Positions 1 through 64,000 of a stretch of 64,000 bases of DNA are shown here, piece after piece; the first letter of the stretch is position 1; each line of letters starts with the position of its first letter. This DNA is from Isoetes taiwanensis (lineage: Eukaryota; Streptophyta; Lycopodiopsida; Isoetales; Isoetaceae). The stretch spans positions 1,827,932-1,891,931 of the forward strand of contig JAJEKV010000083.1 of the NCBI GenBank assembly GCA_021234155.1, given 5' to 3'. Position numbers and translations under genes: made by a program. The notes below the pieces were generated by a model. It searched no databases and was not told the origin of the DNA. It saw only the letters and a program-made list of their open reading frames with translations.

Positions 1-231
1 AGGCAAAGCCTTAATTCTCGGGTTAGTATTTCCTGTTATTTACATAAAGTAGTTATTTTACATAAAGCATGTTATTTACTTTTACATGCATCAGTCCTAA
101 ACTGCCCTACCACCTTCATATATAGATCCTGCTCTATGATCTTGTTCTGTGATCTTGCCTATATGATCTGCTCTTATTCTATTTCACTAGCTCTTCCTCT
201 ATCTGTTCTAATTAGTGATCTAAAATAATGA

Positions 232-420
232 AGTAAATAATGATCTATGATCTATCTGCTTTATGATCTTGCTCTATGATCTATGATCTATGATCTATCT
301 GCTCTATGATCTATGATCTATCTGCTGTATGATCTATTTGCTCTATGATCTTGCTTATATGATTCTGCTGTATCTGCTCTTATTCTATTTCACTAGCTCT
401 TCCTCTATCTGCTCTAAATA
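232..420. repeat. Low-complexity CTATGATCTA-type tandem repeat
   Basis: The words 'tatgatctatgatctatctgctc' and shortened forms recur irregularly through this stretch. A second weaker block with the same words lies at about 120-230. It looks like a decayed minisatellite, and no coding signal is visible. Confidence 0.7.
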
Positions 421-549
421 ATGAACTAAAATAATGAACTAAATATTGAACTAAACAAGGAGTATTATTATTATATATCTGCTCTAACTGGCTTCATATT
501 TTGAATTCTGCATTCTGCATTCTGTTAGAATAATATGTTAGAATGGGAG

Positions 550-985
550 AAATCGCGCTTGGCGCATTTCTATTTCTTGGTTACGTTTTTCCACTAGGTT
601 AATCAAAGCGCGCCAGGCGCGTTTTTAGCCCGGGGATACCACTTAGTGTATAAGGGATACGCCATGTGCGAGGAAGGGGTCATAAAAAACCCCTTCGTAT
701 ACGCTTTTTTTAAGGCCTAAAAAACCCCTTTCCGTATGAAATACATCACTAGAGATTGGATTTTTTAAGGTCTAAAGAACCCCTTCCCGTACGTATTCGT
801 ACGCTTTAGGTTAAAAAAAACCCCTTATCGTCCACTCACATGGCATATACGGCCTACACTATGTGAATCCCCCGGGGTTTTTAGTTTGGCTTTTCTATTT
901 CATACGGCTCTATACAAATCGCGCCAGGTGCGTGTGAAATAGATCTGTGAAAAAAACAAAGCAAACGCGCCTGGCGCGTTTTGAA
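550..985. mobile_element. Foldback (MITE-like) element edged by CG-rich palindromes
   Basis: The outer edges carry copies of the palindrome GCGCC(A/T)GGCGC at about 550-570, 605-626, 916-933 and 963-983. Inside these, 'cccggggataccac...gccatgtg' at 627-675 pairs in inverted orientation with 'cacatggcatatac...cccccgggg' at 838-880. Between the arms AAAACCCCTT-type words recur at least four times with GTATACG or CGTACG palindromes. No reading frame fits, and the whole could fold on itself. I infer a non-autonomous foldback DNA transposon. No target duplication was identified. Confidence 0.5.
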
Positions 986-1063
986 TTATGTTTGTTCAGA
1001 ATCGTTTTATGGGGAGAGTAATATATCATTTGCTAATTACTTAATTTCTCTCGTTCTAGTGCC

Positions 1064-1393
1064 ATGGATTTTCCTTATGCATGGACACTGGCTGATCCTA
1101 GTTCAAATACACTGGCTGGTTCTAGTTCAAATACACTTCCCCTGGATGACCATCAACTCTGGACCCTGTACAAGATATTACTTGATTGTGCTGTTCAAAA
1201 CGTTCAAAGAGAGTTGGAGAATCCAAGAGACGATCTGACGGGGGCCATGGGAACACTTCCATCGCATCTCTCGGACATATCGCGGCTCCTCATGCTCCTA
1301 GTAAGGCTCATGCCAACAAATAAGTACGAGGATTTGATTTATAGTATCAAGGATCGATACAACACTGGGGTTTGGAGACTCGACATTCATTAG
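1064..1393 (+). CDS. Unrecognised short reading frame (109 codons)
   Basis: A 109-codon frame begins at ATG 1064 and stops at 1391. Near its amino end it has an internal duplication of 'NTLAGSSSNTL' type, followed by a leucine-rich, helix-like middle that could be globular. I recognise no family. It lies between two clusters of CG-rich palindromes, which elsewhere in this block sit in introns, so it may be one exon of a larger broken gene rather than a free-standing gene. Confidence that it is coding is low, because it has no visible homolog and there is no clear promoter. Confidence 0.3.
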   Translation: MDFPYAWTLADPSSNTLAGSSSNTLPLDDHQLWTLYKILLDCAVQNVQRELENPRDDLTGAMGTLPSHLSDISRLLMLLVRLMPTNKYEDLIYSIKDRYNTGVWRLDIH

Positions 1394-1489
1394 GAAGATG
1401 AGGATCCCGTCATATCGTGGTGGTTCGGGGGGACTTTTTATGGTATTGGGCGATGAAGTGGGCCTGTGTGACATATTGTAGAGATAGAA

Positions 1490-1580
1490 AGAATTCGCGC
1501 CTGGCGCATTTTTGCAGAAGAAGAAATGTACATATACTTTTTTGGAATATGAATACAAACTCGCGCCTGGCGCAATTTTG
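1490..1580. repeat. Two copies of the CGCGCCTGGCGC palindrome
   Basis: Copies lie at 1491-1512 and 1560-1579, each preceded by 'gaat' or 'aaac' and followed by 'attttgca'. They belong to the same palindrome family as those at 0.5-1 kb, 7.6-8.0 kb, 10.1-10.2 kb and 11.5 kb. Confidence 0.75.
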
Positions 1581-1639
1581 CACTAAACTTTTCTGTCATT
1601 AGTTTATTATGTTTTTTTATATGCAATGTCGAAAACATT

Positions 1640-3160
1640 GAATCCTCGGATGCCCTCCAAACCGAAGATGACCAACCCCAAGAAACTACATATTTTCATT
1701 AATGTGTAGTTTCATGGGGTTGATAAGACTGGCTAAAGACCATCACAGAATTCAAAATTCACAACATCACGCAGATGTTATGATATATTCTTTCTTTTTT
1801 GAATATCCAAATATACATACCTTTTTCAGACGTTCTTTTGGCCATGCTACAAATGTGCCCACGCTTTCACCAACTGTATCGCCACCGGGATGTCTTCTTG
1901 GAAGAGCCTCATCTTCATAATTGCAGTTTATAATGGAAATCTTACAGAAACTGTTTCCAAGAGGAACACCATGACACATAGAACTTGGATTCAGATCTTC
2001 GATTTTACATAAGCCTACTCGGGCTTCAAGTTTGTTTGTTAAAAGATAGCATTCTTCTCCCATTAATCGATAAAGAACCGTAATGCATTGGAAAAAATAG
2101 AGGACCTAAAAATAGAGAACAAGAGAATGCATTCGAATGGAATCACACTCACCATAGTTCAACAGACATCGAATGGGATTGAAGGCGCGCGACCGAATGG
2201 GATTGAAGGCGTTGTAGACGCGGATCTTGGCGCCTCGATAGTCGATTGTTCTTGGGCGCTCTGATAGTAGGAATGATCTTGGGCGCTCTGATAGTAGGTG
2301 GCCGATTAGGTGGTAGTAGATTGCCACATATGCGTTTCTTGAAATTAATAATTAATTGTTATCTTGAAATTGCACTAAAAAGAAAAACACATTTTAAATT
2401 TGTAAATGAGCTGGACGGGCGGTTAATTAAGGCGATAAATTTAAAAGGACGCCAATTTGAATTTACTGGTTGTAAATCTGACGGCCCTAGATTATGAACG
2501 ATACATATAAGTTTAAACCAAAACCCCGGGCCTCATATTATCTCGCACTTGCGCGTTCTATGGCGTCTAGAGGATCTGGCCGCTACCGAGGCGAGGGTAG
2601 AGGTGGGCGGCATTAATGCACAAATCCCAAGCCCGGAGGTTTTCTGAACAAGCGAAAAAGCACAATTCCAAAGCAAGCCGGGTAATGGATCTGTTTTTGT
2701 TCCAGAATTTTTTGTCCCCCTTTTGGTTAGGTTTTTTTAGGATGTGTTTCTGTAATAATAGAGTTATTATCCGAGAAGAAGCATGTGTCCTCTAATATTT
2801 GAGTTCATATGTCCCAAAAATGTGTGCTTAATGTGTGGCTAAACAAGATTCAAGTAGTTAGTTGTGTTTTTTATAGTTTGTTGTGCCCTCTGATGAAGAT
2901 TCAACTCTTTAAGTTGTGGTGTTTATAGTTATTTGTGTCAAAGCCGCAGTTGAATAAGCATTACATTAGTTTCTATATCTTGAGATGTAGATTCGACAAT
3001 TTAAGTTGTATTTTTATAGTTAGTTGTGTCCTTAGCATTTTAAGTAAATGATTTTGCTCTGCACTATTTTTTCAAATCGCCAAGCGCCAGTTTTTTTTTT
3101 GCATATATTTCGACATAGCATATGTTTTAGCATTAAAAGATTAAACCATGTGCTGTAATT
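1640..3160. other. No gene seen; two short tandem duplications
   Basis: The stretch is mostly AT-rich. 'cgaatgggattgaaggcg' is repeated at 2169-2186 and 2193-2210, and 'cttgggcgctctgatagtag' at 2249-2268 and 2278-2297. A variant palindrome 'aaatcgccaagcgccag' sits at about 3075-3090, just before a plausible splice acceptor (ttttacag, ending 3166). No convincing reading frame is visible. Confidence 0.5.
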
Positions 3161-3166
3161 TTACAG

Positions 3167-3889
3167 GATCACAAAAGCCACTCAAAAGGAGAACCAAGCA
3201 AGGCGAGACCTCTTCAGCCCAGAAAAAACAAAGGACAGATGAAGATGTTATTGCATGCACTGCAAAGATGTATTGACGTTAGAAGATACATCCTAATAAT
3301 AAAGGCTCGTAGAACCTCCATGTCCGTAAGAAGATCTTATAGAGGGGCCGAATGGTATGTGGAGATATTCAAACTCCGGTGGGAAGACAGACCTCATATT
3401 CATGTCAAGGGTAAGAGAGACCGATCAAATGAAGAAGCGAGGAATTCTTATTACATGCTGCGGAAGTGTGACGATTCTTTCTGTTCTTTGCTAGTTGAAG
3501 TGGGCCAAAAACATAAGAAGAGTCTAAAGAAGATTAATCGATGCAGTGCTAGCTCTTTTAAAGAGACTGCATTAAGATCAGACGACATGGCCGATAACCT
3601 CTTCAAATATGGTTGGACAAATGGCAGCCATTGACTCCTAAAAGAATATGCGAGGGCTTACAAATTGTTCGACGAGCCATTAGCACGAGGCCCTCGGGCA
3701 GTGTCTACTTACAGGCAGTGAAGGATAAGGAAGAAGCTAGCTCCAAAGGCAGGGAAACTACAGAAGTGACAGCAGGCCTTACAAGTGACGATGACAAGGC
3801 CAGGCAGTTGGAGGCAATGAGCAAATCAAGAAATATGCCGACAAGTATCCATCGGGCCTCGAGCTTCACCCATCCAAATAAACGTGGAT
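3167..3889 (+). pseudogene. Degenerate exon of unrecognised gene
   Basis: After a pyrimidine-rich acceptor ending at 3166, the sequence reads as a lysine/arginine-rich protein segment in one frame (3167-3270). It then continues with frame changes through 3239-3634 and 3613-3889. The 3613-3889 part is rich in K, E, S and T. No known motif is visible. The position, just upstream of the DGQD segment, suggests that it is an amino-terminal exon of the same broken gene. This is an inference from order and orientation only. Confidence 0.35.
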
Positions 3890-3904
3890 AGGCTTTTCAG
3901 TCCA

Positions 3905-4172
3905 CTAAAGCTATTTATATCAGCAGAAGGTATGACAAGCAGCACTCCTTGGAGATATTGAACAACATGATCGAAAATCCAGGGCAGGTGCCAATGCCTG
4001 CAGATGTAGTGCCATACGATACCAGAACGAAAAAGGTAATCATTTGGAGCAAGCCGAGGACTTCATCGAGAACCCGCATATACATTTTATGATAATAGAT
4101 GGCCAAGATTCAATAGAGGCCCGTAAGATTCTCATCAAGAAGGCCAAAGATACTTGGGAATCGGTTGTTCTA
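3905..4172 (+). pseudogene. ParB-like 'DGQ' segment of a broken TE-type or plant gene
   Basis: Two overlapping frames, split by a one-base shift near 4045, encode a coherent segment. The first ends in an acidic/polar stretch with 'VPYDTRTKK', and the second contains 'FMIIDGQDSIEARKIL' followed by TAA at 4170. I know the hydrophobic-hydrophobic-D-G-Q-H/D-x-x-x-A-A pattern from ParB/Srx-type nuclease domains. I also recall it from a large uncharacterised protein family of non-flowering plants in which it precedes a methyltransferase-like domain. The usual histidine of DGQH is aspartate here. The frameshift, the early stop and the substitution all point to a pseudogene. Downstream sequence is interrupted by a Helitron-like insertion before the putative later exons at 8.08 kb. 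Confidence 0.45.
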
Positions 4173-4239
4173 TAAGCTATATTCATCCGAAAACCGCCAG
4201 TTCGGACAGGAATAAATTACTAATCGCATATTTCTTATT

Positions 4240-4510
4240 AGCCAGAATGACTTTAGCTAAACTTGCTCGATGTTAATCCCAGAACTTTCTGTCGTTTAGC
4301 TAAACTCTACATATTTTTTCTCTCATACTTTCTAGCGTTTAGCTAAACTAACCTAAGCATTATCCTAAAAATTTCTATGGCGTGGCCAACGGAAATTATT
4401 AAACCAAATTATCGTACTTTTTTTTTCAATTGTTTCCACTTATTTTAGTCATTTTCTTCGTTGAAAACATTCTAAAATAATGCTAACTAGAAAAATCTAT
4501 GACTCAAATT
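4240..4510 (+). repeat. Direct repeat, left copy (partner at 7226-7450)
   Basis: The order 'agaatga..ttagctaaact', 'gtttagctaaac', 'catactttctagcgttt(a/g)gctaaa', and then a T-rich tract with 'acttattttag' is shared with 7226-7450 in the same orientation. The copies are clearly diverged. They flank the Helitron-like segment that ends at 7224. Confidence 0.55.
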
Positions 4511-4842
4511 AATTTATAATGCTAGAAACTAAATTACTAATCATATATTTCTTATCCTATATTATAATGTTATAGGGTGTTGTATCACGCCCTAATCTAG
4601 ACGGTGGAGATTCGATGTAGCTATCGGACGGTCAGATATTATAGTTATGTTTTATGTTGAAGCCCTCTTACGTACACGGATGCATTTGTGTGACTTCTTT
4701 GCATTATTGTGTGCTAGGGGGAAGGCCATCCGCTTCAAACTCACAGGTTATGCCGATCAACAACCGTGGTAGGTTTTGGGCTCGCGGAGCTCTTGATGGT
4801 GCAGATTTGACACGCGAAAATTTCTCTGAGCCCTATCCGTGA

Positions 4843-5170
4843 GCAGTGAGTTCTGGAGGGCTCGGCATCTGTCGAAGAAGCTAAGATAGCCGGATTTTAT
4901 GGCTGAAAGATTTGGCAGCCACCGCCTTGCCGATTTGCTTTCCTGCGGGCAGAGGCTATGGCACATGAACCGAATCAAGGCAAAGGAAGGAATGGTAGTC
5001 TTTGCATGGTGTTTTACCAGATGATCTTTGCTTTTGTTTGGGATCGGCCGAGCGGTGAGTTCCTAAGACTTGGCATATGTTGAAGAAGCTAAGATAGCCG
5101 GATAGGACAGGAAGGAATGGTAGTTTTTGCATGGTGTTTTACTAGATGATCTTTGCTTTTGTTTAGGATC
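4843..5170 (+). repeat. Imperfect tandem duplication
   Basis: 'gaagaagctaagatagccgg' occurs at 4873-4892 and 5082-5101. 'ggaaggaatggtagt(c/t)tttg' and 'atgatctttgcttttgttt' occur in both halves. The second unit is shorter because the middle part is missing. The surrounding 4.56-4.64 kb has 'cggacggtcagat'-type sequence, common in plant repeats. No coding signal is visible. Confidence 0.65.
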
Positions 5171-5229
5171 AGAAGGCTCCGCATTGCTCCAAATGGTGGC
5201 TTGGTTCTGTTCGAAATGTTGAAGATTGA

Positions 5230-7190
5230 TTGTACCTCAGGCTGACATTATACAAGACGGGCTTTTTTGCGTAGTCATTTATGCGTTCAGAGCATAACAC
5301 GATTTTGTCACTTCAGATCCGTGCAAAGGTATTTTGGTTTTTGTCCAGATGCAACTCGCTTCATTTTTCATCCCATTCTTTATTTTCTAGAAGAAGTTAT
5401 GCTTATATTTTTTGCGGTTCCTTAGGAACTGGACGAAAGTTAGAACGTGTAGCAACTTGAACTGCCTCAAGTATTGTCTCCAGAAAGTATTTTGGCTCTT
5501 TTTACTTTTCAGAGAATGTAAATTTAAATTTCATGCTTCCAAATTCTTTTATGGAGCCAACTATATAAATGAAACCCTTTTGCTTCATTGGATTTGTCTG
5601 AATGCTTTCCAAGGCTAAGATTGATATGTAAAAAGCAGCGTTTGTGAATAGAGCATTATGACTCCTAAAGTTTCTAGCAAAGAAACCAAATAGAGCTAAT
5701 AGTGTCCCCGGTTTCCATAGATGAGGTGTTCCGCACTTCATAGCCAAGGCGTCTAAGTAAGCCTTTTCAATGCTGCAAATTGCTGTTAATTGGAAATTGC
5801 TCTTAATTGTTATCATCTACTACAGTAGACCAGTTATAATGTCATTGGAAATCGTTGTCTGAATTTCAACAGCTAATGTTGACATTGCAATTAAATTGTA
5901 GGTAAACAATTGCTGAGCTAAAGTCAGCTTCAACTTAATGGAAGCTTCAGTTGGTACATTTCAAGCAAACCAATTTTTGCTTTGGGATATTGTGTGCACA
6001 TGCTTCAAAATTTTGTACTATAAAGGTACTTCCAGCTTTTCTGTTGTACATAATGAAGTTCCATAATTTACAGTCTTACTTTTTTGCATTTGCCAAGTAC
6101 CTTCCTCTCATGTCTAAGGATTCATGTGAGAATACAATCTACAATGAAGTTAATATTCCTTTAGGGAATGTGTTTGCCTCTTTGAAAGATTAGAGCAGGG
6201 AGAAGTGCAACATCAAACAAAGCAATACAAAGGTAATTTATACAATTTACTACATTAGATGCAGTGCAGAATCAGAAATGGATGGAAAAATATTCTTATT
6301 GGTAAATAATAACAAAAAGGTTGGTTGTGCTGAAAGGTAAAATGTCTGACGAATTCTTGCAGTTTCTTCCACATTTTCTTCTGACATTATGAACCTCATT
6401 TAATCAATGTTTTGATGATATGAGCATAATCAAGAGAGAGAAAGTTAGTGCGAGAAATAGTTAAAAATTCTGTCAAAATGCCGTGATATTTTTTGAAGGA
6501 CGACTGTCAAAATGCCATGATGTCTCGGGTTTCAACTTATCATAATGGTCAACCACATTTCAACTACGTGAAATGATTGAAATCTAAGTCCATCTCCAAG
6601 GTAACCTTAAAGCAAAACCTCAACTTAAATTGTATAGATTAGAGTACAATTTAAACTGGAAAGTCCCGATTAGAGTACAATTTAAACTGGAAAGTTCCCT
6701 TCTGTTAATATTCTTAAGTTAATGGAATTAAGCCATTTAAAAGAAACCAACGAGACAAGACACATAGCAAAGACTTACATAGAACCATTGTTAGAACTTA
6801 TTGTTTAGCACTGGTTTATATCATCTGCAACTTTGTTTAGGGATATAATTTATGATTGTTGACACACCAATCTAATCACCATGTTTGAAACCCAATTGGT
6901 TTATATCATCAACTCTATTTAATGATAGAAAGTTTGATTGTTGATGCCTCACTCCAATCACCACGTATTACAACGAATTCAAATTGTTGCATGTGTGAAT
7001 TTGTGGTGGAGGATTTTGTAATAGTGTTACTTGATGCATTACCTACAATGTCCAAGTGTTCAAGTGTGAACATTCGAGCATTAAATATACGCTATTACAA
7101 AATATGGAATCACAGGCGCATAGAATGGTCACTTGGTTCTATTATTAACAAGCTTTTTTCCATTTGCGGCCTAAACACTTACATGCTCCA
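5230..7190. other. No gene seen; interior of the Helitron-like segment
   Basis: The interior is AT-rich with only short, composition-poor reading frames, the longest about 100 codons at 6922-7224, running into the Helitron end. A 27-bp unit 'gattagagtacaatttaaac' is duplicated at about 6640-6697. I see no recognisable domain. Confidence 0.45.
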
Positions 7191-7192
7191 AA

Positions 7193-7225
7193 CTTATGCC
7201 AGCAACGCTGGGCACCGTTACTAGT
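7193..7225 (+). mobile_element. Helitron-like 3' terminus (hairpin + CTAG)
   Basis: A short hairpin, CCAGC-aac-GCTGG, is followed nine bases later by CTAG at 7221-7224 and then T. Helitrons end in CTRR preceded by a GC-rich hairpin and insert between A and T, and this site fits. The same terminal ~35 bases recur in the opposite orientation at 22637-22670. The element would extend leftward from 7224, but I could not fix the 5' TC end, which should lie near 4.5 kb. Confidence 0.6.
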
Positions 7226-7450
7226 AACCTAGAATGATATTAGCTAAACTAGCCCGAAATTCATTCTAAAAGTTTCTATGGTTTAGCTAAACAATACAAA
7301 ATTTCACTTTCATACTTTCTAGCGTTTGGCTAAAGAGCTCCAGGGTTGGTGCAGTCCTGAAAAAAGTTAAGCTAAAATTATTATTTTTTTCCCAATTTTT
7401 TTCATTTACTTTAGCCGATTTTTTTCAAAATTTTGCTAAAAAATCGCCAA
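7226..7450 (+). repeat. Direct repeat, right copy (partner at 4240-4510)
   Basis: It begins immediately after the Helitron-like 3' end with 'aacctagaatgatattagc' and follows the same motif order as the left copy, including the TTTAGCTAAAC words and the T-rich tract. It may represent repeated sequence present before the insertion, or a transposon terminus. Confidence 0.5.
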
Positions 7451-7569
7451 ATAGCTAAGTTTAGCCCTTAAATTATTCCATGGTTCCTGAGCAGCTCAAC
7501 AACACCTGCCGAACTAGCCGAAATAAGCGCACTCCTAAATGACATGAGAAAAACATTCTTATACAAAAG

Positions 7570-8083
7570 GTAATTCTCTTCCTACATTTTTATTTTTCGT
7601 ATTTGCAAATCGCGCCAAGCGCGATTTCATAGTAGAAGGCAAATTGCGCCAGGCGCGATTTGCCTTCTCTAAGTAGCAAAGGGTTCCTGGGATGGTAGAC
7701 GTTTCTCGTCAAATAAGCAAATCGCGCCTGGCGCGATTTCATATTGGAATACAAATTGCGCCACGCGCGATTTGCCTAGCCTGAGGAGACATGGCTGTCC
7801 TTGAAGATAGCCGTTTCTCCTCAAAGTAGGCAATTCGCGCCGTTTCTCCTCAAAGTAGGCAATTCGCGCGTGGCGCAATTTGTATTCTAATATGAAATCA
7901 CGCCAGGTGCGATTTGCTTATAGGACGAGAAATGTCTACTATTCCAAAAACCCTTTGCTATTTAGAGAAGGCAAATCGCTACCGGCGCTGATTTGCCTTT
8001 CTAATATGAAATCGCGTGCGCTGCATTTTAAACTAGAAGGATTGTTTGAATTCAATGATTATGAAGCTAACGGTTATTCCTTG
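7570..8083 (+). other. Probable intron holding a foldback
   Basis: A donor-like 'aaaag|gtaattc' at 7569/7570 and an acceptor-like 'ttccttgcag|tcc' ending at 8083 bracket a stretch with no conserved coding. Almost all of it is occupied by the CG-rich inverted repeat at 7607-8027. The splice sites were judged by eye only. Confidence 0.45.
7607..8027. repeat. ~420-bp imperfect inverted repeat (foldback) built of CG-rich palindromes
   Basis: The left arm (7607-~7800) and right arm (~7806-8027) are reverse complements with scattered mismatches. For example, 'gatttcatattggaatac' at 7734-7751 pairs with 'gtattctaatatgaaatc' at 7881-7898. 'gcaaagggttcctgggatgg' at 7676-7695 pairs with the segment around 7940-7965. 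At least seven ATCGCGCC(T/A)GGCGCGAT-type palindromes sit in register on both arms. Near the centre 'cgtttctcctcaaagtaggc' is duplicated in tandem. It would fold into a long double-stranded RNA if transcribed. It could be a foldback transposon or a small-RNA source. Confidence 0.75.
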
Positions 8084-9640
8084 CAGTCCCTATATAGAGC
8101 AACTTCGCATGCTCGGAACCGCTGGATTGAATATGGGAAGCCAATGCCGACCGCATGTGGCCGGTCCAAAAGCCCGAATTCAAGTTGCTTTGGAAAGGAC
8201 ACTTAGTCGACTATAATACGAGGACAAGACCAAGAGCACCGAGAACAAAGAAAAAAAAAAAAAAAGGAGATGAAAAGGGTGATGTCAAAGAACCAATCGT
8301 ACCCAAGGATGCCCGCAAGATAGTTTTGCTTCGTGATCCGGTTTGGGAGAAATGGAATGAATTCGGGACGCCTACGTGGAGAAGAAGTTGCCGATTCACA
8401 AGGAAGATTTCCTCCTGTTGACACATCAATTTTGATACCCATATAACAGATGAGGAAGGCCCGTGGATTGGAAGATCAAGAACTCATCTCATCCCCGATA
8501 GGTTAATCGAAAAGAAAATCCTTTACAAGAAAACCCTCAAAAAACAAAGGCTATGGAATCCTTTGAAGATGCATGCGAATTTAACTAAAAAATATTAGAG
8601 TGCTCAAGAAGGCAGTTGGTGAGGAATTGCAAAGGCTTACAGGAGAGTGCTCGTTGTCGGAGTTAGGACTCATGCAAAAGTATAACTTCTCCAACGACGA
8701 CCTAAAGAAGTATGTATTTTGGTCCAAGGACTTTGTCAAGCAAAGCAGGTTGAAGAACGTTGCAAAGATCGGTGGGATTCATACTAAAGTTGCATCCGAC
8801 TTGAAACGAAAAGTCGCGTTGGTGAAGCGCACCCGGAGACGGAATCCACATTTTTATCAAGTGTCCACCGGGTATAAAGTGTGCCTTGCCGGCGGGTGCG
8901 GTGTGCCCATGATATCACACTCTTTGTGCTTGATAGCCGAGGCACCAGATGGCAGCTTGATGACTATAATAATTCGCTCTTCAACATATGCGCTGGTTGC
9001 ACGCATTTAAATGAATTACACAATCGTCACTATATGTCCCTCCCCGGCATGTCCTATGCATATGCTCTAAGTGCTTGCAAATGACTTAGAATGCATGAAA
9101 GTCATACGACAAAGCATCCTCATAGATGAAAACAAGGACAATGACTTCAGCACAGCAAGTAAAATTTCTCATGTGCTTATTATTATGATAGCCATGATGG
9201 ATGATAAGGAATATGAAAGGCTTAAGGGAAAAACAGATGGAGACAAACTAGCATGGCAGTGCTATCAGTTAGATGAACGCATCCTGCGAAACGTCTTCTA
9301 TCTGGAGCAAGAAGACAAGGGGAAGGCTGTCAAGGTTGTGGAAGAGTTAGAGGAGGAAGAGGAAGAAGAGGAAGAAAACGAGGACGACACAGTTCTTGTG
9401 GGCCACATTAAGTATGAGCTCCTAACTTCACATAAGGGGAAGCTAAACAAGAACGGGTTCTCTATGGACCTTTCCCAGTATCTCATTGAAGCATTTTGTC
9501 CATTGGGAACAACTTGCTGGGAACTTCACGTTGGAGGTTACATCGGTAGAGAAGCTTTGAAGTTAGCAAGGAAATGCCAGAGCGTCGTCTCCGATGATTG
9601 AGCCAGAAATTTTTTGGACCTCTTCTTTGAGAAAGTACTA
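8084..9640 (+). pseudogene. Broken gene with methyltransferase-like carboxy end
   Basis: The exon after the acceptor at 8083 encodes 'SHARNRWIEYGKPMPTA' and then a lysine-rich linker that includes an A16-type run causing frame uncertainty (8250-8267). Frames then change repeatedly (8155-8421, 8600-9010, 8881-9084, 9071-9601). The 9071-9601 frame has a poly-glutamate block and ends in 'LIEAFCPLGTTCWELHVGG' followed by 'REALKLARKCQSVVSDD' and a TGA. That end resembles motif I and the following helix of class I methyltransferases (usually D-x-F-x-G-G), with key acidic residues altered. By memory, the order DGQ segment, 'ARxxWxxxGKP' segment and methylase-like end matches an uncharacterised plant family. 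Multiple frameshifts mark a pseudogene. Confidence 0.4.
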
Positions 9641-10052
9641 GAGGAAGCCCCTAGGGAACCAATCGGCAGTGCAAAAAACAAAGCTTCTAGCTCTAAGGCC
9701 GAAATACCTTCAGATTTGCTTAAGGAACGGGAGATTATGAGACAGGCATTGCATGGCTCCAACTTCATGGATGACATGGACGAGCAGGCAGATCACCAAA
9801 TACCTATCGACATGCCTGTGAACATCCTTGGCCCTGAAAATATAGACCAGGATGACAATGACAAGAATGATGATAATAACAATAATGATGATGAAGCAGA
9901 CTCCAAATCTGAAAGCACTAGCCAGGTTAGCGTAAAGAGTAATGAACTATCAAGCCTAGCTCACACAATACAGATCTCAACTGATGTGGTTGGAGGAAAC
10001 TCAGAATAAAGATGCAACGGAAGAAGAGACCAAGGGGAATGATGAAGAAGAA
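9614..10052 (+). pseudogene. Acidic, Asn/Asp-rich coding segment linking to the FCP1-like exon
   Basis: A frame of 131 codons (9614-10009) follows directly after the TGA of the methylase-like segment. It has an alanine/proline-rich start and a 'DDNDKNDDNNNNDDEADS' low-complexity stretch. It appears to continue in another frame to a donor-like 'gaaag|gtatcg' at 10052/10053. It is probably a linker region of the same gene and would be disordered. No domain was recognised. Confidence 0.35.
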
Positions 10053-10251
10053 AGGTATCGTGACAATGTTCCTTTTTTTTATATCCATGCATTTTACAAA
10101 CTACAAGCATATAGAAATCGCGCCTGGCGCGATTTAGAGTTCCCAAGAGCATATTTTTAAATTATGTTGACATGCATCATTAATGAAATCGCGCCTGGCG
10201 CGTTTTCGTTTTCCATTTCATTCATCTCATACATTATTGTTCTCCTTACAG
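10053..10251 (+). other. Probable intron with two CG-rich palindromes
   Basis: It runs from GTATCG at 10053 to 'ctccttacag' ending at 10251. Palindromes of the ATCGCGCCTGGCGCGAT family lie at 10115-10135 and 10185-10206. The downstream exon opens directly into the FCP1-like domain, which supports the acceptor. Confidence 0.55.
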
Positions 10252-10884
10252 AAATGATTTGGCTTCCCCAAAAGTACTGGTCTTTGATTTGAATGGTGTG
10301 CTATGTAGAATGTTACCTAAAGCAACGTTTGAAAAGTCATGGTATGCGCAACAACCATTTGAGACACGTACCAAATATGTTTACCCGCGCCCTTATCTGA
10401 AGGAGATGTTGGACTAGGCCTTCAGTCTGTTTCGTTGTGCAATTTGGTCATCTATGGAGCATAGAAATATACAAGATGTTTTGAAAGTAGTGCCTGAGCT
10501 AAATAGAAATTGGGCGTCATCTGGGATCAAAGCAAATGTGCTTCATTCACAAACCCTAAAGAACCGACAGGTAAAAAGATATTTGTGAAATGCTTGCGCA
10601 ACATGATGGATGCCCTAGGTGTTGAGGATAAGGAAGGCATGGTCATGGTGGATGATGACGCTCTAAAGTGTTGCTTCAATCAGTCACAGTCATTGAATCC
10701 GCCACCCTATCATCCTCAAGATTTTGACAAAGATGACTTCCTGCTTCGCTTTGTTAGTGTCCTGCAGGAAATAGCTTCAGGAAAAATGGTCGAAGAGATA
10801 CAAACACTATACCCGCAACTTGATCGGACAGGGGAAATTGACAGGGACCTTGAGAAAATCGTTCTAGAAAGGGAACTTTTTTGA
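10252..10884 (+). pseudogene. FCP1/NIF-type HAD phosphatase domain, broken
   Basis: The translated segment opens with 'KVLVFDLNGVLCR', the HAD motif I of plant FCP1-homology proteins (D-L-N-G-V-L, where the first D would be the nucleophile). It continues with 'YPRPYLKEML' and 'AIWSS' (motif II region), then 'GVIWDQSKC' and 'MVMVDDDALKCCFNQ', which corresponds to the D-D-S-P motif III region. A TAG interrupts the frame at about 10416, and a one-base shift is needed near 10510. It ends at 10884. Proteins of this family dephosphorylate the RNA polymerase II tail or other phosphoproteins in the nucleus. With two lesions, this copy is probably not functional. Its same-strand position after the methylase-like exons suggests that it could be the carboxy-terminal domain of one large protein. 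Confidence 0.7.
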
Positions 10885-11143
10885 TATATATGTATACAGA
10901 AAATACACTTTCCAAAAAGTTTTGAATATGAAATATACTTTACACGAAAGGTTTTGAATATATATTGTGTTCTTATATCAGCATTATTGGTTCTGTGTAC
11001 GTATTGTTTTTTTATATTATGTGTATGGTTTGCTATACTTGCTAATTTGTATGTATATACTGTCAATAATTTAGGTGTGTATAAATAGGTATGCATGATA
11101 TTGGCAAACCATCGGCTTCGGTCTCCGCCTTCTGCTTGTTATT

Positions 11144-11374
11144 ATGGCACATTCTATTACCTGCAAGATGAACCATGCGGACCTCTGCAGGTGCCGCGAG
11201 CTAGAAATAGAACTTCAGGACTGGCTTGATGTCGTTGCTATGAATCCCGTCCGCTTCTATCCTGATCCCTTTGATGTTGTAATCCATCTTATATGGAATC
11301 CAGAGCATGGTTTGTTCATGATCGACAGGATCTCAGGACCGCCTGCAGCGCCTGACGACGATGAATCTGATTAG
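11144..11374 (+). CDS. Unrecognised small reading frame (76 codons)
   Basis: ATG 11144 to TAG 11372. The product has four cysteines in its first ~20 residues region (M-x-C-K...C-R-C-R) and an acidic tail 'APDDDESD'. Its tryptophan/proline content looks protein-like, but I recognise no family. It lies between the FCP1-like relic and a CG-rich palindrome at 11527, and it may be another exon or a fragment. Confidence 0.3.
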   Translation: MAHSITCKMNHADLCRCRELEIELQDWLDVVAMNPVRFYPDPFDVVIHLIWNPEHGLFMIDRISGPPAAPDDDESD

Positions 11375-11526
11375 TTTTTTAAGTTTATGTTTTCTCAATT
11401 TTCTTGCTAGGGCATCCATCATGTTGCGCAAGCATTTCACATGTTATAGGAAGCCTTCAAACATTATAGGAAGGATTATCGGAAGAAAGGGTAACATGCT
11501 ATTATAATGCGTTATTTATGCCAAGC

Positions 11527-11547
11527 AAATCGCGCCACGCGCGATTT
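11527..11547. repeat. CG-rich palindrome copy
   Basis: 'aaatcgcgccacgcgcgattt' is the rightmost copy of the family found from 0.5 kb onward. It is also the last before element 1 begins. Confidence 0.75.
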
Positions 11548-11620
11548 GAACCACGAAAATCTCTGTTTTGTAGCAACTTGCTTGCTGTTATTTATTCGTA
11601 AAGCATTACAATTTCAATGT

Positions 11621-11858
11621 TTAGATTTCGTTGTCGTCCGTGAATGTGCGAATTAATAAGCAATTTCCTGCTTTTTCTATTGCCAACATTCTGTCATAAT
11701 ATGGGTCATTTGCATCGAATATTTGAATGCCTTTGCATTTTAACATAAAATGCATCTTCCTAGCCCGAAAATGAACACAGTGCAAAAGTGTGGTTAATTC
11801 AATATAATGGTCAATAAAATGCTTATACGGCGCGATTTTGGAATAGACATAATCCCAA
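11621..11858 (-). CDS. Unrecognised minus-strand coding fragment abutting element 1
   Basis: About 78 codons read cleanly to a TAA at 11621, with 'FIDHYIELTTLLHCVHFRAR' and 'YYDRMLAIEKAGNCLLIRTF'. The frame runs upstream into integrase sequence in a different register, so the fragment and the retroelement are joined near 11860. I do not recognise it. It appears to be the carboxy end of a protein, disrupted by or fused to the truncated retrotransposon. Confidence 0.35.
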
Positions 11859-11859
11859 T

Positions 11860-12442
11860 TTAATTGAATGATGGTTGAAGTCCTGTGATAAAATCCATGC
11901 TTACCACTTCCCACTTTGCATTCGACACTGCTAAAGGTTCTAAGGCTCCATGGATTCGAAGCTGCTCTGCCTTGGTCTGCTGGCACAATTGGCATTCTCG
12001 AATATATTTGGCTATCTGTTTCTTCATTCCCGGCCAGAAATAGCTACTTCGAATCTTGAAATACGTCCATAAACCCCGCATGCCCGGCTATTGGGATGTT
12101 GTGTGTGTCATGAAGAATTAACTTCCTTACACCTGACGATTCGGGCACACACAACTTATCTTTATGGTACAACAGGTTGCCTTCCTTCCTATAATGTTTG
12201 AAGGCTTCCCGTTCCTTATCTGTTCTAGCCTCCTTAGAGAGGCTTGCCCATACCTCCTTGAAATCACCATCAGATGGCAATGTCTTCTCAATTTTCTTGC
12301 CATGATACCCACTCGAAAGAGTTGATATGGCGTTACAATGTGTTCTCGTCTCAAGGGGACTTCTAGAGAGAGCATCAGCAACCACGTTCAACTTACCCGG
12401 CTTATAAGCAATCTCGAAATCATACTCTTCAAGGAATTCCAT
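11860..12442 (-). pseudogene. RNase H end and integrase amino half of element 1
   Basis: From 12442 the frame gives the end of RNase H ('VVADALSR') and then the integrase zinc-binding H2C2 module: '[13 protein letters not shown]' near 12120, and C-x-x-C at about 11994-11983 in a second frame after a shift near 12060. The catalytic core begins ('VVSMDFITGL', holding the first core aspartate) but stops at 11860. The other two catalytic acidic residues and any chromodomain are absent. The enzyme would have joined element cDNA to host DNA. Confidence 0.85.
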
Positions 12443-12586
12443 CCATCTCCTTTGCCTTAAATTGAGGAGTGGTTGGGTAAAAATGTATTAGAGGCTCTGG
12501 TGATCAGTATCTAACTGAAATTTCCTTCCAAGCAAATAATGCCTCCAAATACGAAGAGCTCTCACAATAGCTAGAAGTTCCTGATC
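12443..12586 (-). pseudogene. RNase H segment of element 1, left of the nested insertion
   Basis: On the minus strand, 12586 to 12490 encodes the RNase H run 'DQELLAIVRALRIWRHYLL' and then 'LDTDHQSL', followed by a stop. The matching upstream half ends at about 13182 on the other side of the 595-bp insertion. Confidence 0.8.
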
Positions 12587-13181
12587 AGGGATAGGTTCAA
12601 TACGATGTATGTTTTATACGGAATACGTATGAATTGTATGATACGGCACATATTTGCCGTTATAAAACGTAAAAAATACGGCAAAAAAATTCGGGCCGGA
12701 AGATTTTTCGTAATGTGCCCGAAAAACGGAGCTTTGAAAGCGTCTGCTGAAAAGCCCACGCGATATCTGTGAAAGCAAGGAAAACCGCTACGCTGAACGC
12801 AAAAAAGCGTCACGCTGAACCTTTTCATCTTTAGCGTGCTGAGAAGTATTTTCGCGATATCGCCATTGGAAGAATAAAAAAAAAAAAAATACAGTTTAAT
12901 TTTTTTTTACAGACGTCGCTGGTTACAGTATCACAGACGCCGTAAAATACTTTCACGTCACATCGCGGTCTGAAGGTTCCACCGTTTTTTTTTTTATGTC
13001 TGTGAGTTTTCGTTTACAGCGTCTGTAAAAACTTTCGCCGTCGCTTTTCCGCGAAGCTTTCAGCGTCGCAAAAATTTTTTTTCCTAAGGTTTAAATATCG
13101 CTAAATAGTATTTTATTAAAAAATATTATTTTTTACTTTATCGTCGAAATTTGAATTTTATGCGTCTGGTAACCTATCCCT
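12587..13181. mobile_element. 595-bp TIR element nested in RNase H (MULE-like MITE)
   Basis: The ends are exact 11-bp inverted repeats, AGGGATAGGTT at 12587 and AACCTATCCCT at 13171-13181. The flanks 'ttcctgatc' (12578-12586) and 'ctcctcgatc' (13184-13193) are an imperfect ~9-10 bp target duplication. The RNase H coding sequence becomes continuous when the insert is removed. The interior is non-coding, with T/A runs, CGTAAAA/TACGG words and 'ctgtgaaagc'-type motifs. Duplication length favours a Mutator-like element over hAT (8 bp), but the duplication has diverged. Confidence 0.75.
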
Positions 13182-14457
13182 CGCTCCTCGATCATGGGTT
13201 GGATAACGCTGCTCGGCGTCGTTCAACTTCTTAGAATCATAGGCGACTACCCTTCCTTCTTGCATAAGGACTCCACCTGTTGCTAGCGTATTTGCATCAG
13301 TTGCTACTAGCTTGTCCTTATCTGGATCCGGCACAATTAACACAGGTGATGTTGTTAAGGCTTCCTTGAGCTTTTCAAATGAACCTTGAACACTTTCTAG
13401 CCAATGTGTTCTCCAATCTTTCACCTTAACATTCTTAGTGAGGTCCGATAAGGGGGACGCCCACTTAGCGAAGTCCTTTACGAACTTCCTATAGTATCCT
13501 GCCAGACCTAGAAAGCTCCTCACTTCTGCCACGTTCTTTGGAGCTGGCCAATCAACTACTGCTTCAATCTTTACGGGGTCGGTAGAGATCCCTTCTGTTG
13601 ATGTCACGTGGCCCAAGTACTCCACTCTTTCGGTGGCAAAGTGGCATTGGGAGAGCTTCCCATACAACCGATGCCGTCTCAACTTCTCCAACACTCTTCT
13701 CAATTGCTGACAATGATCTTCAGTGGACTTGCTGTAGACTAGGATGTCGTCGAAGAATACAATGACAAACTCATCTAAGAACTCCCTGAAGATGTCATTC
13801 ATGAGACGCATGAAAGTTGCCGGGGCATTCGATAAGCCAAAGGGCATTACCGTAAACTCGAAATGCTCGTACCGCATTCTGAAGGCGGTCTTATGGATAT
13901 CTTCTTCCTTTATCCTTATTTAGTGGTAACCTGACCTTAAGTCAATCTTAGAGAAAACTTTCGCTCCTTGGAGCTGATCCATCAAATCATCTGCCCTTGG
14001 CAGAGCATACTTATTCTTTTTTTTTCTGCTTGTTAAGCTGACGATAATCTATGCACATTCTTAGACTCCCATCTTTCTTCTTCACGAAGAGTATGGGTGC
14101 TCCAAAAGGAGACACACTTGCTCTAATAAATCCAAGGTCAAGCAATTCCTGCAGCTGCTTCTTGAGCTCAATCAACTCCGGGGTGCTCATTCTGTAAGGT
14201 GCCTTGCTGGTAGGCTTAGCATCTGGAGCTAATGTGATTTCACACTCTACACCCCTATAAGGTGGTAGCTGACGGATTTGATCCGAAAATACATCATTGA
14301 ACTCCCTAATGAGCCTTGCTACTGGCTTTGGCAACTGATTCCCACTTAGGTCACTTCCCTTCTCTTTACTTGGTTCAATTGCCTCTAACCTCAGAATATA
14401 ATCCACCTTATTTCTTACTATACTTTTTCTTAGCCGTTTCATAGAAATGCACTGCAT
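13182..14457 (-). pseudogene. Reverse transcriptase and RNase H amino part of element 1
   Basis: Two frames, 14457-14011 and 13877-13182, carry the RT domain: '[17 protein letters not shown]' and '[10 protein letters not shown]', then '[16 protein letters not shown]' and the catalytic 'FFDDILVYS' with the aspartate pair at about 13751-13746. The start of RNase H follows ('DATGGVL'-like region and 'YPTHD'). A run of T on the + strand (14017-14026) causes a frameshift after the 'YRQLNK' motif, and an in-frame TAA interrupts the gap near 13920. The tyrosine of YxDD is phenylalanine here, a substitution common in plant Ty3 elements. Confidence 0.9.
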
Positions 14458-14483
14458 AGGAGAAGCTACCTTCTTACCTTTTA

Positions 14484-14798
14484 CTATGAATCTGTTGCCG
14501 TCTGGCGCCTCATGGAGATCTCGTTGCGCTCACAGTCAATCATCGCTTTAGCTGGCTTTAGGAACTTCATTCCTACTATAAGGTCATACTTTCCAATATC
14601 CATGACCTCTGCCCCCATCGGCCACTTGCTTCCACTAAGATCTACGTCAAGCGTGATCCTCCTCCCCTTAGTGTGGCGAATGGCTCCGCTGGCCATGCTA
14701 ACTGGCCTTGGCTTTGACTTCAAGACTTTATTCTTCATTAGGGCAGATAGCCTAGGAGAGGCAAAGTTGTGGGAGCTACCTGTATCTATCAAGACTAG
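14484..14798 (-). pseudogene. Aspartic protease of element 1
   Basis: The frame opens with 'MIDTGSSHNFASPRL', the D-T-G active-site loop of retroelement aspartic proteases. About 60 residues on it has 'YDLIVGMKFL', corresponding to the conserved I-L-G-M-x-W/F-L element. It follows gag directly and precedes reverse transcriptase, as expected in a gag-pol polyprotein. Its role would be to cleave the polyprotein. Confidence 0.85.
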
Positions 14799-16242
14799 TT
14801 ATGGGCTGCTATCTATGATTCCCTCAGACGCAATGACTGTGGACTGATTTTCAACATCACCTGACTCAATAGCTGCACAAATGTGGCACTCACCATCTAT
14901 GAAATCTTGGGATTCCTGCTGGTCATCCCCTTCGTCGTCTCCTTCGGTTGGTGACTCCCAATCTGCAAGCTCTGCCAAGGCTGCCTGCATGACGAATGGA
15001 CAATCGTGCGTTCGGTGCCCTGGCTGGAAGCACCTAAAGCACAACTTCTTTTCAATGCATTCCTGCCTCTTTTCCTTTGGGATGCTGTCTAAAAGGCGCT
15101 TGAGCGAACTGCCCCCTGATCCATTTTGTGGCCTACGGTCTCCAAAGGGCTTTCCCTGAGCTTTCCCTTCATGTTGGCCTACGGCTGGGATAGTTGCTGA
15201 TTGCTTATTCTGATACTGCCCTGTTGTTTTACCCTTGAATGGTAACTGTTTCTGCCCTGGAGTTACTGGTGCTTCTTCCAAACTCAAAGCCTTGTCCTCG
15301 GCTTCCCCGACTGTCCTTGGGTTGATTGCTCGAACTAGTCTTTTGATGTTGCTGTTCAACCCTTCAATGTACTCGTCCACCGCTTGCCTTTCAGAGATCC
15401 TGGGGACATTGAGCCTGAGTCTCATGAATTCCTCTGTGTAGTTGGCTACTGATAGATTCCCCTGGTCTAGCCTATAGAACTACTGGATCTGCCTACTAGT
15501 GTGTGATCTTGGCACATAATGTTTTCGAAAAGCCTTGCTGAAGGTCTTGAATTTCTTCTCAGCTTATTGGACTTCGCGTACCCTTTCCACCATATTCTTG
15601 CTGGCCCTATTAAGTTGGTTGTAGCAACCTTCCTTATATCTTTGTCTTTCATGCCATAAGAATTACGAAACTCTTCCATTTCATCCAGCCAAGCTTCTGC
15701 CTCCATGCCTGACCTGTCTTTCTCTAAAAACTGACCCAACTTCCTAGTCTTCTATACATTGCTCATAGCACTATCCACTTTCTTCTGATAGTCATCTGTC
15801 TTCCTTGCCTTGGTCCTTACCTGTGATGTATCGGACTCACTCTCTGAGCTAGAACTGTCTTGGCTGCCAGAAGTGTCTGATGAGCTGGAGCTAGATGGTG
15901 TTGGGCTCTTTCTGCTTCTCCTTTTTCTCTTCTTGTCTCTGACATTTCCCTGATTGTCTTCCCTTCTGGCTGTGGAGCCTCCTCAATGCCTTGGGCAAGT
16001 AGTGGTGGTGGAGGTGGTGGTGCTGGTCCATATTCCTGAGCGTTCATCAATGGGGTTGTCTAGTGAATCAACTGGTGCATCTGGTTCCTCATTTGCGTGA
16101 GTCTTGCATTAATTGTTTCCACTGACATTTCTTCATAGTTATCATCTTATTCACGCCCAAACAAGTGTCTAGGTACCCATTGGTGCTGCTGGCCCTGGCC
16201 TTGAGACCCTGAGCCGATGTTCCTGGTTGCAGTATTAGTCAT
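14799..16242 (-). pseudogene. Gag of element 1, with zinc knuckle
   Basis: The probable start is ATG at 16242. The amino part is Q/G/P-rich ('PAPPPPPPLL' near 16020). The capsid-type core includes 'AEAWLDEMEEF' and 'ARIWWKGY' (15690-15590), typical of Ty3 gag. The carboxy part has a C-x2-C-x4-H-x4-C zinc knuckle, 'CFRCFQPGHRTHDC', at about 15040-15000. Stops near 16150 and 15770 and frame changes near 15440 make it non-functional. Gag packages the element RNA in cytoplasmic particles. Confidence 0.85.
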
Positions 16243-16456
16243 CACTGCTGTTACTTAAGTTATACATTATTCATCCTTATTTACAAGTCAATTATTGTTA
16301 AGCATAAAAGAAATCATGTCAAAATTGCACTTATAAGTTAAGGACAATTTATAGTCATTAATATATAAGAGTTACATATTAATATAAAATACATGATAGT
16401 ACATAGAAGTGAAGACATTCAATAAAATCTAGGAGATAAGTGAAAACAGAAAATAT

Positions 16457-17965
16457 TCATCTTCGGTGCCCCTTCATCGATTTGAAAAAGTTCTTGACAT
16501 CCCTGAGGCGTAGTCCTTTGCCGACGTTCCACAAGATGTTCCTAGAAGACCCCCCCATTTGGGGTGCAAGGAGTTCTAGTGTCGTTGCCGCCACTACCGT
16601 CAATGTTGCGTCCCTGAGGTGGCCCCTAACAAAGTTGAGGCAGTAAAGTGCCATGGATCTCTTAAAGAGGATGATATGATCCGTTACGTGGTCTAGTCTG
16701 GCGTGCTGCCCAAAGCCAGAGAGTGCTATGAGGAGCGCCACCGACTCTTCTCCTCGTGGGCTGAACTCCTTGTGAAAAACTATCATCTGCCCTTGGCTGA
16801 GGGCTGGAAGATAGTATCGGAGTGCCTTACCCTTTCCTATGGCCTTCGAACCTGTGCCCCTTCTTTGAGCTGCTTTGCCGTAGACGTCTAATGCCAAGAG
16901 GTCTTTATGGTCCCTCCACATGGTAGTTGCGCTCTCCAGGTTGATGCTACTGGATGCCTCCCGCATACTCCTGGAACGAACTGTTCGGCTAGAGCTTGGG
17001 CCTCTTCCTGGTTTACAATCTGCTTTGTATTTGTTGAAACTCCTCCTCTAGGATGATTGGTTCCTGTTGCCGATACATCTCCCTTATCTGCTCATAGGCT
17101 GCTATATCTGACATTGTCTCCCCGGCGCAAGAGTGTCGCTCTGCTAGCTCCCTTGGGATTTCCTGATAGGAATAGTCGATGAAGTCACTGTGCTGCTCCT
17201 TTGCCATCAAGCCTAAGAGCTCGTCGATTCTAAGTCCTTCTTCTTGGCAGTAAGGAAGGTTGAGGATGTCGTTTGCCAAGATGTACTCCTCTCCATCGAT
17301 GACTATTGGTGATAGGGTTGTGATGCCGATTGGTGGCTCATAGACCCGCCTGATCTCATCATCATGCCTGGCTATGCGCCTCTCGATCCTCATCGCCTCT
17401 CTGCTTTCCCAACCTGGGTTTTCTTCCCCTAGTTGCTCGTAGTCTTGCTCAATTTGCAGTGCTGGAGTCCCTGATGTCATGCCATGGTACATGTACTCTG
17501 AGGACTCGATCTCGTGAATGTGGCTTTATTCCCTTCGAGTGTCGAGTGGCGCTAGATCCAAAGGCTGAATTGAGGGCTCACCCACCCTATTGACTTACTT
17601 ATACTGCATGAATAACGCAAGGGCTGCATGTGCTGAGAGGTAACTATGCCTATTGTGCTTGCAGGTCATGTAGTCGGGCATGGTTCTAGTCCTATCCCAC
17701 AGCTTGTTCTTGCCCTTGGATCCTCCCCCTAAGGCTTGGCTAAGCAAATCTAGGGATACCCATTTCCCTCCCTAGGCGGCAAGCTAACTTCCCAGGGTAG
17801 GATCTGCTGATCATATTGGCAAATGATGTCAGTGTAGAAAGGGGTTCTGGTCAATGTTGCATGGAGATCAAAAAGATGGTCGAATACATGGAAGGCTTGT
17901 TCAGCAGTAAAATCACGGATATGGTTGCCAGCATCATACCATCTAACAAAGTTACTGGGCGCCAT
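16457..17965 (-). pseudogene. Unknown second ORF of element 1 (between H3-like ORF and gag)
   Basis: Three pieces in the order 17965-17750, ~17758-17013 and 16966-16457 appear to be one protein of about 480-500 codons, broken by one shift near 17756, two in-frame TAA codons (about 17600 and 17528) and changes near 17010. The middle part is acidic and helical ('EEFQQIQ', 'EQIREMYRQQEP'). There is no zinc knuckle, D-T-G, signal peptide or membrane helix, so it is neither a second gag nor an obvious envelope. The last ~130 residues start with a G/K-rich basic patch and continue as two or three amphipathic helices. They might be a divergent histone fold, but the match is too weak to assert. No known family recognised. 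Confidence 0.5.
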
Positions 17966-18272
17966 TGAGCAGAGGTAGGTATAGAAAATGGCTTGGAAAG
18001 ATTGATGGAAGCTTGGAAAATTGCCTAAGATGACAAGAGCAGTTTTGGTGAAGGAAAAATGGCAAATGAGGCTCCTTTTATAGACAATGGTCTGCCTCGG
18101 GTTCTGTGCACAAGGGTTCTTGATGGAAGAGACTTTTGTTCTAAGGCTATATATGGATATCCAACTGAGCTAGCATGAAGTGCAAATCTAAGCAAAACAA
18201 AGCAAGAAACACTACATGGCAGTTTGTTGGGTCCAATTCGGTCAATCCAGGCTAAAAAAGGTCAACCCGGGT

Positions 18273-18325
18273 CGCTTCGCGCAAATAGGCTCTGCGTTGC
18301 GAACGCAGGGCGGTTTTGCGCGGAT
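18273..18325. repeat. CG-rich hairpin A downstream of the H3-like ORF
   Basis: Outer arms TTCGCGCAAA and TTTTGCGCGGA enclose an inner perfect stem CTGCGTTGCGAACGCAG. A near-identical hairpin lies at 18477-18525. They sit in the ~790-bp non-coding gap between the H3-like frame and the next frame, on the 3' side of the H3-like frame. Confidence 0.75.
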
Positions 18326-18476
18326 CAACCCGGTTTGGCTGATTTGGGAGATGATTAGTCATTTATAGGGGTTATAAGATGCTAACATGCTTATTTCGGT
18401 AGATTCTAATCTAGCTAGCAACTTGTTTCAAGCAAAGTTGACATCTAAAAGTGTCAAATTGGGCTAATCGAGTTGG

Positions 18477-18525
18477 TTCGCGCAAATAGGCTCTGCGTTG
18501 CGAACGCAGACGCATTTTGCGCGGA
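18477..18525. repeat. CG-rich hairpin B downstream of the H3-like ORF
   Basis: Same design as hairpin A: outer TTCGCGCAAA / TTTTGCGCGGA and inner CTGCGTTGCGAACGCAG, with 'acgcat' in place of 'ggcgg' between them. Flanking sequence also matches hairpin A in part (gac/atc-'aacccggttt' type), so the unit was duplicated. Confidence 0.75.
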
Positions 18526-18755
18526 CCGACCCCGTTTCGCCGATTTTTGAGCCAAAATTGATTTCTTTGTGCTGGAACCTATGGCGTTTAACCTATTACA
18601 AGCATTTTAAGCTTTATACAAAAAATTATACTACAATCTAACTTAATTACATTTTCATATCATGATACGATCAAATTACTGAGAAAAGAACTTATATATA
18701 TGAAAAGAAAGTCAAGTACATTGAAAAACTTTATCTAATTACAAAATTTGAGGCC

Positions 18756-19929
18756 TCAGGGTCTCTCTTTGTGGATTATCCGCGCCAAGTGCAGTGCAGG
18801 TCCTTGGGCATAACGGTTACCCGTTTGGTGTGGATGGCGCAAAGGTTCCCTTCTTCGAAGAGCTGAATTAGCTCTGCCTCTGCTGCCTCCTGCAGGGCCC
18901 GGGTGGTTAGTGGTGTCACCCTATAATCAATCCAGAACTCCTGCGTGATCTCCCGGAGGAGCCGCTCAAAGGGCGCCTTCCGGATCAGGAGATTAGTACA
19001 CTGTTGAAAGTGCCTAATCTCCCAGAAAACTCTGGCGTGCCGAGAGTTAGGTCCGTGGTGGACCTTCTTCGGCTTCTCCGGCCTGGGTGGCGGCAGCTTC
19101 GGCTGGTTCTTCGGCCTGCCTCCCTTAACGTACTTCTTCACATTCTGCTTACAGTACCAATCATTATACCTCGTCCAGGAACGGGGTACTCCTGGTACAC
19201 CTTCATCCGGCGTTTGAATTCGTGATCCTGCTGGAGCGCGAATTCACGCTCACCCACCTTCTGCTTCTTCATTACCTTATGTGGCTTAGGCCACTTAGGG
19301 TAGGGTGGGCATGCGTTGGGGTCTGAAGATTCCCCAACGTCTTGGGCCTGTTCCTCCTCTTCATCTTCCTTCTCCTCTTTCCCATCTCCTTCCTCCTCTT
19401 CTTCGTCCTCCTCCTCGCGCGAGCGAGGTTCTTCAATGGTGACTGTTCCCCGTGGCTTGTCCCTCCTCGCCTTCTTCCTCCTCTCTTTTTCCTTCTGCTC
19501 CCTCTCCCTTTTCTTCCTGGCCGCCCTTTTCTCCAGCCACTCCTTCACTTTCTCCTTCCCCTTCTTCTTTTTGCTTGAAGAAGGGGTTGCCTGCTAGTCC
19601 TGTTGGGGCTGGTCTTGCTGCTGCTGCTCGTCGTGGGTCTCCTCCTCCCGATGCCCCTCTTGGTTCTCCTCCTCTGCATTAAACAGAGGGCCAAGGTGAC
19701 GGGTCTCATCTGTTCGCTGAGTGCCTCCCGACGAGGAGCTGCTACTGCTGCTAGGGGGCCCCTCCTGCGATGCATGGAAGGTTTCGTCCGTCGAGGACGA
19801 CGACTCCTCCTCTGGCCTCGGCCGGAGGTGCTCTGATATCTGCTTGCCATGGCCACCAGCTGCTGCTGCCGCCATCGAAGGTGAGCTCCTTGGGCCAGTC
19901 TTTCTGTAGGTTTGTTTCGTTCTCACCAT
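18756..19929 (-). pseudogene. Histone H3-like protein encoded by element 1
   Basis: ATG at 19929 begins 'MVRTKQTYRKTGP', a near copy of the H3 tail that keeps R2, T3, K4, Q5, T6, R8 and K9. Then come a Ser/Glu-rich linker, a lysine/arginine-rich stretch (about 19548-19450) and a Glu/Asp-rich stretch (about 19430-19340). From about 19042 the H3 fold follows: '[16 protein letters not shown]' (alpha-N/alpha-1), '[13 protein letters not shown]', '[20 protein letters not shown]' (alpha-2), and '[13 protein letters not shown]' (loop 2/alpha-3). Loop 1 has the canonical H3 length, unlike most CENH3. About 390 codons, versus 136 for H3. Lesions: in-frame TAG at 19594, a one-base shift near 19165, and a 5-bp duplication near 18796 that moves the stop from about 18756 to 18776. 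It is the first frame after the primer-binding site. A normal product would enter the nucleus and could pair with H4 or H3, but that is inference. Confidence 0.88.
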
Positions 19930-20504
19930 ATCTTACGGTTAAGGAAACAGGTGACGTAAGGCTGATCAAGAGAGAGAAGGTAGAAGACAAGGTTTGGGGG
20001 GAAATGAGGTTGCAAGAAGATATTTAAAAAGGAAGATGCTCTAGAGAATATTCCCCTACCATTAATAGGTCTAATAATTAGCCCCCCCTATTAATTACTC
20101 CTATATAGCTAATTATCAATATATACTTAATTATTATTATGTATACTTAATACTGTATTATACTAAAATTTCGAATTTTTCCTAATGGTTTGAAGTGTTA
20201 ATTATGAATTTGCGCCATTTTTCACCCAGGTCTCGGATTGGCATCATTCTTCGACCCATTTTAGGTGAAATCTGATGCTAATGCATAATTCATTTCCACT
20301 CCAATCTTACTAGAATATTAATTTGAATCATTCTTTCCTCATCTAATAACTTAGCCTATTCTTACGGACCCACTACCTAGGAGAAATTTTTTTTCCCTAT
20401 TTTCGAGGTTCTATGGTGGAAATTTTCATTTCACACCCTATTAGGCCTATTAGACTACTTTTAGGGACATGGTCATTGCTAGTTCCTGGTCAACCAAGAA
20501 CATC
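19930..20504 (-). other. Untranslated leader of element 1
   Basis: About 575 bp lie between the primer-binding site and the H3-like ATG. The stretch is AT-rich with a C-run near 20080. No reading frame or recognisable motif is seen. Confidence 0.5.
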
Positions 20505-20516
20505 GCTCTGATACCA
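20505..20516 (-). promoter_or_regulatory. Primer-binding site of element 1 (initiator tRNA-Met)
   Basis: On the minus strand this reads TGGTATCAGAGC, complementary to the 3' end of plant initiator tRNA-Met, one base inside the LTR. It fixes the element's orientation as minus. Confidence 0.92.
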
Positions 20517-20517
20517 T

Positions 20518-22114
20518 TGTGATGCTCCCTACTAAATATACGGCTCCCAGCCGCATACTCCATAGGAAATCCCCCATCCGGTCCTTCGACCGCAGGGGCC
20601 CTCCGTCTATCCCGTACTCTGGGATCACCGTAGTGCGGGAAGGGGACACGAAGGTGTCTTGCGCGCCCTTTCCTGGCTCCTATCACAGTGGAAGCATAAA
20701 CATCGTCAGAACTAGCAATAATAATACATCAAGCTACCTCGAAGGGTAGCTCATCCACATATCCATAACTGCAAAGAAGATAATCATATACCATAAAACA
20801 TGAGAGCTCCTACCCGTGGCTCCGACTCATAAGGAGGTCGACTAACTGGATAGGTCTCAAGATAGAGCAGACCGAGTCATAACAATGGCGGGGCTGGCTG
20901 TAGACAATGGCTAGGGTTGACCACTCCATCCGCCCCTCCTGTGTGCATACTTTGAAGAATGAGCTAGATCGGGCTCTGACATGACTCTAGCCTTCCGGAT
21001 ACGCAATCCCATGGTATCACCTATCGGGTACTCCAGGTTGCATCTCCCTGGTCCGTCGAGGCAGGAAGGGTTGCATCTCCCCTTCCCGGGGTCTAGAGGT
21101 TCCACGGGCGGCTAGAGAATCGGGGCGACACACGATTTTTCCCCGACTTAACCTCCCGAAACAAGAGCCAAGCCAACACTTGCAACTCTTGAGAGGCAGG
21201 GTGACACCACTGCCCCAGGGTGTCGGACCCATGCCCAGCCCACACGAAGTGACCGACCATAAGCCTAGCCCACTATGGGATCCCCTGTAGTCACGCTCAG
21301 CAGGGATCCTCCCTCCGCATTGCCTCTAGCCCCGTTGTGTGGTGTTGACGCATAATGATAGAAACTAAAGGGTCTAACTAGGAGCATTACTAAGTAAGGC
21401 TACTAGGTCTCTACCCCCCTTCCCAATACAAGAGGAGCAAACATGATCAACCATCATCACATCCCATCATATCATGGTAAACATCATAAGAACATCTTAA
21501 CCTAATCATACATATCTAACTTACAGTTAGGGTTCCATGATTAGGGTTCAAGTTGTTCAACAAGGGTTCTAGGATGGCTCTACTCTAGATACAACATACA
21601 GACCCATCTGGAGTGCTAACTTCCAGATGAACTACTATGAACTCTACTCCACCTACCTGCTCCAGAAGCACTCCCTCCTAATCCTGGCGTCTCCATGCTC
21701 CTTGACGTGGTCAAAGTCGTGCTCCCTCCAAGATCGTGCACACACTTCGGGGGCTGCTACACCAGGCTATGCTACGACGAACGATGCTCGAAATGGGGTT
21801 TCGAGTGCGTAGATGAGTCTCCAGGTGTTAGGGTCAGGAAAGGAGGTCTAGGGTTAGGGTTTGGGCCAATATAGGTTAGGGTCCACATGGGATGCCACGT
21901 GGCACCAATGGGGAGGGGTCGCGTGGCGGTTTGCCCAATAGGATAAGGCCATGTGGAAATGGGCCTTATTCTAAGGTTATCTAAGTTAAGCATTTAACTT
22001 AGATGTGCACCCATTACCACTTTCTAAGGTATACAAGGCTACAAAGGTAGACTTGTATAGTGACAGGTCCAGGAATATACGTATTTATGGCGTATGTTCC
22101 CCTGGAACGTCACA
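20518..22114 (-). repeat. 5' LTR of element 1 (1597 bp)
   Basis: It starts TGTGATGCTCCC (plus-strand left edge) and ends CCTGGAACGTCACA at 22114. The termini are the TG...CA inverted ends extended to TGTGA/TCACA. Blocks such as 'ccactccatccgcccctcct' (20920-20940) and 'ctaccccccttcccaataca' (21411-21430) recur in the same order in both LTRs of element 2, so the three LTRs are one family. The other LTR of element 1 is missing. Confidence 0.88.
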
Positions 22115-22636
22115 AACCTCTACCAAAATAACTCAATGTCCTAAGAAGACTACTTTAACCAATGTACCCAGTGAGCTAATGTAATTTTTCTATCTTGAAT
22201 CTATGTTTTTTTTATAACAACCTATTCAATTGTTCTAGGGATATATGGTCTATGGTTTCAAGAATTGTTATTTTTAAAACCATATAAATCCCCTGGAACC
22301 CCCTGTTATTTTGTACATATCACAACGGAGTCTTTCCATCTTCACAGCTATGCAAGTATGCTTATTATTTTCCCTTTACCATTTCTTTGCTTATCACTGA
22401 TTTTTAACCCTTTTATCTCATCGCTATAGTAGTGGCGATCATTTGAAATCCGTAACCAAACAGAATGATCCGGAATGGATCGGCATTGGAAGTGACAGAC
22501 TGCTGTGAGCCGATTTAAGCGGAATAGAAAAAAGGATGGCACACCATAACTATGGAATTGCTAGGAGTTGTATTTCTAGGATTTGTCGGTACTTTTCTTA
22601 ATCTTTGCCATCCAACCCCTTTGCTTCTAATATGGA
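22115..22636. other. No gene seen; short gap between element 1 and Helitron-like end
   Basis: The stretch is AT-rich with no supported reading frame. Because element 1 lacks its other LTR, the five bases after its end (aacct) cannot be tested as a target duplication. Confidence 0.5.
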
Positions 22637-22670
22637 CTAGTTATAGTGCCCAGCGTTGCTGGGCATGAGT
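22637..22670 (-). mobile_element. Helitron-like 3' terminus, minus strand
   Basis: On the minus strand the hairpin GCCCAGC-aac-GCTGGGC is followed after seven bases by CTAG (ending at 22637) and then T. The terminal ~35 bases match the 3' end at 7193-7225. The element therefore extends rightward. A minus-strand Rep/helicase relic at 39.98-41.34 kb fits as its coding part, with element 2 nested between. Confidence 0.65.
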
Positions 22671-23189
22671 TGGAAACCTGTAAGTTGAGTTTGTTCTCGA
22701 GATCTTAAAAAAATTCTCTTAGTGCATGGTGCTCATTGCTTTCTCGAGATTTTAAGAGATTTCTCTTAGTTGTTCATGGTGGGAGAAAGTGGGAATAGCA
22801 TAGAAGCATTGAATACGATTATGGAGATGTAGATATTCTAACATTGCAAGCACACTTTCATACATGAAAATCATATTATAACATCTAACTCATATATTCA
22901 TGTGTGTTAATGAATCGAACAAATTTGCCACAATATATAGGCAATGTATAATAATTTTGTCCTTTGTTTAAGACACATTATGTATGGGGTTTCATGAATC
23001 ACGCCAAAATCATAATTATTTCATATTTTTGCCTTATTGACATTGTTGTGTTATTCCTTTAGTGTGAAGTAACTCTGCATAGGGAGGAATGGGAGGAATG
23101 AATATGCATTGTGGCATACTACTTTACAATACATCAGAAAAAGGTGAACAAACATTGCATCCATCACTTGTACATATCTATCTTCAGTC

Positions 23190-23310
23190 ATCAAGCAAAA
23201 GAAGATAGGAAGGAGTCGAGGATATATAAAAACACATTGTTTCTCCCTTTGATGATCTTTTTCTCCATGCACAAAACTTATCAGATAGACAAATAGGAAT
23301 CACATTTATT
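23190..23310 (+). repeat. Direct repeat, left copy (partner 35010-35140)
   Basis: 'aggaaggagtc(g/a)aggatatataaaaa', 'acattgtttc', 'ttttttctccatgcac' and 'gatagacaaatag(g/c)a' occur in the same order at 35010-35140 with roughly one mismatch in seven bases. The copies lie on opposite sides of element 2 but well outside its target duplication. They therefore belong to the host (Helitron-like) sequence. Confidence 0.65.
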
Positions 23311-23514
23311 GCCATCCAAATCTATGTTGTAGAGCACCATCAGATACATGTGACCACTATTGTACAATAACAGATAAAGTTCTGTTAAGCAAAGGTAATA
23401 AGCAGACTAAAGAAACTTACATCTATGTGAATAATTGATTTACCCACAATGTCTTATGGGCAGCAAGAGATTTACGTCACAGATCAAATCACAACCATCT
23501 ATATCTATAGTTTC

Positions 23515-25183
23515 TGTGACGTCCCCTACTCATATACGGTGCACTCACCGTATACAAACAGGAGTTCATCCCCCATACCAGCTCCAACTGATACAGGGCC
23601 CTCCACGTGTCACTGCAACCTTGAGTTCCAGTGGGAAGAATGAAGGGGTCATTTTACCCTGTCTCCCTTCAGGGCCTACCTAGCTGCGGAAGCGTAAACA
23701 TACATGTCAGTAGTACATACATCAACATCATATGACCATCACGAAGGATGGTCCTCCACATATCTGCATAGACAAAGATCAGCACATCACATAGGGAATC
23801 CTACCCAAGGCTCAGACACAGGGATGGACTGACAAGCTTGGGTCTCCAGAGGTCATTGCAGACAGAATTCATGGCAATGGATTTGGCTGGCATAAGAACA
23901 TGGCATTGGGTTGTCCACTCCATCCGCCCCTCCTGTGCACACTTTGCAGAGTAGGTTGACAAGTGTTGGGACCTGACTGTAGCCCGCCGGATGCATAGCC
24001 GAGGGGGCTATATCCTGGGTTACATCTCCCCAGTTCCGATGGGGCAGGTAGGGATCTCTCCCTCCAGAGATCTACATGCTGACTCAAGGTGACTAGAGGG
24101 CCACTGCCCTTATTCGACTGAACCCACTGGAAGGTGAACCCCACCCCACGGGTGTCGAGCCCATGCCTTGCCCGCACTCAGTGGCAAGCCATTAGACCTA
24201 GTCACAATGATCCCCGGTAGACTTTACACACCAGAGGGATCGTTCAAGAGTCAGAACATGAACCTCCTTCTTAGCCAGTCTGGCCCCTTCACCCACAACC
24301 AGGTGTGGTTCTTGTACACAGGCCGAATCTATAGTGTGCTAGAGAGGCTAATCTAGGAGCATCTACTACCAAGCTTTAGGTCTCTACCCCCCTTCCCAAT
24401 ACAAGGAGTTCATAGAGATACATCATCCACATACATCATAAGAGAACTAAAGAACAAGATCTAATCTATATCATAGAGTTAGGTTCTTTAGTTAGAGTCT
24501 GCTATCTAGAGATCTAGAAGGCTGCTATGGGCAATTTAATAGGCTAAACCTACTGATTCAATGACTAAAAGATGGTTTAAGCTATTAAATTGCCTAACTA
24601 CCTGATCCTTGAGTTCCTCCTCCTGACCTGAGTTCGACCATCCTGCTGAAATGCTCGAATCAAGGGAAACTAATGATGCAATTCCCTTAGACAGAGTCTG
24701 GGAGGCGGTTTTGGCTCTTGAGGCAGCCAAAACAGAGCTCTAAAACCCTAGAAACGAAAAATGGGCAAGTTAGGGTTTCCCTTCCTAAATAGACATGGGG
24801 GTGGCTAGGGTTTCCAATTATCCCCTTTAGGCATGTGGGATAATTGGGAATGGGCCCACTTGCCTTTAATGGCTAGGTGGCAAAATGTGCCCACATGGAA
24901 AGGTGTGCCCACATTAATGTGCATATTGGTAAATGTGCACATTAATTGCACACTTGGGTATGGCCCACTTGGCATAAAGTGTCCACATGGGAAAATGTGC
25001 ACCTAGATAAATGTGCACATGGTTAAATGTGCACATTAATAAATGCACACTCCTTGCAAGTTGCCCCCTAGGGGCTACCCACCTGGCTACACGTCGGCGT
25101 ACACGTCAGTCGGGGTGGCGTGTACGCGTGACGAGGCAGTACAGTATACGTCCTGGGACCGTATACTGTGCTGGAACGTCACA
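23515..25183 (-). repeat. 3' LTR of element 2 (left copy, 1669 bp)
   Basis: TGTGACGTCCCC at the left to GGAACGTCACA at the right. A hairpin TATACGGTG-cact-CACCGTATA lies at 23534-23555, and another, CAGTATACG...CCGTATACTG, near the right end (25142-25169). It has an array of AAATGTGCAC-type words at 24870-25050. It contains a ~37-bp piece near 25082-25122 that is missing from the right copy. Confidence 0.92.
24870..25050 (-). promoter_or_regulatory. Array of AAATGTGCACAT-type words in the LTR upstream region
   Basis: At least eight variants of 'aaatgtgc(a/c)cac' or 'gtgcacatt' are spaced 12-35 bp apart. On the minus strand this lies near the start of the LTR, where the U3 promoter/enhancer should be. 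The same array occurs at 34500-34685. It may bind a transcription factor; that is inference. Confidence 0.5.
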
Positions 25184-25196
25184 TTCTCCCCACCTT
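25184..25196 (-). promoter_or_regulatory. Polypurine tract of element 2
   Basis: On the minus strand it reads AAGGTGGGGAGAA immediately before the 3' LTR, a typical plus-strand DNA primer. A second near-copy (ccaaggtggggagac) sits about 40 bp further inside (25226-25240). Confidence 0.85.
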
Positions 25197-25240
25197 GAAA
25201 TGATGCTGTCCGCATCATCGTGGGTCTCCCCACCTTGGAA

Positions 25241-26312
25241 TCTTCCTAACCTGCAATCAACCTGATGCATATGATATACTACTATAATACTTACATATAT
25301 TTATTAAGATTACCTTAAGGTAATACTTTTAAATCATTATTACGCCATTACATTATCAACTAACTTGTCAATTCGTAACTTCTATTAAACAAGGTACTTA
25401 TTAGTCTCCGTTATCACAACATTTAGTTTATCACAATTTAACACTTTCATATACAATTATTACTTAAGGTACTCTTCATTCCTTGCAACACATTCCAACA
25501 AAATTTGTGTTGCAAGTCTTCGCACCTTAAATCCTGCATTAATTTTACAATATCTATAATTACATACTTACTATCTTAATTATTAGAATTACTCTAAGGT
25601 AATGTTTAAGACATTACTGTACTATTTCATTACCCAATTAACTTATCACTTCATAACTTAATCCACGCAAAGTAATTATTAACCTTACTTAATACAACAT
25701 TTAAGTTTATCAAAGTTTATCAATTTCATACAAAATTTACACTTCTAAGGTACTCTTCATCCCTTGCAACATTATTGGCCTGCAGGTCGACACTACCTAT
25801 TATTAATTATTAATAAAATTTTGGTTATATGGTGACCACCCCACCTATTATGGTTATATGGTGACCACCCCACAATTATATTTACTCTAAGCTTTGCAAT
25901 ATTTAATGACTTTTAGATCGCGATTATTTAAACAATAACCCTGATTTAGACCTATTGTTACATAGACAAGGTTTTTAATTATCATACACAAGAATTAGAT
26001 GTGCTTCTTATTCTCTTCCTTGGGTCCTGCATTACCCTTGGAAGTATATCCCTAAGATGCACTTAAATATATCTGAATTCTATTTTCTATTTATATTTAT
26101 AAGGACCCCGAGGTCATATAGCTATCCTTTGAAGGAATTGCATCCTTGCGAAGGATTAATTAACATGCTACCTCACATTACCGTTGTTATTTAACTTATT
26201 TCCCTATGATACATATACGTACAACAATTTCTATCCAGTTATTAGGATCTATATTTAACTTATCAACAAGACACATTAAAGCTTATAATGCATGCGCACA
26301 CCTTACCTAAGG
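25241..26312 (-). other. Element 2 interior, AT-rich non-coding
   Basis: There is no reading frame of note. A local duplication of 'attatggttatatggtgaccaccccac' type lies at 25830-25875. Segments 25,290-25,460 and 25,570-25,720 resemble each other ('aaggtaat', 'acttatcac/aacttgtc', 'ttagtttatca'), so an older internal duplication is likely. Confidence 0.45.
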
Positions 26313-29300
26313 CTAGAACGCATCCACCCATTGAGCCGGCGTCGAGTAATTTGGAGATGACTTGGTCGTTGCATTGCTCCCATACTTTTGCTCCACTTCA
26401 TTGGTGTAGTTAGCTACTACGTCAGTCTTGCCGTTGAAGGCCTCCTGAGCACTAAGGTATCTATCTATCTTACGCTCTATTCGCTTCGGCCATTGCCGGA
26501 GTGAACTCTATTCTATGGGTCAGTCAATTCGATGCAAGTACGTTCAATCATAAGATTGAGCCCTCCCACTTTCTTCGAAAAGAAAATGGTCCTGCACCCC
26601 TTCAATGACATTGTACACAACGTCATATCTATTCTCTCCCCTTAAGAGGTTATACGTTTCTTACTTAGCGCATTACTTTACTAGCCTTAGCTAACATATA
26701 TAACCATCTAAGATGGATGCACATATTATGTTATCATTTATTTCAATATAGTTATGGGTTACCTACTTAGTTAGAACGATTCTAAACCACAAGGTTTTGT
26801 CATGACGACAATTCCTTTTGCCTCAAAAGACTATTTGATTACTATAATTCTTATTTTAGATGTACCTTACATGTATTATTCTTTTATATTCTAGAGATTC
26901 CCCCTTTCTTAGTTAGTTAAACTCTTGGAATATTCCTACCAATCGAATTGATGCCATCGTAACAAGTTAGCCGGACTTGTTAGATTACTTCTTTTCTTTC
27001 GGTTGGATTATTCTTTGGAGGCACTAGATTTATACATGGTCAACAATTATCCTAGCAATGAATCCTTCTTAGTGAGGAGATCAATCTCACCAAGTGGTTT
27101 CAATACGTTGGATGTCTGTTAACAATCGTGTATAATTATAGTTACTCCTATGCATTCCTTCCCAATCTTGACGCTTAGCTCAATATTGGGGCGATCCTTT
27201 CAGCGAGAATATCTGGAAATGCCTTCTAATCCCAATATGGATGTTACCATCCATACATCTAACCTACTAGGCCCCATGGCCTTAGATCCTCGAGCTTGCT
27301 AGAAGCTCATCCACTCGTTGCCTGCTTGAAGTAGCAAGGTAATGTTCTCCCGAGTCGCTCGATACTTCAGTCTCCTTGACGGTGGATCCTCTTTGATGTA
27401 GAGGTTGACTTTGTTCGTTAGAAGCCTCTCATTGCTGCTGGCTTGATGGTGTAGTTGATCACTTGAAATCTTTATGCCGCTTTTTAAAAGCCTGAAGGTG
27501 GCGCCGTTGAAGAAGATCTTTCATCTTGAACTCTTTGTCTTGGCAGCTAAAGGACGACTCTGTATTCGATATTGTTTCTTGACTCCATCAACGTCTCATA
27601 CGTCAAGTCCTCTTGCCGTTATCGTGTTGCTCGAAGAGTGTTGACGATGTTGATTGCTTCACCCCTGCAATTGTCTGACATCCCTTCCTTTGATCTGTTA
27701 CGCTATGGGAGGGAAGGAATAACAAGGGAACTATATATGCAAAACATATATCTTACATAATTACAATTACTACTAGAGCTATTAGGTCCCCCTTGTGCCT
27801 CCCTTCGAGTTGCGCGCCTACTCCTTGGCAATGTCATCGGTGTTCCTCCTGGTGCAATGGTGTTGATGATCTATATCCTCCTATTTGTACGTCAGCTCAT
27901 ACTCTGGGGTAACTTGTTGATATACTTGGGCCCTCCGATGTTTGTCGGCTATGGCACAACACGCTTTGCATCACATTCTAACTAAAGGTGTGCTGGTCGT
28001 TGATGCTTCGACATTTCGGTCTGCTTCCTGATCCTGTTCTCGGGCGGTAATTATTCCCCCCTTCATGATACTTGAAGCTATTTGAAGGCGTCTCTTGAGG
28101 TCGGCTTGATTCCTTTGGCTATACTCCTCTAGAGTTGTTCTCTTACGCAGCTTGTTCTTTGAATCGTCCATCCTTGGGTTCACCAAGTTGCATGCAAGTC
28201 CATGCAAGTCATCGGCTCGCCTCGCCTCACCTAGTTGCTTCTCCATCGAAGCTTCCAAACTTCCTTGTTTGATCCCCTCGATCACACCCGATCACATGGC
28301 TTGGGCGTTGTCACGTTCCACAATTAACTCTGCCGTCTTCTTGTCTTGAGGTACCTTCCGGTGGCTTTGATTGTGCTCGTCGGTTTGATCCTCCCCTGTT
28401 GTCTCTAGGGAGCTCGCGTGGGCCTAAGTCGCTGCTAGCACTTCTCGCCTTCGGTTCGACCTTTGTCCCTCTATGCATGTCGGTCTCTCGGCAAGTAAGC
28501 ATCATGGCTCTCCTCCCTCGCCGGCTATGTTGTCGGGGTGATGGATCCCTATATCTACGCAGCTTGACCCTTGAGTTGAAGAAGTACACGCCTTAGATAT
28601 ATTCTTGTCGTTGAATAGCCTGGCTATTATCTTGAACTCTCTTTTTGTTGAAGTTGCTTCAGTTGCTATCCTTGTCGTTAAGGTGTCGAATGCTTCTACC
28701 TTGGGCGTTTGAGGTCCCACATGCCCGAGATAATGATCGGCTCCTTCTCTTCTACTTCATGGTAGGAGTACCGTGAAAGCCATCACCTAGTTGTTGAAGG
28801 CATATCTCCTCGTCGCAGTGCCTTTTGTAAGTGCATCTCCATCCAATACACGCGTGTCATAGCGCATCACCCTATATTACCACAAGGTGGAATTATGGTC
28901 GTCGAGATGTTGCCTTCTTAGTTGGCTCGTTGATGTCGTCGTTCCTCCCTCTATTGTTGAGGCCACTTCGTGTCATAAGTTCGCCAAGTCGCCCCACCGC
29001 TACAAGAGGTAGTGTTGCGCCCTGACGATATCCTGGTGCCGTTAATGATCTTCACACGATCGGCGTTGTCTCTTATCCCGACATTGTGCTTTGAGCGGTC
29101 TTCTACTTGAGGGCACTTCCGGCATTTGGAGTCGAAGGTTTGCTTGGCCTCCTCGGTCGCTCTCCTCAGACTTGCTCTTCCATTTTGATCTTGGGCTATA
29201 GTTGTGCTTCCTCGCTTCCTCCTTTGGTAGTCAAGGAAGGAGCTTCCCCGATCTAAGCTTAAATCCATAAAACATGACTCTAAACTCATGTTTCTCCACT

Positions 29301-31070
29301 ATATATGTGGACACCCTAGATATACAATAGACATATACGCATTTACATTGGGATTTTAATTCATCCACTTTTTCAAAACAACTACGAAGATCTACTTAAG
29401 CGTTTGATTCTTCGGTGTTGTCGCATCTTCTTCATTCTCGTTGACTCGGGATTCCTCGAGACGCTACTACTATTGTTGAGCTTCATGTCTGATCCGGCTT
29501 CGTCCACCCCCGCCATAAGAGTGTTCGCCGATGTGATCCCTTTGAGAAAGATGCTCCTCGCAATGTGTATGTCCGTCGTGAGGAATGCGGTGACCGCCAA
29601 CGTCCCTACATGCGTGTGTGTCGCTGCAAGGTTGCCGGTGCGTGCCTTTGATCGCTTTGAGTAGGATCACCGGGCATTGCGCGCTTAGGCATTCTTGAAT
29701 GTCTTCAAAGCTCGAGATTGCGGCCGTGAGGGCATTGTGATTCCTTCAGTTGAATTTCCGAAAGCGACTCACGCTGCTTGGGCTTTGCTTCATTCGAGGT
29801 GCCTCTCCTGGCTCCGGAAGTGTGGTCATCTCCATTGCCCTACCATGGCTCCCTTCTAGTCGCCTTTGCGTGATTTGTACTTCTTTGGCTAGGTCGTCTC
29901 CTCCGTCACTTGGGTCTTATCCATTCGAGTCTCGCACTCCTTAGTCGACATAGTAAAGTTGTCCTTCCTTTGGTTTCTAGGTGTTTTCGGGTCCATAATT
30001 CTTGTTCGAGCGGAATATTCTCCTCCTTGATCTTGCCTCTAATGCTGATATAGGCCTTCAAGTTGGAGATGTTCCTTCCCCGATATCGTCTCCTCCCCTC
30101 GTGGTTCGGCCGCCGGTGCAAGGGAGCTGGAAGCTCATCTTGGTCAGCCTTAGGTGCTTTGTGGTTGCCTAGCTTGGTTACTCCTTTTGTTGACGTTGCA
30201 TGACATTCGCTTGAGCTGCTGGGCTGCAAGGTCGTGGTGATCTTCCCTCCGGTTTCTATACGCCCACCGTGTCGCCATTACTTCTCTCCTCGAAAGATTA
30301 TGCCCTCGGCCCTAGCTCGTGTGATGCTAACGTGGCATCGATGTCCAACGCCTCTTCCTGGCCAGTATTTTGCTGCTTTGGCGTTCTTCCATTTGAAACT
30401 CATGTGCGTCGAGTTGGTGAAGGCGTCGAGATCCTCTTCCTGATGTGAGCTCGTGGACGTGGTAGCCGGGAGGTTGACATCTAGAAAAAAAGAAAAAAAA
30501 AAAAATCTTGATGCCTTTGGTTACCAAATACTCTTCCCATTTGATGAAGATTAATGATAGGCCGGTGGTGTCCTATTCTACTCGTTTGTCAATTGAGGTG
30601 TTCGTCGTTGTGCTTCCTTCTCTTGGGTCTGCCTTTTCGGTCTCCTCTCCTTATCTGTCTGTACATTGGCTAGGTCTTCGATGTAAGAAGTTGCGCCTCT
30701 AGCTATTCTCAGGCTCGCCCTCAGACTTGAAAAGCAACGCCAGATATTCTAGAGTCTAAGGGTCTACTTGAAGGGCTCTCCTACAACATTCCTGGGCTCT
30801 ATAAGCAAGCAAGATGGTCGAGCAAAGATTATCGAGACATATCTATAATCTCCAAGTCTATGGACATTAGGACGTGTGGTATGGCATGATATGAGGGTTG
30901 TTTTGAAAGGCCCTCATGGTGTTTGAGGTATACTCTAAGGTCCTAGCAAAGTTTGTTTGGGGGGGGAGTCCAATCTCTACACATGGAGTGGCTTGGGCAG
31001 CTCTAGACTCTAGGTCCCTTCTAGGTATCCTGGCAATTGGGAGTGTCGATGTGGCGGCTATATAAGTCAA
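26313..31070 (-). pseudogene. Degenerate internal coding region of element 2, unrecognised
   Basis: Several minus-strand pieces are protein-like but broken by frequent stops: 31070-30867, 29670-29470, 29289-28951 (has C-x-x-C and many K/R), 28589-28311 and 28285-27971 (helical, 'LKRRLQIASSIMKGG'), and 26470-26313 ('EQKYGSNATTKSSP'). Basic and charged composition would suit a gag-like protein, but no zinc knuckle or capsid motif is secure. I looked for Y/F-x-D-D, D-T-G and H2C2 motifs and found none. Confidence 0.4.
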
Positions 31071-31464
31071 ACTCTATTAGAAGGGCACAGAATTAGGTCA
31101 AGGTTTATGCCTTTGGCTCGGCGGCAGGTGATGTACAAACAGTTGGACTTGGGTTGCTATCTTTGAGGTCTAGATGACTATAACAAAGGGGTGTTCCCGG
31201 CACTTCTATCTAGGAGTAAGGCATTAGCTTCGGGTGCCGAGCAATACTTGTGAGGTACTAATGGGGTATGCTTCTATTTACAAATAAACCACGCTTTGGA
31301 AAAACAATTCAAGGGTTTGAGCTATTTTGGTCATTTTGAGCTGGGTTTTGACATTTCTAGCCTAATTTGAGGTCATAATTGCATTCTAGGCTGTCTAATG
31401 GTCCTATTGCAACAAATTTCAGGCGATTTGGAGCTCTGTAGCTCAAGTTATGGAGGTTCAAAGT

Positions 31465-31745
31465 TTGGAGGTCTCACACATTGCGCCCAGACCAATAATG
31501 AACTTTTCATTTTTCTCGTCTGGCGACGTGAGACATTGGCTCTAAATGGGTTAAACTTGTCCAATTTGGGTGATATAAGGGTCTAATCCTGCTTATCTCG
31601 TCGAGTTAGGCAGAATGGACCCCTTATTTGGTCGATTTGGAGCACTTTTGGGCACTTTTGGGGCATGGTCTCACAACAAGGTCTCACACGTTGCGCCCAG
31701 ACCGATAATGAACTTTTCATTTTCTGTCCTGGCGCGACGTGTGAG
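31465..31745. repeat. Two CG-rich hairpins beside the H3-like relic of element 2
   Basis: At 31680-31745 the arms GTCTCACACGTTGCGCCCAG and CTGGCGCGACGTGTGAGAC face each other across ~27 bases. A shorter variant stands at 31469-31533. They lie 3' of the H3-like relic, as the hairpins do in element 1. Confidence 0.75.
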
Positions 31746-31888
31746 ACATCCTCTCAAATTGGCCTAGGATGTCTGTTTTGACTAAAACAAAAGCTAAAAC
31801 TTACTAACTCAACTTAATTAAGTAACTTTATACACTTATAATTTACTCTAAAACACTTTGTATTAAACAAATTTTATCATTTACGAAA

Positions 31889-32138
31889 TTAATAATGCTC
31901 AGCTTTGATGTAGCTGGCAAGCTGCATGTCCTTCTTCATTAGTGTTACTCTCTTTGGCGGTAATCGCGGGTGTGCTGTTGAGTCTTCAAAATGTTGGACC
32001 CGCCGCTGCTCACGCTTCTTGACCCTTGGCCTCCTGCTCTCGTTCTGCCCTCTCCTCTTCTTGTTTCCTTCGGCCTCCTTGGCCTCTGGCTGTTTCGCCT
32101 TGTCGAGGAAGTCGAGCGGTCTGTTTGGTGCGCATCAT
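31889..32138 (-). pseudogene. Histone H3-like relic of element 2
   Basis: From ATG 32138 (a second ATG follows) the frame reads 'MMRTKQTARLPRQG', which matches the H3 tail from R2 to R8, followed by a Q/E/R/K-rich linker and TGA at 32010. In the next frame the sequence continues with 'FEDS' and then 'KRVTLMKKDMQLA', the H3 loop 2/alpha-3 end, stopping with TAA at 31889. The whole alpha-N to alpha-2 region is missing, so the relic is only ~83 codons plus a frameshift. Its place, the first frame after the primer-binding site, equals that of the H3-like ORF in element 1. The tail is closer to canonical H3 (A7 kept) than in element 1, but K9 is lost. Confidence 0.82.
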
Positions 32139-32280
32139 GTCGATCGGAGTCTTGGTGTCTATCAAGATGTTGTCTCTATCTAGCTTAAGGGTCTTGGTTC
32201 TAAGTCTAAGGCTTGACCATTAATATTATCTAACATTATTAAAGCTTAAATCTAATTAAGAATTATAATTTAAACACAAA

Positions 32281-32355
32281 CGATGCCCGCCCTCAGTGGT
32301 TGGCATGGGGGGGTTTGAGGGGGTTCAACCCTGTGGGTGGGAGGTTCAATTTTTG
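32281..32355 (+). repeat. Possible tRNA-like (SINE-type) fragment
   Basis: 'cagtggttggcatgg' at 32294 resembles a polymerase III A box, and 'aggttcaattt' at 32342 a degraded B box. It is weaker than the SINE at 38.2 kb and may be chance. Confidence 0.3.
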
Positions 32356-32434
32356 CTACTGTGGAAATTCTTTTAAGATGAGATTCAAATAGATTGAAAA
32401 GCTAGACTAATCTAGCTAACTACTAGGCTAAAAT

Positions 32435-32600
32435 TCGAATTACTAAGTTACTTTTCTGGAATATTCGAATTACTAAGTTACTTTTCTGAAATTCTTGACT
32501 TTTTAAACTGTTTTGAGATCAATGTCGCAAAACTGTTTTGAGATCAATGTCGCAAAACTGTTTTGAGATCAATGTCGCAAAACTGTTTTGAGATCAATGT
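32435..32600. repeat. Short tandem repeats upstream of H3-like relic
   Basis: A ~30-bp unit 'cgaattactaagttactttt' is doubled at about 32435-32490. A 25-bp unit 'aaactgttttgagatcaatg' + 'tcgca' repeats about four times to 32600, running directly into the next CG-rich hairpin. Confidence 0.8.
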
Positions 32601-33048
32601 CTCACGCGTTGCGCCCAGGCAGGAAATGAGATGTTCATTATCTGTCCTGGCGCGACGTGTGAGACCATCCTATTTGGCTCACTAATTTTTGTCTTTTTAT
32701 GTACTAATTCACTTTAACTGTTACTAATTCACTTTAACTGTTACTAGGTTAGCATATACTACAAAAATGTTCATTATCTGTCCTGGCACGACGTGTGAGA
32801 CCATCCTATTTGGCTCACTAATTTTTGTCTTTTTATGTACTTATTCACTTTAACTGTTACTAATTCACTTTAACTGTTACTAGGTTAGCATATACTACAA
32901 AAATGTGAAACGCAGGAAATGAGCCTGGCGCGACGTGTGAGACCATCCTATTTGGCTCACTAATTTTTGTCTTTTTATGTACTTATTCACTTTAACTGTT
33001 ACTAATTCACTTTAACTGTTACTAGGTTAGCATATACTACAAAAATGA
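32600..33048. repeat. CG-rich hairpin and three ~120-135 bp tandem units
   Basis: One full hairpin (tctcacgcgttgcgcccagg ... ctggcgcgacgtgtgagac) stands at 32601-32664. The right arm plus 'catcctatttggctcactaa' and a duplicated 'ttcactttaactgttacta' then repeats as three units, starting at about 32648, 32785 and 32928. Later units lack the left arm, so only the first can form the hairpin. Confidence 0.8.
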
Positions 33049-33144
33049 GAAAAATATTTCCCATTCTTCGAGTTTTGAGAATCCTATCAAGTTAGTACTA
33101 CTGGGAGCATGGCCAGTGCTTTGCTCTAGGTCTCCAAGAACATT

Positions 33145-33156
33145 GCTCTGATACCA
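33145..33156 (-). promoter_or_regulatory. Primer-binding site of element 2 (initiator tRNA-Met)
   Basis: TGGTATCAGAGC on the minus strand, one base from the LTR edge, identical to that of element 1. Confidence 0.92.
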
Positions 33157-33157
33157 C

Positions 33158-34775
33158 TGTGACGTCCCCTACTCATATACGGTGCACTCACCGTATATAA
33201 ACAGGAGTTCATCCCCCATACTAGCTCCAACTGATACAGGGCCCTCCACGTGTCACTGCAACCTTGAGTTCCAGTGGGAAGAATGAAGGGGTCATTTTAC
33301 CCTGTCTCCCTTCAGGGCCTACCTAGCTGCGGAAGCGTAAACATACATGTCAGTAGTACATACATCAACATCATATGACCATCACGAAGGATGGTCCTCC
33401 ACATATCTGCATAGACAAAGATCAGCACATCACATAGGGAATCCTACCCAAGGCTCGCATTACGGGGATGGACTGACAAGCTTGGGTCTCCGTAGAGGTC
33501 ATTGCGCATGCCGAATTCATGGCAATGGATTTGGCCGGGTATAAGAACATGGCATTGGGTTGTCCACTCCATCCGTCCCTCCTCCCTGCACACTTTGCGG
33601 AGTAGGTTGAAAAGTGTTTGACCTTTCAGAGTCGTCGGATGCATAGGCGAGGGGCTATATCCCGGGTTACATCTCCCCGCCCGATGGGGCGTAGGGATCT
33701 CTCCCTCCAGATCTCTACATGCCGACTCAAGGTGACTAGAGGGCCACCGCCCTTATTATTCGAAACCCACCTGAAGGTGAACCCCACCCCCACGGTGTGA
33801 GCCCATGCCTTGCCCGCACTCGGTGGCAAGCCATTAGACCTAGTCACAATGATCCCGGTAGACCTTACACACGGAGGGATCGTTCAAGAGTCGAAACACG
33901 AACCTCCTTCTTAGCCGGGCCCGCCCTTCACCCACAACAGTGTGGTTCTTGTACACAAAGCGAATCTATAGTGTGCTAGAGAGGCTAATCTAGGAGCATC
34001 TACTACCAAGCTTTAGGTCTCTACCCCTTCCCAATACAAGGAGTTCATAGAGATACATCATCCACATACATCATAAGAGAACTAAAGAGCAAGATCTAAT
34101 CTATATCATAGAGTTAGGTTCTTTAGTTAGAGTCTGCTATCTAGAGATCTAGAAGGCTGCTATGGGCAATTTAATAGGCTAAACCTACTGATTCAATGAC
34201 TAAATGGTTTAAGCTATTAAATTGCCTAACTACCTGATCCTTGAGTTCCTCCTCCTGACCTGAGTTCGACCATCCCGCTGAAATGCTCGAATCAAGGGAA
34301 ACTAATGATGCAATTCTCTGCATTTAGTTTGGGAGGCTTTTTGGCTCTTGAGGCAGCCAAAACAGAGCTCTAAAACCCTAGAAACGAAAAATGGGCAAGT
34401 TAGGGTTTCCCTTCCTAAATAGACATGGGGGTGGCTAGGGTTTCCAATTATCCCCTTTAGGCATGTGGGATAATTGGGAATGGGCCCACTTGCCTTTAAT
34501 GGCTAGGTGGCAAAATGTGCCCACATGGAAAGGTGTGCCCACATTAATGTGCATATTGGTAAATGTGTACATTAATTGCACACTTGGGTATGGCCCACTT
34601 GGCATAAAGTGTCCACATGGATAAATGTGCACCTAGATAAATGTGCACATGGTTAAATGTGCACATTAATAAATGCACACTCCTTGCAAGTTGCCCCCTA
34701 GGGCTACCCACCTGTACGCGTGACGAGGCAGTACAGTATACGTCCTGGGACCGTATACTATGCTGGAACGTCACA
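33158..34775 (-). repeat. 5' LTR of element 2 (right copy, 1618 bp)
   Basis: Same ends as the left LTR. Long blocks are identical, but short patches (for example 33453-33535, 33590-33650 and 33915-33950) differ sharply. The ~37-bp piece at 25082-25122 of the left copy is absent at about 34714. Confidence 0.92.
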
Positions 34776-34780
34776 GTTTC

Positions 34781-37700
34781 TTAACCAATGGGATGTGAGA
34801 TGCTAGGCCAGTAGAATCCGTCAAGAACATGGATATGGGAAACTCTAGGATCTATCAAATGTGCCACCAAATGCAACGTCAATCGTAATGAGATGCATTG
34901 CATAAGAAATTTTAAGGAGACAGCTAAATCTACTTCCTTTATATGCTCAGCAATAAAAGAATGCAAGCATCATCATTGTTTGCTCTAAAGATCACAAAGA
35001 TTAAAGTTCACCATCAAGCTAAAGAAGGTAGGAAGGAGTCAAGGACATATAAAAATACATTGTTTCCCCCTCTGGTGCCTTTTTTCTCCATGCACAGAAC
35101 TTATTAGATAGATAAATAGCAATTACACTTATTTGCCATACTAATCAATACAGTAACTGCCAGCAAAATACAACAAAAGCACAAAACAAATAGCTTATAG
35201 TTCTGGCCATGAGCAGCAAGATCAGAGACCCTTTTCATATGATTGAGTGTTGGAACAGACTCGAACAATTTAGAACCATGGCAGACAGATTGAGTTTGCA
35301 CATAATAAGAAGAACCCATGCAAGGAGAAAGAATGGAAATATGGAAAGTATATTTGCATCTTCGGATCTATGGTAAGCCACATTTTAACAAAAAGAGCTG
35401 GCCGAAATTCTTACCTAGGGTGCCTTCTATCTGTTGGAATGTTAAGAGGCGAATTTGGTGCAGGTAAAGGCACTGAATCTACAGCATAATGTTCTCAATG
35501 TGGTGAAGGCCATGTGCATACATTTGACAATTTGCGTAGACTTCCTGCAGAATGTTATATAGACAATAAAAAATTCTCACCTTTTTTATACGCACATGAC
35601 TAATAATACTTTGCATCTTGATGAAGATGTTGCTTGTAAATTGTGCATTTTCTAGTTCCATATTTCCATATGGAGTCCATCAAATGCTAAGTGCAAAATG
35701 CACCTTGATCTGATATGCTTCAGATAGCTCTTCCTGTAAATTATGGTTTTCGCGCGTATAGAGGGCCATCATATTCTTGCATGCCAGTCCAAACTCTAAA
35801 ATCTAGCAGATGGCATAGTTTCTACATCTAGCTGCTTAAAAGAGCGGGCTTTTAATCTCAACTCCATGCTTGTGCCCAGGCTTATTCTTCCAGCTTTGAT
35901 GAAAGTATAACTTCTGCTCTACTTAGAAGAAGAATATAGCATAATAGAATAGCCCTCGGTGTTGCCATAACAAATAACCAAGGCCATACCTGTATTAGAG
36001 CACAAATCAAATTTAAATCGCTAGCTTATGGCATCACTATGATATTCTATATTATGTCTTCCTTAAGCAAATGGAATGCACAGCTCCAATAGTCTAGCTT
36101 AGAAATCATCTATGTGAGCTCAAACAGACTTAGCTTAGAAATCATCTATGTGTTATCAGGGTACAAAATGAATAACGTGAATAACAACAGCGGTCGCATT
36201 TCAAAGATCTATATGTTCATAGATACCATTTTTATAGGCCATGATTAGGCATGAAGATCCATTTTGAAGTAGCTGGTACTATCACAACATAAAGCGATCC
36301 ACTACCAGCTTTTCGTCTTCCCTAAAGAGTCAAAGATATAGTTAAAGAATGCAGGACCTTGCTGCAGAACAGAGAATATATGGGATTCTAACCTGAAGGG
36401 GTTTTTGTTGCGTCAATTGATTTTCAGCTGTAGCTGGTCGAGTCTCAATTTTTTCTCTCTGTAAAATAAGTGGAGTTGTTGAGCAAAGGGAAAAATAAGT
36501 GGAGGTATTCAGCATATGTTTAGACTCAGAGTGCATTGCTTACCATGTCTGCCTTTGTTCTTGCCGGCATCCTCTTGTAAGTTTAATGTTGCTTCTCTGA
36601 CAACTGCTGACATAGAAATAACAATAGCAAAGGCATTAACCAACCATATAAGATCAGTGACATTGAAGATGTGGCCTTGCAAGCAACTTCATATGCTGCA
36701 TGCTTGTATAAGTTAGATTTAGGCTGCATACAGGGGACAAAAAAATATTAAATGTGCATACATGTTGAAAAGCAAAACTGCATTCTTCCTTATGGCATTT
36801 ATTGCTAGGATTTCTATCGAATCAAATGTATTGTTTAGAGCAGTATTAGCTGCAAACGGAGCCAAAAAAATCTAAAAAGATACTATTACATGGTATCAAT
36901 AAATTCTTATGTTGAGAAGCATGTTCATTCTTCATGGCAGGCTGGGTAAATATAAATGGTACACCAAATCAAGTCACGTTTATCAGTGTTTTTAAAGCAA
37001 AACTTGAGTGGTTCTACTTGCAACATTGCTCCAGTTTGCATTAGATTTTGCTGAAAAAAAAGCGTTGGGAATCTCTATTGCAGACCGAATGTGCCAGCGT
37101 CCTTTCTCCAGAAAGGTATGCTCAAAGATAAAGTCTATTCCGTATGCAAGTGATCCTTCCTTCAGCCACACCAGTGTTATTGCTCAAGTTTTGAATAAGA
37201 AAGAGCAAAAGATATTTCAATAAAAAAGCAAATGCATAATCTATAAATTCATCGAATGGAATCTTATATGCATTTTTTATGAAAGAATATAACAAGAAGT
37301 AGTTCAGTCTATATGGTACAATCTCTATATGGTTTGTTTATGCATTGAAGAAGATTCCTTCTAGATGGTATGCACTTGTGCCCTTGCTCAATATTTTAAG
37401 AGCAAATGTCTCGAATAAAAGGTTTGAAGCCGGCACCCTTGTTTTAAAAATGCTGTTGTTGACATGGCTGGATATATTTGTGTTGCAGAATTTGAAGCCG
37501 ATTTATTTCGATTTAATTGTTGCTGATATGGTGAATATGTCTGTGGTACAATATTTTGACTAGAAAATCTACTAAAAGCATAAATGCAACATTCAGTAAA
37601 GTATATATATATATACAAGAAAATTAATACGTCCTACGGCGCATTGTTCCAGTTTTAGCATGTGCTTACGATGTAAGGCCCTATAGCTTCTCCTAGATTC

Positions 37701-38200
37701 TCTTAGAATTTTCTATTTTGATTGAGGTGCTTACCCATGAGCATTTAAAACATTCTAAAATGATCTATTTATTTTTAGACTAAGGCGCTTACCTTGAGCA
37801 TCTAGAATTTTTTTTTTCAAGATTTATATTGTACACCTTTATTATGAAACATTTTAGAACATTCTATTGTCGCGTTTTGCAAAATCTTAAAAAAACTCTA
37901 AGATTTCATCAAGATTTTCTTACATTCCCTTAGATATTATGAAGATTCTGTTAGATTCAATTAGATTTTAAGAGATTCCGTTAGACTTGTATATTTTCCT
38001 AGATTCTCTTACAACTTATGAGATTTCCTTATATTCCCTTTAATTCTTCTGGATTCCTTACATTCTAGAAATTTCTAGAACATTTTAGAACTTTCTGGAA
38101 CATTTTGAAAGTTTCAAAACATCCTAGAATATTATAGTCTATTTTATCTTAATTAGAATATTACCCTTAAGTATATTTGAAACATAAATTTTTTATAGAA
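34781..38200. other. No gene seen; interior of the minus-strand Helitron-like region
   Basis: The right copy of the direct repeat (35010-35140) is here. 'agcttagaaatcatctatgtg' is doubled at 36096-36150. The frames present are short, of poor composition and without motifs. Confidence 0.45.
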
Positions 38201-38203
38201 TTA

Positions 38204-38278
38204 ATGCTTGGTCTAGTGGTTAGAGTGGGGGGTTTAGGGGGTTGAGGACCAGGGTTCGAATCCCCCCAATAACATAAA
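38204..38278 (+). repeat. tRNA-derived SINE head
   Basis: A tRNA-like body with A box TGGTCTAGTGG (38209-38219) and a perfect B box GGTTCGAATCC (38253-38263), separated by 33 bp, followed by an A-rich tail. The acceptor stem does not close, so this is a SINE or tRNA pseudogene and not a working tRNA. Confidence 0.65.
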
Positions 38279-38329
38279 AAATTTTAAAAGCCTTTCCTTA
38301 AGGAACGAGCATTCAATATGAGCCTTAGG

Positions 38330-38610
38330 ATCTTAAACTCGATCAACGATCAAGATCTCGCCATATAAAAGCAATATGAGCCGTAGGATCTATTACATAT
38401 AATTCCCAAAGCCACGTGGACCGTAGGATGTGTCCCCAAGCTACGTGAGCCGTCGGATCTCGGACCGACGGTCAGGATCAAATCAATCTGGACCGTAGGA
38501 CCGCGGTACACATACTATATGTAAACTCCCAGGCCATCTGGGCCGTAGGATACGTCCCAAACCCACGTGAGCCGTCGGATCTCGAACGGACGGTCGGATA
38601 AGCGCGAAAC
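38330..38610. repeat. Repeats of GACCGTAGGAT / GAGCCGTCGGATCT words
   Basis: 'ccgtaggat' occurs five times and 'acgtgagccgtcggatctcg' twice, with 'ggacggtc' or 'cgacggtc' after each. This composition is common in plant transposon flanks. No coding is seen. Confidence 0.65.
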
Positions 38611-38629
38611 ATAAGAACATATATAGAGG

Positions 38630-38715
38630 ATAGAGATAGAGGATAGAGATAGAGATAGAGATAGAGATAGAGATAGAGATAGAGAAGATAAGATAGAGAA
38701 GAGATAGATCAGATC
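38630..38715. repeat. (GATAGA)n microsatellite
   Basis: About ten GATAGA units, with decayed edges. Confidence 0.9.
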
Positions 38716-39015
38716 AGATATATCATGGTAGAATAGCACTTTTTTTAGTTTGTCCTTCGCTTATGCTTTGTTTCGGTGCTCAATTTGATTTTTTTAACGT
38801 GATAATCATAGTTGTCCTTTGTGTTGTTCTTGACAAGAGGGGCATATCTGAGGGCAGAACAGGAGATCCATCCAATTGTTATATTCCGTCGATGTCTTTC
38901 TAAGTTGATTATTGTATGCTGCATATGGTTGGCCCGATTCTAAAATATTGTACGAAGTTTTATCTCCACTCTCTATGAGCTACATTAGTTATTGCATTAA
39001 TCTTGCTTGCTTTTT

Positions 39016-39177
39016 GAGAAATATCTCAGTAATCTTGTAAGCGACTTTACACAAATATTTGTAGTAAAACATTTCATGCTTCCGATGATTGTTTTTTGAG
39101 AAATATCTCAGTAATCCTGTACGCGACTTTACACAAATATTTGTAGTAAAAAATTTCATGCTTCCAATGATTGTTTA
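39016..39177 (+). repeat. ~81-bp tandem duplication
   Basis: 'gagaaatatctcagtaatc' to 'ttcatgcttcc(g/a)atgattg' is present twice with only a few changes, so the duplication is fairly recent. Confidence 0.85.
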
Positions 39178-39987
39178 AATACCAAAGGTCCATATAGAAG
39201 TAACAGATGCAAAGTCGAACATGCTAAGGGTTTGATAGGATCAATAACTAGTTGAAGCCTTCACCCCACGAAGTTATCATAGCTTGGAGATTTAATGAAA
39301 GCATCTTAGCAGTGCATGCAATGGAAACATTGCAAAAGTGTTTATTCAACAGCAGGTGCAGGCATGGACTTCCCAAAAGTTTCTCTGTATCTATGGAATA
39401 GGCGTCATTGATTTTGCTCCAACCATTAGTCTGAATTGAAACAAGAAGGCTAATGCAACCATTTTGAAGATAGAAGAAACATATTTTTCTTGCTTCACCA
39501 TTACCCAACCGAATAGCTTATATGACACTTATGTAATAGAGTGATGAAATATGTAGACGTGACAGTTTTGTTGTTATAAAATATAAAACCAAGATATTTT
39601 CTCATATGCATTGGCTGGCACTTCGTGTAGAAATCTTTTCTGCACCTAGGAAAACCCTCTAAGCCCTCACCAAAAAACCCTCCGAAAATTCGCACTCAAT
39701 CGAGTAGTAACATGGCAAAAAGAAAATGTAGCTGCATAGGACTCAATGATACAAAAGTTGCCTCCTCCATAACTAACATTGCTTCATTGTATACTGTGAG
39801 CTAATACCCTGCTTCTGCAACCTATCGATATGTTTCATAAGTTTGACCATTAACAATCTTCACTTCACCCATGTCCTGCAAGACGATGCAATAAAATTTG
39901 TCCTAAATAGAGGGCCTCGTCGACCTTAGGTAATAATAAACGTATCCTACATGTTAATGATTGCTTTGTCCTTTTCCTCACGATGTT

Positions 39988-41340
39988 TCACATAAAGCCT
40001 TCTTGCTCTCGTTCTACATAGGATCCAGATTCGGATGCTAATGATGCGTTAAATATCGTTAACATATATTGTTCATAGAATTGGATATACGTTAGTGTAT
40101 CGAATACATGATCAAGAGGTCGTAAGAAGTACCGGTCCAATAATGATCTCATATTTGGATGCAATAGATGCAAAGGTAGACATTTAATAGCAGGGGTCTT
40201 GTTCTTATGTTGTATAACATTATTCTCCAAGATGCCTCCATAGCCAAAAGATAGTGTGCCTTTAGGTACTCATGTATCTCATGTCTAGAAGCTGCTCTAG
40301 TAGTATGGACATGCAAAATATTTTCAGAACCTTGATCTGTATTATAATTTGTATGTTTGTCGTTGACACATATATCTCATATTAATCTGAACTCTCTGTT
40401 GTTCAGGACTCGATGATGACTCTGCATTTGTATGCCCCTCTTAAGTAATCTGAAATTTTGTAGTATCAAAGCCTTATACATGTAACTTTAGAGATAAGAG
40501 AAGACGTGTACAATGGATATGATGTCAACCATAGTATGGTGATCGAGTTCATGAAGCAAGAATGCATTATATGGGACTATCCACGTACATCTACACTCCT
40601 CCTCCTGTATTGCACATAGTCTTTTGAGCCAAGGTGCGTTGTTGGATTAACTAGTTTTGGATAATTATAGCAGCAAGAAGCACCACGTGAGGAGCATCTA
40701 TTAGAATGTCTATGAATTGTAAATTTCTGGACCTGCGCTCGAGGAATTGAATCACTTGGTAGTTATGCAGATATAGTTTCATCAACACATTCTATTGGCT
40801 TTTGAAACTCTAATACAACAATTATGCAACAATTATTTTAGTCGTTGCAACCTTTTATGAAAATGCTCAACAACAAGTCATAGGTACATCAGAAGCATTT
40901 TATCTAGGTCTAAGGGCTGCTTTTATTTCTGGCCAATCTATATTAGTCGTCATCATAATAAATAACGTTGGACATCCCTTTCACCTAGAGACTGTTAATG
41001 CATCAGCAATCTATGTAGAACAGTACAACCCAAGAACGACAGAGGTAGGATAACATCATTCTGATTGTCATTTTCTCACTCAGAATAATCCTCATCGTAT
41101 TGAATTCTCCTATTCCTAAAGGCGGAGGTCCTAGAGTAATTTAGTCGCATGTCCTCAACTTTTGAATACATGTCAATGAGATACTCCCCACATAAAGCAG
41201 TTGAAGGAACCTATCCTCATGAAATAGTGCTGCTCTATCCCATTGTAATTGTATCGTCATGCAATAGTCTTGCTCGATACCATTGTAATTGTGGAAGACG
41301 CACATACATTCTTGAGACCCCATCTTAGTGTACCATGAGT
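39988..41340 (-). pseudogene. Helitron Rep/helicase relic
   Basis: Minus-strand fragments fit the Helitron-like amino region. At 41230-41150 there is a 'RFLQLLYVGS' segment like the R-L-x-Q-x-Y-x-V-D helix. At 40981-40907 'GCPTLFIMMTTNIDWPEIK' corresponds to the G-x-P-x-L-F-x-T-x-T-x-N-x-x-W-P-E-I signature. At 40140-40040 'YFLRPLDHVFDTLTYIQFYE' resembles the R-P-x-x-x-x-F-x-x-L-T-Y-x-E-F segment. Frames change often and stops abound. The protein would nick and unwind DNA for rolling-circle transposition. The minus strand agrees with the 3' terminus at 22637. Confidence 0.6.
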
Positions 41341-42459
41341 AAAAATTAGTGGATACTGCAAAAGTTTGTACATGGGATCAATGATGTTCACAAAATTTGG
41401 TTCACCCTCATCTTGAGCCCAAAATCCCGTAACTCAAAAGTAAAAGACACCTTATAATTATGATGCAGTTATTGGTCATGCCAGCTCCGTTTTGCTAGAA
41501 CTTTATAGAGTGAGTCTCATAAATGTTTTGATAGGATACACCTAGATGGAGAAACATCTCTAAGAATGGAACTTTCTTAGATGTTATATATTAATTGTTA
41601 GTTGTCATGGAATTGCTGGCAACAGTTCTCAAGAGTTCAAAATTGCCTACTATATGTCCAGAAAACTTTCGAAATGAACAGAGCTGATTCATCATGCTAG
41701 CCTACTAAATATAGCATAGACGATGACGTTATAACATCCAGATATAAAAGCTCATATACACAAATATGAAATATCGACAGCCATGGCTTGGCCTGGAATT
41801 GGGTATGATGTTTTCGTCCTTTGCAACACATCCACAAAAACACTTTCTGGAAACCCTTGCAACAGATGACCTATGTAACTTTATTCCTTTGAATCAGAGA
41901 ACTCGAATTACATGATATAATCCATCACATTTTAAATGGGCTGTATCATGCATTCCATAACTCCAAATTCTTATTCACAATTTGAGAAGCGTAGAAACTG
42001 CAAGGATGAGCAGGGCAGATGGCTTAAATTATATAACATTAATGTCTTGTTTATAACAGTCCTTGTAATAGCTGTCAATCTTTCATTTTTAATCATAATG
42101 ATCTCTCCTTTGGAATCATAAATATTTATGCCTCGACGGACAGAATCAGAGAGGCTACTTGACAGCATATTAATGATTGAATTCAATTCTGGAGTTGTGA
42201 AACATAGGTCTTAGCTATTGACTTTAACAATAACCCCACTTGCCCCACTTGCTGTTTAGTGGGCAGTGTATCGAAGACAAGTTCTTATATGGGATGAGTG
42301 GCATTCTGATCTATGCGCGTTTGGTATCTAGTCTTCCCCAGGTGCTTCTCATCTAGTATGTTCTGATGCTGGGGGTTTCTCACCCAGTTTTGGTTTGGGC
42401 TTATGCCCCTTTTGGTTTGGGTCCCATAACCCGACTGGGTTCTCGTGGACGATAAAAAG

Positions 42460-42566
42460 TTTATCTTTATCTATATCTATATCTATATCTATATCTTTAT
42501 CTTTATCTTTATCTTTATCTTTATCTTTATCTTTATCTTTATCTTTATCTTTATCTTTATCTTAAA
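42460..42566. repeat. (TATCTA)n/(TTTATC)n microsatellite
   Basis: About five 'tatcta' units pass into about fifteen 'tttatc' units without interruption. The composition resembles the reverse complement of the 38.6-kb microsatellite. Confidence 0.92.
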
Positions 42567-42699
42567 ATTGGGAAAAACCTAAATATGTCAGTCAATGAAA
42601 GAGTTAATTGAAAAAATCTGCTTGATGCACATCCTTTTCACTATATCCCATATTCTACTACCAAACTTATCTGATCAAATAAACAACATGGAAATATTC

Positions 42700-44720
42700 G
42701 TGTCTATTGTGCCTTAGACAGATTTTCAACTCTTTTTGGGATAATCGCTTAGTTTATAGGGATGAAGGTATCTTAATTTCAGACCATCAACCTAGAGATC
42801 TAAAAGTATTCCTTTCAAACTCAATTGGTCCTTCGCGTCTGAGAATTTTAATAATGACTTCATATCTTTTTATAACTCTCTTCTCAGAGTTCATTCTATG
42901 AAATCATTCTATTCAAACATCAAAGACTCAAAGACATGCATCACACTATAAGCTAAATTCATGAAAATAAATGGTCACACAAAGCAAAGACCAAAATTCA
43001 AATTTCAGGGCTAAAACTCATCCGATGACTCAAACTAATGGGCCATACCAAAGAGATAACATCAGTCCATTCTAAATCAACATACTTGCAAATGTACAGA
43101 CAACGTCTATGCATCTTCTACACTGCCCAAATGGCTATTAGCAATAATCATAGTGGTTTGAGAAACAACATTGTGGGGAGAATTTTGTCAAACACTCTTG
43201 TCGTTTCCATAATCGTTGATAGTCCATTGGATCATGCAACTGTTTACCTCAGTCAAAATTACACATGCATCAGACACTGTAAAAAATATCATCTTGTCTG
43301 GCCTACAAGCCATTGTGGTGCTTCACCTCTTAAAAGGAAATTTAGAGATGACTACAAAAACTATAACGGAATTTGAAGCAAAAGGGTAGCAATTAAATGC
43401 AAGTTAAAATACCATTTTAGCATGGACAATAGCAATGCTAAATTATTCTATCGAGTTGCAAGGAGTAGACTTTCAAAAGCTCAACTTACACTATTGCAGA
43501 TGACAATGACTCCACCATAACAGTATGCTGAGATTTTTGCCAAATCTTTTCATAATCCTACATAAGCTATGGATGCCAAAGCCTTCATGGATTTTCTTGA
43601 TTACTTGACAACATGCCTACTGCAGTGGAAATATTTTCTACTATCAGAAGCCTTGCTAAAAATAAAAGTCCAAAACCTGATGGGCTACCTAGAGAATTTT
43701 AACTTGGGATACTATAAAATGTGACTTCATGCACATGATCAAATGCTTTTGGAAATATAACCATTTGCACCTAGCTATTTGTTCTGGCCTTATCACCAAC
43801 ATACCAAAGATAGACAATCCTGCCACATTCACTGATTGGAGGCCCATCTCCCTCACAAGTACATCTTATAAGGTATGTAGCAAGCTATAACAAATAGAAT
43901 CAAAGGTCATCTCCAAAATGTAACCAGTTTAAACAGTCTACATTTCTCTCCAATAGATATATCTTAGATAATTACATTGCAGCCATGGAGAGCTTACATT
44001 GGAACAAGTTAACAAATCAAGACTGTATCTTACTAAAGCTAGATTTTTCCAAAGCATCCGACGTAGTTAGATGGAATTTTCTAGAACTTTCTTTAAAAAA
44101 TTGGGCTTCACTGAGCAGCTTATCAAGCTCATCCTTAGTCTCAACTTGAGATCACAATCTACATTTCTCATTAATGAATCTCCTGGTAAGTTTTCCCTCT
44201 AGCTAAAGGAGTTAGGAAGGGTTGCCCATTAGCTCCCTATCTTTTCCTAGCAGTTGCTGAAATGCTAACTAGAGCAATTCATTACCATCAACAAAATGGC
44301 AATATACAAGTTCTGACTCTTCCTGACAACTCAACTAACTTATCTATCCTACAATATGCTGATGATACCTTCAGTTTCTTTAAGAATGACCCTAATAATG
44401 TTGATACATTCTTCAATGTTATTAAAGCCTTTAGTGCAGCTTCTAGAGTTCATCTAAATAGAGACAAGTACTTAATTATTGGGGAGCTATCTATGGACAA
44501 CATTGCCGGAATTAAATGTATTAATTCTAATGAGTCTACTAAACTTCTAGGGATGCCTTTATCCTCCAATCCTAGTTTATAAGGCTTTTGGACTCGAATT
44601 GTGACATGTATCAAGAGGAAATATTGTCTGTCTATGGCAGGAAGAACAATCATTGCCAACAATGTGATTGTGCTAGTTTTTACATATATTTCCCCTCCGC
44701 TCTTTTGACTCCTAAATCTA
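42700..44720 (+). pseudogene. L1-type LINE ORF2 relic (endonuclease and reverse transcriptase)
   Basis: An endonuclease-type 'SDHQP' motif occurs at 42779-42793. A reverse transcriptase palm follows: 'WRPISLTSTSYKV' at 43837-43875, then a 'DFSKA'-like segment near 44045, and 'LQYADDT' with the catalytic D-D at about 44349-44369. The cleanest frame is 44262-44582. Many stops and shifts separate the motifs, and the element is cut short, with no RNase H or poly-A tail recognised. It would have copied its own RNA at nicked target DNA. Confidence 0.75.
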
Positions 44721-44727
44721 TCTTTTG

Positions 44728-44795
44728 GCATTTTGGTAATTAAGTTTGTGTGTAGGGGCATTTTGGTAATTAAGTTTGATGTGTAGGGGCAAATT
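44728..44795 (+). repeat. ~34-bp tandem duplication
   Basis: 'attttggtaattaagtttg' + '(a)tgtgtaggggc' is repeated twice, followed by a third partial 'aaattcgtaattaatttg'. Confidence 0.8.
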
Positions 44796-45750
44796 CGTAA
44801 TTAATTTGTATATTTATTTGAGTTAGGGGATTTTGGTAGTTTTCCCAATTTCATATGGAGGAAATATCACTTGGTCAGCTCGAAATCTGTGACAAGAAGC
44901 AAGACTCAGGGAGCCCTAGGTTGCAAAAATTTGTTCTTTAAGATTATGCCTTAGTAGATAAGTATGTTTAAAAGGCTCTTTTTCAAGCAAATAGTCCAGC
45001 TTCCATTTTTATAAAGCATTGGCTAGCTTGTATATAAATTAAATACATATATTATGTATAAGAACTGTTTGTTCTTAGTCCTAAAAAATGCAGCTTGTTT
45101 TACATTTATGGGCATTTATATAGATATGGCAACAATGTTACAAGCTTTGTACTGTCTTTCATATCCAACATCTATCTGGAAAGCTCCTTCGTATCACATG
45201 GTTTTTCTTATGGTTTCCTTGTGTCACGTTCAACTACTTTTTGCATATCGTAATTGGGATGTTATAATTGTTGGGAATGAGCTGTGGTTGGAAATTAGAA
45301 ACAAGTTTTTAGGTCTGTTCCATGAGCAACCTACATGGAGTAGCACGTGTTTTTGAGCACACTATCCCATTACAGATCTCGGTTTTTGTGTGCTCCAACA
45401 TCTGAAAATTTTAGGGTCGCCCTGGACTCGCCATAAAAAATTCGGCACTTGAACTAATGGGAATGATGAGTTTAGCAGTTGGGTTTTCCAAGAGACAGAG
45501 GCACAAGGAAGCCCCCAAATAAAAGTATCGGGAATGCGCCATAACTTTAAGGAAATAGCTTGATGCTAGTGTCAATTTCTATAATATGATACCATTGTTT
45601 ATCGGTATACCGTATAAGATGCATCCATATTTTTACGAGGAATGACCAGTATGTATACAAGTATACATATAACAGTATATTTATACATCCCAGCTTACAT
45701 TTACGTAGTCTTTGGTTCAATTCTATTTCACAAACGATCTTGATGAAAGA

Positions 45751-47503
45751 ATGGCGATCTACCTTCCACCGGAGCTCATACTGCTTATACTTCAGAAGGT
45801 GCCTTTACCAGACCTCAAACCTGCCTTAATCGTTTGCAAAGATTGGGAGCGGCTTGTATCTAAAGAAATCTTACATTCGTGCATCAAGCTCAGCTATTTC
45901 GACACTTTGGATATCGGCAATGGAAACTCCAATTTAGGGTTCTTGAATAGTCAGTGGTATGTGATTCCCATGAGATTTTTATTGCGTTTCAAGCTAGCAA
46001 AGCCGCGTAAATGCATGCATGTATTCAGACGCCCTCAAGCTATCACTACCACAAAGGATGAGTACTGTATTATCCTCATTACCGTCTGCAAGCATAAATC
46101 TGGAGGTGGTTCTAGATGGACAATAGTTTTGTCTCACAGTCTTGGGAATAGAGATATTGGAAAGAAAATTACATACCCGATTGATGAATCCACTTTGCCC
46201 ACCTACGCACTGTTTTGGAATTATGAGGTCAATGGTTGTCTTTCTTTTAAGATGATGATCTTTTTTGCTGGTCCGGTGAAATTTGGGGAGGTAGTGATCT
46301 ATGATTCTGGGAGCAATACAATTAAAGTTGTATTCAAATTACAACAGGATTATTTTAGGTCCCCAATTATGAAAGGAGACATTTGCTATGCATTGAACGA
46401 TTTTGGCACAAAATTGGTATCATATAATCTGAGAGAGGGCGGTGCTTTTATGACATATTTAATAAAATTTGGACTTATTCAAATCTAATAGATATCCTTA
46501 AGGATGACGTGATAAGATTATATGTATTTTTAATACTTGTTGATTTTTATAAAATTTATAGTTTATCTTTAGATAAAAAGTATGATAGTTAAAAGTTTAA
46601 AATTGCTTTCTAGACTAATTTTTACTTTAATCTATTTAAAATGAAATTTTCATCTAAGATGAACTCTATATGATTAAAATGTTATTTTTTTTAAATGTTT
46701 AAAGAAAAACGAATCAAATAATTACGTTTACATTTTAATTAAAAAAATTTGAATAGTTATTTTTAATTAATTTTCAATATATATTTATTTCATAAAGAGT
46801 TTGTAAATTGTGAAATTCTTATATAAATTTAAGTCAAATCACTTATCAAACCATCATATTTCATTTACAAATTATCCTGATTGCCAAATTTTAAATTTAT
46901 TAAGAAATCACTAAAAATTAAAATTTTATATTCTTGAAATGTCTAATTCTAAATAGATTCACGTAAAAATTAATTTCGAAAGAAATTTCATGTTTCTATA
47001 ACAATTATACTTTAAATTTAAAGATAAAGTTATATAATTAGAACTTCTTAAAATTATAAGAATCAAGAAGAATTAAACATGACATATAATCTTAAAATGA
47101 TATTCATGTCTATTATATTTGAATATGTCCAGGTTTTGTTAAATATGTCATCTTTCAAGAAGTGGGTTCTCTTTATTATCCTAAGTTATCAAGATTCCAG
47201 TTGATAGAGTTCAGAGGAAAACTAGTGTTGATTGGTGCATCAGCAGGGGAGCCTAGATTATTGAGAATAGACATTACTGGTGGGATAATAAGATTTATTG
47301 AATTCGAAATTGAAGGAACAGAACAATATCGATCCTTATCTGTCTCTGAGGCCAAGGTCGTGAAAGACAAAGTATATATCAGGTGTAATAGAAATGATAT
47401 CCCAGTAAAAGATATGATTCTGGAGTACTATCTTGGGGAGATTAAAGACACAGACTTTCATCATGTAAACTTGTGGCCTAGTGCTTGTGCTCAACTGTGG
47501 TAA
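45751..47503 (+). CDS. F-box protein gene, probably split by an intron or insertion
   Basis: I chose ATG 45751 because it begins directly at the F-box: 'MAIYLPPELILLILQKVPLP' and 'CKDWERLVS', the L-P-x-E-x-x-x-x-I-L-x-x-x-P...C-x-x-W pattern that binds SKP1 in ubiquitin ligases. The first part stays open to 46488. A second part at 47133-47503 (acceptor 'atgtccag' ending 47132) encodes beta-rich sequence with 'LIEFRGKLVLIGASAG' and 'KVYIRC', like the kelch-type half of plant F-box proteins. Between them lie ~640 bp of very AT-rich DNA, which may be an intron. A one-base shift near 46455 seems needed to join the end of exon 1 in phase, so the gene may be damaged. Confidence 0.7.
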
Positions 47504-47625
47504 TCAGCAGAATTTCATCATGTAAACTTGTGCCTAGTGCTGGTTCTCAACTGTGGTAATATGCAGCAGAATTTCATCATGTAAACTTGTGACCTAGTGC
47601 TTGTGCTCAACTGTGGTAATATACA
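47456..47625 (+). repeat. Three tandem copies of the F-box gene's 3' coding end
   Basis: 'tttcatcatgtaaacttgtg' and 'gtgctcaactgtggtaat' recur at about 47456, 47513 and 47571. The first copy is the last codons and stop of the gene, and the others lie downstream of it. Confidence 0.9.
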
Positions 47626-47639
47626 TCGAAATTGGACCC

Positions 47640-49110
47640 AGTTTTGTTGGAAGCGTATTAGCTTCTATGTCTACTTTTGCATTGCAGGAAATGTCATACT
47701 GTAATATTGTGAAATCACATTGAATACAGTTTCATTGGATGCGCATTCGCTTCCATGTATAATTTGACAGGATCCTTTACAAGGAGTTATTCACAAATGT
47801 TATAGATCTAAGGCAAGATTATTTCTACAAATTTTATATACCTTCTAATTTATTTTTTCCAAATGCATTAAGGACAGCGATTCCAATGCCTTTAGTACAG
47901 TAGCAAGGAAAAAGATAAAGCTTCTGATGCTTATGGATTGCTGACTGAGTTTGTTTATCGACGAGGCATGTACAAATTACAGGCTATATACGTTGAGTGA
48001 GGATGAAAGTGCTAAGGCATCGATCAACCTGGGACTGGTATGTTCGCAGAAGTGAAATTTTCCTTTCTTTATGATGGGATCTCTATTTTCATTTGTCAGC
48101 AAGAGGTTATGACACGTACATTCTTGAAATTGCATGAATGTTCAGGAAAGAAAACTGATGTTCATAAAAAAAAAAAAAAAAACTGAAAACTGCTTTGAGA
48201 TTTCTACCACGACTCATTCCCAACCATTATCACTTATGCCGAAAGTACAAAGAATATGCAAAGAGTAAACGATCGCGGACACAAAAACCATCGAGAAAAC
48301 CATGCGATACAAAGGAACTTTCCACATATCTGTTGGACATGTATCCTAACTGAAAGACAGTACAAAACGCTTTAGTAACATTGTGTAACATTACACTGCC
48401 GTGGCTACATAGGATTTTTCAGGACTAAAAACAAATGCATTCGTATACTAAATGTGCATTTGATTAATATACATATGTATTTGGAATGTCCGTCCGTCGT
48501 CGTCTGTACAAGGGTTCCACAATTTGTGAGAATGGCAAAGCTATGTCTACCCCTTCACTCCTTCAAAACTAGTCACTATCAGAAATCGATACTGAAAGAG
48601 CAAAATGGAGAATTTTATCCCATACATAAACTGGAAGACTTTGCGTAAAGTGCACCCCAACAAGTATTGATCGAAGCTAAGGTGCTCCATCTCACTAGGG
48701 GTTGCCCTTAAATCCAATTATAAACATTGGACAAGGTGTAACAATGTTTATGTTAGTACTTTTTTGAATGTCGATTTCTCAACTTTCGGTTTTTTCTTCA
48801 AACTTAAAAAGACAACAGCCGTTGTTTGATTCAACCATTGAATCCTGAAAAAAATTATGGCCGTACGCGTGGCAGGCAGACAAGCCGAGAGAAACAGAGC
48901 AGGAAGAGAGAACTCGCAGTAAGAAGTCTCCAACTAGGCAAACCGGCAGACCTCAGGTGATCAAACTCGAGCAATTCTGTGCAAATGAAGCAATAAAATT
49001 TCCAAAAAAAATATTACGATCCATCAAACCAAGCAATTTTTCATTTTGATTGCGAAATGTTAGGGTAGGCCACATTTCTTGTTATTATCATCTGTTTTAC
49101 ATCCTATAAT
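47640..49110. other. No gene seen; AT-rich with an A17 run
   Basis: An A-run stands at 48165-48182. No supported reading frame or motif was found. The A-run could be the tail of a retrocopy, but nothing recognisable precedes it. Confidence 0.4.
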
Positions 49111-49113
49111 TTT

Positions 49114-51100
49114 CTACGACTTTCCTGTGACACCTGGCAGGGTGCTAGTGCCAGCTGTCCTAGCTAGTGCCATCTGGCACAAACCTTCACTGCATGTCCA
49201 ACAAACTGTGATCGCCTGAGCACGGAGTTTTCTAAGAATCTGCTTCCAACGAGGGGGTTTTACATAATCTTGGCATACCTTATTAGATTCTTTCCATCCT
49301 GATAGAAGCCGTAGCTCTACCTCCAACGAATCTGATGATCTAAAACATGCCGGAATAATGCATGCACTAGGATCAAATTCTCGCATCGGATCTTGCTTCT
49401 TGAATACCTGAAGGAGCTCAAAACCTAACAAGCTTCTTGAATACTTAACAAGCTCAAAACCTAGCCTAAAAATTCCAAAATCCGCTGCTCCGAGACTAAT
49501 GAAGATCAAAATGCACCGGGAATGACAAGATCTGCAGATTTATAGAGGTAAAAAGGGCATATTTCTAACGCTCAAAAAGGAAGGCTTTAAGGCTGGAAAG
49601 CCAAAAACAGGGCAAGACGGCGGGGAAAAGGGAATGCCGTCCACTGTTGCATGTACCTCCAGCCGACGAAATCTGCAAGAAAAACATGTTAGGATGCCAA
49701 AATCGAATAAGAATCAAAATACCTCTCAAAATCTTGTCGAGGCTACTTTGAATCAACAAAAATGATCTTTGGCGCCATCGAAATGATCTTTGAATCAACA
49801 AAAATGATGCTGGCGCCACTCCAAAATCGAGGCGCTACCGCCAAAATCAGCACCAGACGGTCCGCAACACACAAAAAGATGATCCAGCAAGCAAAAAAGT
49901 CGACGAGGAAGCTAAGCGGCTAACGGACCGCCATAGCCGACCTCGCCATAGCCAAAAAATGTGGTGTCCAAAAATTTTGTCCCAAACATTTCGTCCCAAA
50001 ATTCGGCCACACGTGCGAAATGTGGCCTACCCCTAACATTTCGTGGGGAATGTTGATACCATAGGCCATTACTGGCAGCGAAGTGGCGACCCGGCTTGCC
50101 CTCCGGCTCGCCGGTGGCCTTACCCCGCGCATAATGGCTATGGCGGTAACATTACCCCTAACAAATGACCAACAAAATGCATATGACAAAATCGAGGGCC
50201 CTCCATCTTCGAGATCTCTCCCAATCAGCGATCCTTGCAGCTGGAGCAATGGATTCTTTGCATGTGCAAATGGATTGACTTTCGAACTTTGTCAATTCTG
50301 TTCAAAGTCCGGGATAATTCAGGACCTCGAATGCAGGCAAATAATCCTCAAAGCTCAATTTTCCGATCAAGCGACCACCGGGTTTTCACGCGCACATCGC
50401 AAAATAGAAACAGGGCTATATTCAGCCGCACAAAAAGAACCATCAAAGAAAAAAAAAAAAAAAAAAAGCCAATCCAAGGCTAGCATATTTTTCCCAAATA
50501 AATTTAAAACCGAGCGTCTTGAAATCTGCATCGTTTGTGGCTAGGATATTAATAAAGTGTGCTTTAACGGTGGCCTTATCGCTAATGTTAAGGCCATTGC
50601 GAATATTTCTTTTTACTAAATTTAATTCGACGTAATGTGAACGTCAGGGTAAGTGGATGATTATTCCGTCATTTTCTTGATTCATTCTTCTCCAGAATGA
50701 CAAATGGGTTCACCAAACCTGTAGAATCCGGTGAGAAGCTTACCTTGACGTCGTAGAACAGAATGGGGTCAGCCATTCTTGCTTCCCCCATTCCGTTCTA
50801 CATCACGTCAAAACGATGTGAAACATGGACAACTTGCTAGCATATGTAGAAGCATGTCGTTTTTTTTTCTTGCCACCCTTTAGGTACTTCTACTAGAAGG
50901 CTAATGGGACGAGCAACCTTTAAAACTAAGGGTTCTTTGGTTGGGCCATTTATTGTCGTGTAGACATCTAAGTTCGATCCTTGTGCTCATGAAGGGGATG
51001 AGGACGATCCAAGGGCAGTTGCGGGCACAGGCAACATAGATGATCAACCTAGCCTGATTTCAACCGTAGCTTTGATGATCATCCAGTAAACGCCCTCATC
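49114..51100. other. No assignable gene; short frames only
   Basis: Frames at 49114-49509 (-), 49565-49819 (-) and 50083-50544 (+) show no domain. The minus frame at 49565-49819 and nearby bases contain repeated 'tttgaatcaacaaaaatga' and 'tggcgcca' words. An A-run at 50449-50467 makes the + strand frame at 50083 look protein-like only by composition. Confidence 0.35.
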
Positions 51101-51168
51101 AATAATGTGAGTTCCCACAACTTCACGTCACTGAAAGCAGTGACAAATCTCAAGCTAGTTTCATCAAC

Positions 51169-52799
51169 TCAACCTGAATTTAGCCGTAGCTTTGATGACC
51201 AAGTAAATGCCCGATCGATAAGGGAAGTTGACGGTGTTGGTTGGGGGGGGAGGGGGACCCATTCAATGAGAATGATCTCACTATTAAGATAGGCATGGAG
51301 GCTGTTAAAGCCACCGAGATGCTGTAAGTAGATGTGTGCAAATTGAATCCCCATTGCTTCATGCAAGTTCTTACGTACTTGCTGCAATGTTTCTGCAATC
51401 CAAAGCGGTAAATGTTGAGCAAGCTCAGGCATGTATTCCACTTTAAGGGCATTGACCCATGACTGATCATAAAGATATTTGTTCTCAGGCTGTAACACCC
51501 ATTGGGCATCTGGGTCATCTTGAAAGGCATGATATAGGCCGTCGTGGAACTTTTCCTGTGTGTCAGCCAAATAGAAGTCATGCATAACAAATGCCATTGG
51601 TTGAACCAGGCAAAAATCAAAGAATTCGGGATCTTCACTAGGAATGAGCTGGAATGTCAGAAGAGCACAAGAGATCAGGCCATATAGTGAGGAGATCCTT
51701 GCTGGTGAGAGAACCATGAAGGGTGCCATTAGCAGAGAACCACTTAATCATAAAGAGATGTCTTCGAGAGAGCACATAATCTAGATAGCTCGTGGGTTTT
51801 GGAAAATCACCCGGAATGTGGACTGCCAAGGAGATGTAGGTCTCATGCTGATTGTGAGCTTCATCAGCTGACTGAATGGCCTGCTACAGCTGGTGTTCCA
51901 TATCATGAATCTTATTATCTTTCTCAGTGAGAAGACGAAGTTGGTCCTTGATCTTTCTGTGAGAATGAGTAGCGTGAGAAGATGAAGGGCCTTGGGTAGC
52001 CGTCTGCAGCTGAAGACTAGCGATCTCAGTCACCATCAACCATATTTTGTTTCTGAGCCGCCGTGAGCTCGTGCTTCAAATTCGTGGCCTGTGTCTGTAC
52101 TGCGGCAAGCTGGCCTTCTAAAGCAAAAATGCGAATTTCTCCTTGCATGGTGGCATGTTGTTGAGAAGTGTATTCATTTTGCAATCCCATGTAAAGAGCC
52201 TGAGTGTCAACAAGAAGCTTGTCTTTGTCCTTGACCTGAGCTAGAAGCTCCATGATGGTGGCTTGCAATTGAGCTTGCTGGCCTTCCAGTGCAGCGCATG
52301 TCTCGTGCGCGTTCTTGAGAGCCTCACGAGTTTCGAGAAAAGCGCCATGCTTATTTTGAGAGCTTCTTCCAGAGTCTGAATTTGCGTGTGGGCAGCCTGA
52401 AGATCATGGTGCAAGATCCGTGGAATCCAAGTATTCTTTGACTTCATTCATGAGATGTTCTTGGGATTCCTGAAGTTTTATCATACAATCTACGATAATT
52501 TGTTCATTCTGGTACAGTGCTGGTCGAGTGGGTGGAGGAACAAGGGGCTGAAAGAGGCAAGCATGGCTGTTGAACGATGTTAGTCGAAGTTTGAGAGACG
52601 TGTGAGGTGGAAGCAACTGCGTGTGTTGACTGAGAGGAAGGAACATTGATGACGGGCGTTTGACGTTGTTCTTGGTGGCGTGGAGATGGGTGAGCATCAG
52701 AGCGTGGATGAGAGGTCTCCTTTTGGAATTCTCTAACAGCTTGGATGACTGAATCGGGACGGCTGGAAGCTTGAGGTTGGACCAACTGCTTTCGCCCAT
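51169..52799 (-). pseudogene. Degenerate coiled-coil protein gene, unrecognised
   Basis: Minus-strand pieces in order: 52799/52785-52504 (Ser/Thr/Gln/Pro-rich start), 52460-52026 (heptad-like coiled coil with 'AALEGQ', 'VKDKDKLLVDTQAL' and 'LAAVQTQATNLKHEL'), and 51729-51169 (a folded-looking carboxy part with 'AFQDDPDAQWVLQPENKYLY'). At least three frame changes separate them. Disordered amino end, coiled coil and globular end could suit a retroelement gag-like or a host structural protein. No zinc knuckle is seen. I do not recognise the family. Confidence 0.45.
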
Positions 52800-52879
52800 A
52801 TTGAATGTTGCGAAAATAGCCAGGGTGCTAGCTCTCGAATCATCTCTAACGTGTCCTTCTTAGCAGCGTCCAATTTGTC

Positions 52880-53040
52880 TGGGTAATGATCTTAGAGACC
52901 GTAGCCCATATGCATTGCTGGCCAATCCACTTGGCTGACAAACAAATTCAAGCAATTTTTTGGGTAATGATCTTAGAGACCGTAGCCCGTATGCATTGCT
53001 GGCCAATCCACTTGTCTGACAAACAAATTCAAGCAAATGG
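52880..53040 (+). repeat. ~80-bp tandem duplication
   Basis: 'gggtaatgatcttagagacc' to 'caaacaaattcaagcaa' occurs twice (about 52880-52960 and 52961-53037), with three or four changes. Confidence 0.85.
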
Positions 53041-53540
53041 AAGTCTCAATGAAATAAGGCACTCTTCTAAATCAGAAACTATTGTACAGAATAGATACCA
53101 TGTTCATATTATTCTTTCTAGGACAATAAATTTATGCATTCTATGGCATTGTGAGCATTGTTTACTACCAACTATGTACGGAGCACCCTTCATTACATTC
53201 TATCTATTTCAAAAGTATGTTTCTGGGCATTGCATTTGGCTGGAAAACCACAGCCTGTTGCATGTAGTGCATGTGTGCATTGGCGTGTCTATTGAAAACA
53301 ATGGATTCATTATCCATATGAAATATAGTATCGTTCGGATCAGTGGCTTGTGGTATCGAGTTTGTTTGGAATGTCATATCATGAACGTCTATTCTTGCAT
53401 CATATTTCGAAGATGAACATTGATACAATTGACGAGTTTGCAATAACAGACAGCTTCAACTTGCAGCCACAAGATAAACACAAGGAAATAAAATTCAGTA
53501 TTCAGAGTTAAACAACCGGCTTAGAGCCGAAACAACTTGA

Positions 53541-53600
53541 TAAGAGCTCCCTTATCCACCCAACAACTTGATAAGAGCTCCCTTATCCACCCAACCGAGT
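53541..53600 (+). repeat. ~32-bp tandem duplication
   Basis: 'caacttgataagagctccct' + 'tatccaccc' is repeated exactly twice. Confidence 0.9.
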
Positions 53601-54149
53601 TCAAGCATGCACAGAAATCGTTATCCTGTCACCTTCAAGATTCTTCTCTTAGCAGCAGCAAGGCGATACTGGCAAGGGCTATGGCTGGCAAAGCAGTATT
53701 CTAGAGCAGAGAGGATGGCCGATAACAGGGCTAAGTCAAAAACTTGAGGACTAACAGCTTAGCAAGGCTGGATCGATTGGTTGGAGGCTAGCTTCCTTGC
53801 ATACTTATACAACAAAAAGGCATGCTTCCGGATTCTTTCTTGCCAATAATAGCTTCTTAGAAATAGAAACAAAGGCAATCACAAAAGGGAAATCATCCGG
53901 ATTAGCTTAGATACTCCCTTTTTCGGCTGGAAATAGATGAAGACTGGCAGATAAAGGCAAATCAGCTTAACTTAGGAAAGATTTGGCGTTGTTTCAGTAG
54001 ATCCGGCAGCGTTCCAGCAAAATCCGGCAAACTTCGTTGCTCTGCACCACTTTTTGGTCCAACGATTCGGCAGCCCGTTATCAGCCAAGTTATGGTTTTC
54101 AACAAATATATTTTCTCTAATGGTTTCCATATGCCCCTTGCCATTATCC

Positions 54150-54340
54150 CTTGCTGGCTTGAACCACGCCCCCGAGCTGCTCTGTATCAAACATACTAAA
54201 GAAGTTCTCCAACTGCAGGAGGAAATGCAGCTTGTAGAGACTAAACCAGATAAAGTTACATACATTGCAATCCATGTTGCATCCGTTTTATTGAAAGTGT
54301 TAGAAAAGCAGGAAAATTCAAAACCATATTGTTTGTCATC
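54150..54340 (+). pseudogene. Pentatricopeptide-repeat (PPR) relic
   Basis: The + strand frame contains 'LQLQEEMQLVETKPDKVTY', close to the PPR consensus (L-F-x-x-M-x-x-x-x-x-x-P-D-x-x-T-Y). It is followed by the 'I-A-I-x-x-A' that opens the next helix. Only about one and a half repeats survive. PPR proteins bind organellar RNA. The relic is too short to be a gene. Confidence 0.5.
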
Positions 54341-54961
54341 ATTTTCTTCTCTCGACTATAGAAACTTTGTTTATATTTCGCAAAGTTTGAGAGAATTATT
54401 CTATATTTTGAGCACAGTGGAAAGCGTGCTAATTTGGGAAGATCATTGCTTGAAGGAGATGCCCCAAGTCCAAAAAGTGGACAATAGTAATATTTTACCC
54501 ATCTACTTTTCAATATGCAGTTTTCTCTTACTACTTTTGTGAACATGCTTCATTGCATGCAAACAAGGTTGCAAATTAGACGGGAATGTTACAGAACTCT
54601 CGTTTCAAAGATTCCCTTTAAAAAAACACCATGCTCTTAAAATTGTTTTGCAAAGTAGCACCCTTAAAAATGGCAAAAATTTAGACGTGAATACATAATC
54701 TCTGAAAATGAGAAATAACTATCTGATTCAAACTTTTGCACCGTAAAAAAAAAGCATTTTGGGAATAAAGCCAAATTCTAGGGGATTTTTTATGTTTGAA
54801 AAGAAAAACTAATTGTTGAATTTAAATCAACAAGAAAGATACACACAAAATTCATTAGGTCTCGCAAAATAGAAATTACATTTGTTGCTTTTCCAATAGC
54901 AAGTAGCGACATAGGAGTACACACACAATCTTAAAATAAGAATATGAGAAATGCATGTATG

Positions 54962-56751
54962 TTACTCCAATAAAATAATTCGATGCCATTCGTCATGAGT
55001 TATCAGGTAACAACCGAGTTCAATAAGTTTAGCTGCATTTTGAAGAACTCCAAGTTGGGACTCATCAACAGCCCTTTTTATGTCCCTAATGATCTCCTCC
55101 TTAAATTCTTTGTTTGTTGAATGAAAAGATTTGATGCAATCAGGAGCAGGAATATCAGGAATATTTGACATTTGCATCCTAATATCACCAACTTCAAAGG
55201 CCTGGTATCCAGCAGATACAGCCTCTTCAACTAGTCTCTTCTCAGCCTCAAATTATCAAACGCTTCAATATGCTCAACTCGGGCTTTGCTTTTAGATTTA
55301 ACAAAGGTTAGTAACTCTGCATAGGTACCTTCCCGCAAACTCTTGCTTCCAAAGGGACCATTTTTAGTAAACAGATTCACATAGTTCCTCCTTTCTTCCC
55401 CTCTGCATTTTCCCGATTCATTGAGTATGTAATTTACTAAATGTTTACTTAGATAGCGGTGAATAAAGCCGAGAATTTCATAGGCTATCAGTTGCCTTGA
55501 TGAGAGTACCAACATTTTTAAATGGAAAGCATAATTATTTTCCTTCCAGATTTTGCAAATCTTCTTCAATTCTTTTATCTCTGAATGTGAAAGTTCATTC
55601 TTTTCCTTCATTCTATTTTCTTCTGTTGTCAAAGATTGCCTGGTATAAGAATTGTTAACATTTTTTGTTTCCTTGCTATTTGTACTTGGAAATATCAACA
55701 AGTCTGTCCTTTCTTTATTTAAGTTGTCTGCCAAAGGTTGCATAATATGAGGGTTCATGACATCTTTAAACTCCTTGCCATTCGTAGAGGTAAATGCCAA
55801 CTGCTCTATCCTTTCCTTTCTTAAAGCATCCAAGTAACTTATCCTCTTCCCTCCTTCTTCATCCAATGCTTGCAGTCTTTCCTTTATAATTTCTTGCGTT
55901 TTCTTTACTGTCTGGATCAACTCATCCAATGATTCCTTATAGTTCCCTGAGGATATGATGTGATGTTTCAAGGAATCATTGCCTTCCAAAACTGATCGAA
56001 TTTTCTGCTCCAGCACGCTAAATTTGATTAATAATGTTGGCATGGCCTCTTCTTCCCTATTATACTCTTCTCTCTGCTTTTGTTCCGAGGGCAAGTTCAC
56101 TATATACCCTTGTTGACTTTCTGCTCTAACCTGATCCGACTTTAACAAGGGTATCATATTATCCTTCTTTTTCTTCATTCTTTCCACTTTAAGTTCTTTC
56201 TGTAACTCATCTAATCTCCTATATAAAGCACCTGCATTCTCCACAATCAACCCTTTATTACCATTATCTATGGAAACCATAGGATCCGGACATCCGCATT
56301 CTGCATTCTCTTCTTTATTTTTGTCTTCTGACAGGGGAATTGATGAGCTCAAATGCTGATTCCTATTTTGGATTGAAGTATTTTGTCTTTCTGGAAAACA
56401 AATGTAACTGTCATCGCATAAAAAGTTTGCTCCATATGTTTTGTCTTCTGACCCCAAGAATCTCAGTACACATTCAGATGGAAAACTCATATTCTGTTGC
56501 GTGTTTTGCACTTTTAAATTATTTTCATCTGGAGAAGCTTGCCCATAAAAGGACTTCGAGGTACATCCATATGCAGCAGTGCATGAACTGCAACAGTTAC
56601 AAGATGGAGTCCTTTGCAACAAAGGGAATGCATTTGAACCATTATTTTCTAGTTTTCCAATCTTCAAATCTAAAGAAGGATAGATATTTGGAAAAAGATG
56701 ATGTGCTCCACATGTAGGGGCAGTTCGAAATAAAGAATGATTAGTCTCCAT
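54962..56751 (-). CDS. Long open reading frame of unknown function (506 codons, extended after a frameshift)
   Basis: From ATG 56751 the frame runs uninterrupted for 506 codons to TAG 55231. The amino third is Cys/Ser/Asn-rich ('CNCCSSCTAAYGC' near 56600). The middle is a charged coiled coil ('LYRRLDELQKELKVER' onwards), and the end has helical segments ('YEILGFIHRYLSKHLVNYIL'). Just before the stop a second frame opens and continues with matching protein-like sequence to 54962 ('IIRDIKRAVDESQLGVLQNA'). A one-base shift near 55255 has thus probably cut off ~95 residues. No intron is apparent. I do not recognise the family. It may be a plant coiled-coil protein or an intronless retrocopy. Confidence 0.6.
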
Positions 56752-57239
56752 TAAAGCACAAGTGCCATCACTATGTTCAATCCTGATGTGACATCATACA
56801 GCTGAATCAAAAGTAGAGCTGCCAGTCAAGAAAGGTAACCACACTAGTAACTGGCAGGAGCATTCATGGACCTGTTGTATAATTTAAATACCTCAGTTTC
56901 AACATATCCTTGTAATGAAAACTTACAATAAAAATTTAACTTGAAGCAATAAAGTCTTTCTCAAGCATCGAAAAGGTAAGCAACAAAAAAGCAATTGTGG
57001 TAACAAGGTTGTTGTGTAACAACAGTTGGGAAGAACCAAAACCTATTCGTATAGACGTATTGATGTTGGTCAAGGGACAATATTTGTCCAAAATCACCAA
57101 CTTATAAAGCCTCTTGGTATGTGATCACCCCTATATCTTATTAGCAAACAGAAACATTCTCTCTTTTGCTTAAACAGAGGAGACTCTTCTAAATCCGATG
57201 TCAAGATTAAGGTTACGTTAGTATTCTCTAGCCAACCTT

Positions 57240-57360
57240 TCTGTGCATGGTTATGGTGATGATGTATGTTTCAGCCTTTATAAGTGTCGTTGTCCTTAGT
57301 TAGGTAGATGATGTATGTTCAGCCTTTATAAGTGCCATTGCCCTTAGTTAGGTAGAAGGG
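57240..57360 (+). repeat. ~52-bp tandem duplication
   Basis: 'gatgatgtatgtttcagcctt' to 'ccttagttaggtag' occurs twice, with small changes. Confidence 0.85.
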
Positions 57361-57506
57361 AATACTAGAAATTTTTTACGTCAAGTGGTCAGCCTCAAGC
57401 AAGGAATTTTGGCTAACGTTCAATTCGTGAAATGTCAATGAAAAAGGATGCATGTGAGTTCAGACAAAGAAATTCTTGAAGAAACTTATAAGCTAAGGAC
57501 TAGTCA

Positions 57507-57840
57507 TGTCAAGATATATGTGATATCGAGACCGCCATCTTGCTAGACGTGCAGAAGCAGTGACTCGGCACTCAGCACAGTGGTGCTGAGAAAGTGCTGA
57601 ACTGAACAGAGTCAGCACCTTATCAGCACTGAGCACCGACCTAACTAAGTAACGGCTGTTATTAGTAGGCGGTGGGTGAACGGCTAATACTATTCTTAGT
57701 ATCACCGTTGTGTTTATATCATTGTACGTCATGTATTGAGAACATTGAATACAATTCCATTTTGCCTTTGTTTTGGGAGCTTGCGCTCTCGGATATTGGT
57801 GTGCATCCCCTTCTCTCCCTTTCTTGGTGCAACCTTGACA
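57507..57840 (+). repeat. 5' LTR of element 3 (334 bp)
   Basis: It is almost identical to the right LTR from 'acctaactaagtaac' to its end. It differs strongly in an ~85-bp patch (57540-57625) that forms CAGCAC/GTGCTG stems. Confidence 0.92.
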
Positions 57841-57852
57841 TGGTATCAGAGC
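57841..57852 (+). promoter_or_regulatory. Primer-binding site of element 3 (initiator tRNA-Met)
   Basis: TGGTATCAGAGC directly follows the 5' LTR. Confidence 0.93.
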
Positions 57853-57890
57853 ACTAGGTGTGCTGAGATTGATTCAAGATCAACACAGCA

Positions 57891-59411
57891 ATGGAGAAGG
57901 ATGCAAGCTACAACCAGATTACCTTCCCTGGCGGTCATGCGATTCAAATCTTTGACGGCACAGGTTTCCAGCAATGGAAAAGCGGAATGATCTTCATTCT
58001 CAAGGATGAAGGAGTTTGGGGAATTGTCAATAGCCAAGAACCTGCACCGGATGCCAAGAATATTGCTGATTTGCATGCTTGGCAGCGCCGAGATGACCAG
58101 GCAATGGCATATATCGGGCTTTCCTTAGCTGACTCTATCCTTGATGAGTTCCAGCAAGAGAATAGTCACGATTTGTGGCATGCTCTCATTGAGAAGCATG
58201 ACCAAAAGACCCACATGATTGGGAATTTGCATGCTGAGGCAGCGAATATGTATTGGGAAGAGACCGAGAGTCTTGACCAAGACTGCATGAAGCATGCCTT
58301 CCAACAGATTGAAGCTTTTGGAGAAGAGCATCAGATCTCACAATCGATGCAACTATTTTTCTTCCTCAGGTCACTACCTAATGCATTTGATTCTTTGTGC
58401 AGCAGCTTCATGCAAGACAAAGAAATGGACTTCCATCAAGCAATCACTTCTATTAAGGAGGAGATCATGATGAGGCAGGATGCAGATAAAGATGATCATG
58501 CCACTCTCTTTACAGCAGGGCATTCACATACTCAATCTACCTTAAATGGGGATGAGCACGATGAGGAGGAGAAGCACATTGGCAGCAGATTATCTCTTCC
58601 TATTAAGCATGAAGTAGTGGATTTAGATCCTTCTACTTTCTGGATATCAGACGATGCAGCAGCACCCAATAAATGGATGCCAATTTCTGATATTCCAGCA
58701 CCTTCCAAGCAAGGATTAATAGATACCTCAGCCATTGAGCTAGGATATCTTGATGTGGCCTTCCTCTCCCCATTTTCAGGCAATGTAGCAACACTTCATC
58801 AAGTGGCATTCATTTCTGATACTTTGGCGGCGTTTATGCAAGGAGGCACTCAGGTTCTAACACCTGATCAACTGATTTTTCTGTTCGGGTTACAGAAACT
58901 TCCAGCACTTACAGCACTTCCAACACTTCCAGCACCTGTTATGGCACTCAACTCTTTTCTGTTTCCAGATCAAGGAGGAGATCTTAATTCACTTGATTGT
59001 GAAGGAGTTGAATATGCATCATATATGATCATGATTCCAAAGCAAGGAGGAGCAGTTGACTCTTTACTTCTAGCAACACTTGATCAAGGTCAAGCGAAGG
59101 TACTAAGGTTTGATTTTCATGGAGAATTTCGACCTAGCATTATTGGAGTAGCTACATTTATGGTTGTTGAATCCATAAGTCTTAACGAAGTAATCATATC
59201 TGATGCTTCTATTGCCTATATCGAGGCTATGCATGGAAATAATTTTCATGTTCCTCTTGGCAAAACAATTATGGATATCAAAGACAAACTCTATCGACTT
59301 ATTGTTCCTGATACAGTGGTTGATCAGCAGGTCTATTTACCTACCAGAGAGAATAGAGCTGATCTCTTCATGCAAACTTGGTTTTTGAGCTTTTCAGATG
59401 ACCCTGATTAA
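57891..59411 (+). CDS. Intact Gag-like protein of element 3 (506 codons)
   Basis: ATG 57891 lies 50 bp after the LTR. Residues ~15-200 follow the Copia gag (UBN2-type) pattern: 'FDGTGFQQWKSGM', 'AWQRRDDQAMAYIGLSL', 'DLWHALIEKH' and 'FFLRSLPNAFDSLCSSF'. No zinc knuckle follows. Residues ~230-506 are not typical gag. 'STFWISDDAAAPNKWM' is at the place and has the shape of the Copia protease start (W-x-x-D-S-G-A), with the active site lost, so this half may descend from a protease/integrase part kept open by selection or chance. Product would assemble particles with RNA. The absence of any stop in 1.5 kb suggests recent activity. Confidence 0.85.
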   Translation: MEKDASYNQITFPGGHAIQIFDGTGFQQWKSGMIFILKDEGVWGIVNSQEPAPDAKNIADLHAWQRRDDQAMAYIGLSLADSILDEFQQENSHDLWHALIEKHDQKTHMIGNLHAEAANMYWEETESLDQDCMKHAFQQIEAFGEEHQISQSMQLFFFLRSLPNAFDSLCSSFMQDKEMDFHQAITSIKEEIMMRQDADKDDHATLFTAGHSHTQSTLNGDEHDEEEKHIGSRLSLPIKHEVVDLDPSTFWISDDAAAPNKWMPISDIPAPSKQGLIDTSAIELGYLDVAFLSPFSGNVATLHQVAFISDTLAAFMQGGTQVLTPDQLIFLFGLQKLPALTALPTLPAPVMALNSFLFPDQGGDLNSLDCEGVEYASYMIMIPKQGGAVDSLLLATLDQGQAKVLRFDFHGEFRPSIIGVATFMVVESISLNEVIISDASIAYIEAMHGNNFHVPLGKTIMDIKDKLYRLIVPDTVVDQQVYLPTRENRADLFMQTWFLSFSDDPD

Positions 59412-59479
59412 GTGACAGTCTTGACCAAGATTCAGATCTTATCTCCAGGAGGAGGAGGCTGAGCATGGAGATGGCGATC

Positions 59480-59495
59480 TCTCATCAAGGAGGAG
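59480..59495 (+). promoter_or_regulatory. Polypurine tract of element 3
   Basis: 'catcaaggaggag' directly precedes the right LTR. A longer purine run, 'aggaggaggaggctgag', lies 35 bp upstream. Confidence 0.75.
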
Positions 59496-59831
59496 TGTCA
59501 AGATATATGTGATATCGAGACCACCATCTTGCTAGGCGTCTTGAGAAGCGGTGACTTCGGCACTCAAAGACAAGGTCTTTGAAAAGTGTCTTTGGCAACG
59601 AGTCGACACCTTATCAAGATCGAAAGCACCGACCTAACTAAGTAACTACCATTTAGTAGGCGGTGGGTGAACGGCTAATACTATTCTTAGTATCACCGTT
59701 GTGTTTATATCATTGTACGTCATGTATTGAGAACATTGAATACAATTCCATTTTGCCTTTGTTTTGGGAGCTTGCGCTCTCGGATATTGGTGTGCATCCC
59801 CTTCTCTCCCTTTCTTGGTGCAACCTTGACA
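59496..59831 (+). repeat. 3' LTR of element 3 (336 bp)
   Basis: Ends as in the left LTR. The variable patch at 59530-59620 has CAAAGAC/GTCTTTG stems in place of the CAGCAC/GTGCTG stems of the left LTR. Confidence 0.92.
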
Positions 59832-59839
59832 AGTCAGGC

Positions 59840-60640
59840 ATATTGCTCAATTCAATACCATTATAAAGTGGGCAGATTGACTCAAGTTAAAGGGACCTTG
59901 GGAAACTTGTACTTCTGTCGTGTGTACATCTACCAATAGCTATCCCGATTATGATATTAGATATAAACTTTTATATCATTTAACTTCATGATACAAACAG
60001 TAATATCTTATTGGAAAATGTTGATCAAATGAACCACCCAATATAGTGCTAAGACAATTGCATGAAGAAGTTGCATACATGTTGGAAAGATTGATATTGC
60101 TAAAATGTATCAAGGCTCTAACCTGCACTGATCTTCTTTTAACTATATCAAAAGGGGTTGCCCATATTGATATTAGTCGATTCTGAATGCTTTTTCTTCT
60201 TCATCCTCGCTTCCTCAAACTCCAAGTTGAAAGCTGCGTTGCACATCGAAGCTTTGCGAATCTAGACATTTCAAACGGAACACAACATCAAACAACAAAA
60301 CTTGTATGGCACGTGACAGTTACTTGTGGGATAGAATCTATGACTTTGCGCTTGCAATGGTCGAAATAACATACTACAGGGCAGGTCGAAACCAAAAAAA
60401 AAAACTAGCAAAGATGCACAACAGAAAGTTTTGAGCCTTAAGCATAATGTGAAGCTACCAGATGCAATGAAACCAACAGTTAATGCACTTGTCCTATTTT
60501 ATATAACAAACAACAAATGCATCTCACTTCAATTATGTAATCTAAAAATGTGGCATGCCTTATGTCATATATTGCTACTCATTGTGTCGAGAAACTTATG
60601 ACATATGCCAAATGTCATGTTTGGCATGCCATTAGTCTTA
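59840..60640. other. No gene seen
   Basis: AT-rich, with an A-run at 60393-60402. No domain or repeat recognised. Confidence 0.4.
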
Positions 60641-60880
60641 CTTGTCATTAAAGTGTTGCTATAATTGTATCACGTGTCATAATTGCAAGCGTGTCATTTT
60701 ATAACACGATTGTGTCATGTAACATATAATACTAGAAGTATAGCTATATGATGGTTGTGTCACGTGTCATTGTCGTGTGTCATATACTACTACAAGTATT
60801 GCTATATATCATGGTTGTATCACTTGTCATTGTCATGTGTCATATACTATCATGTGTCATTGTCATGTGTACAGCACACC
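60640..60880 (+). repeat. Minisatellite of GTGTCATATACTA / TTGTGTCACGTGTCAT units
   Basis: Units of about 55-65 bp made of 'tactagaagtattgctatat', 'catggttgtgtcacgtgtca' and 'ttgtcatgtgtcatatacta' repeat about four times with decay. The same family occurs at 62915-63095. Confidence 0.8.
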
Positions 60881-61687
60881 AACTGAGCAACTTCTTAAGT
60901 TAAGTCTAGGACTTTCTAACCTTGACAATAATACTACTCACATGGACCTACATATTCCAATCCTTTTTAGTTTATTGCTCCTGCCTTCTATGGGCCTTGC
61001 AAGTATAGAGTATTATTGTCACAAACACCTTCAAACCTTCAATAAAGAAGAGCCCATATTGTACCTTTAGAATAAACCATCATACTAATTCCATCTGTTA
61101 TGTGCATCTCTTATGTTACTACTCAGAATCATGTTGTTATATCCAAACAAACTACTAAAGTTAGGGTATTAATCCATCTGAAAATGTTGCAAGTCAAAAA
61201 TCACGTGGTAATATAACTGATTTCTAGGATCTTCTAGGATGAATTTGGAATTTTATAGTCATTTCCTATTTACTATGACTACTCTATGTCTTCATGACAT
61301 GCATGTATGTTCATGAGATCATCATCTATGCATATCTGCATGTTGCTCGTTGTTCTTCTTCTTCTAAATGCACATATCCTTGAAAACCACAGATGAACTA
61401 CTTAAAGCTATCAAAGAGGCTCTAACCACTCCACAACCATTTGAATGCATGCTTCATGAAAAGTTCCAATACACATGAGAATAACCCAAGTAAGATCTCA
61501 TTCAAATTTAGTTAGATTCTATGTCATGCTATTGAAGAAAATTTGTTGTTGTTAACAACAATTTACATATTATGCACCCTACCTCATATGTCCAAACCAA
61601 AATATGCTTCTAAACTGCAATATACGTCTAGAATTATATATATTACACCTAATCACGCAACATCAATTTTGAATTCCTTCTAGGCAA

Positions 61688-61969
61688 ATGATCATGGAAC
61701 ATCAAGCAATGCACCAACGAAGACAAATAGCAAGACAAAGGACCCAACAAAGAAAGCAAGGGCAATTGCTACCAACAACAAATGACTGGCCAAGCGTAAC
61801 TCAATATGCGGCACAACAATGGGAAAAGAATTGCCAAACAATCATGCCTATGTGTGCATTCCGTGGCAAGCCAACTTTCCACAAGGACCCAAAGCAGATG
61901 AAGAAGAAATGGCAAAGTGCAAACAAAGATCACCTATCATGTCGCAATCGAGCAATACTTAAGAAGTAA
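61688..61969 (+). CDS. Unrecognised Gln/Arg-rich reading frame (93 codons)
   Basis: The frame encodes a Q/R/K-rich amino half ('QRRQIARQRTQQRKQG') and a carboxy half with 'QYAAQQWEKNCQTIMP'. No motif is recognised and no nearby exon supports it. It could be a fragment of a larger protein. Confidence 0.25.
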   Translation: MIMEHQAMHQRRQIARQRTQQRKQGQLLPTTNDWPSVTQYAAQQWEKNCQTIMPMCAFRGKPTFHKDPKQMKKKWQSANKDHLSCRNRAILKK

Positions 61970-62550
61970 AATAGAAGTGGTTGATTCATATATAAAATAT
62001 AAAAAATGTTGCCATCATTTTATTATTTGTTGACAGGTTCATATATTATAAGAAGACAAACTAATTGCATGTAGCTAATATCGTCATGAAGTCTATATTG
62101 CGAAATGGTTTTGGTTATGCATTGTTTAATATTGGTATGATTTAATCACAAGCTTTGTCCATTGTTTACTTTGATTCCAATGTCAATATGCCCATCTAAA
62201 AAAGGCATAAAGAAGCATCATGGCCATCTTGAGATTCTTAACTCGAAGATGACATCCTAACCCCCATGATTTACCTTAAAAAGATAATGGATTACATAAT
62301 GCATCCAACAAAACTTCAAAATTAGAATTGAATTGATTTGAATATTATCGTCTATGGAGACCAATTGAACTATGGGACCTATAGTGATACTATGATTATA
62401 GTATCACCTCTACATGTCACGATATCCACACTCAAACTAATAAATGCAAAAACTATTCTCATTGTTTAACACGCAAAATAATAAATGCCTTAATCTATAT
62501 TCTCATTGTTTTAACTCCACCAAACAAACAATGAAAACACTAAAAATGTT

Positions 62551-62560
62551 CCCTATTTAA
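62551..62560 (+). promoter_or_regulatory. Possible TATA-like box for the permease gene
   Basis: 'ccctatttaa' lies 168 bp before the ATG at 62728, in a stretch with C/A-rich leader-like sequence after it (62580-62727). Confidence 0.35.
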
Positions 62561-62727
62561 TCCCTTTCTCTACAACTACCTGAAAAACAATTCCAACAAG
62601 CTCTACACTTGCAACAATTGTGCAAGCCATCCATCAACCACATGGACATCATCTCCTATACACACCCGACACATACTCACACTTTCAGCATTCTATATTC
62701 ACACAACGTATAGCAACCTAATCCAAG

Positions 62728-62913
62728 ATGAACGAGGCAGTAAGCAGCATCTTTGTCGGTAAATATTTCAAGCTCAGATCTAGAAATACCAATTTCACTA
62801 GAGAAGTTCGCGCTGGAATAGCTACTTTCTTGACCATGGCTTACATTCTGGCAGTTAATGCCAGTATTCTGAGAGATTTTGGTGGTACTTGCAGCGTCAA
62901 GGATTGTTTTTCA
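62728..62913 (+). CDS. AZG: First exon of AzgA-like adenine/guanine permease (AZG family), incomplete
   Basis: From ATG 62728 about 62 codons match the amino end of plant AZG purine transporters as I recall it: '[20 protein letters not shown]', '[15 protein letters not shown]' (the start of the first membrane helix) and 'GGTCSVKDC'. These proteins carry adenine, guanine and cytokinins across the plasma membrane with ~14 membrane helices and ~550 residues. Here coding similarity stops at about 62913, where GT-containing sequence ('tcagtctgtaat') passes into a minisatellite, and a stop follows at 62932. Either a donor site lies here and later exons are beyond the window, or the gene is cut by the repeat. 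Confidence 0.75.
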
Positions 62914-62914
62914 G

Positions 62915-63095
62915 TCTGTAATATGTACTACTAGAAGTATTGCTATACATAATGATTGTGTCATGTGTCATTGTCATGTGTCATATACTCCTTGTTGCTA
63001 TATATATCATAGTTGTGTCATGTATTATATAATAATAGAAGTGCTATTATGGTTGTGTCACGTGTCATATAATACTAGAAGTGTTGTCCTCTCCT
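62915..63095 (+). repeat. Minisatellite next to permease exon 1
   Basis: 'tactagaagtattgctatac', 'gattgtgtcatgtgtcattg' and 'gtcatatactcc' follow the same unit order as at 60640-60880, about three units. Confidence 0.8.
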
Positions 63096-63099
63096 CTTT

Positions 63100-64000
63100 T
63101 GTTTTAACTACTAGTAGATAGGCTAAGTTTCCTTATTTGCTCTATGTGAGTGATCCAATGAGGAATTCTAGGTCATTGATTTATGAGCCTGAAAGCTATT
63201 TATTAACATCGATAAACATCTATTGAAACTCAATAAAAAAAATAATTCTATTTCTCTAATTTTGTTTACAATATTGCAGGCCACATTGCAAGAATAAGAA
63301 ACAAGTATCTTATGGCCCATTCCCTTTCCATCTACTACAGGAGGTAATTTCAAATAATGCTTCTATAAGACAACTATATTTTACTAGGCTTAGATATTAG
63401 AAGTTGCCATGTCTATGCTGATACAGTTAGAACAATATCCAGTGCCCATAACTATTTTTTGTTTCTCATTGCATCTTTTCATATGGCACATCTATTTTTC
63501 ATGTGTTACACGAGACAAGAGGCAATTTTTTATAAAGCATCTATGCTTAGATGTTGCTACGATATGAACTTTAGCTCTAATGCTCATACAAAAAGGTATT
63601 GAACTTTTGAAGCTAATTGCAAGTCTAACTAGTCTATTTGGAAATCCCCACAACTTGCATTTTTCTTGAACCTTTCAAGCTAGTCCTAGTATGCTACTCC
63701 CCCTCCCCCAACGCAAAGCAGTTCTATCTTGAGTGTCACCTTATCTGAAAGCCTAGGCTATCTACATGTCCTAAAGTTGAATGTGGACATTCACCTGGCC
63801 CTTAGATCTTAATCTAGGGAAAGGGACGGTTGAGAAAAATAGCGAACCGTACCTGTTGGGGAATGTCGCCCTAACCTCAAAATGCATTTCCATGCTGTGC
63901 AGCTTGCCAAATTCACCTAGCCATATTTGTCTCTGTTTTCCTTGCCACGACTTTGACCACAGATTTCCATTGTCACTGATTTACATGTGTATCCATACCG
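63100..64000. other. No gene seen to the window end
   Basis: No frame here continues the permease. 'ttgcag|gcc' at 63279-63282 is an acceptor-like site, but the sequence after it does not resemble the transporter. The rest is AT-rich without motifs. Confidence 0.4.

Follow-up and report, generated by a model that had tools for sequence, protein, structure and literature searches.

A histone H3-like gene between the primer-binding site and gag in a chromovirus-type LTR retrotransposon lineage of Isoetes taiwanensis

RESULTS

Element A carries an H3-like gene upstream of gag

The window analyzed here is a stretch of 64,000 nucleotides of contig JAJEKV010000083.1 in the Isoetes taiwanensis assembly GCA_021234155.1. 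Two LTR retrotransposons, designated A and B, were located on its minus strand, and copies A', B', C5 and C9 were found elsewhere in the genome. The parts of element A were as follows.

20518..22114, minus strand: 5' LTR with ends TGTGACGTTCCAG ... GCATCACA (86.4% end-to-end match to the 3' LTR of A', L017:3407-5050)
20505..20516, minus strand: primer-binding site TGGTATCAGAGC, directly after the 5' LTR (from the sequence)
18756..19929, minus strand: H3-like gene (disrupted by a single stop and two frame breaks)
19900..19929, minus strand: H3 tail start MVRTKQTYRK (one of only two over-threshold tail matches in the window)
19142..19899, minus strand: charged insert replacing most of the H3 tail (borders set by eye)
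19073..19129, minus strand: linker VKGGRP...PPPRP (common to copies C5 and C9)
18797..19021, minus strand: histone fold EIRHFQ ... MPKDL (profile, alignment and structure model)
16457..17965, minus strand: ORF2, split into three open pieces (A' retains it, and C9 the last two pieces)
14799..16242, minus strand: gag region containing a CCHC knuckle (all matches to gag-type Pfam models below the cut-off; several breaks)
14484..14792, minus strand: protease (PF08284, 1e-5)
13184..14457, minus strand: reverse transcriptase (RT) and first part of RNase H (Pfam and protein searches)
12591..13183, minus strand: foreign sequence interrupting RNase H (missing from copy A', L017)
11860..12590, minus strand: remaining RNase H and zinc-binding part of the integrase (rest of the 3' end lost)

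The borders of the 5' LTR were confirmed because it matched the 3' LTR of A' from end to end, and the primer-binding site TGGTATCAGAGC is of a kind that we take to be the initiator tRNA-Met type. A preliminary description of this DNA had placed an H3-like gene in a Ty3/gypsy element, after the primer-binding site and ahead of gag, and both flanks were found in that arrangement (20516-20505 and 14799-16242). When the RT of element A was searched against a protein database, 6327 of 7992 scored candidates had E values of ≤1e-30; the best 120 of these 6327 exhibited 52 to 58% identity, none of them being close. Organisms were named for 21 of the 120, 19 of which were flowering plants and 2 of which were bacteria, the latter entries being likely contamination. 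Elsewhere in the window, the plus strand contained an F-box ORF at 45712-46488 (PF12937, 1.7e-6) as well as a copia-type gag ORF at 57891-59411 (PF14223, 2.7e-18).

The H3-like coding sequence ran on the minus strand as had been described, with the tail at 19929 and the four named motifs (LLIRK, ALQEAAEA, NLCAIH and KRVTVMPKD) all inside a single open piece of 121 amino acids (19141-18776). The profile search that had been proposed as a check gave a clear histone match for this piece (PF00125 [Histone], E value of 3.4e-24, 85.9 bits; cut-off, 26.4 bits), and solved H3 chains in the PDB matched it at ~1e-25. The tail piece (19929-19594) had no match in a Pfam search up to an E value of 1. Over the 75 residues from EIRHFQ to MPKDL, the fold aligned with canonical H3 without a gap and at 61% identity, and the differences clustered in loop 1 and where helix 2 begins. 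A predicted model of the H3-like piece contained four helices in the order of H3 (34-48, 55-69, 77-105 and 112-119), with a mean pLDDT of 72.6 and a pTM of 0.44. The best PDB matches of this model were chains of nucleosome structures with 46 to 59% identity, a TM of ~0.5 over the query and an rmsd of at least 4.6; their chain letters are the ones usual for H3.

Three lesions were detected, as many as had been claimed. An in-frame stop is present at 19594-19596, one frame break lies between the insert and the linker at about 19190-19141, and a second lies near 18800, after which the remaining frame terminates at 18756. The stop and the two frame breaks indicated that this copy is dead.

A second reading frame, ORF2, sits between the H3-like gene and gag and was absent from the preliminary description. 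Corresponding frames were located at L022:3515-5034 in A' and at L026:290-1212 in C9, and the level of identity of ORF2 of A and A' to that of C9 was 36 to 42%. No Pfam match was obtained for ORF2. A mobile-domain ORF of the Ogre/Tat type was rejected, as PF10536 was not matched by the ORF2 pieces of element A up to an E value of 1 or by those of C9 up to 0.1. Direct repeats at 18255-18350 and 18456-18551, each with an inverted-repeat core CTGCGTTGCGAACGCAG, were observed between the H3-like gene and ORF2, and both have matches in A'. A TATA-like CTATAAAAGG was also observed at 18074-18083 (minus strand), ~110 bases ahead of the ORF2 ATG, and it looks as if ORF2 had a promoter of its own.

Element B retains both ends of an H3-like protein in the same slot

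33158..34775, minus strand: 5' LTR of element B (LTR comparison)
33145..33156, minus strand: primer-binding site TGGTATCAGAGC (from the sequence)
32109..32138, minus strand: H3 tail start MMRTKQTARL (probe score against shuffles)
31892..31954, minus strand: H3 C-terminus KRVTLMKKDMQLASYIKAEHY (PF00125, 0.0098, below the cut-off)
23515..25183, minus strand: 3' LTR (92% identity to the 5' LTR of the same element)
34776-34780 and 23510-23514: target duplication GAAAC, 5 bp

The hallmarks of an LTR element detected in B were two LTRs, a primer-binding site, a polypurine tract and a target duplication, while those in A were the 5' LTR and primer-binding site only. The LTR ends, primer-binding site and purine tract of B were the same as in the element A type, and the H3 pieces of B occupied the same slot as the H3-like gene of A. 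The central fold was missing, with 184 bases separating the tail start from the C-terminus. Depending on the query, tblastn gave E values of 0.33 to 1.9 for the tail alone and of 1.5e-4 to 0.06 for the C-terminus alone. The joint score of the two pieces was 92, which was reached by 0 of 1000 shuffles of the B interior (best score, 57) and by 0 of 150 shuffles of the whole window (best score, 53); in the whole window, nothing besides A and B scored above the threshold set for the tail or above that for the C-terminus. A chance match as the source of the H3 likeness was excluded by this shuffle test and by the Pfam and PDB matches.

No gag or pol was detectable in the interior of element B (25184-33157). 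A comparison of this interior with the gag and pol of element A gave nothing at 1e-3 and only weak matches at E values of ≤10, the best of which (0.001) consisted of the LTR end and primer-binding site. Elements B and B' give the impression of a family that is non-autonomous and partnered with A-like elements. Since both are missing the central fold, the product of this family could not be a complete H3. Over 19 codons, the synonymous test between A and B produced a pS of 0.84 and a pN of 0.21 (p = 1.8e-4); these values are biased because the codons were preselected for protein likeness, and they are not counted here as main evidence.

The H3-like gene recurs in other copies

The genome was sampled over 230 kb, comprising 23 stretches of 10 kb, of which the first 20 were picked blind to content and 3 were added later. 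LTRs of the A/B kind were present in 6 of the 23 stretches (L006, L007, L010, L013, L017 and L029). The slot was readable at four of these six loci, and an H3-like gene or its remains was present in all four (A', B', C5 and C9). At L007 and L029, the LTR had no primer-binding site behind it and the slot, lying elsewhere, was outside the count; the LTR likeness of L029 was limited to a 260-base patch at 69%. With elements A and B added, H3-like genes or remains were detected in 6 of 6 readable slots, all in sense. A one-off insertion, against which a search of other copies had been proposed in the preliminary description, was contradicted by the H3-like sequence or remains in five other elements (B, A', B', C5 and C9).

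Copy A' (contig 16, L017/L022) had 83 to 89% identity to element A from the H3 gene through RT. Its H3 fold matched PF00125 (3.1e-17, 63.4 bits), its H3 C-terminus reads MPKDLHLARRIRKERP, and the front of the gene was interrupted by another LTR of the same kind. The order of the remaining parts was H3 fold, ORF2, gag, pol, integrase chromodomain and 3' LTR, with frame breaks. Matches were obtained for the integrase core (PF00665, 1.1e-8) and for a chromodomain at the integrase C-terminus (PF00385, 3.2e-12; L017:2099-2557), and the 3' LTR was found with a polypurine tract next to it. The presence of pol with an integrase chromodomain up to the 3' LTR indicated that the lineage is that of a chromovirus. 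Element A is without its 3' end and A' without its 5' end; together they presented the chromovirus order gag-PR-RT-RNaseH-IN with a Ty3-type RT and, in full, the order LTR-PBS-H3-like-ORF2-gag-PR-RT-RH-IN.

The other copies were less complete. Copy B' (contig 12, L013/L025) had the short B form in a decayed state; it was below every H3 probe threshold and was placed solely by an 82.6% DNA match to B. Copy C5 (contig 5, L006) reads as LTR, primer-binding site, MARTKQTARV, insert, linker VEGGRSTKENTLKPPPKRL and EIRHFQ, followed by an insertion. The H3 part of C5 was matched by tblastn at 2.8e-4, and a Pfam search with its tail piece gave no match. Copy C9 (contig 9, L010/L024) reads as IARIKQTARV, linker VKGGRPTKENTLKPPPERP, a broken fold and KRVSCMPRDMKLSRK, with ORF2 following in L026; the H3 part was matched by tblastn at 9.4e-11, and the fold piece had a Pfam E value of 0.042, below the cut-off. 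Gag was not found past ORF2 of C9 or in L027 and L023, and the sequence past ORF2 appeared LINE-like by eye. L020 contains a related RT-RNase H fragment, and neither H3 nor gag was present in that 10-kb stretch; the fragment looks truncated but is nonetheless a piece lacking the gene. None of the six copies read had an intact H3-like gene.

A non-histone linker, VKGGRP...PPP, was common to A, C5 and C9, indicating that the gene was inherited as one unit. A host H3 pseudogene or a nested insertion was ruled out by the 6 of 6 readable slots. Chance landing of such a pseudogene, or of another transposon, in one element would account for a single case, but with every readable slot occupied in sense, and three sharing the linker, this explanation is scarcely credible.

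Constraint on the H3-like gene

Ratios of dN to dS were determined by the Nei-Gojobori method, leaving out codons at gaps and stops. Comparison of A with A' detected a ratio of 0.25 for the linker and fold (115 codons; pS, 0.194; pN, 0.055; p = 1.7e-4) and of 0.36 for the insert (66 codons; p = 0.019). The ratios for other parts of the same pair were 0.13 and 0.41 for ORF2, 0.12 for gag, 0.14 for PR, 0.19 for RT and 0.15 for RT-RH. Between C9 and C5, the ratio was 0.14 for the linker (66 codons; p = 2.8e-7) and 0.25 for the tail, the latter not being significant (19 codons; p = 0.053). Decay after insertion shifts all of these values towards 1.

Synonymous divergence along the A and A' elements varied from 0.12 to 0.42. 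The spacer behind the H3-like gene differed at 9.8% of positions (58 of 589 sites), while synonymous sites differed at 19 to 25%, and hence the neutral yardstick is uneven. In neutral simulations of the fold alone to the same identity, the frame stayed open in 592 of 3000 runs, and the observed share of mild changes was also reached in 203 of 3000. The fold alone was thus compatible with neutral drift in simulation. We read the whole as an H3-like gene that is constrained, somewhat less than gag and pol (0.12 to 0.19). ORF2 is, on these ratios, constrained between A and A'.

The proposal that the element had captured an H3 gene, in the sense of owning and keeping it, was supported by the ratio of 0.25 between A and A'. 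An H3 gene could also have been captured once and carried as a passenger without function, as is largely so for H3 in the hAT elements of one fungus. Functionless captured genes are common, every copy read here was broken, and the drift simulations of the fold were compatible with a passenger. The significant ratios for the linker and fold of A and A' and for the linker of C9 and C5 argue against this explanation, as does retention of the gene at one position by four groups that have diverged from one another (A, B, C5 and C9), and we regard a passenger as very unlikely. Overall, recurrence in the sampled copies and the dN/dS values indicated that a chromovirus lineage has carried the H3-like gene for a long time.

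The H3-like protein keeps the first residues of the tail and the contact residues of the fold

Tail starts were readable in four of the six copies as MVRTKQTYRK (A), MMRTKQTARL (B), MARTKQTARV (C5) and IARIKQTARV (C9), A' having lost the front of the gene and B' having it in decayed form. These four kept H3 residues 1 to 8 with the K4 context, with a change of T3 in C9. An equivalent of K9 was present in one of the four tails (A) and was replaced by L in B and by V in C5 and C9. The H3 tail of ~40 residues with K4, K9, K14, K27 and K36 was not found; instead, the first 8 to 10 residues were H3-like and were followed by the charged insert, which in element A is long, with runs of serine and of acidic and basic residues. 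The H3-like protein has no counterpart of the sites from K14 to K36.

The proteins of A and A' terminate in the H3 fold and H3 C-terminus. Residues C110, H113, R116 and D123 were retained in the folds of both copies and L126 and I130 in A' as well; we take these to be residues needed for the H3-H3' and H4 contacts. CENH3 proteins have a longer loop 1 and a diverged tail. Identity as a CENH3 was rejected, since loop 1 was of canonical length (gap-free over 75 residues) and the RTKQT tail was kept.

One explanation of this arrangement is that the H3-like first residues serve as a decoy that binds or draws off host readers of H3 residues 1 to 8, with the fold acting mainly as an anchor and nucleosomes not being required. 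This would fit the readable tail starts, that of B included despite its lost central fold. B lost its fold but not its tail and C-terminus, B' has the same short form in a decayed state, and the absence of the fold from both favors a role of the tail alone in that family. Against a decoy, the linker and fold were constrained too between A and A', and A' kept residues of the H3-H3' and C-terminal contacts, which would be needless for this purpose. A decoy is a somewhat unlikely explanation of the gene.

The integrase chromodomain of A' raises the alternative that the H3-like protein is a mark read by the element's own integrase, steering new copies to regions of old copies. By eye and in comparison with HP1, the aromatic cage of this chromodomain is missing its first and last residues, as in the group II chromodomains, for which no binding partner is given (PMC6317226). 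Self-targeting would also agree with the position of element A adjoining B in the window and with the LTR of the same kind that cuts A'. However, nested elements are common in plants and the chromodomain is known from A' alone, by sequence, and we consider this alternative quite unlikely. A related reading, in which a private H3 variant with an active-mark tail end and few silencing sites is placed on the element's own copies and the integrase chromodomain uses the resulting nucleosomes to recognize landing sites, is likewise unlikely.

Searches for related proteins

A protein search with the H3 piece produced 71 matches among 84 candidates, and a search of longer proteins produced 28 matches among 135 candidates. 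Four public proteins of 276 to 429 amino acids (P0074, P0076, P0079 and P0086), known from protein sequence alone, have a long charged stretch ahead of an H3 fold; P0076 (429 amino acids) has an intact MARTKQTARK tail as well. Scans of viral contigs with the 121-amino-acid piece and with an alignment (A1) gave 12 and 52 pattern stretches, respectively, and no relative.

DISCUSSION

Proposed role of the H3-like protein

The explanation that we favor, and consider probable, is that a chromovirus-type lineage owns an H3-like gene in the slot between the primer-binding site and gag and that the protein replaces host H3 on element DNA, blunting methylation-based silencing. Judged from the residues kept and lost, the role is most likely that of an H3 stand-in without most of the silencing-mark sites. 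The preliminary description had likewise proposed possible roles in nucleosome entry, insertion site choice or evasion of silencing. H3K9me2 is the mark used by plants on transposons (PMC9033089). For the H3 stand-in, the protein would have to be made and enter the nucleus, where it would pair with H4, form nucleosomes and be deposited on element DNA. An H3 that bears K4 and is poor in K9 and K27 could then hinder H3K9me2 while still reading as active chromatin. The K9 equivalent kept in element A speaks against loss of K9 as the point.

If an LTR element makes an H3-like protein, this would be a direct counter-move to silencing at the level of the nucleosome. Such an element would constitute a natural test of which parts of H3 are needed for silencing and would be a potential source of new H3 variants for hosts. 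Furthermore, the extra ORFs of plant retrotransposons are mostly of unknown identity, and here one has a readable identity.

Comparison with known systems

The preliminary description knew of no element with such a layout. Full-text literature searches, with few subscription papers and no preprints in their scope, listed no histone-bearing LTR element. On this scope, an H3-like extra 5' gene in a chromovirus appears to be new; extra 5' ORFs in plant elements are already known. In their LTRs, tRNA-Met-type primer-binding site, 5-bp target duplication (B), gag-PR-RT-RH-IN order and integrase chromodomain (A'), the elements described here resemble plant Ty3/gypsy chromoviruses. They also resemble the plant eORF-5'F elements of Neumann et al. 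2019 (PMC6317226), whose 5' part contains an additional forward ORF, and differ from the eORF elements described there in that the additional ORF encodes an H3-like protein. The most prominent eORF domains named in that text are the plant mobile domain, Transposase_28 and Athila ORF-1, no conserved domain is common to most elements of any lineage, and the word histone has a single occurrence there, about chromodomains (PMC6317226). Additional ORFs are also treated in PMC7264820. In orchids, there are Ty3/gypsy elements that bear an ORF for an m6A demethylase (2-ODD), and these are similar in that a plant gypsy lineage has acquired and kept an extra known domain; unlike the present elements, they have another domain and belong to another lineage, their structure being compared with Ogre (PMC9289625).

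Histones and H3 mimics also occur in viruses, examples being bracovirus H4 and tail mimics, and the present gene differs from these whole histones or short mimic tails in belonging to a retrotransposon and in having both H3 ends split by a charged insert. The histone doublets of Marseilleviridae (PMC5704553) likewise place a histone-like part in a selfish element.

The nearest precedent is provided by fungal hAT transposons with H3 sequence. In Dothideomycetes, H3-like sequence is present in many copies of a mobile element; 90% of 784 H3-like hAT copies in P. fijiensis are truncated and amplified copies are inactivated by RIP, and P. tritici-repentis has putatively functional H3-like copies close to the host gene (PMC6710886). 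Unlike hAT elements, which are DNA transposons with terminal inverted repeats and a transposase, the elements described here have LTRs, a primer-binding site and RT and carry a diverged protein composed of tail, insert, linker and fold.
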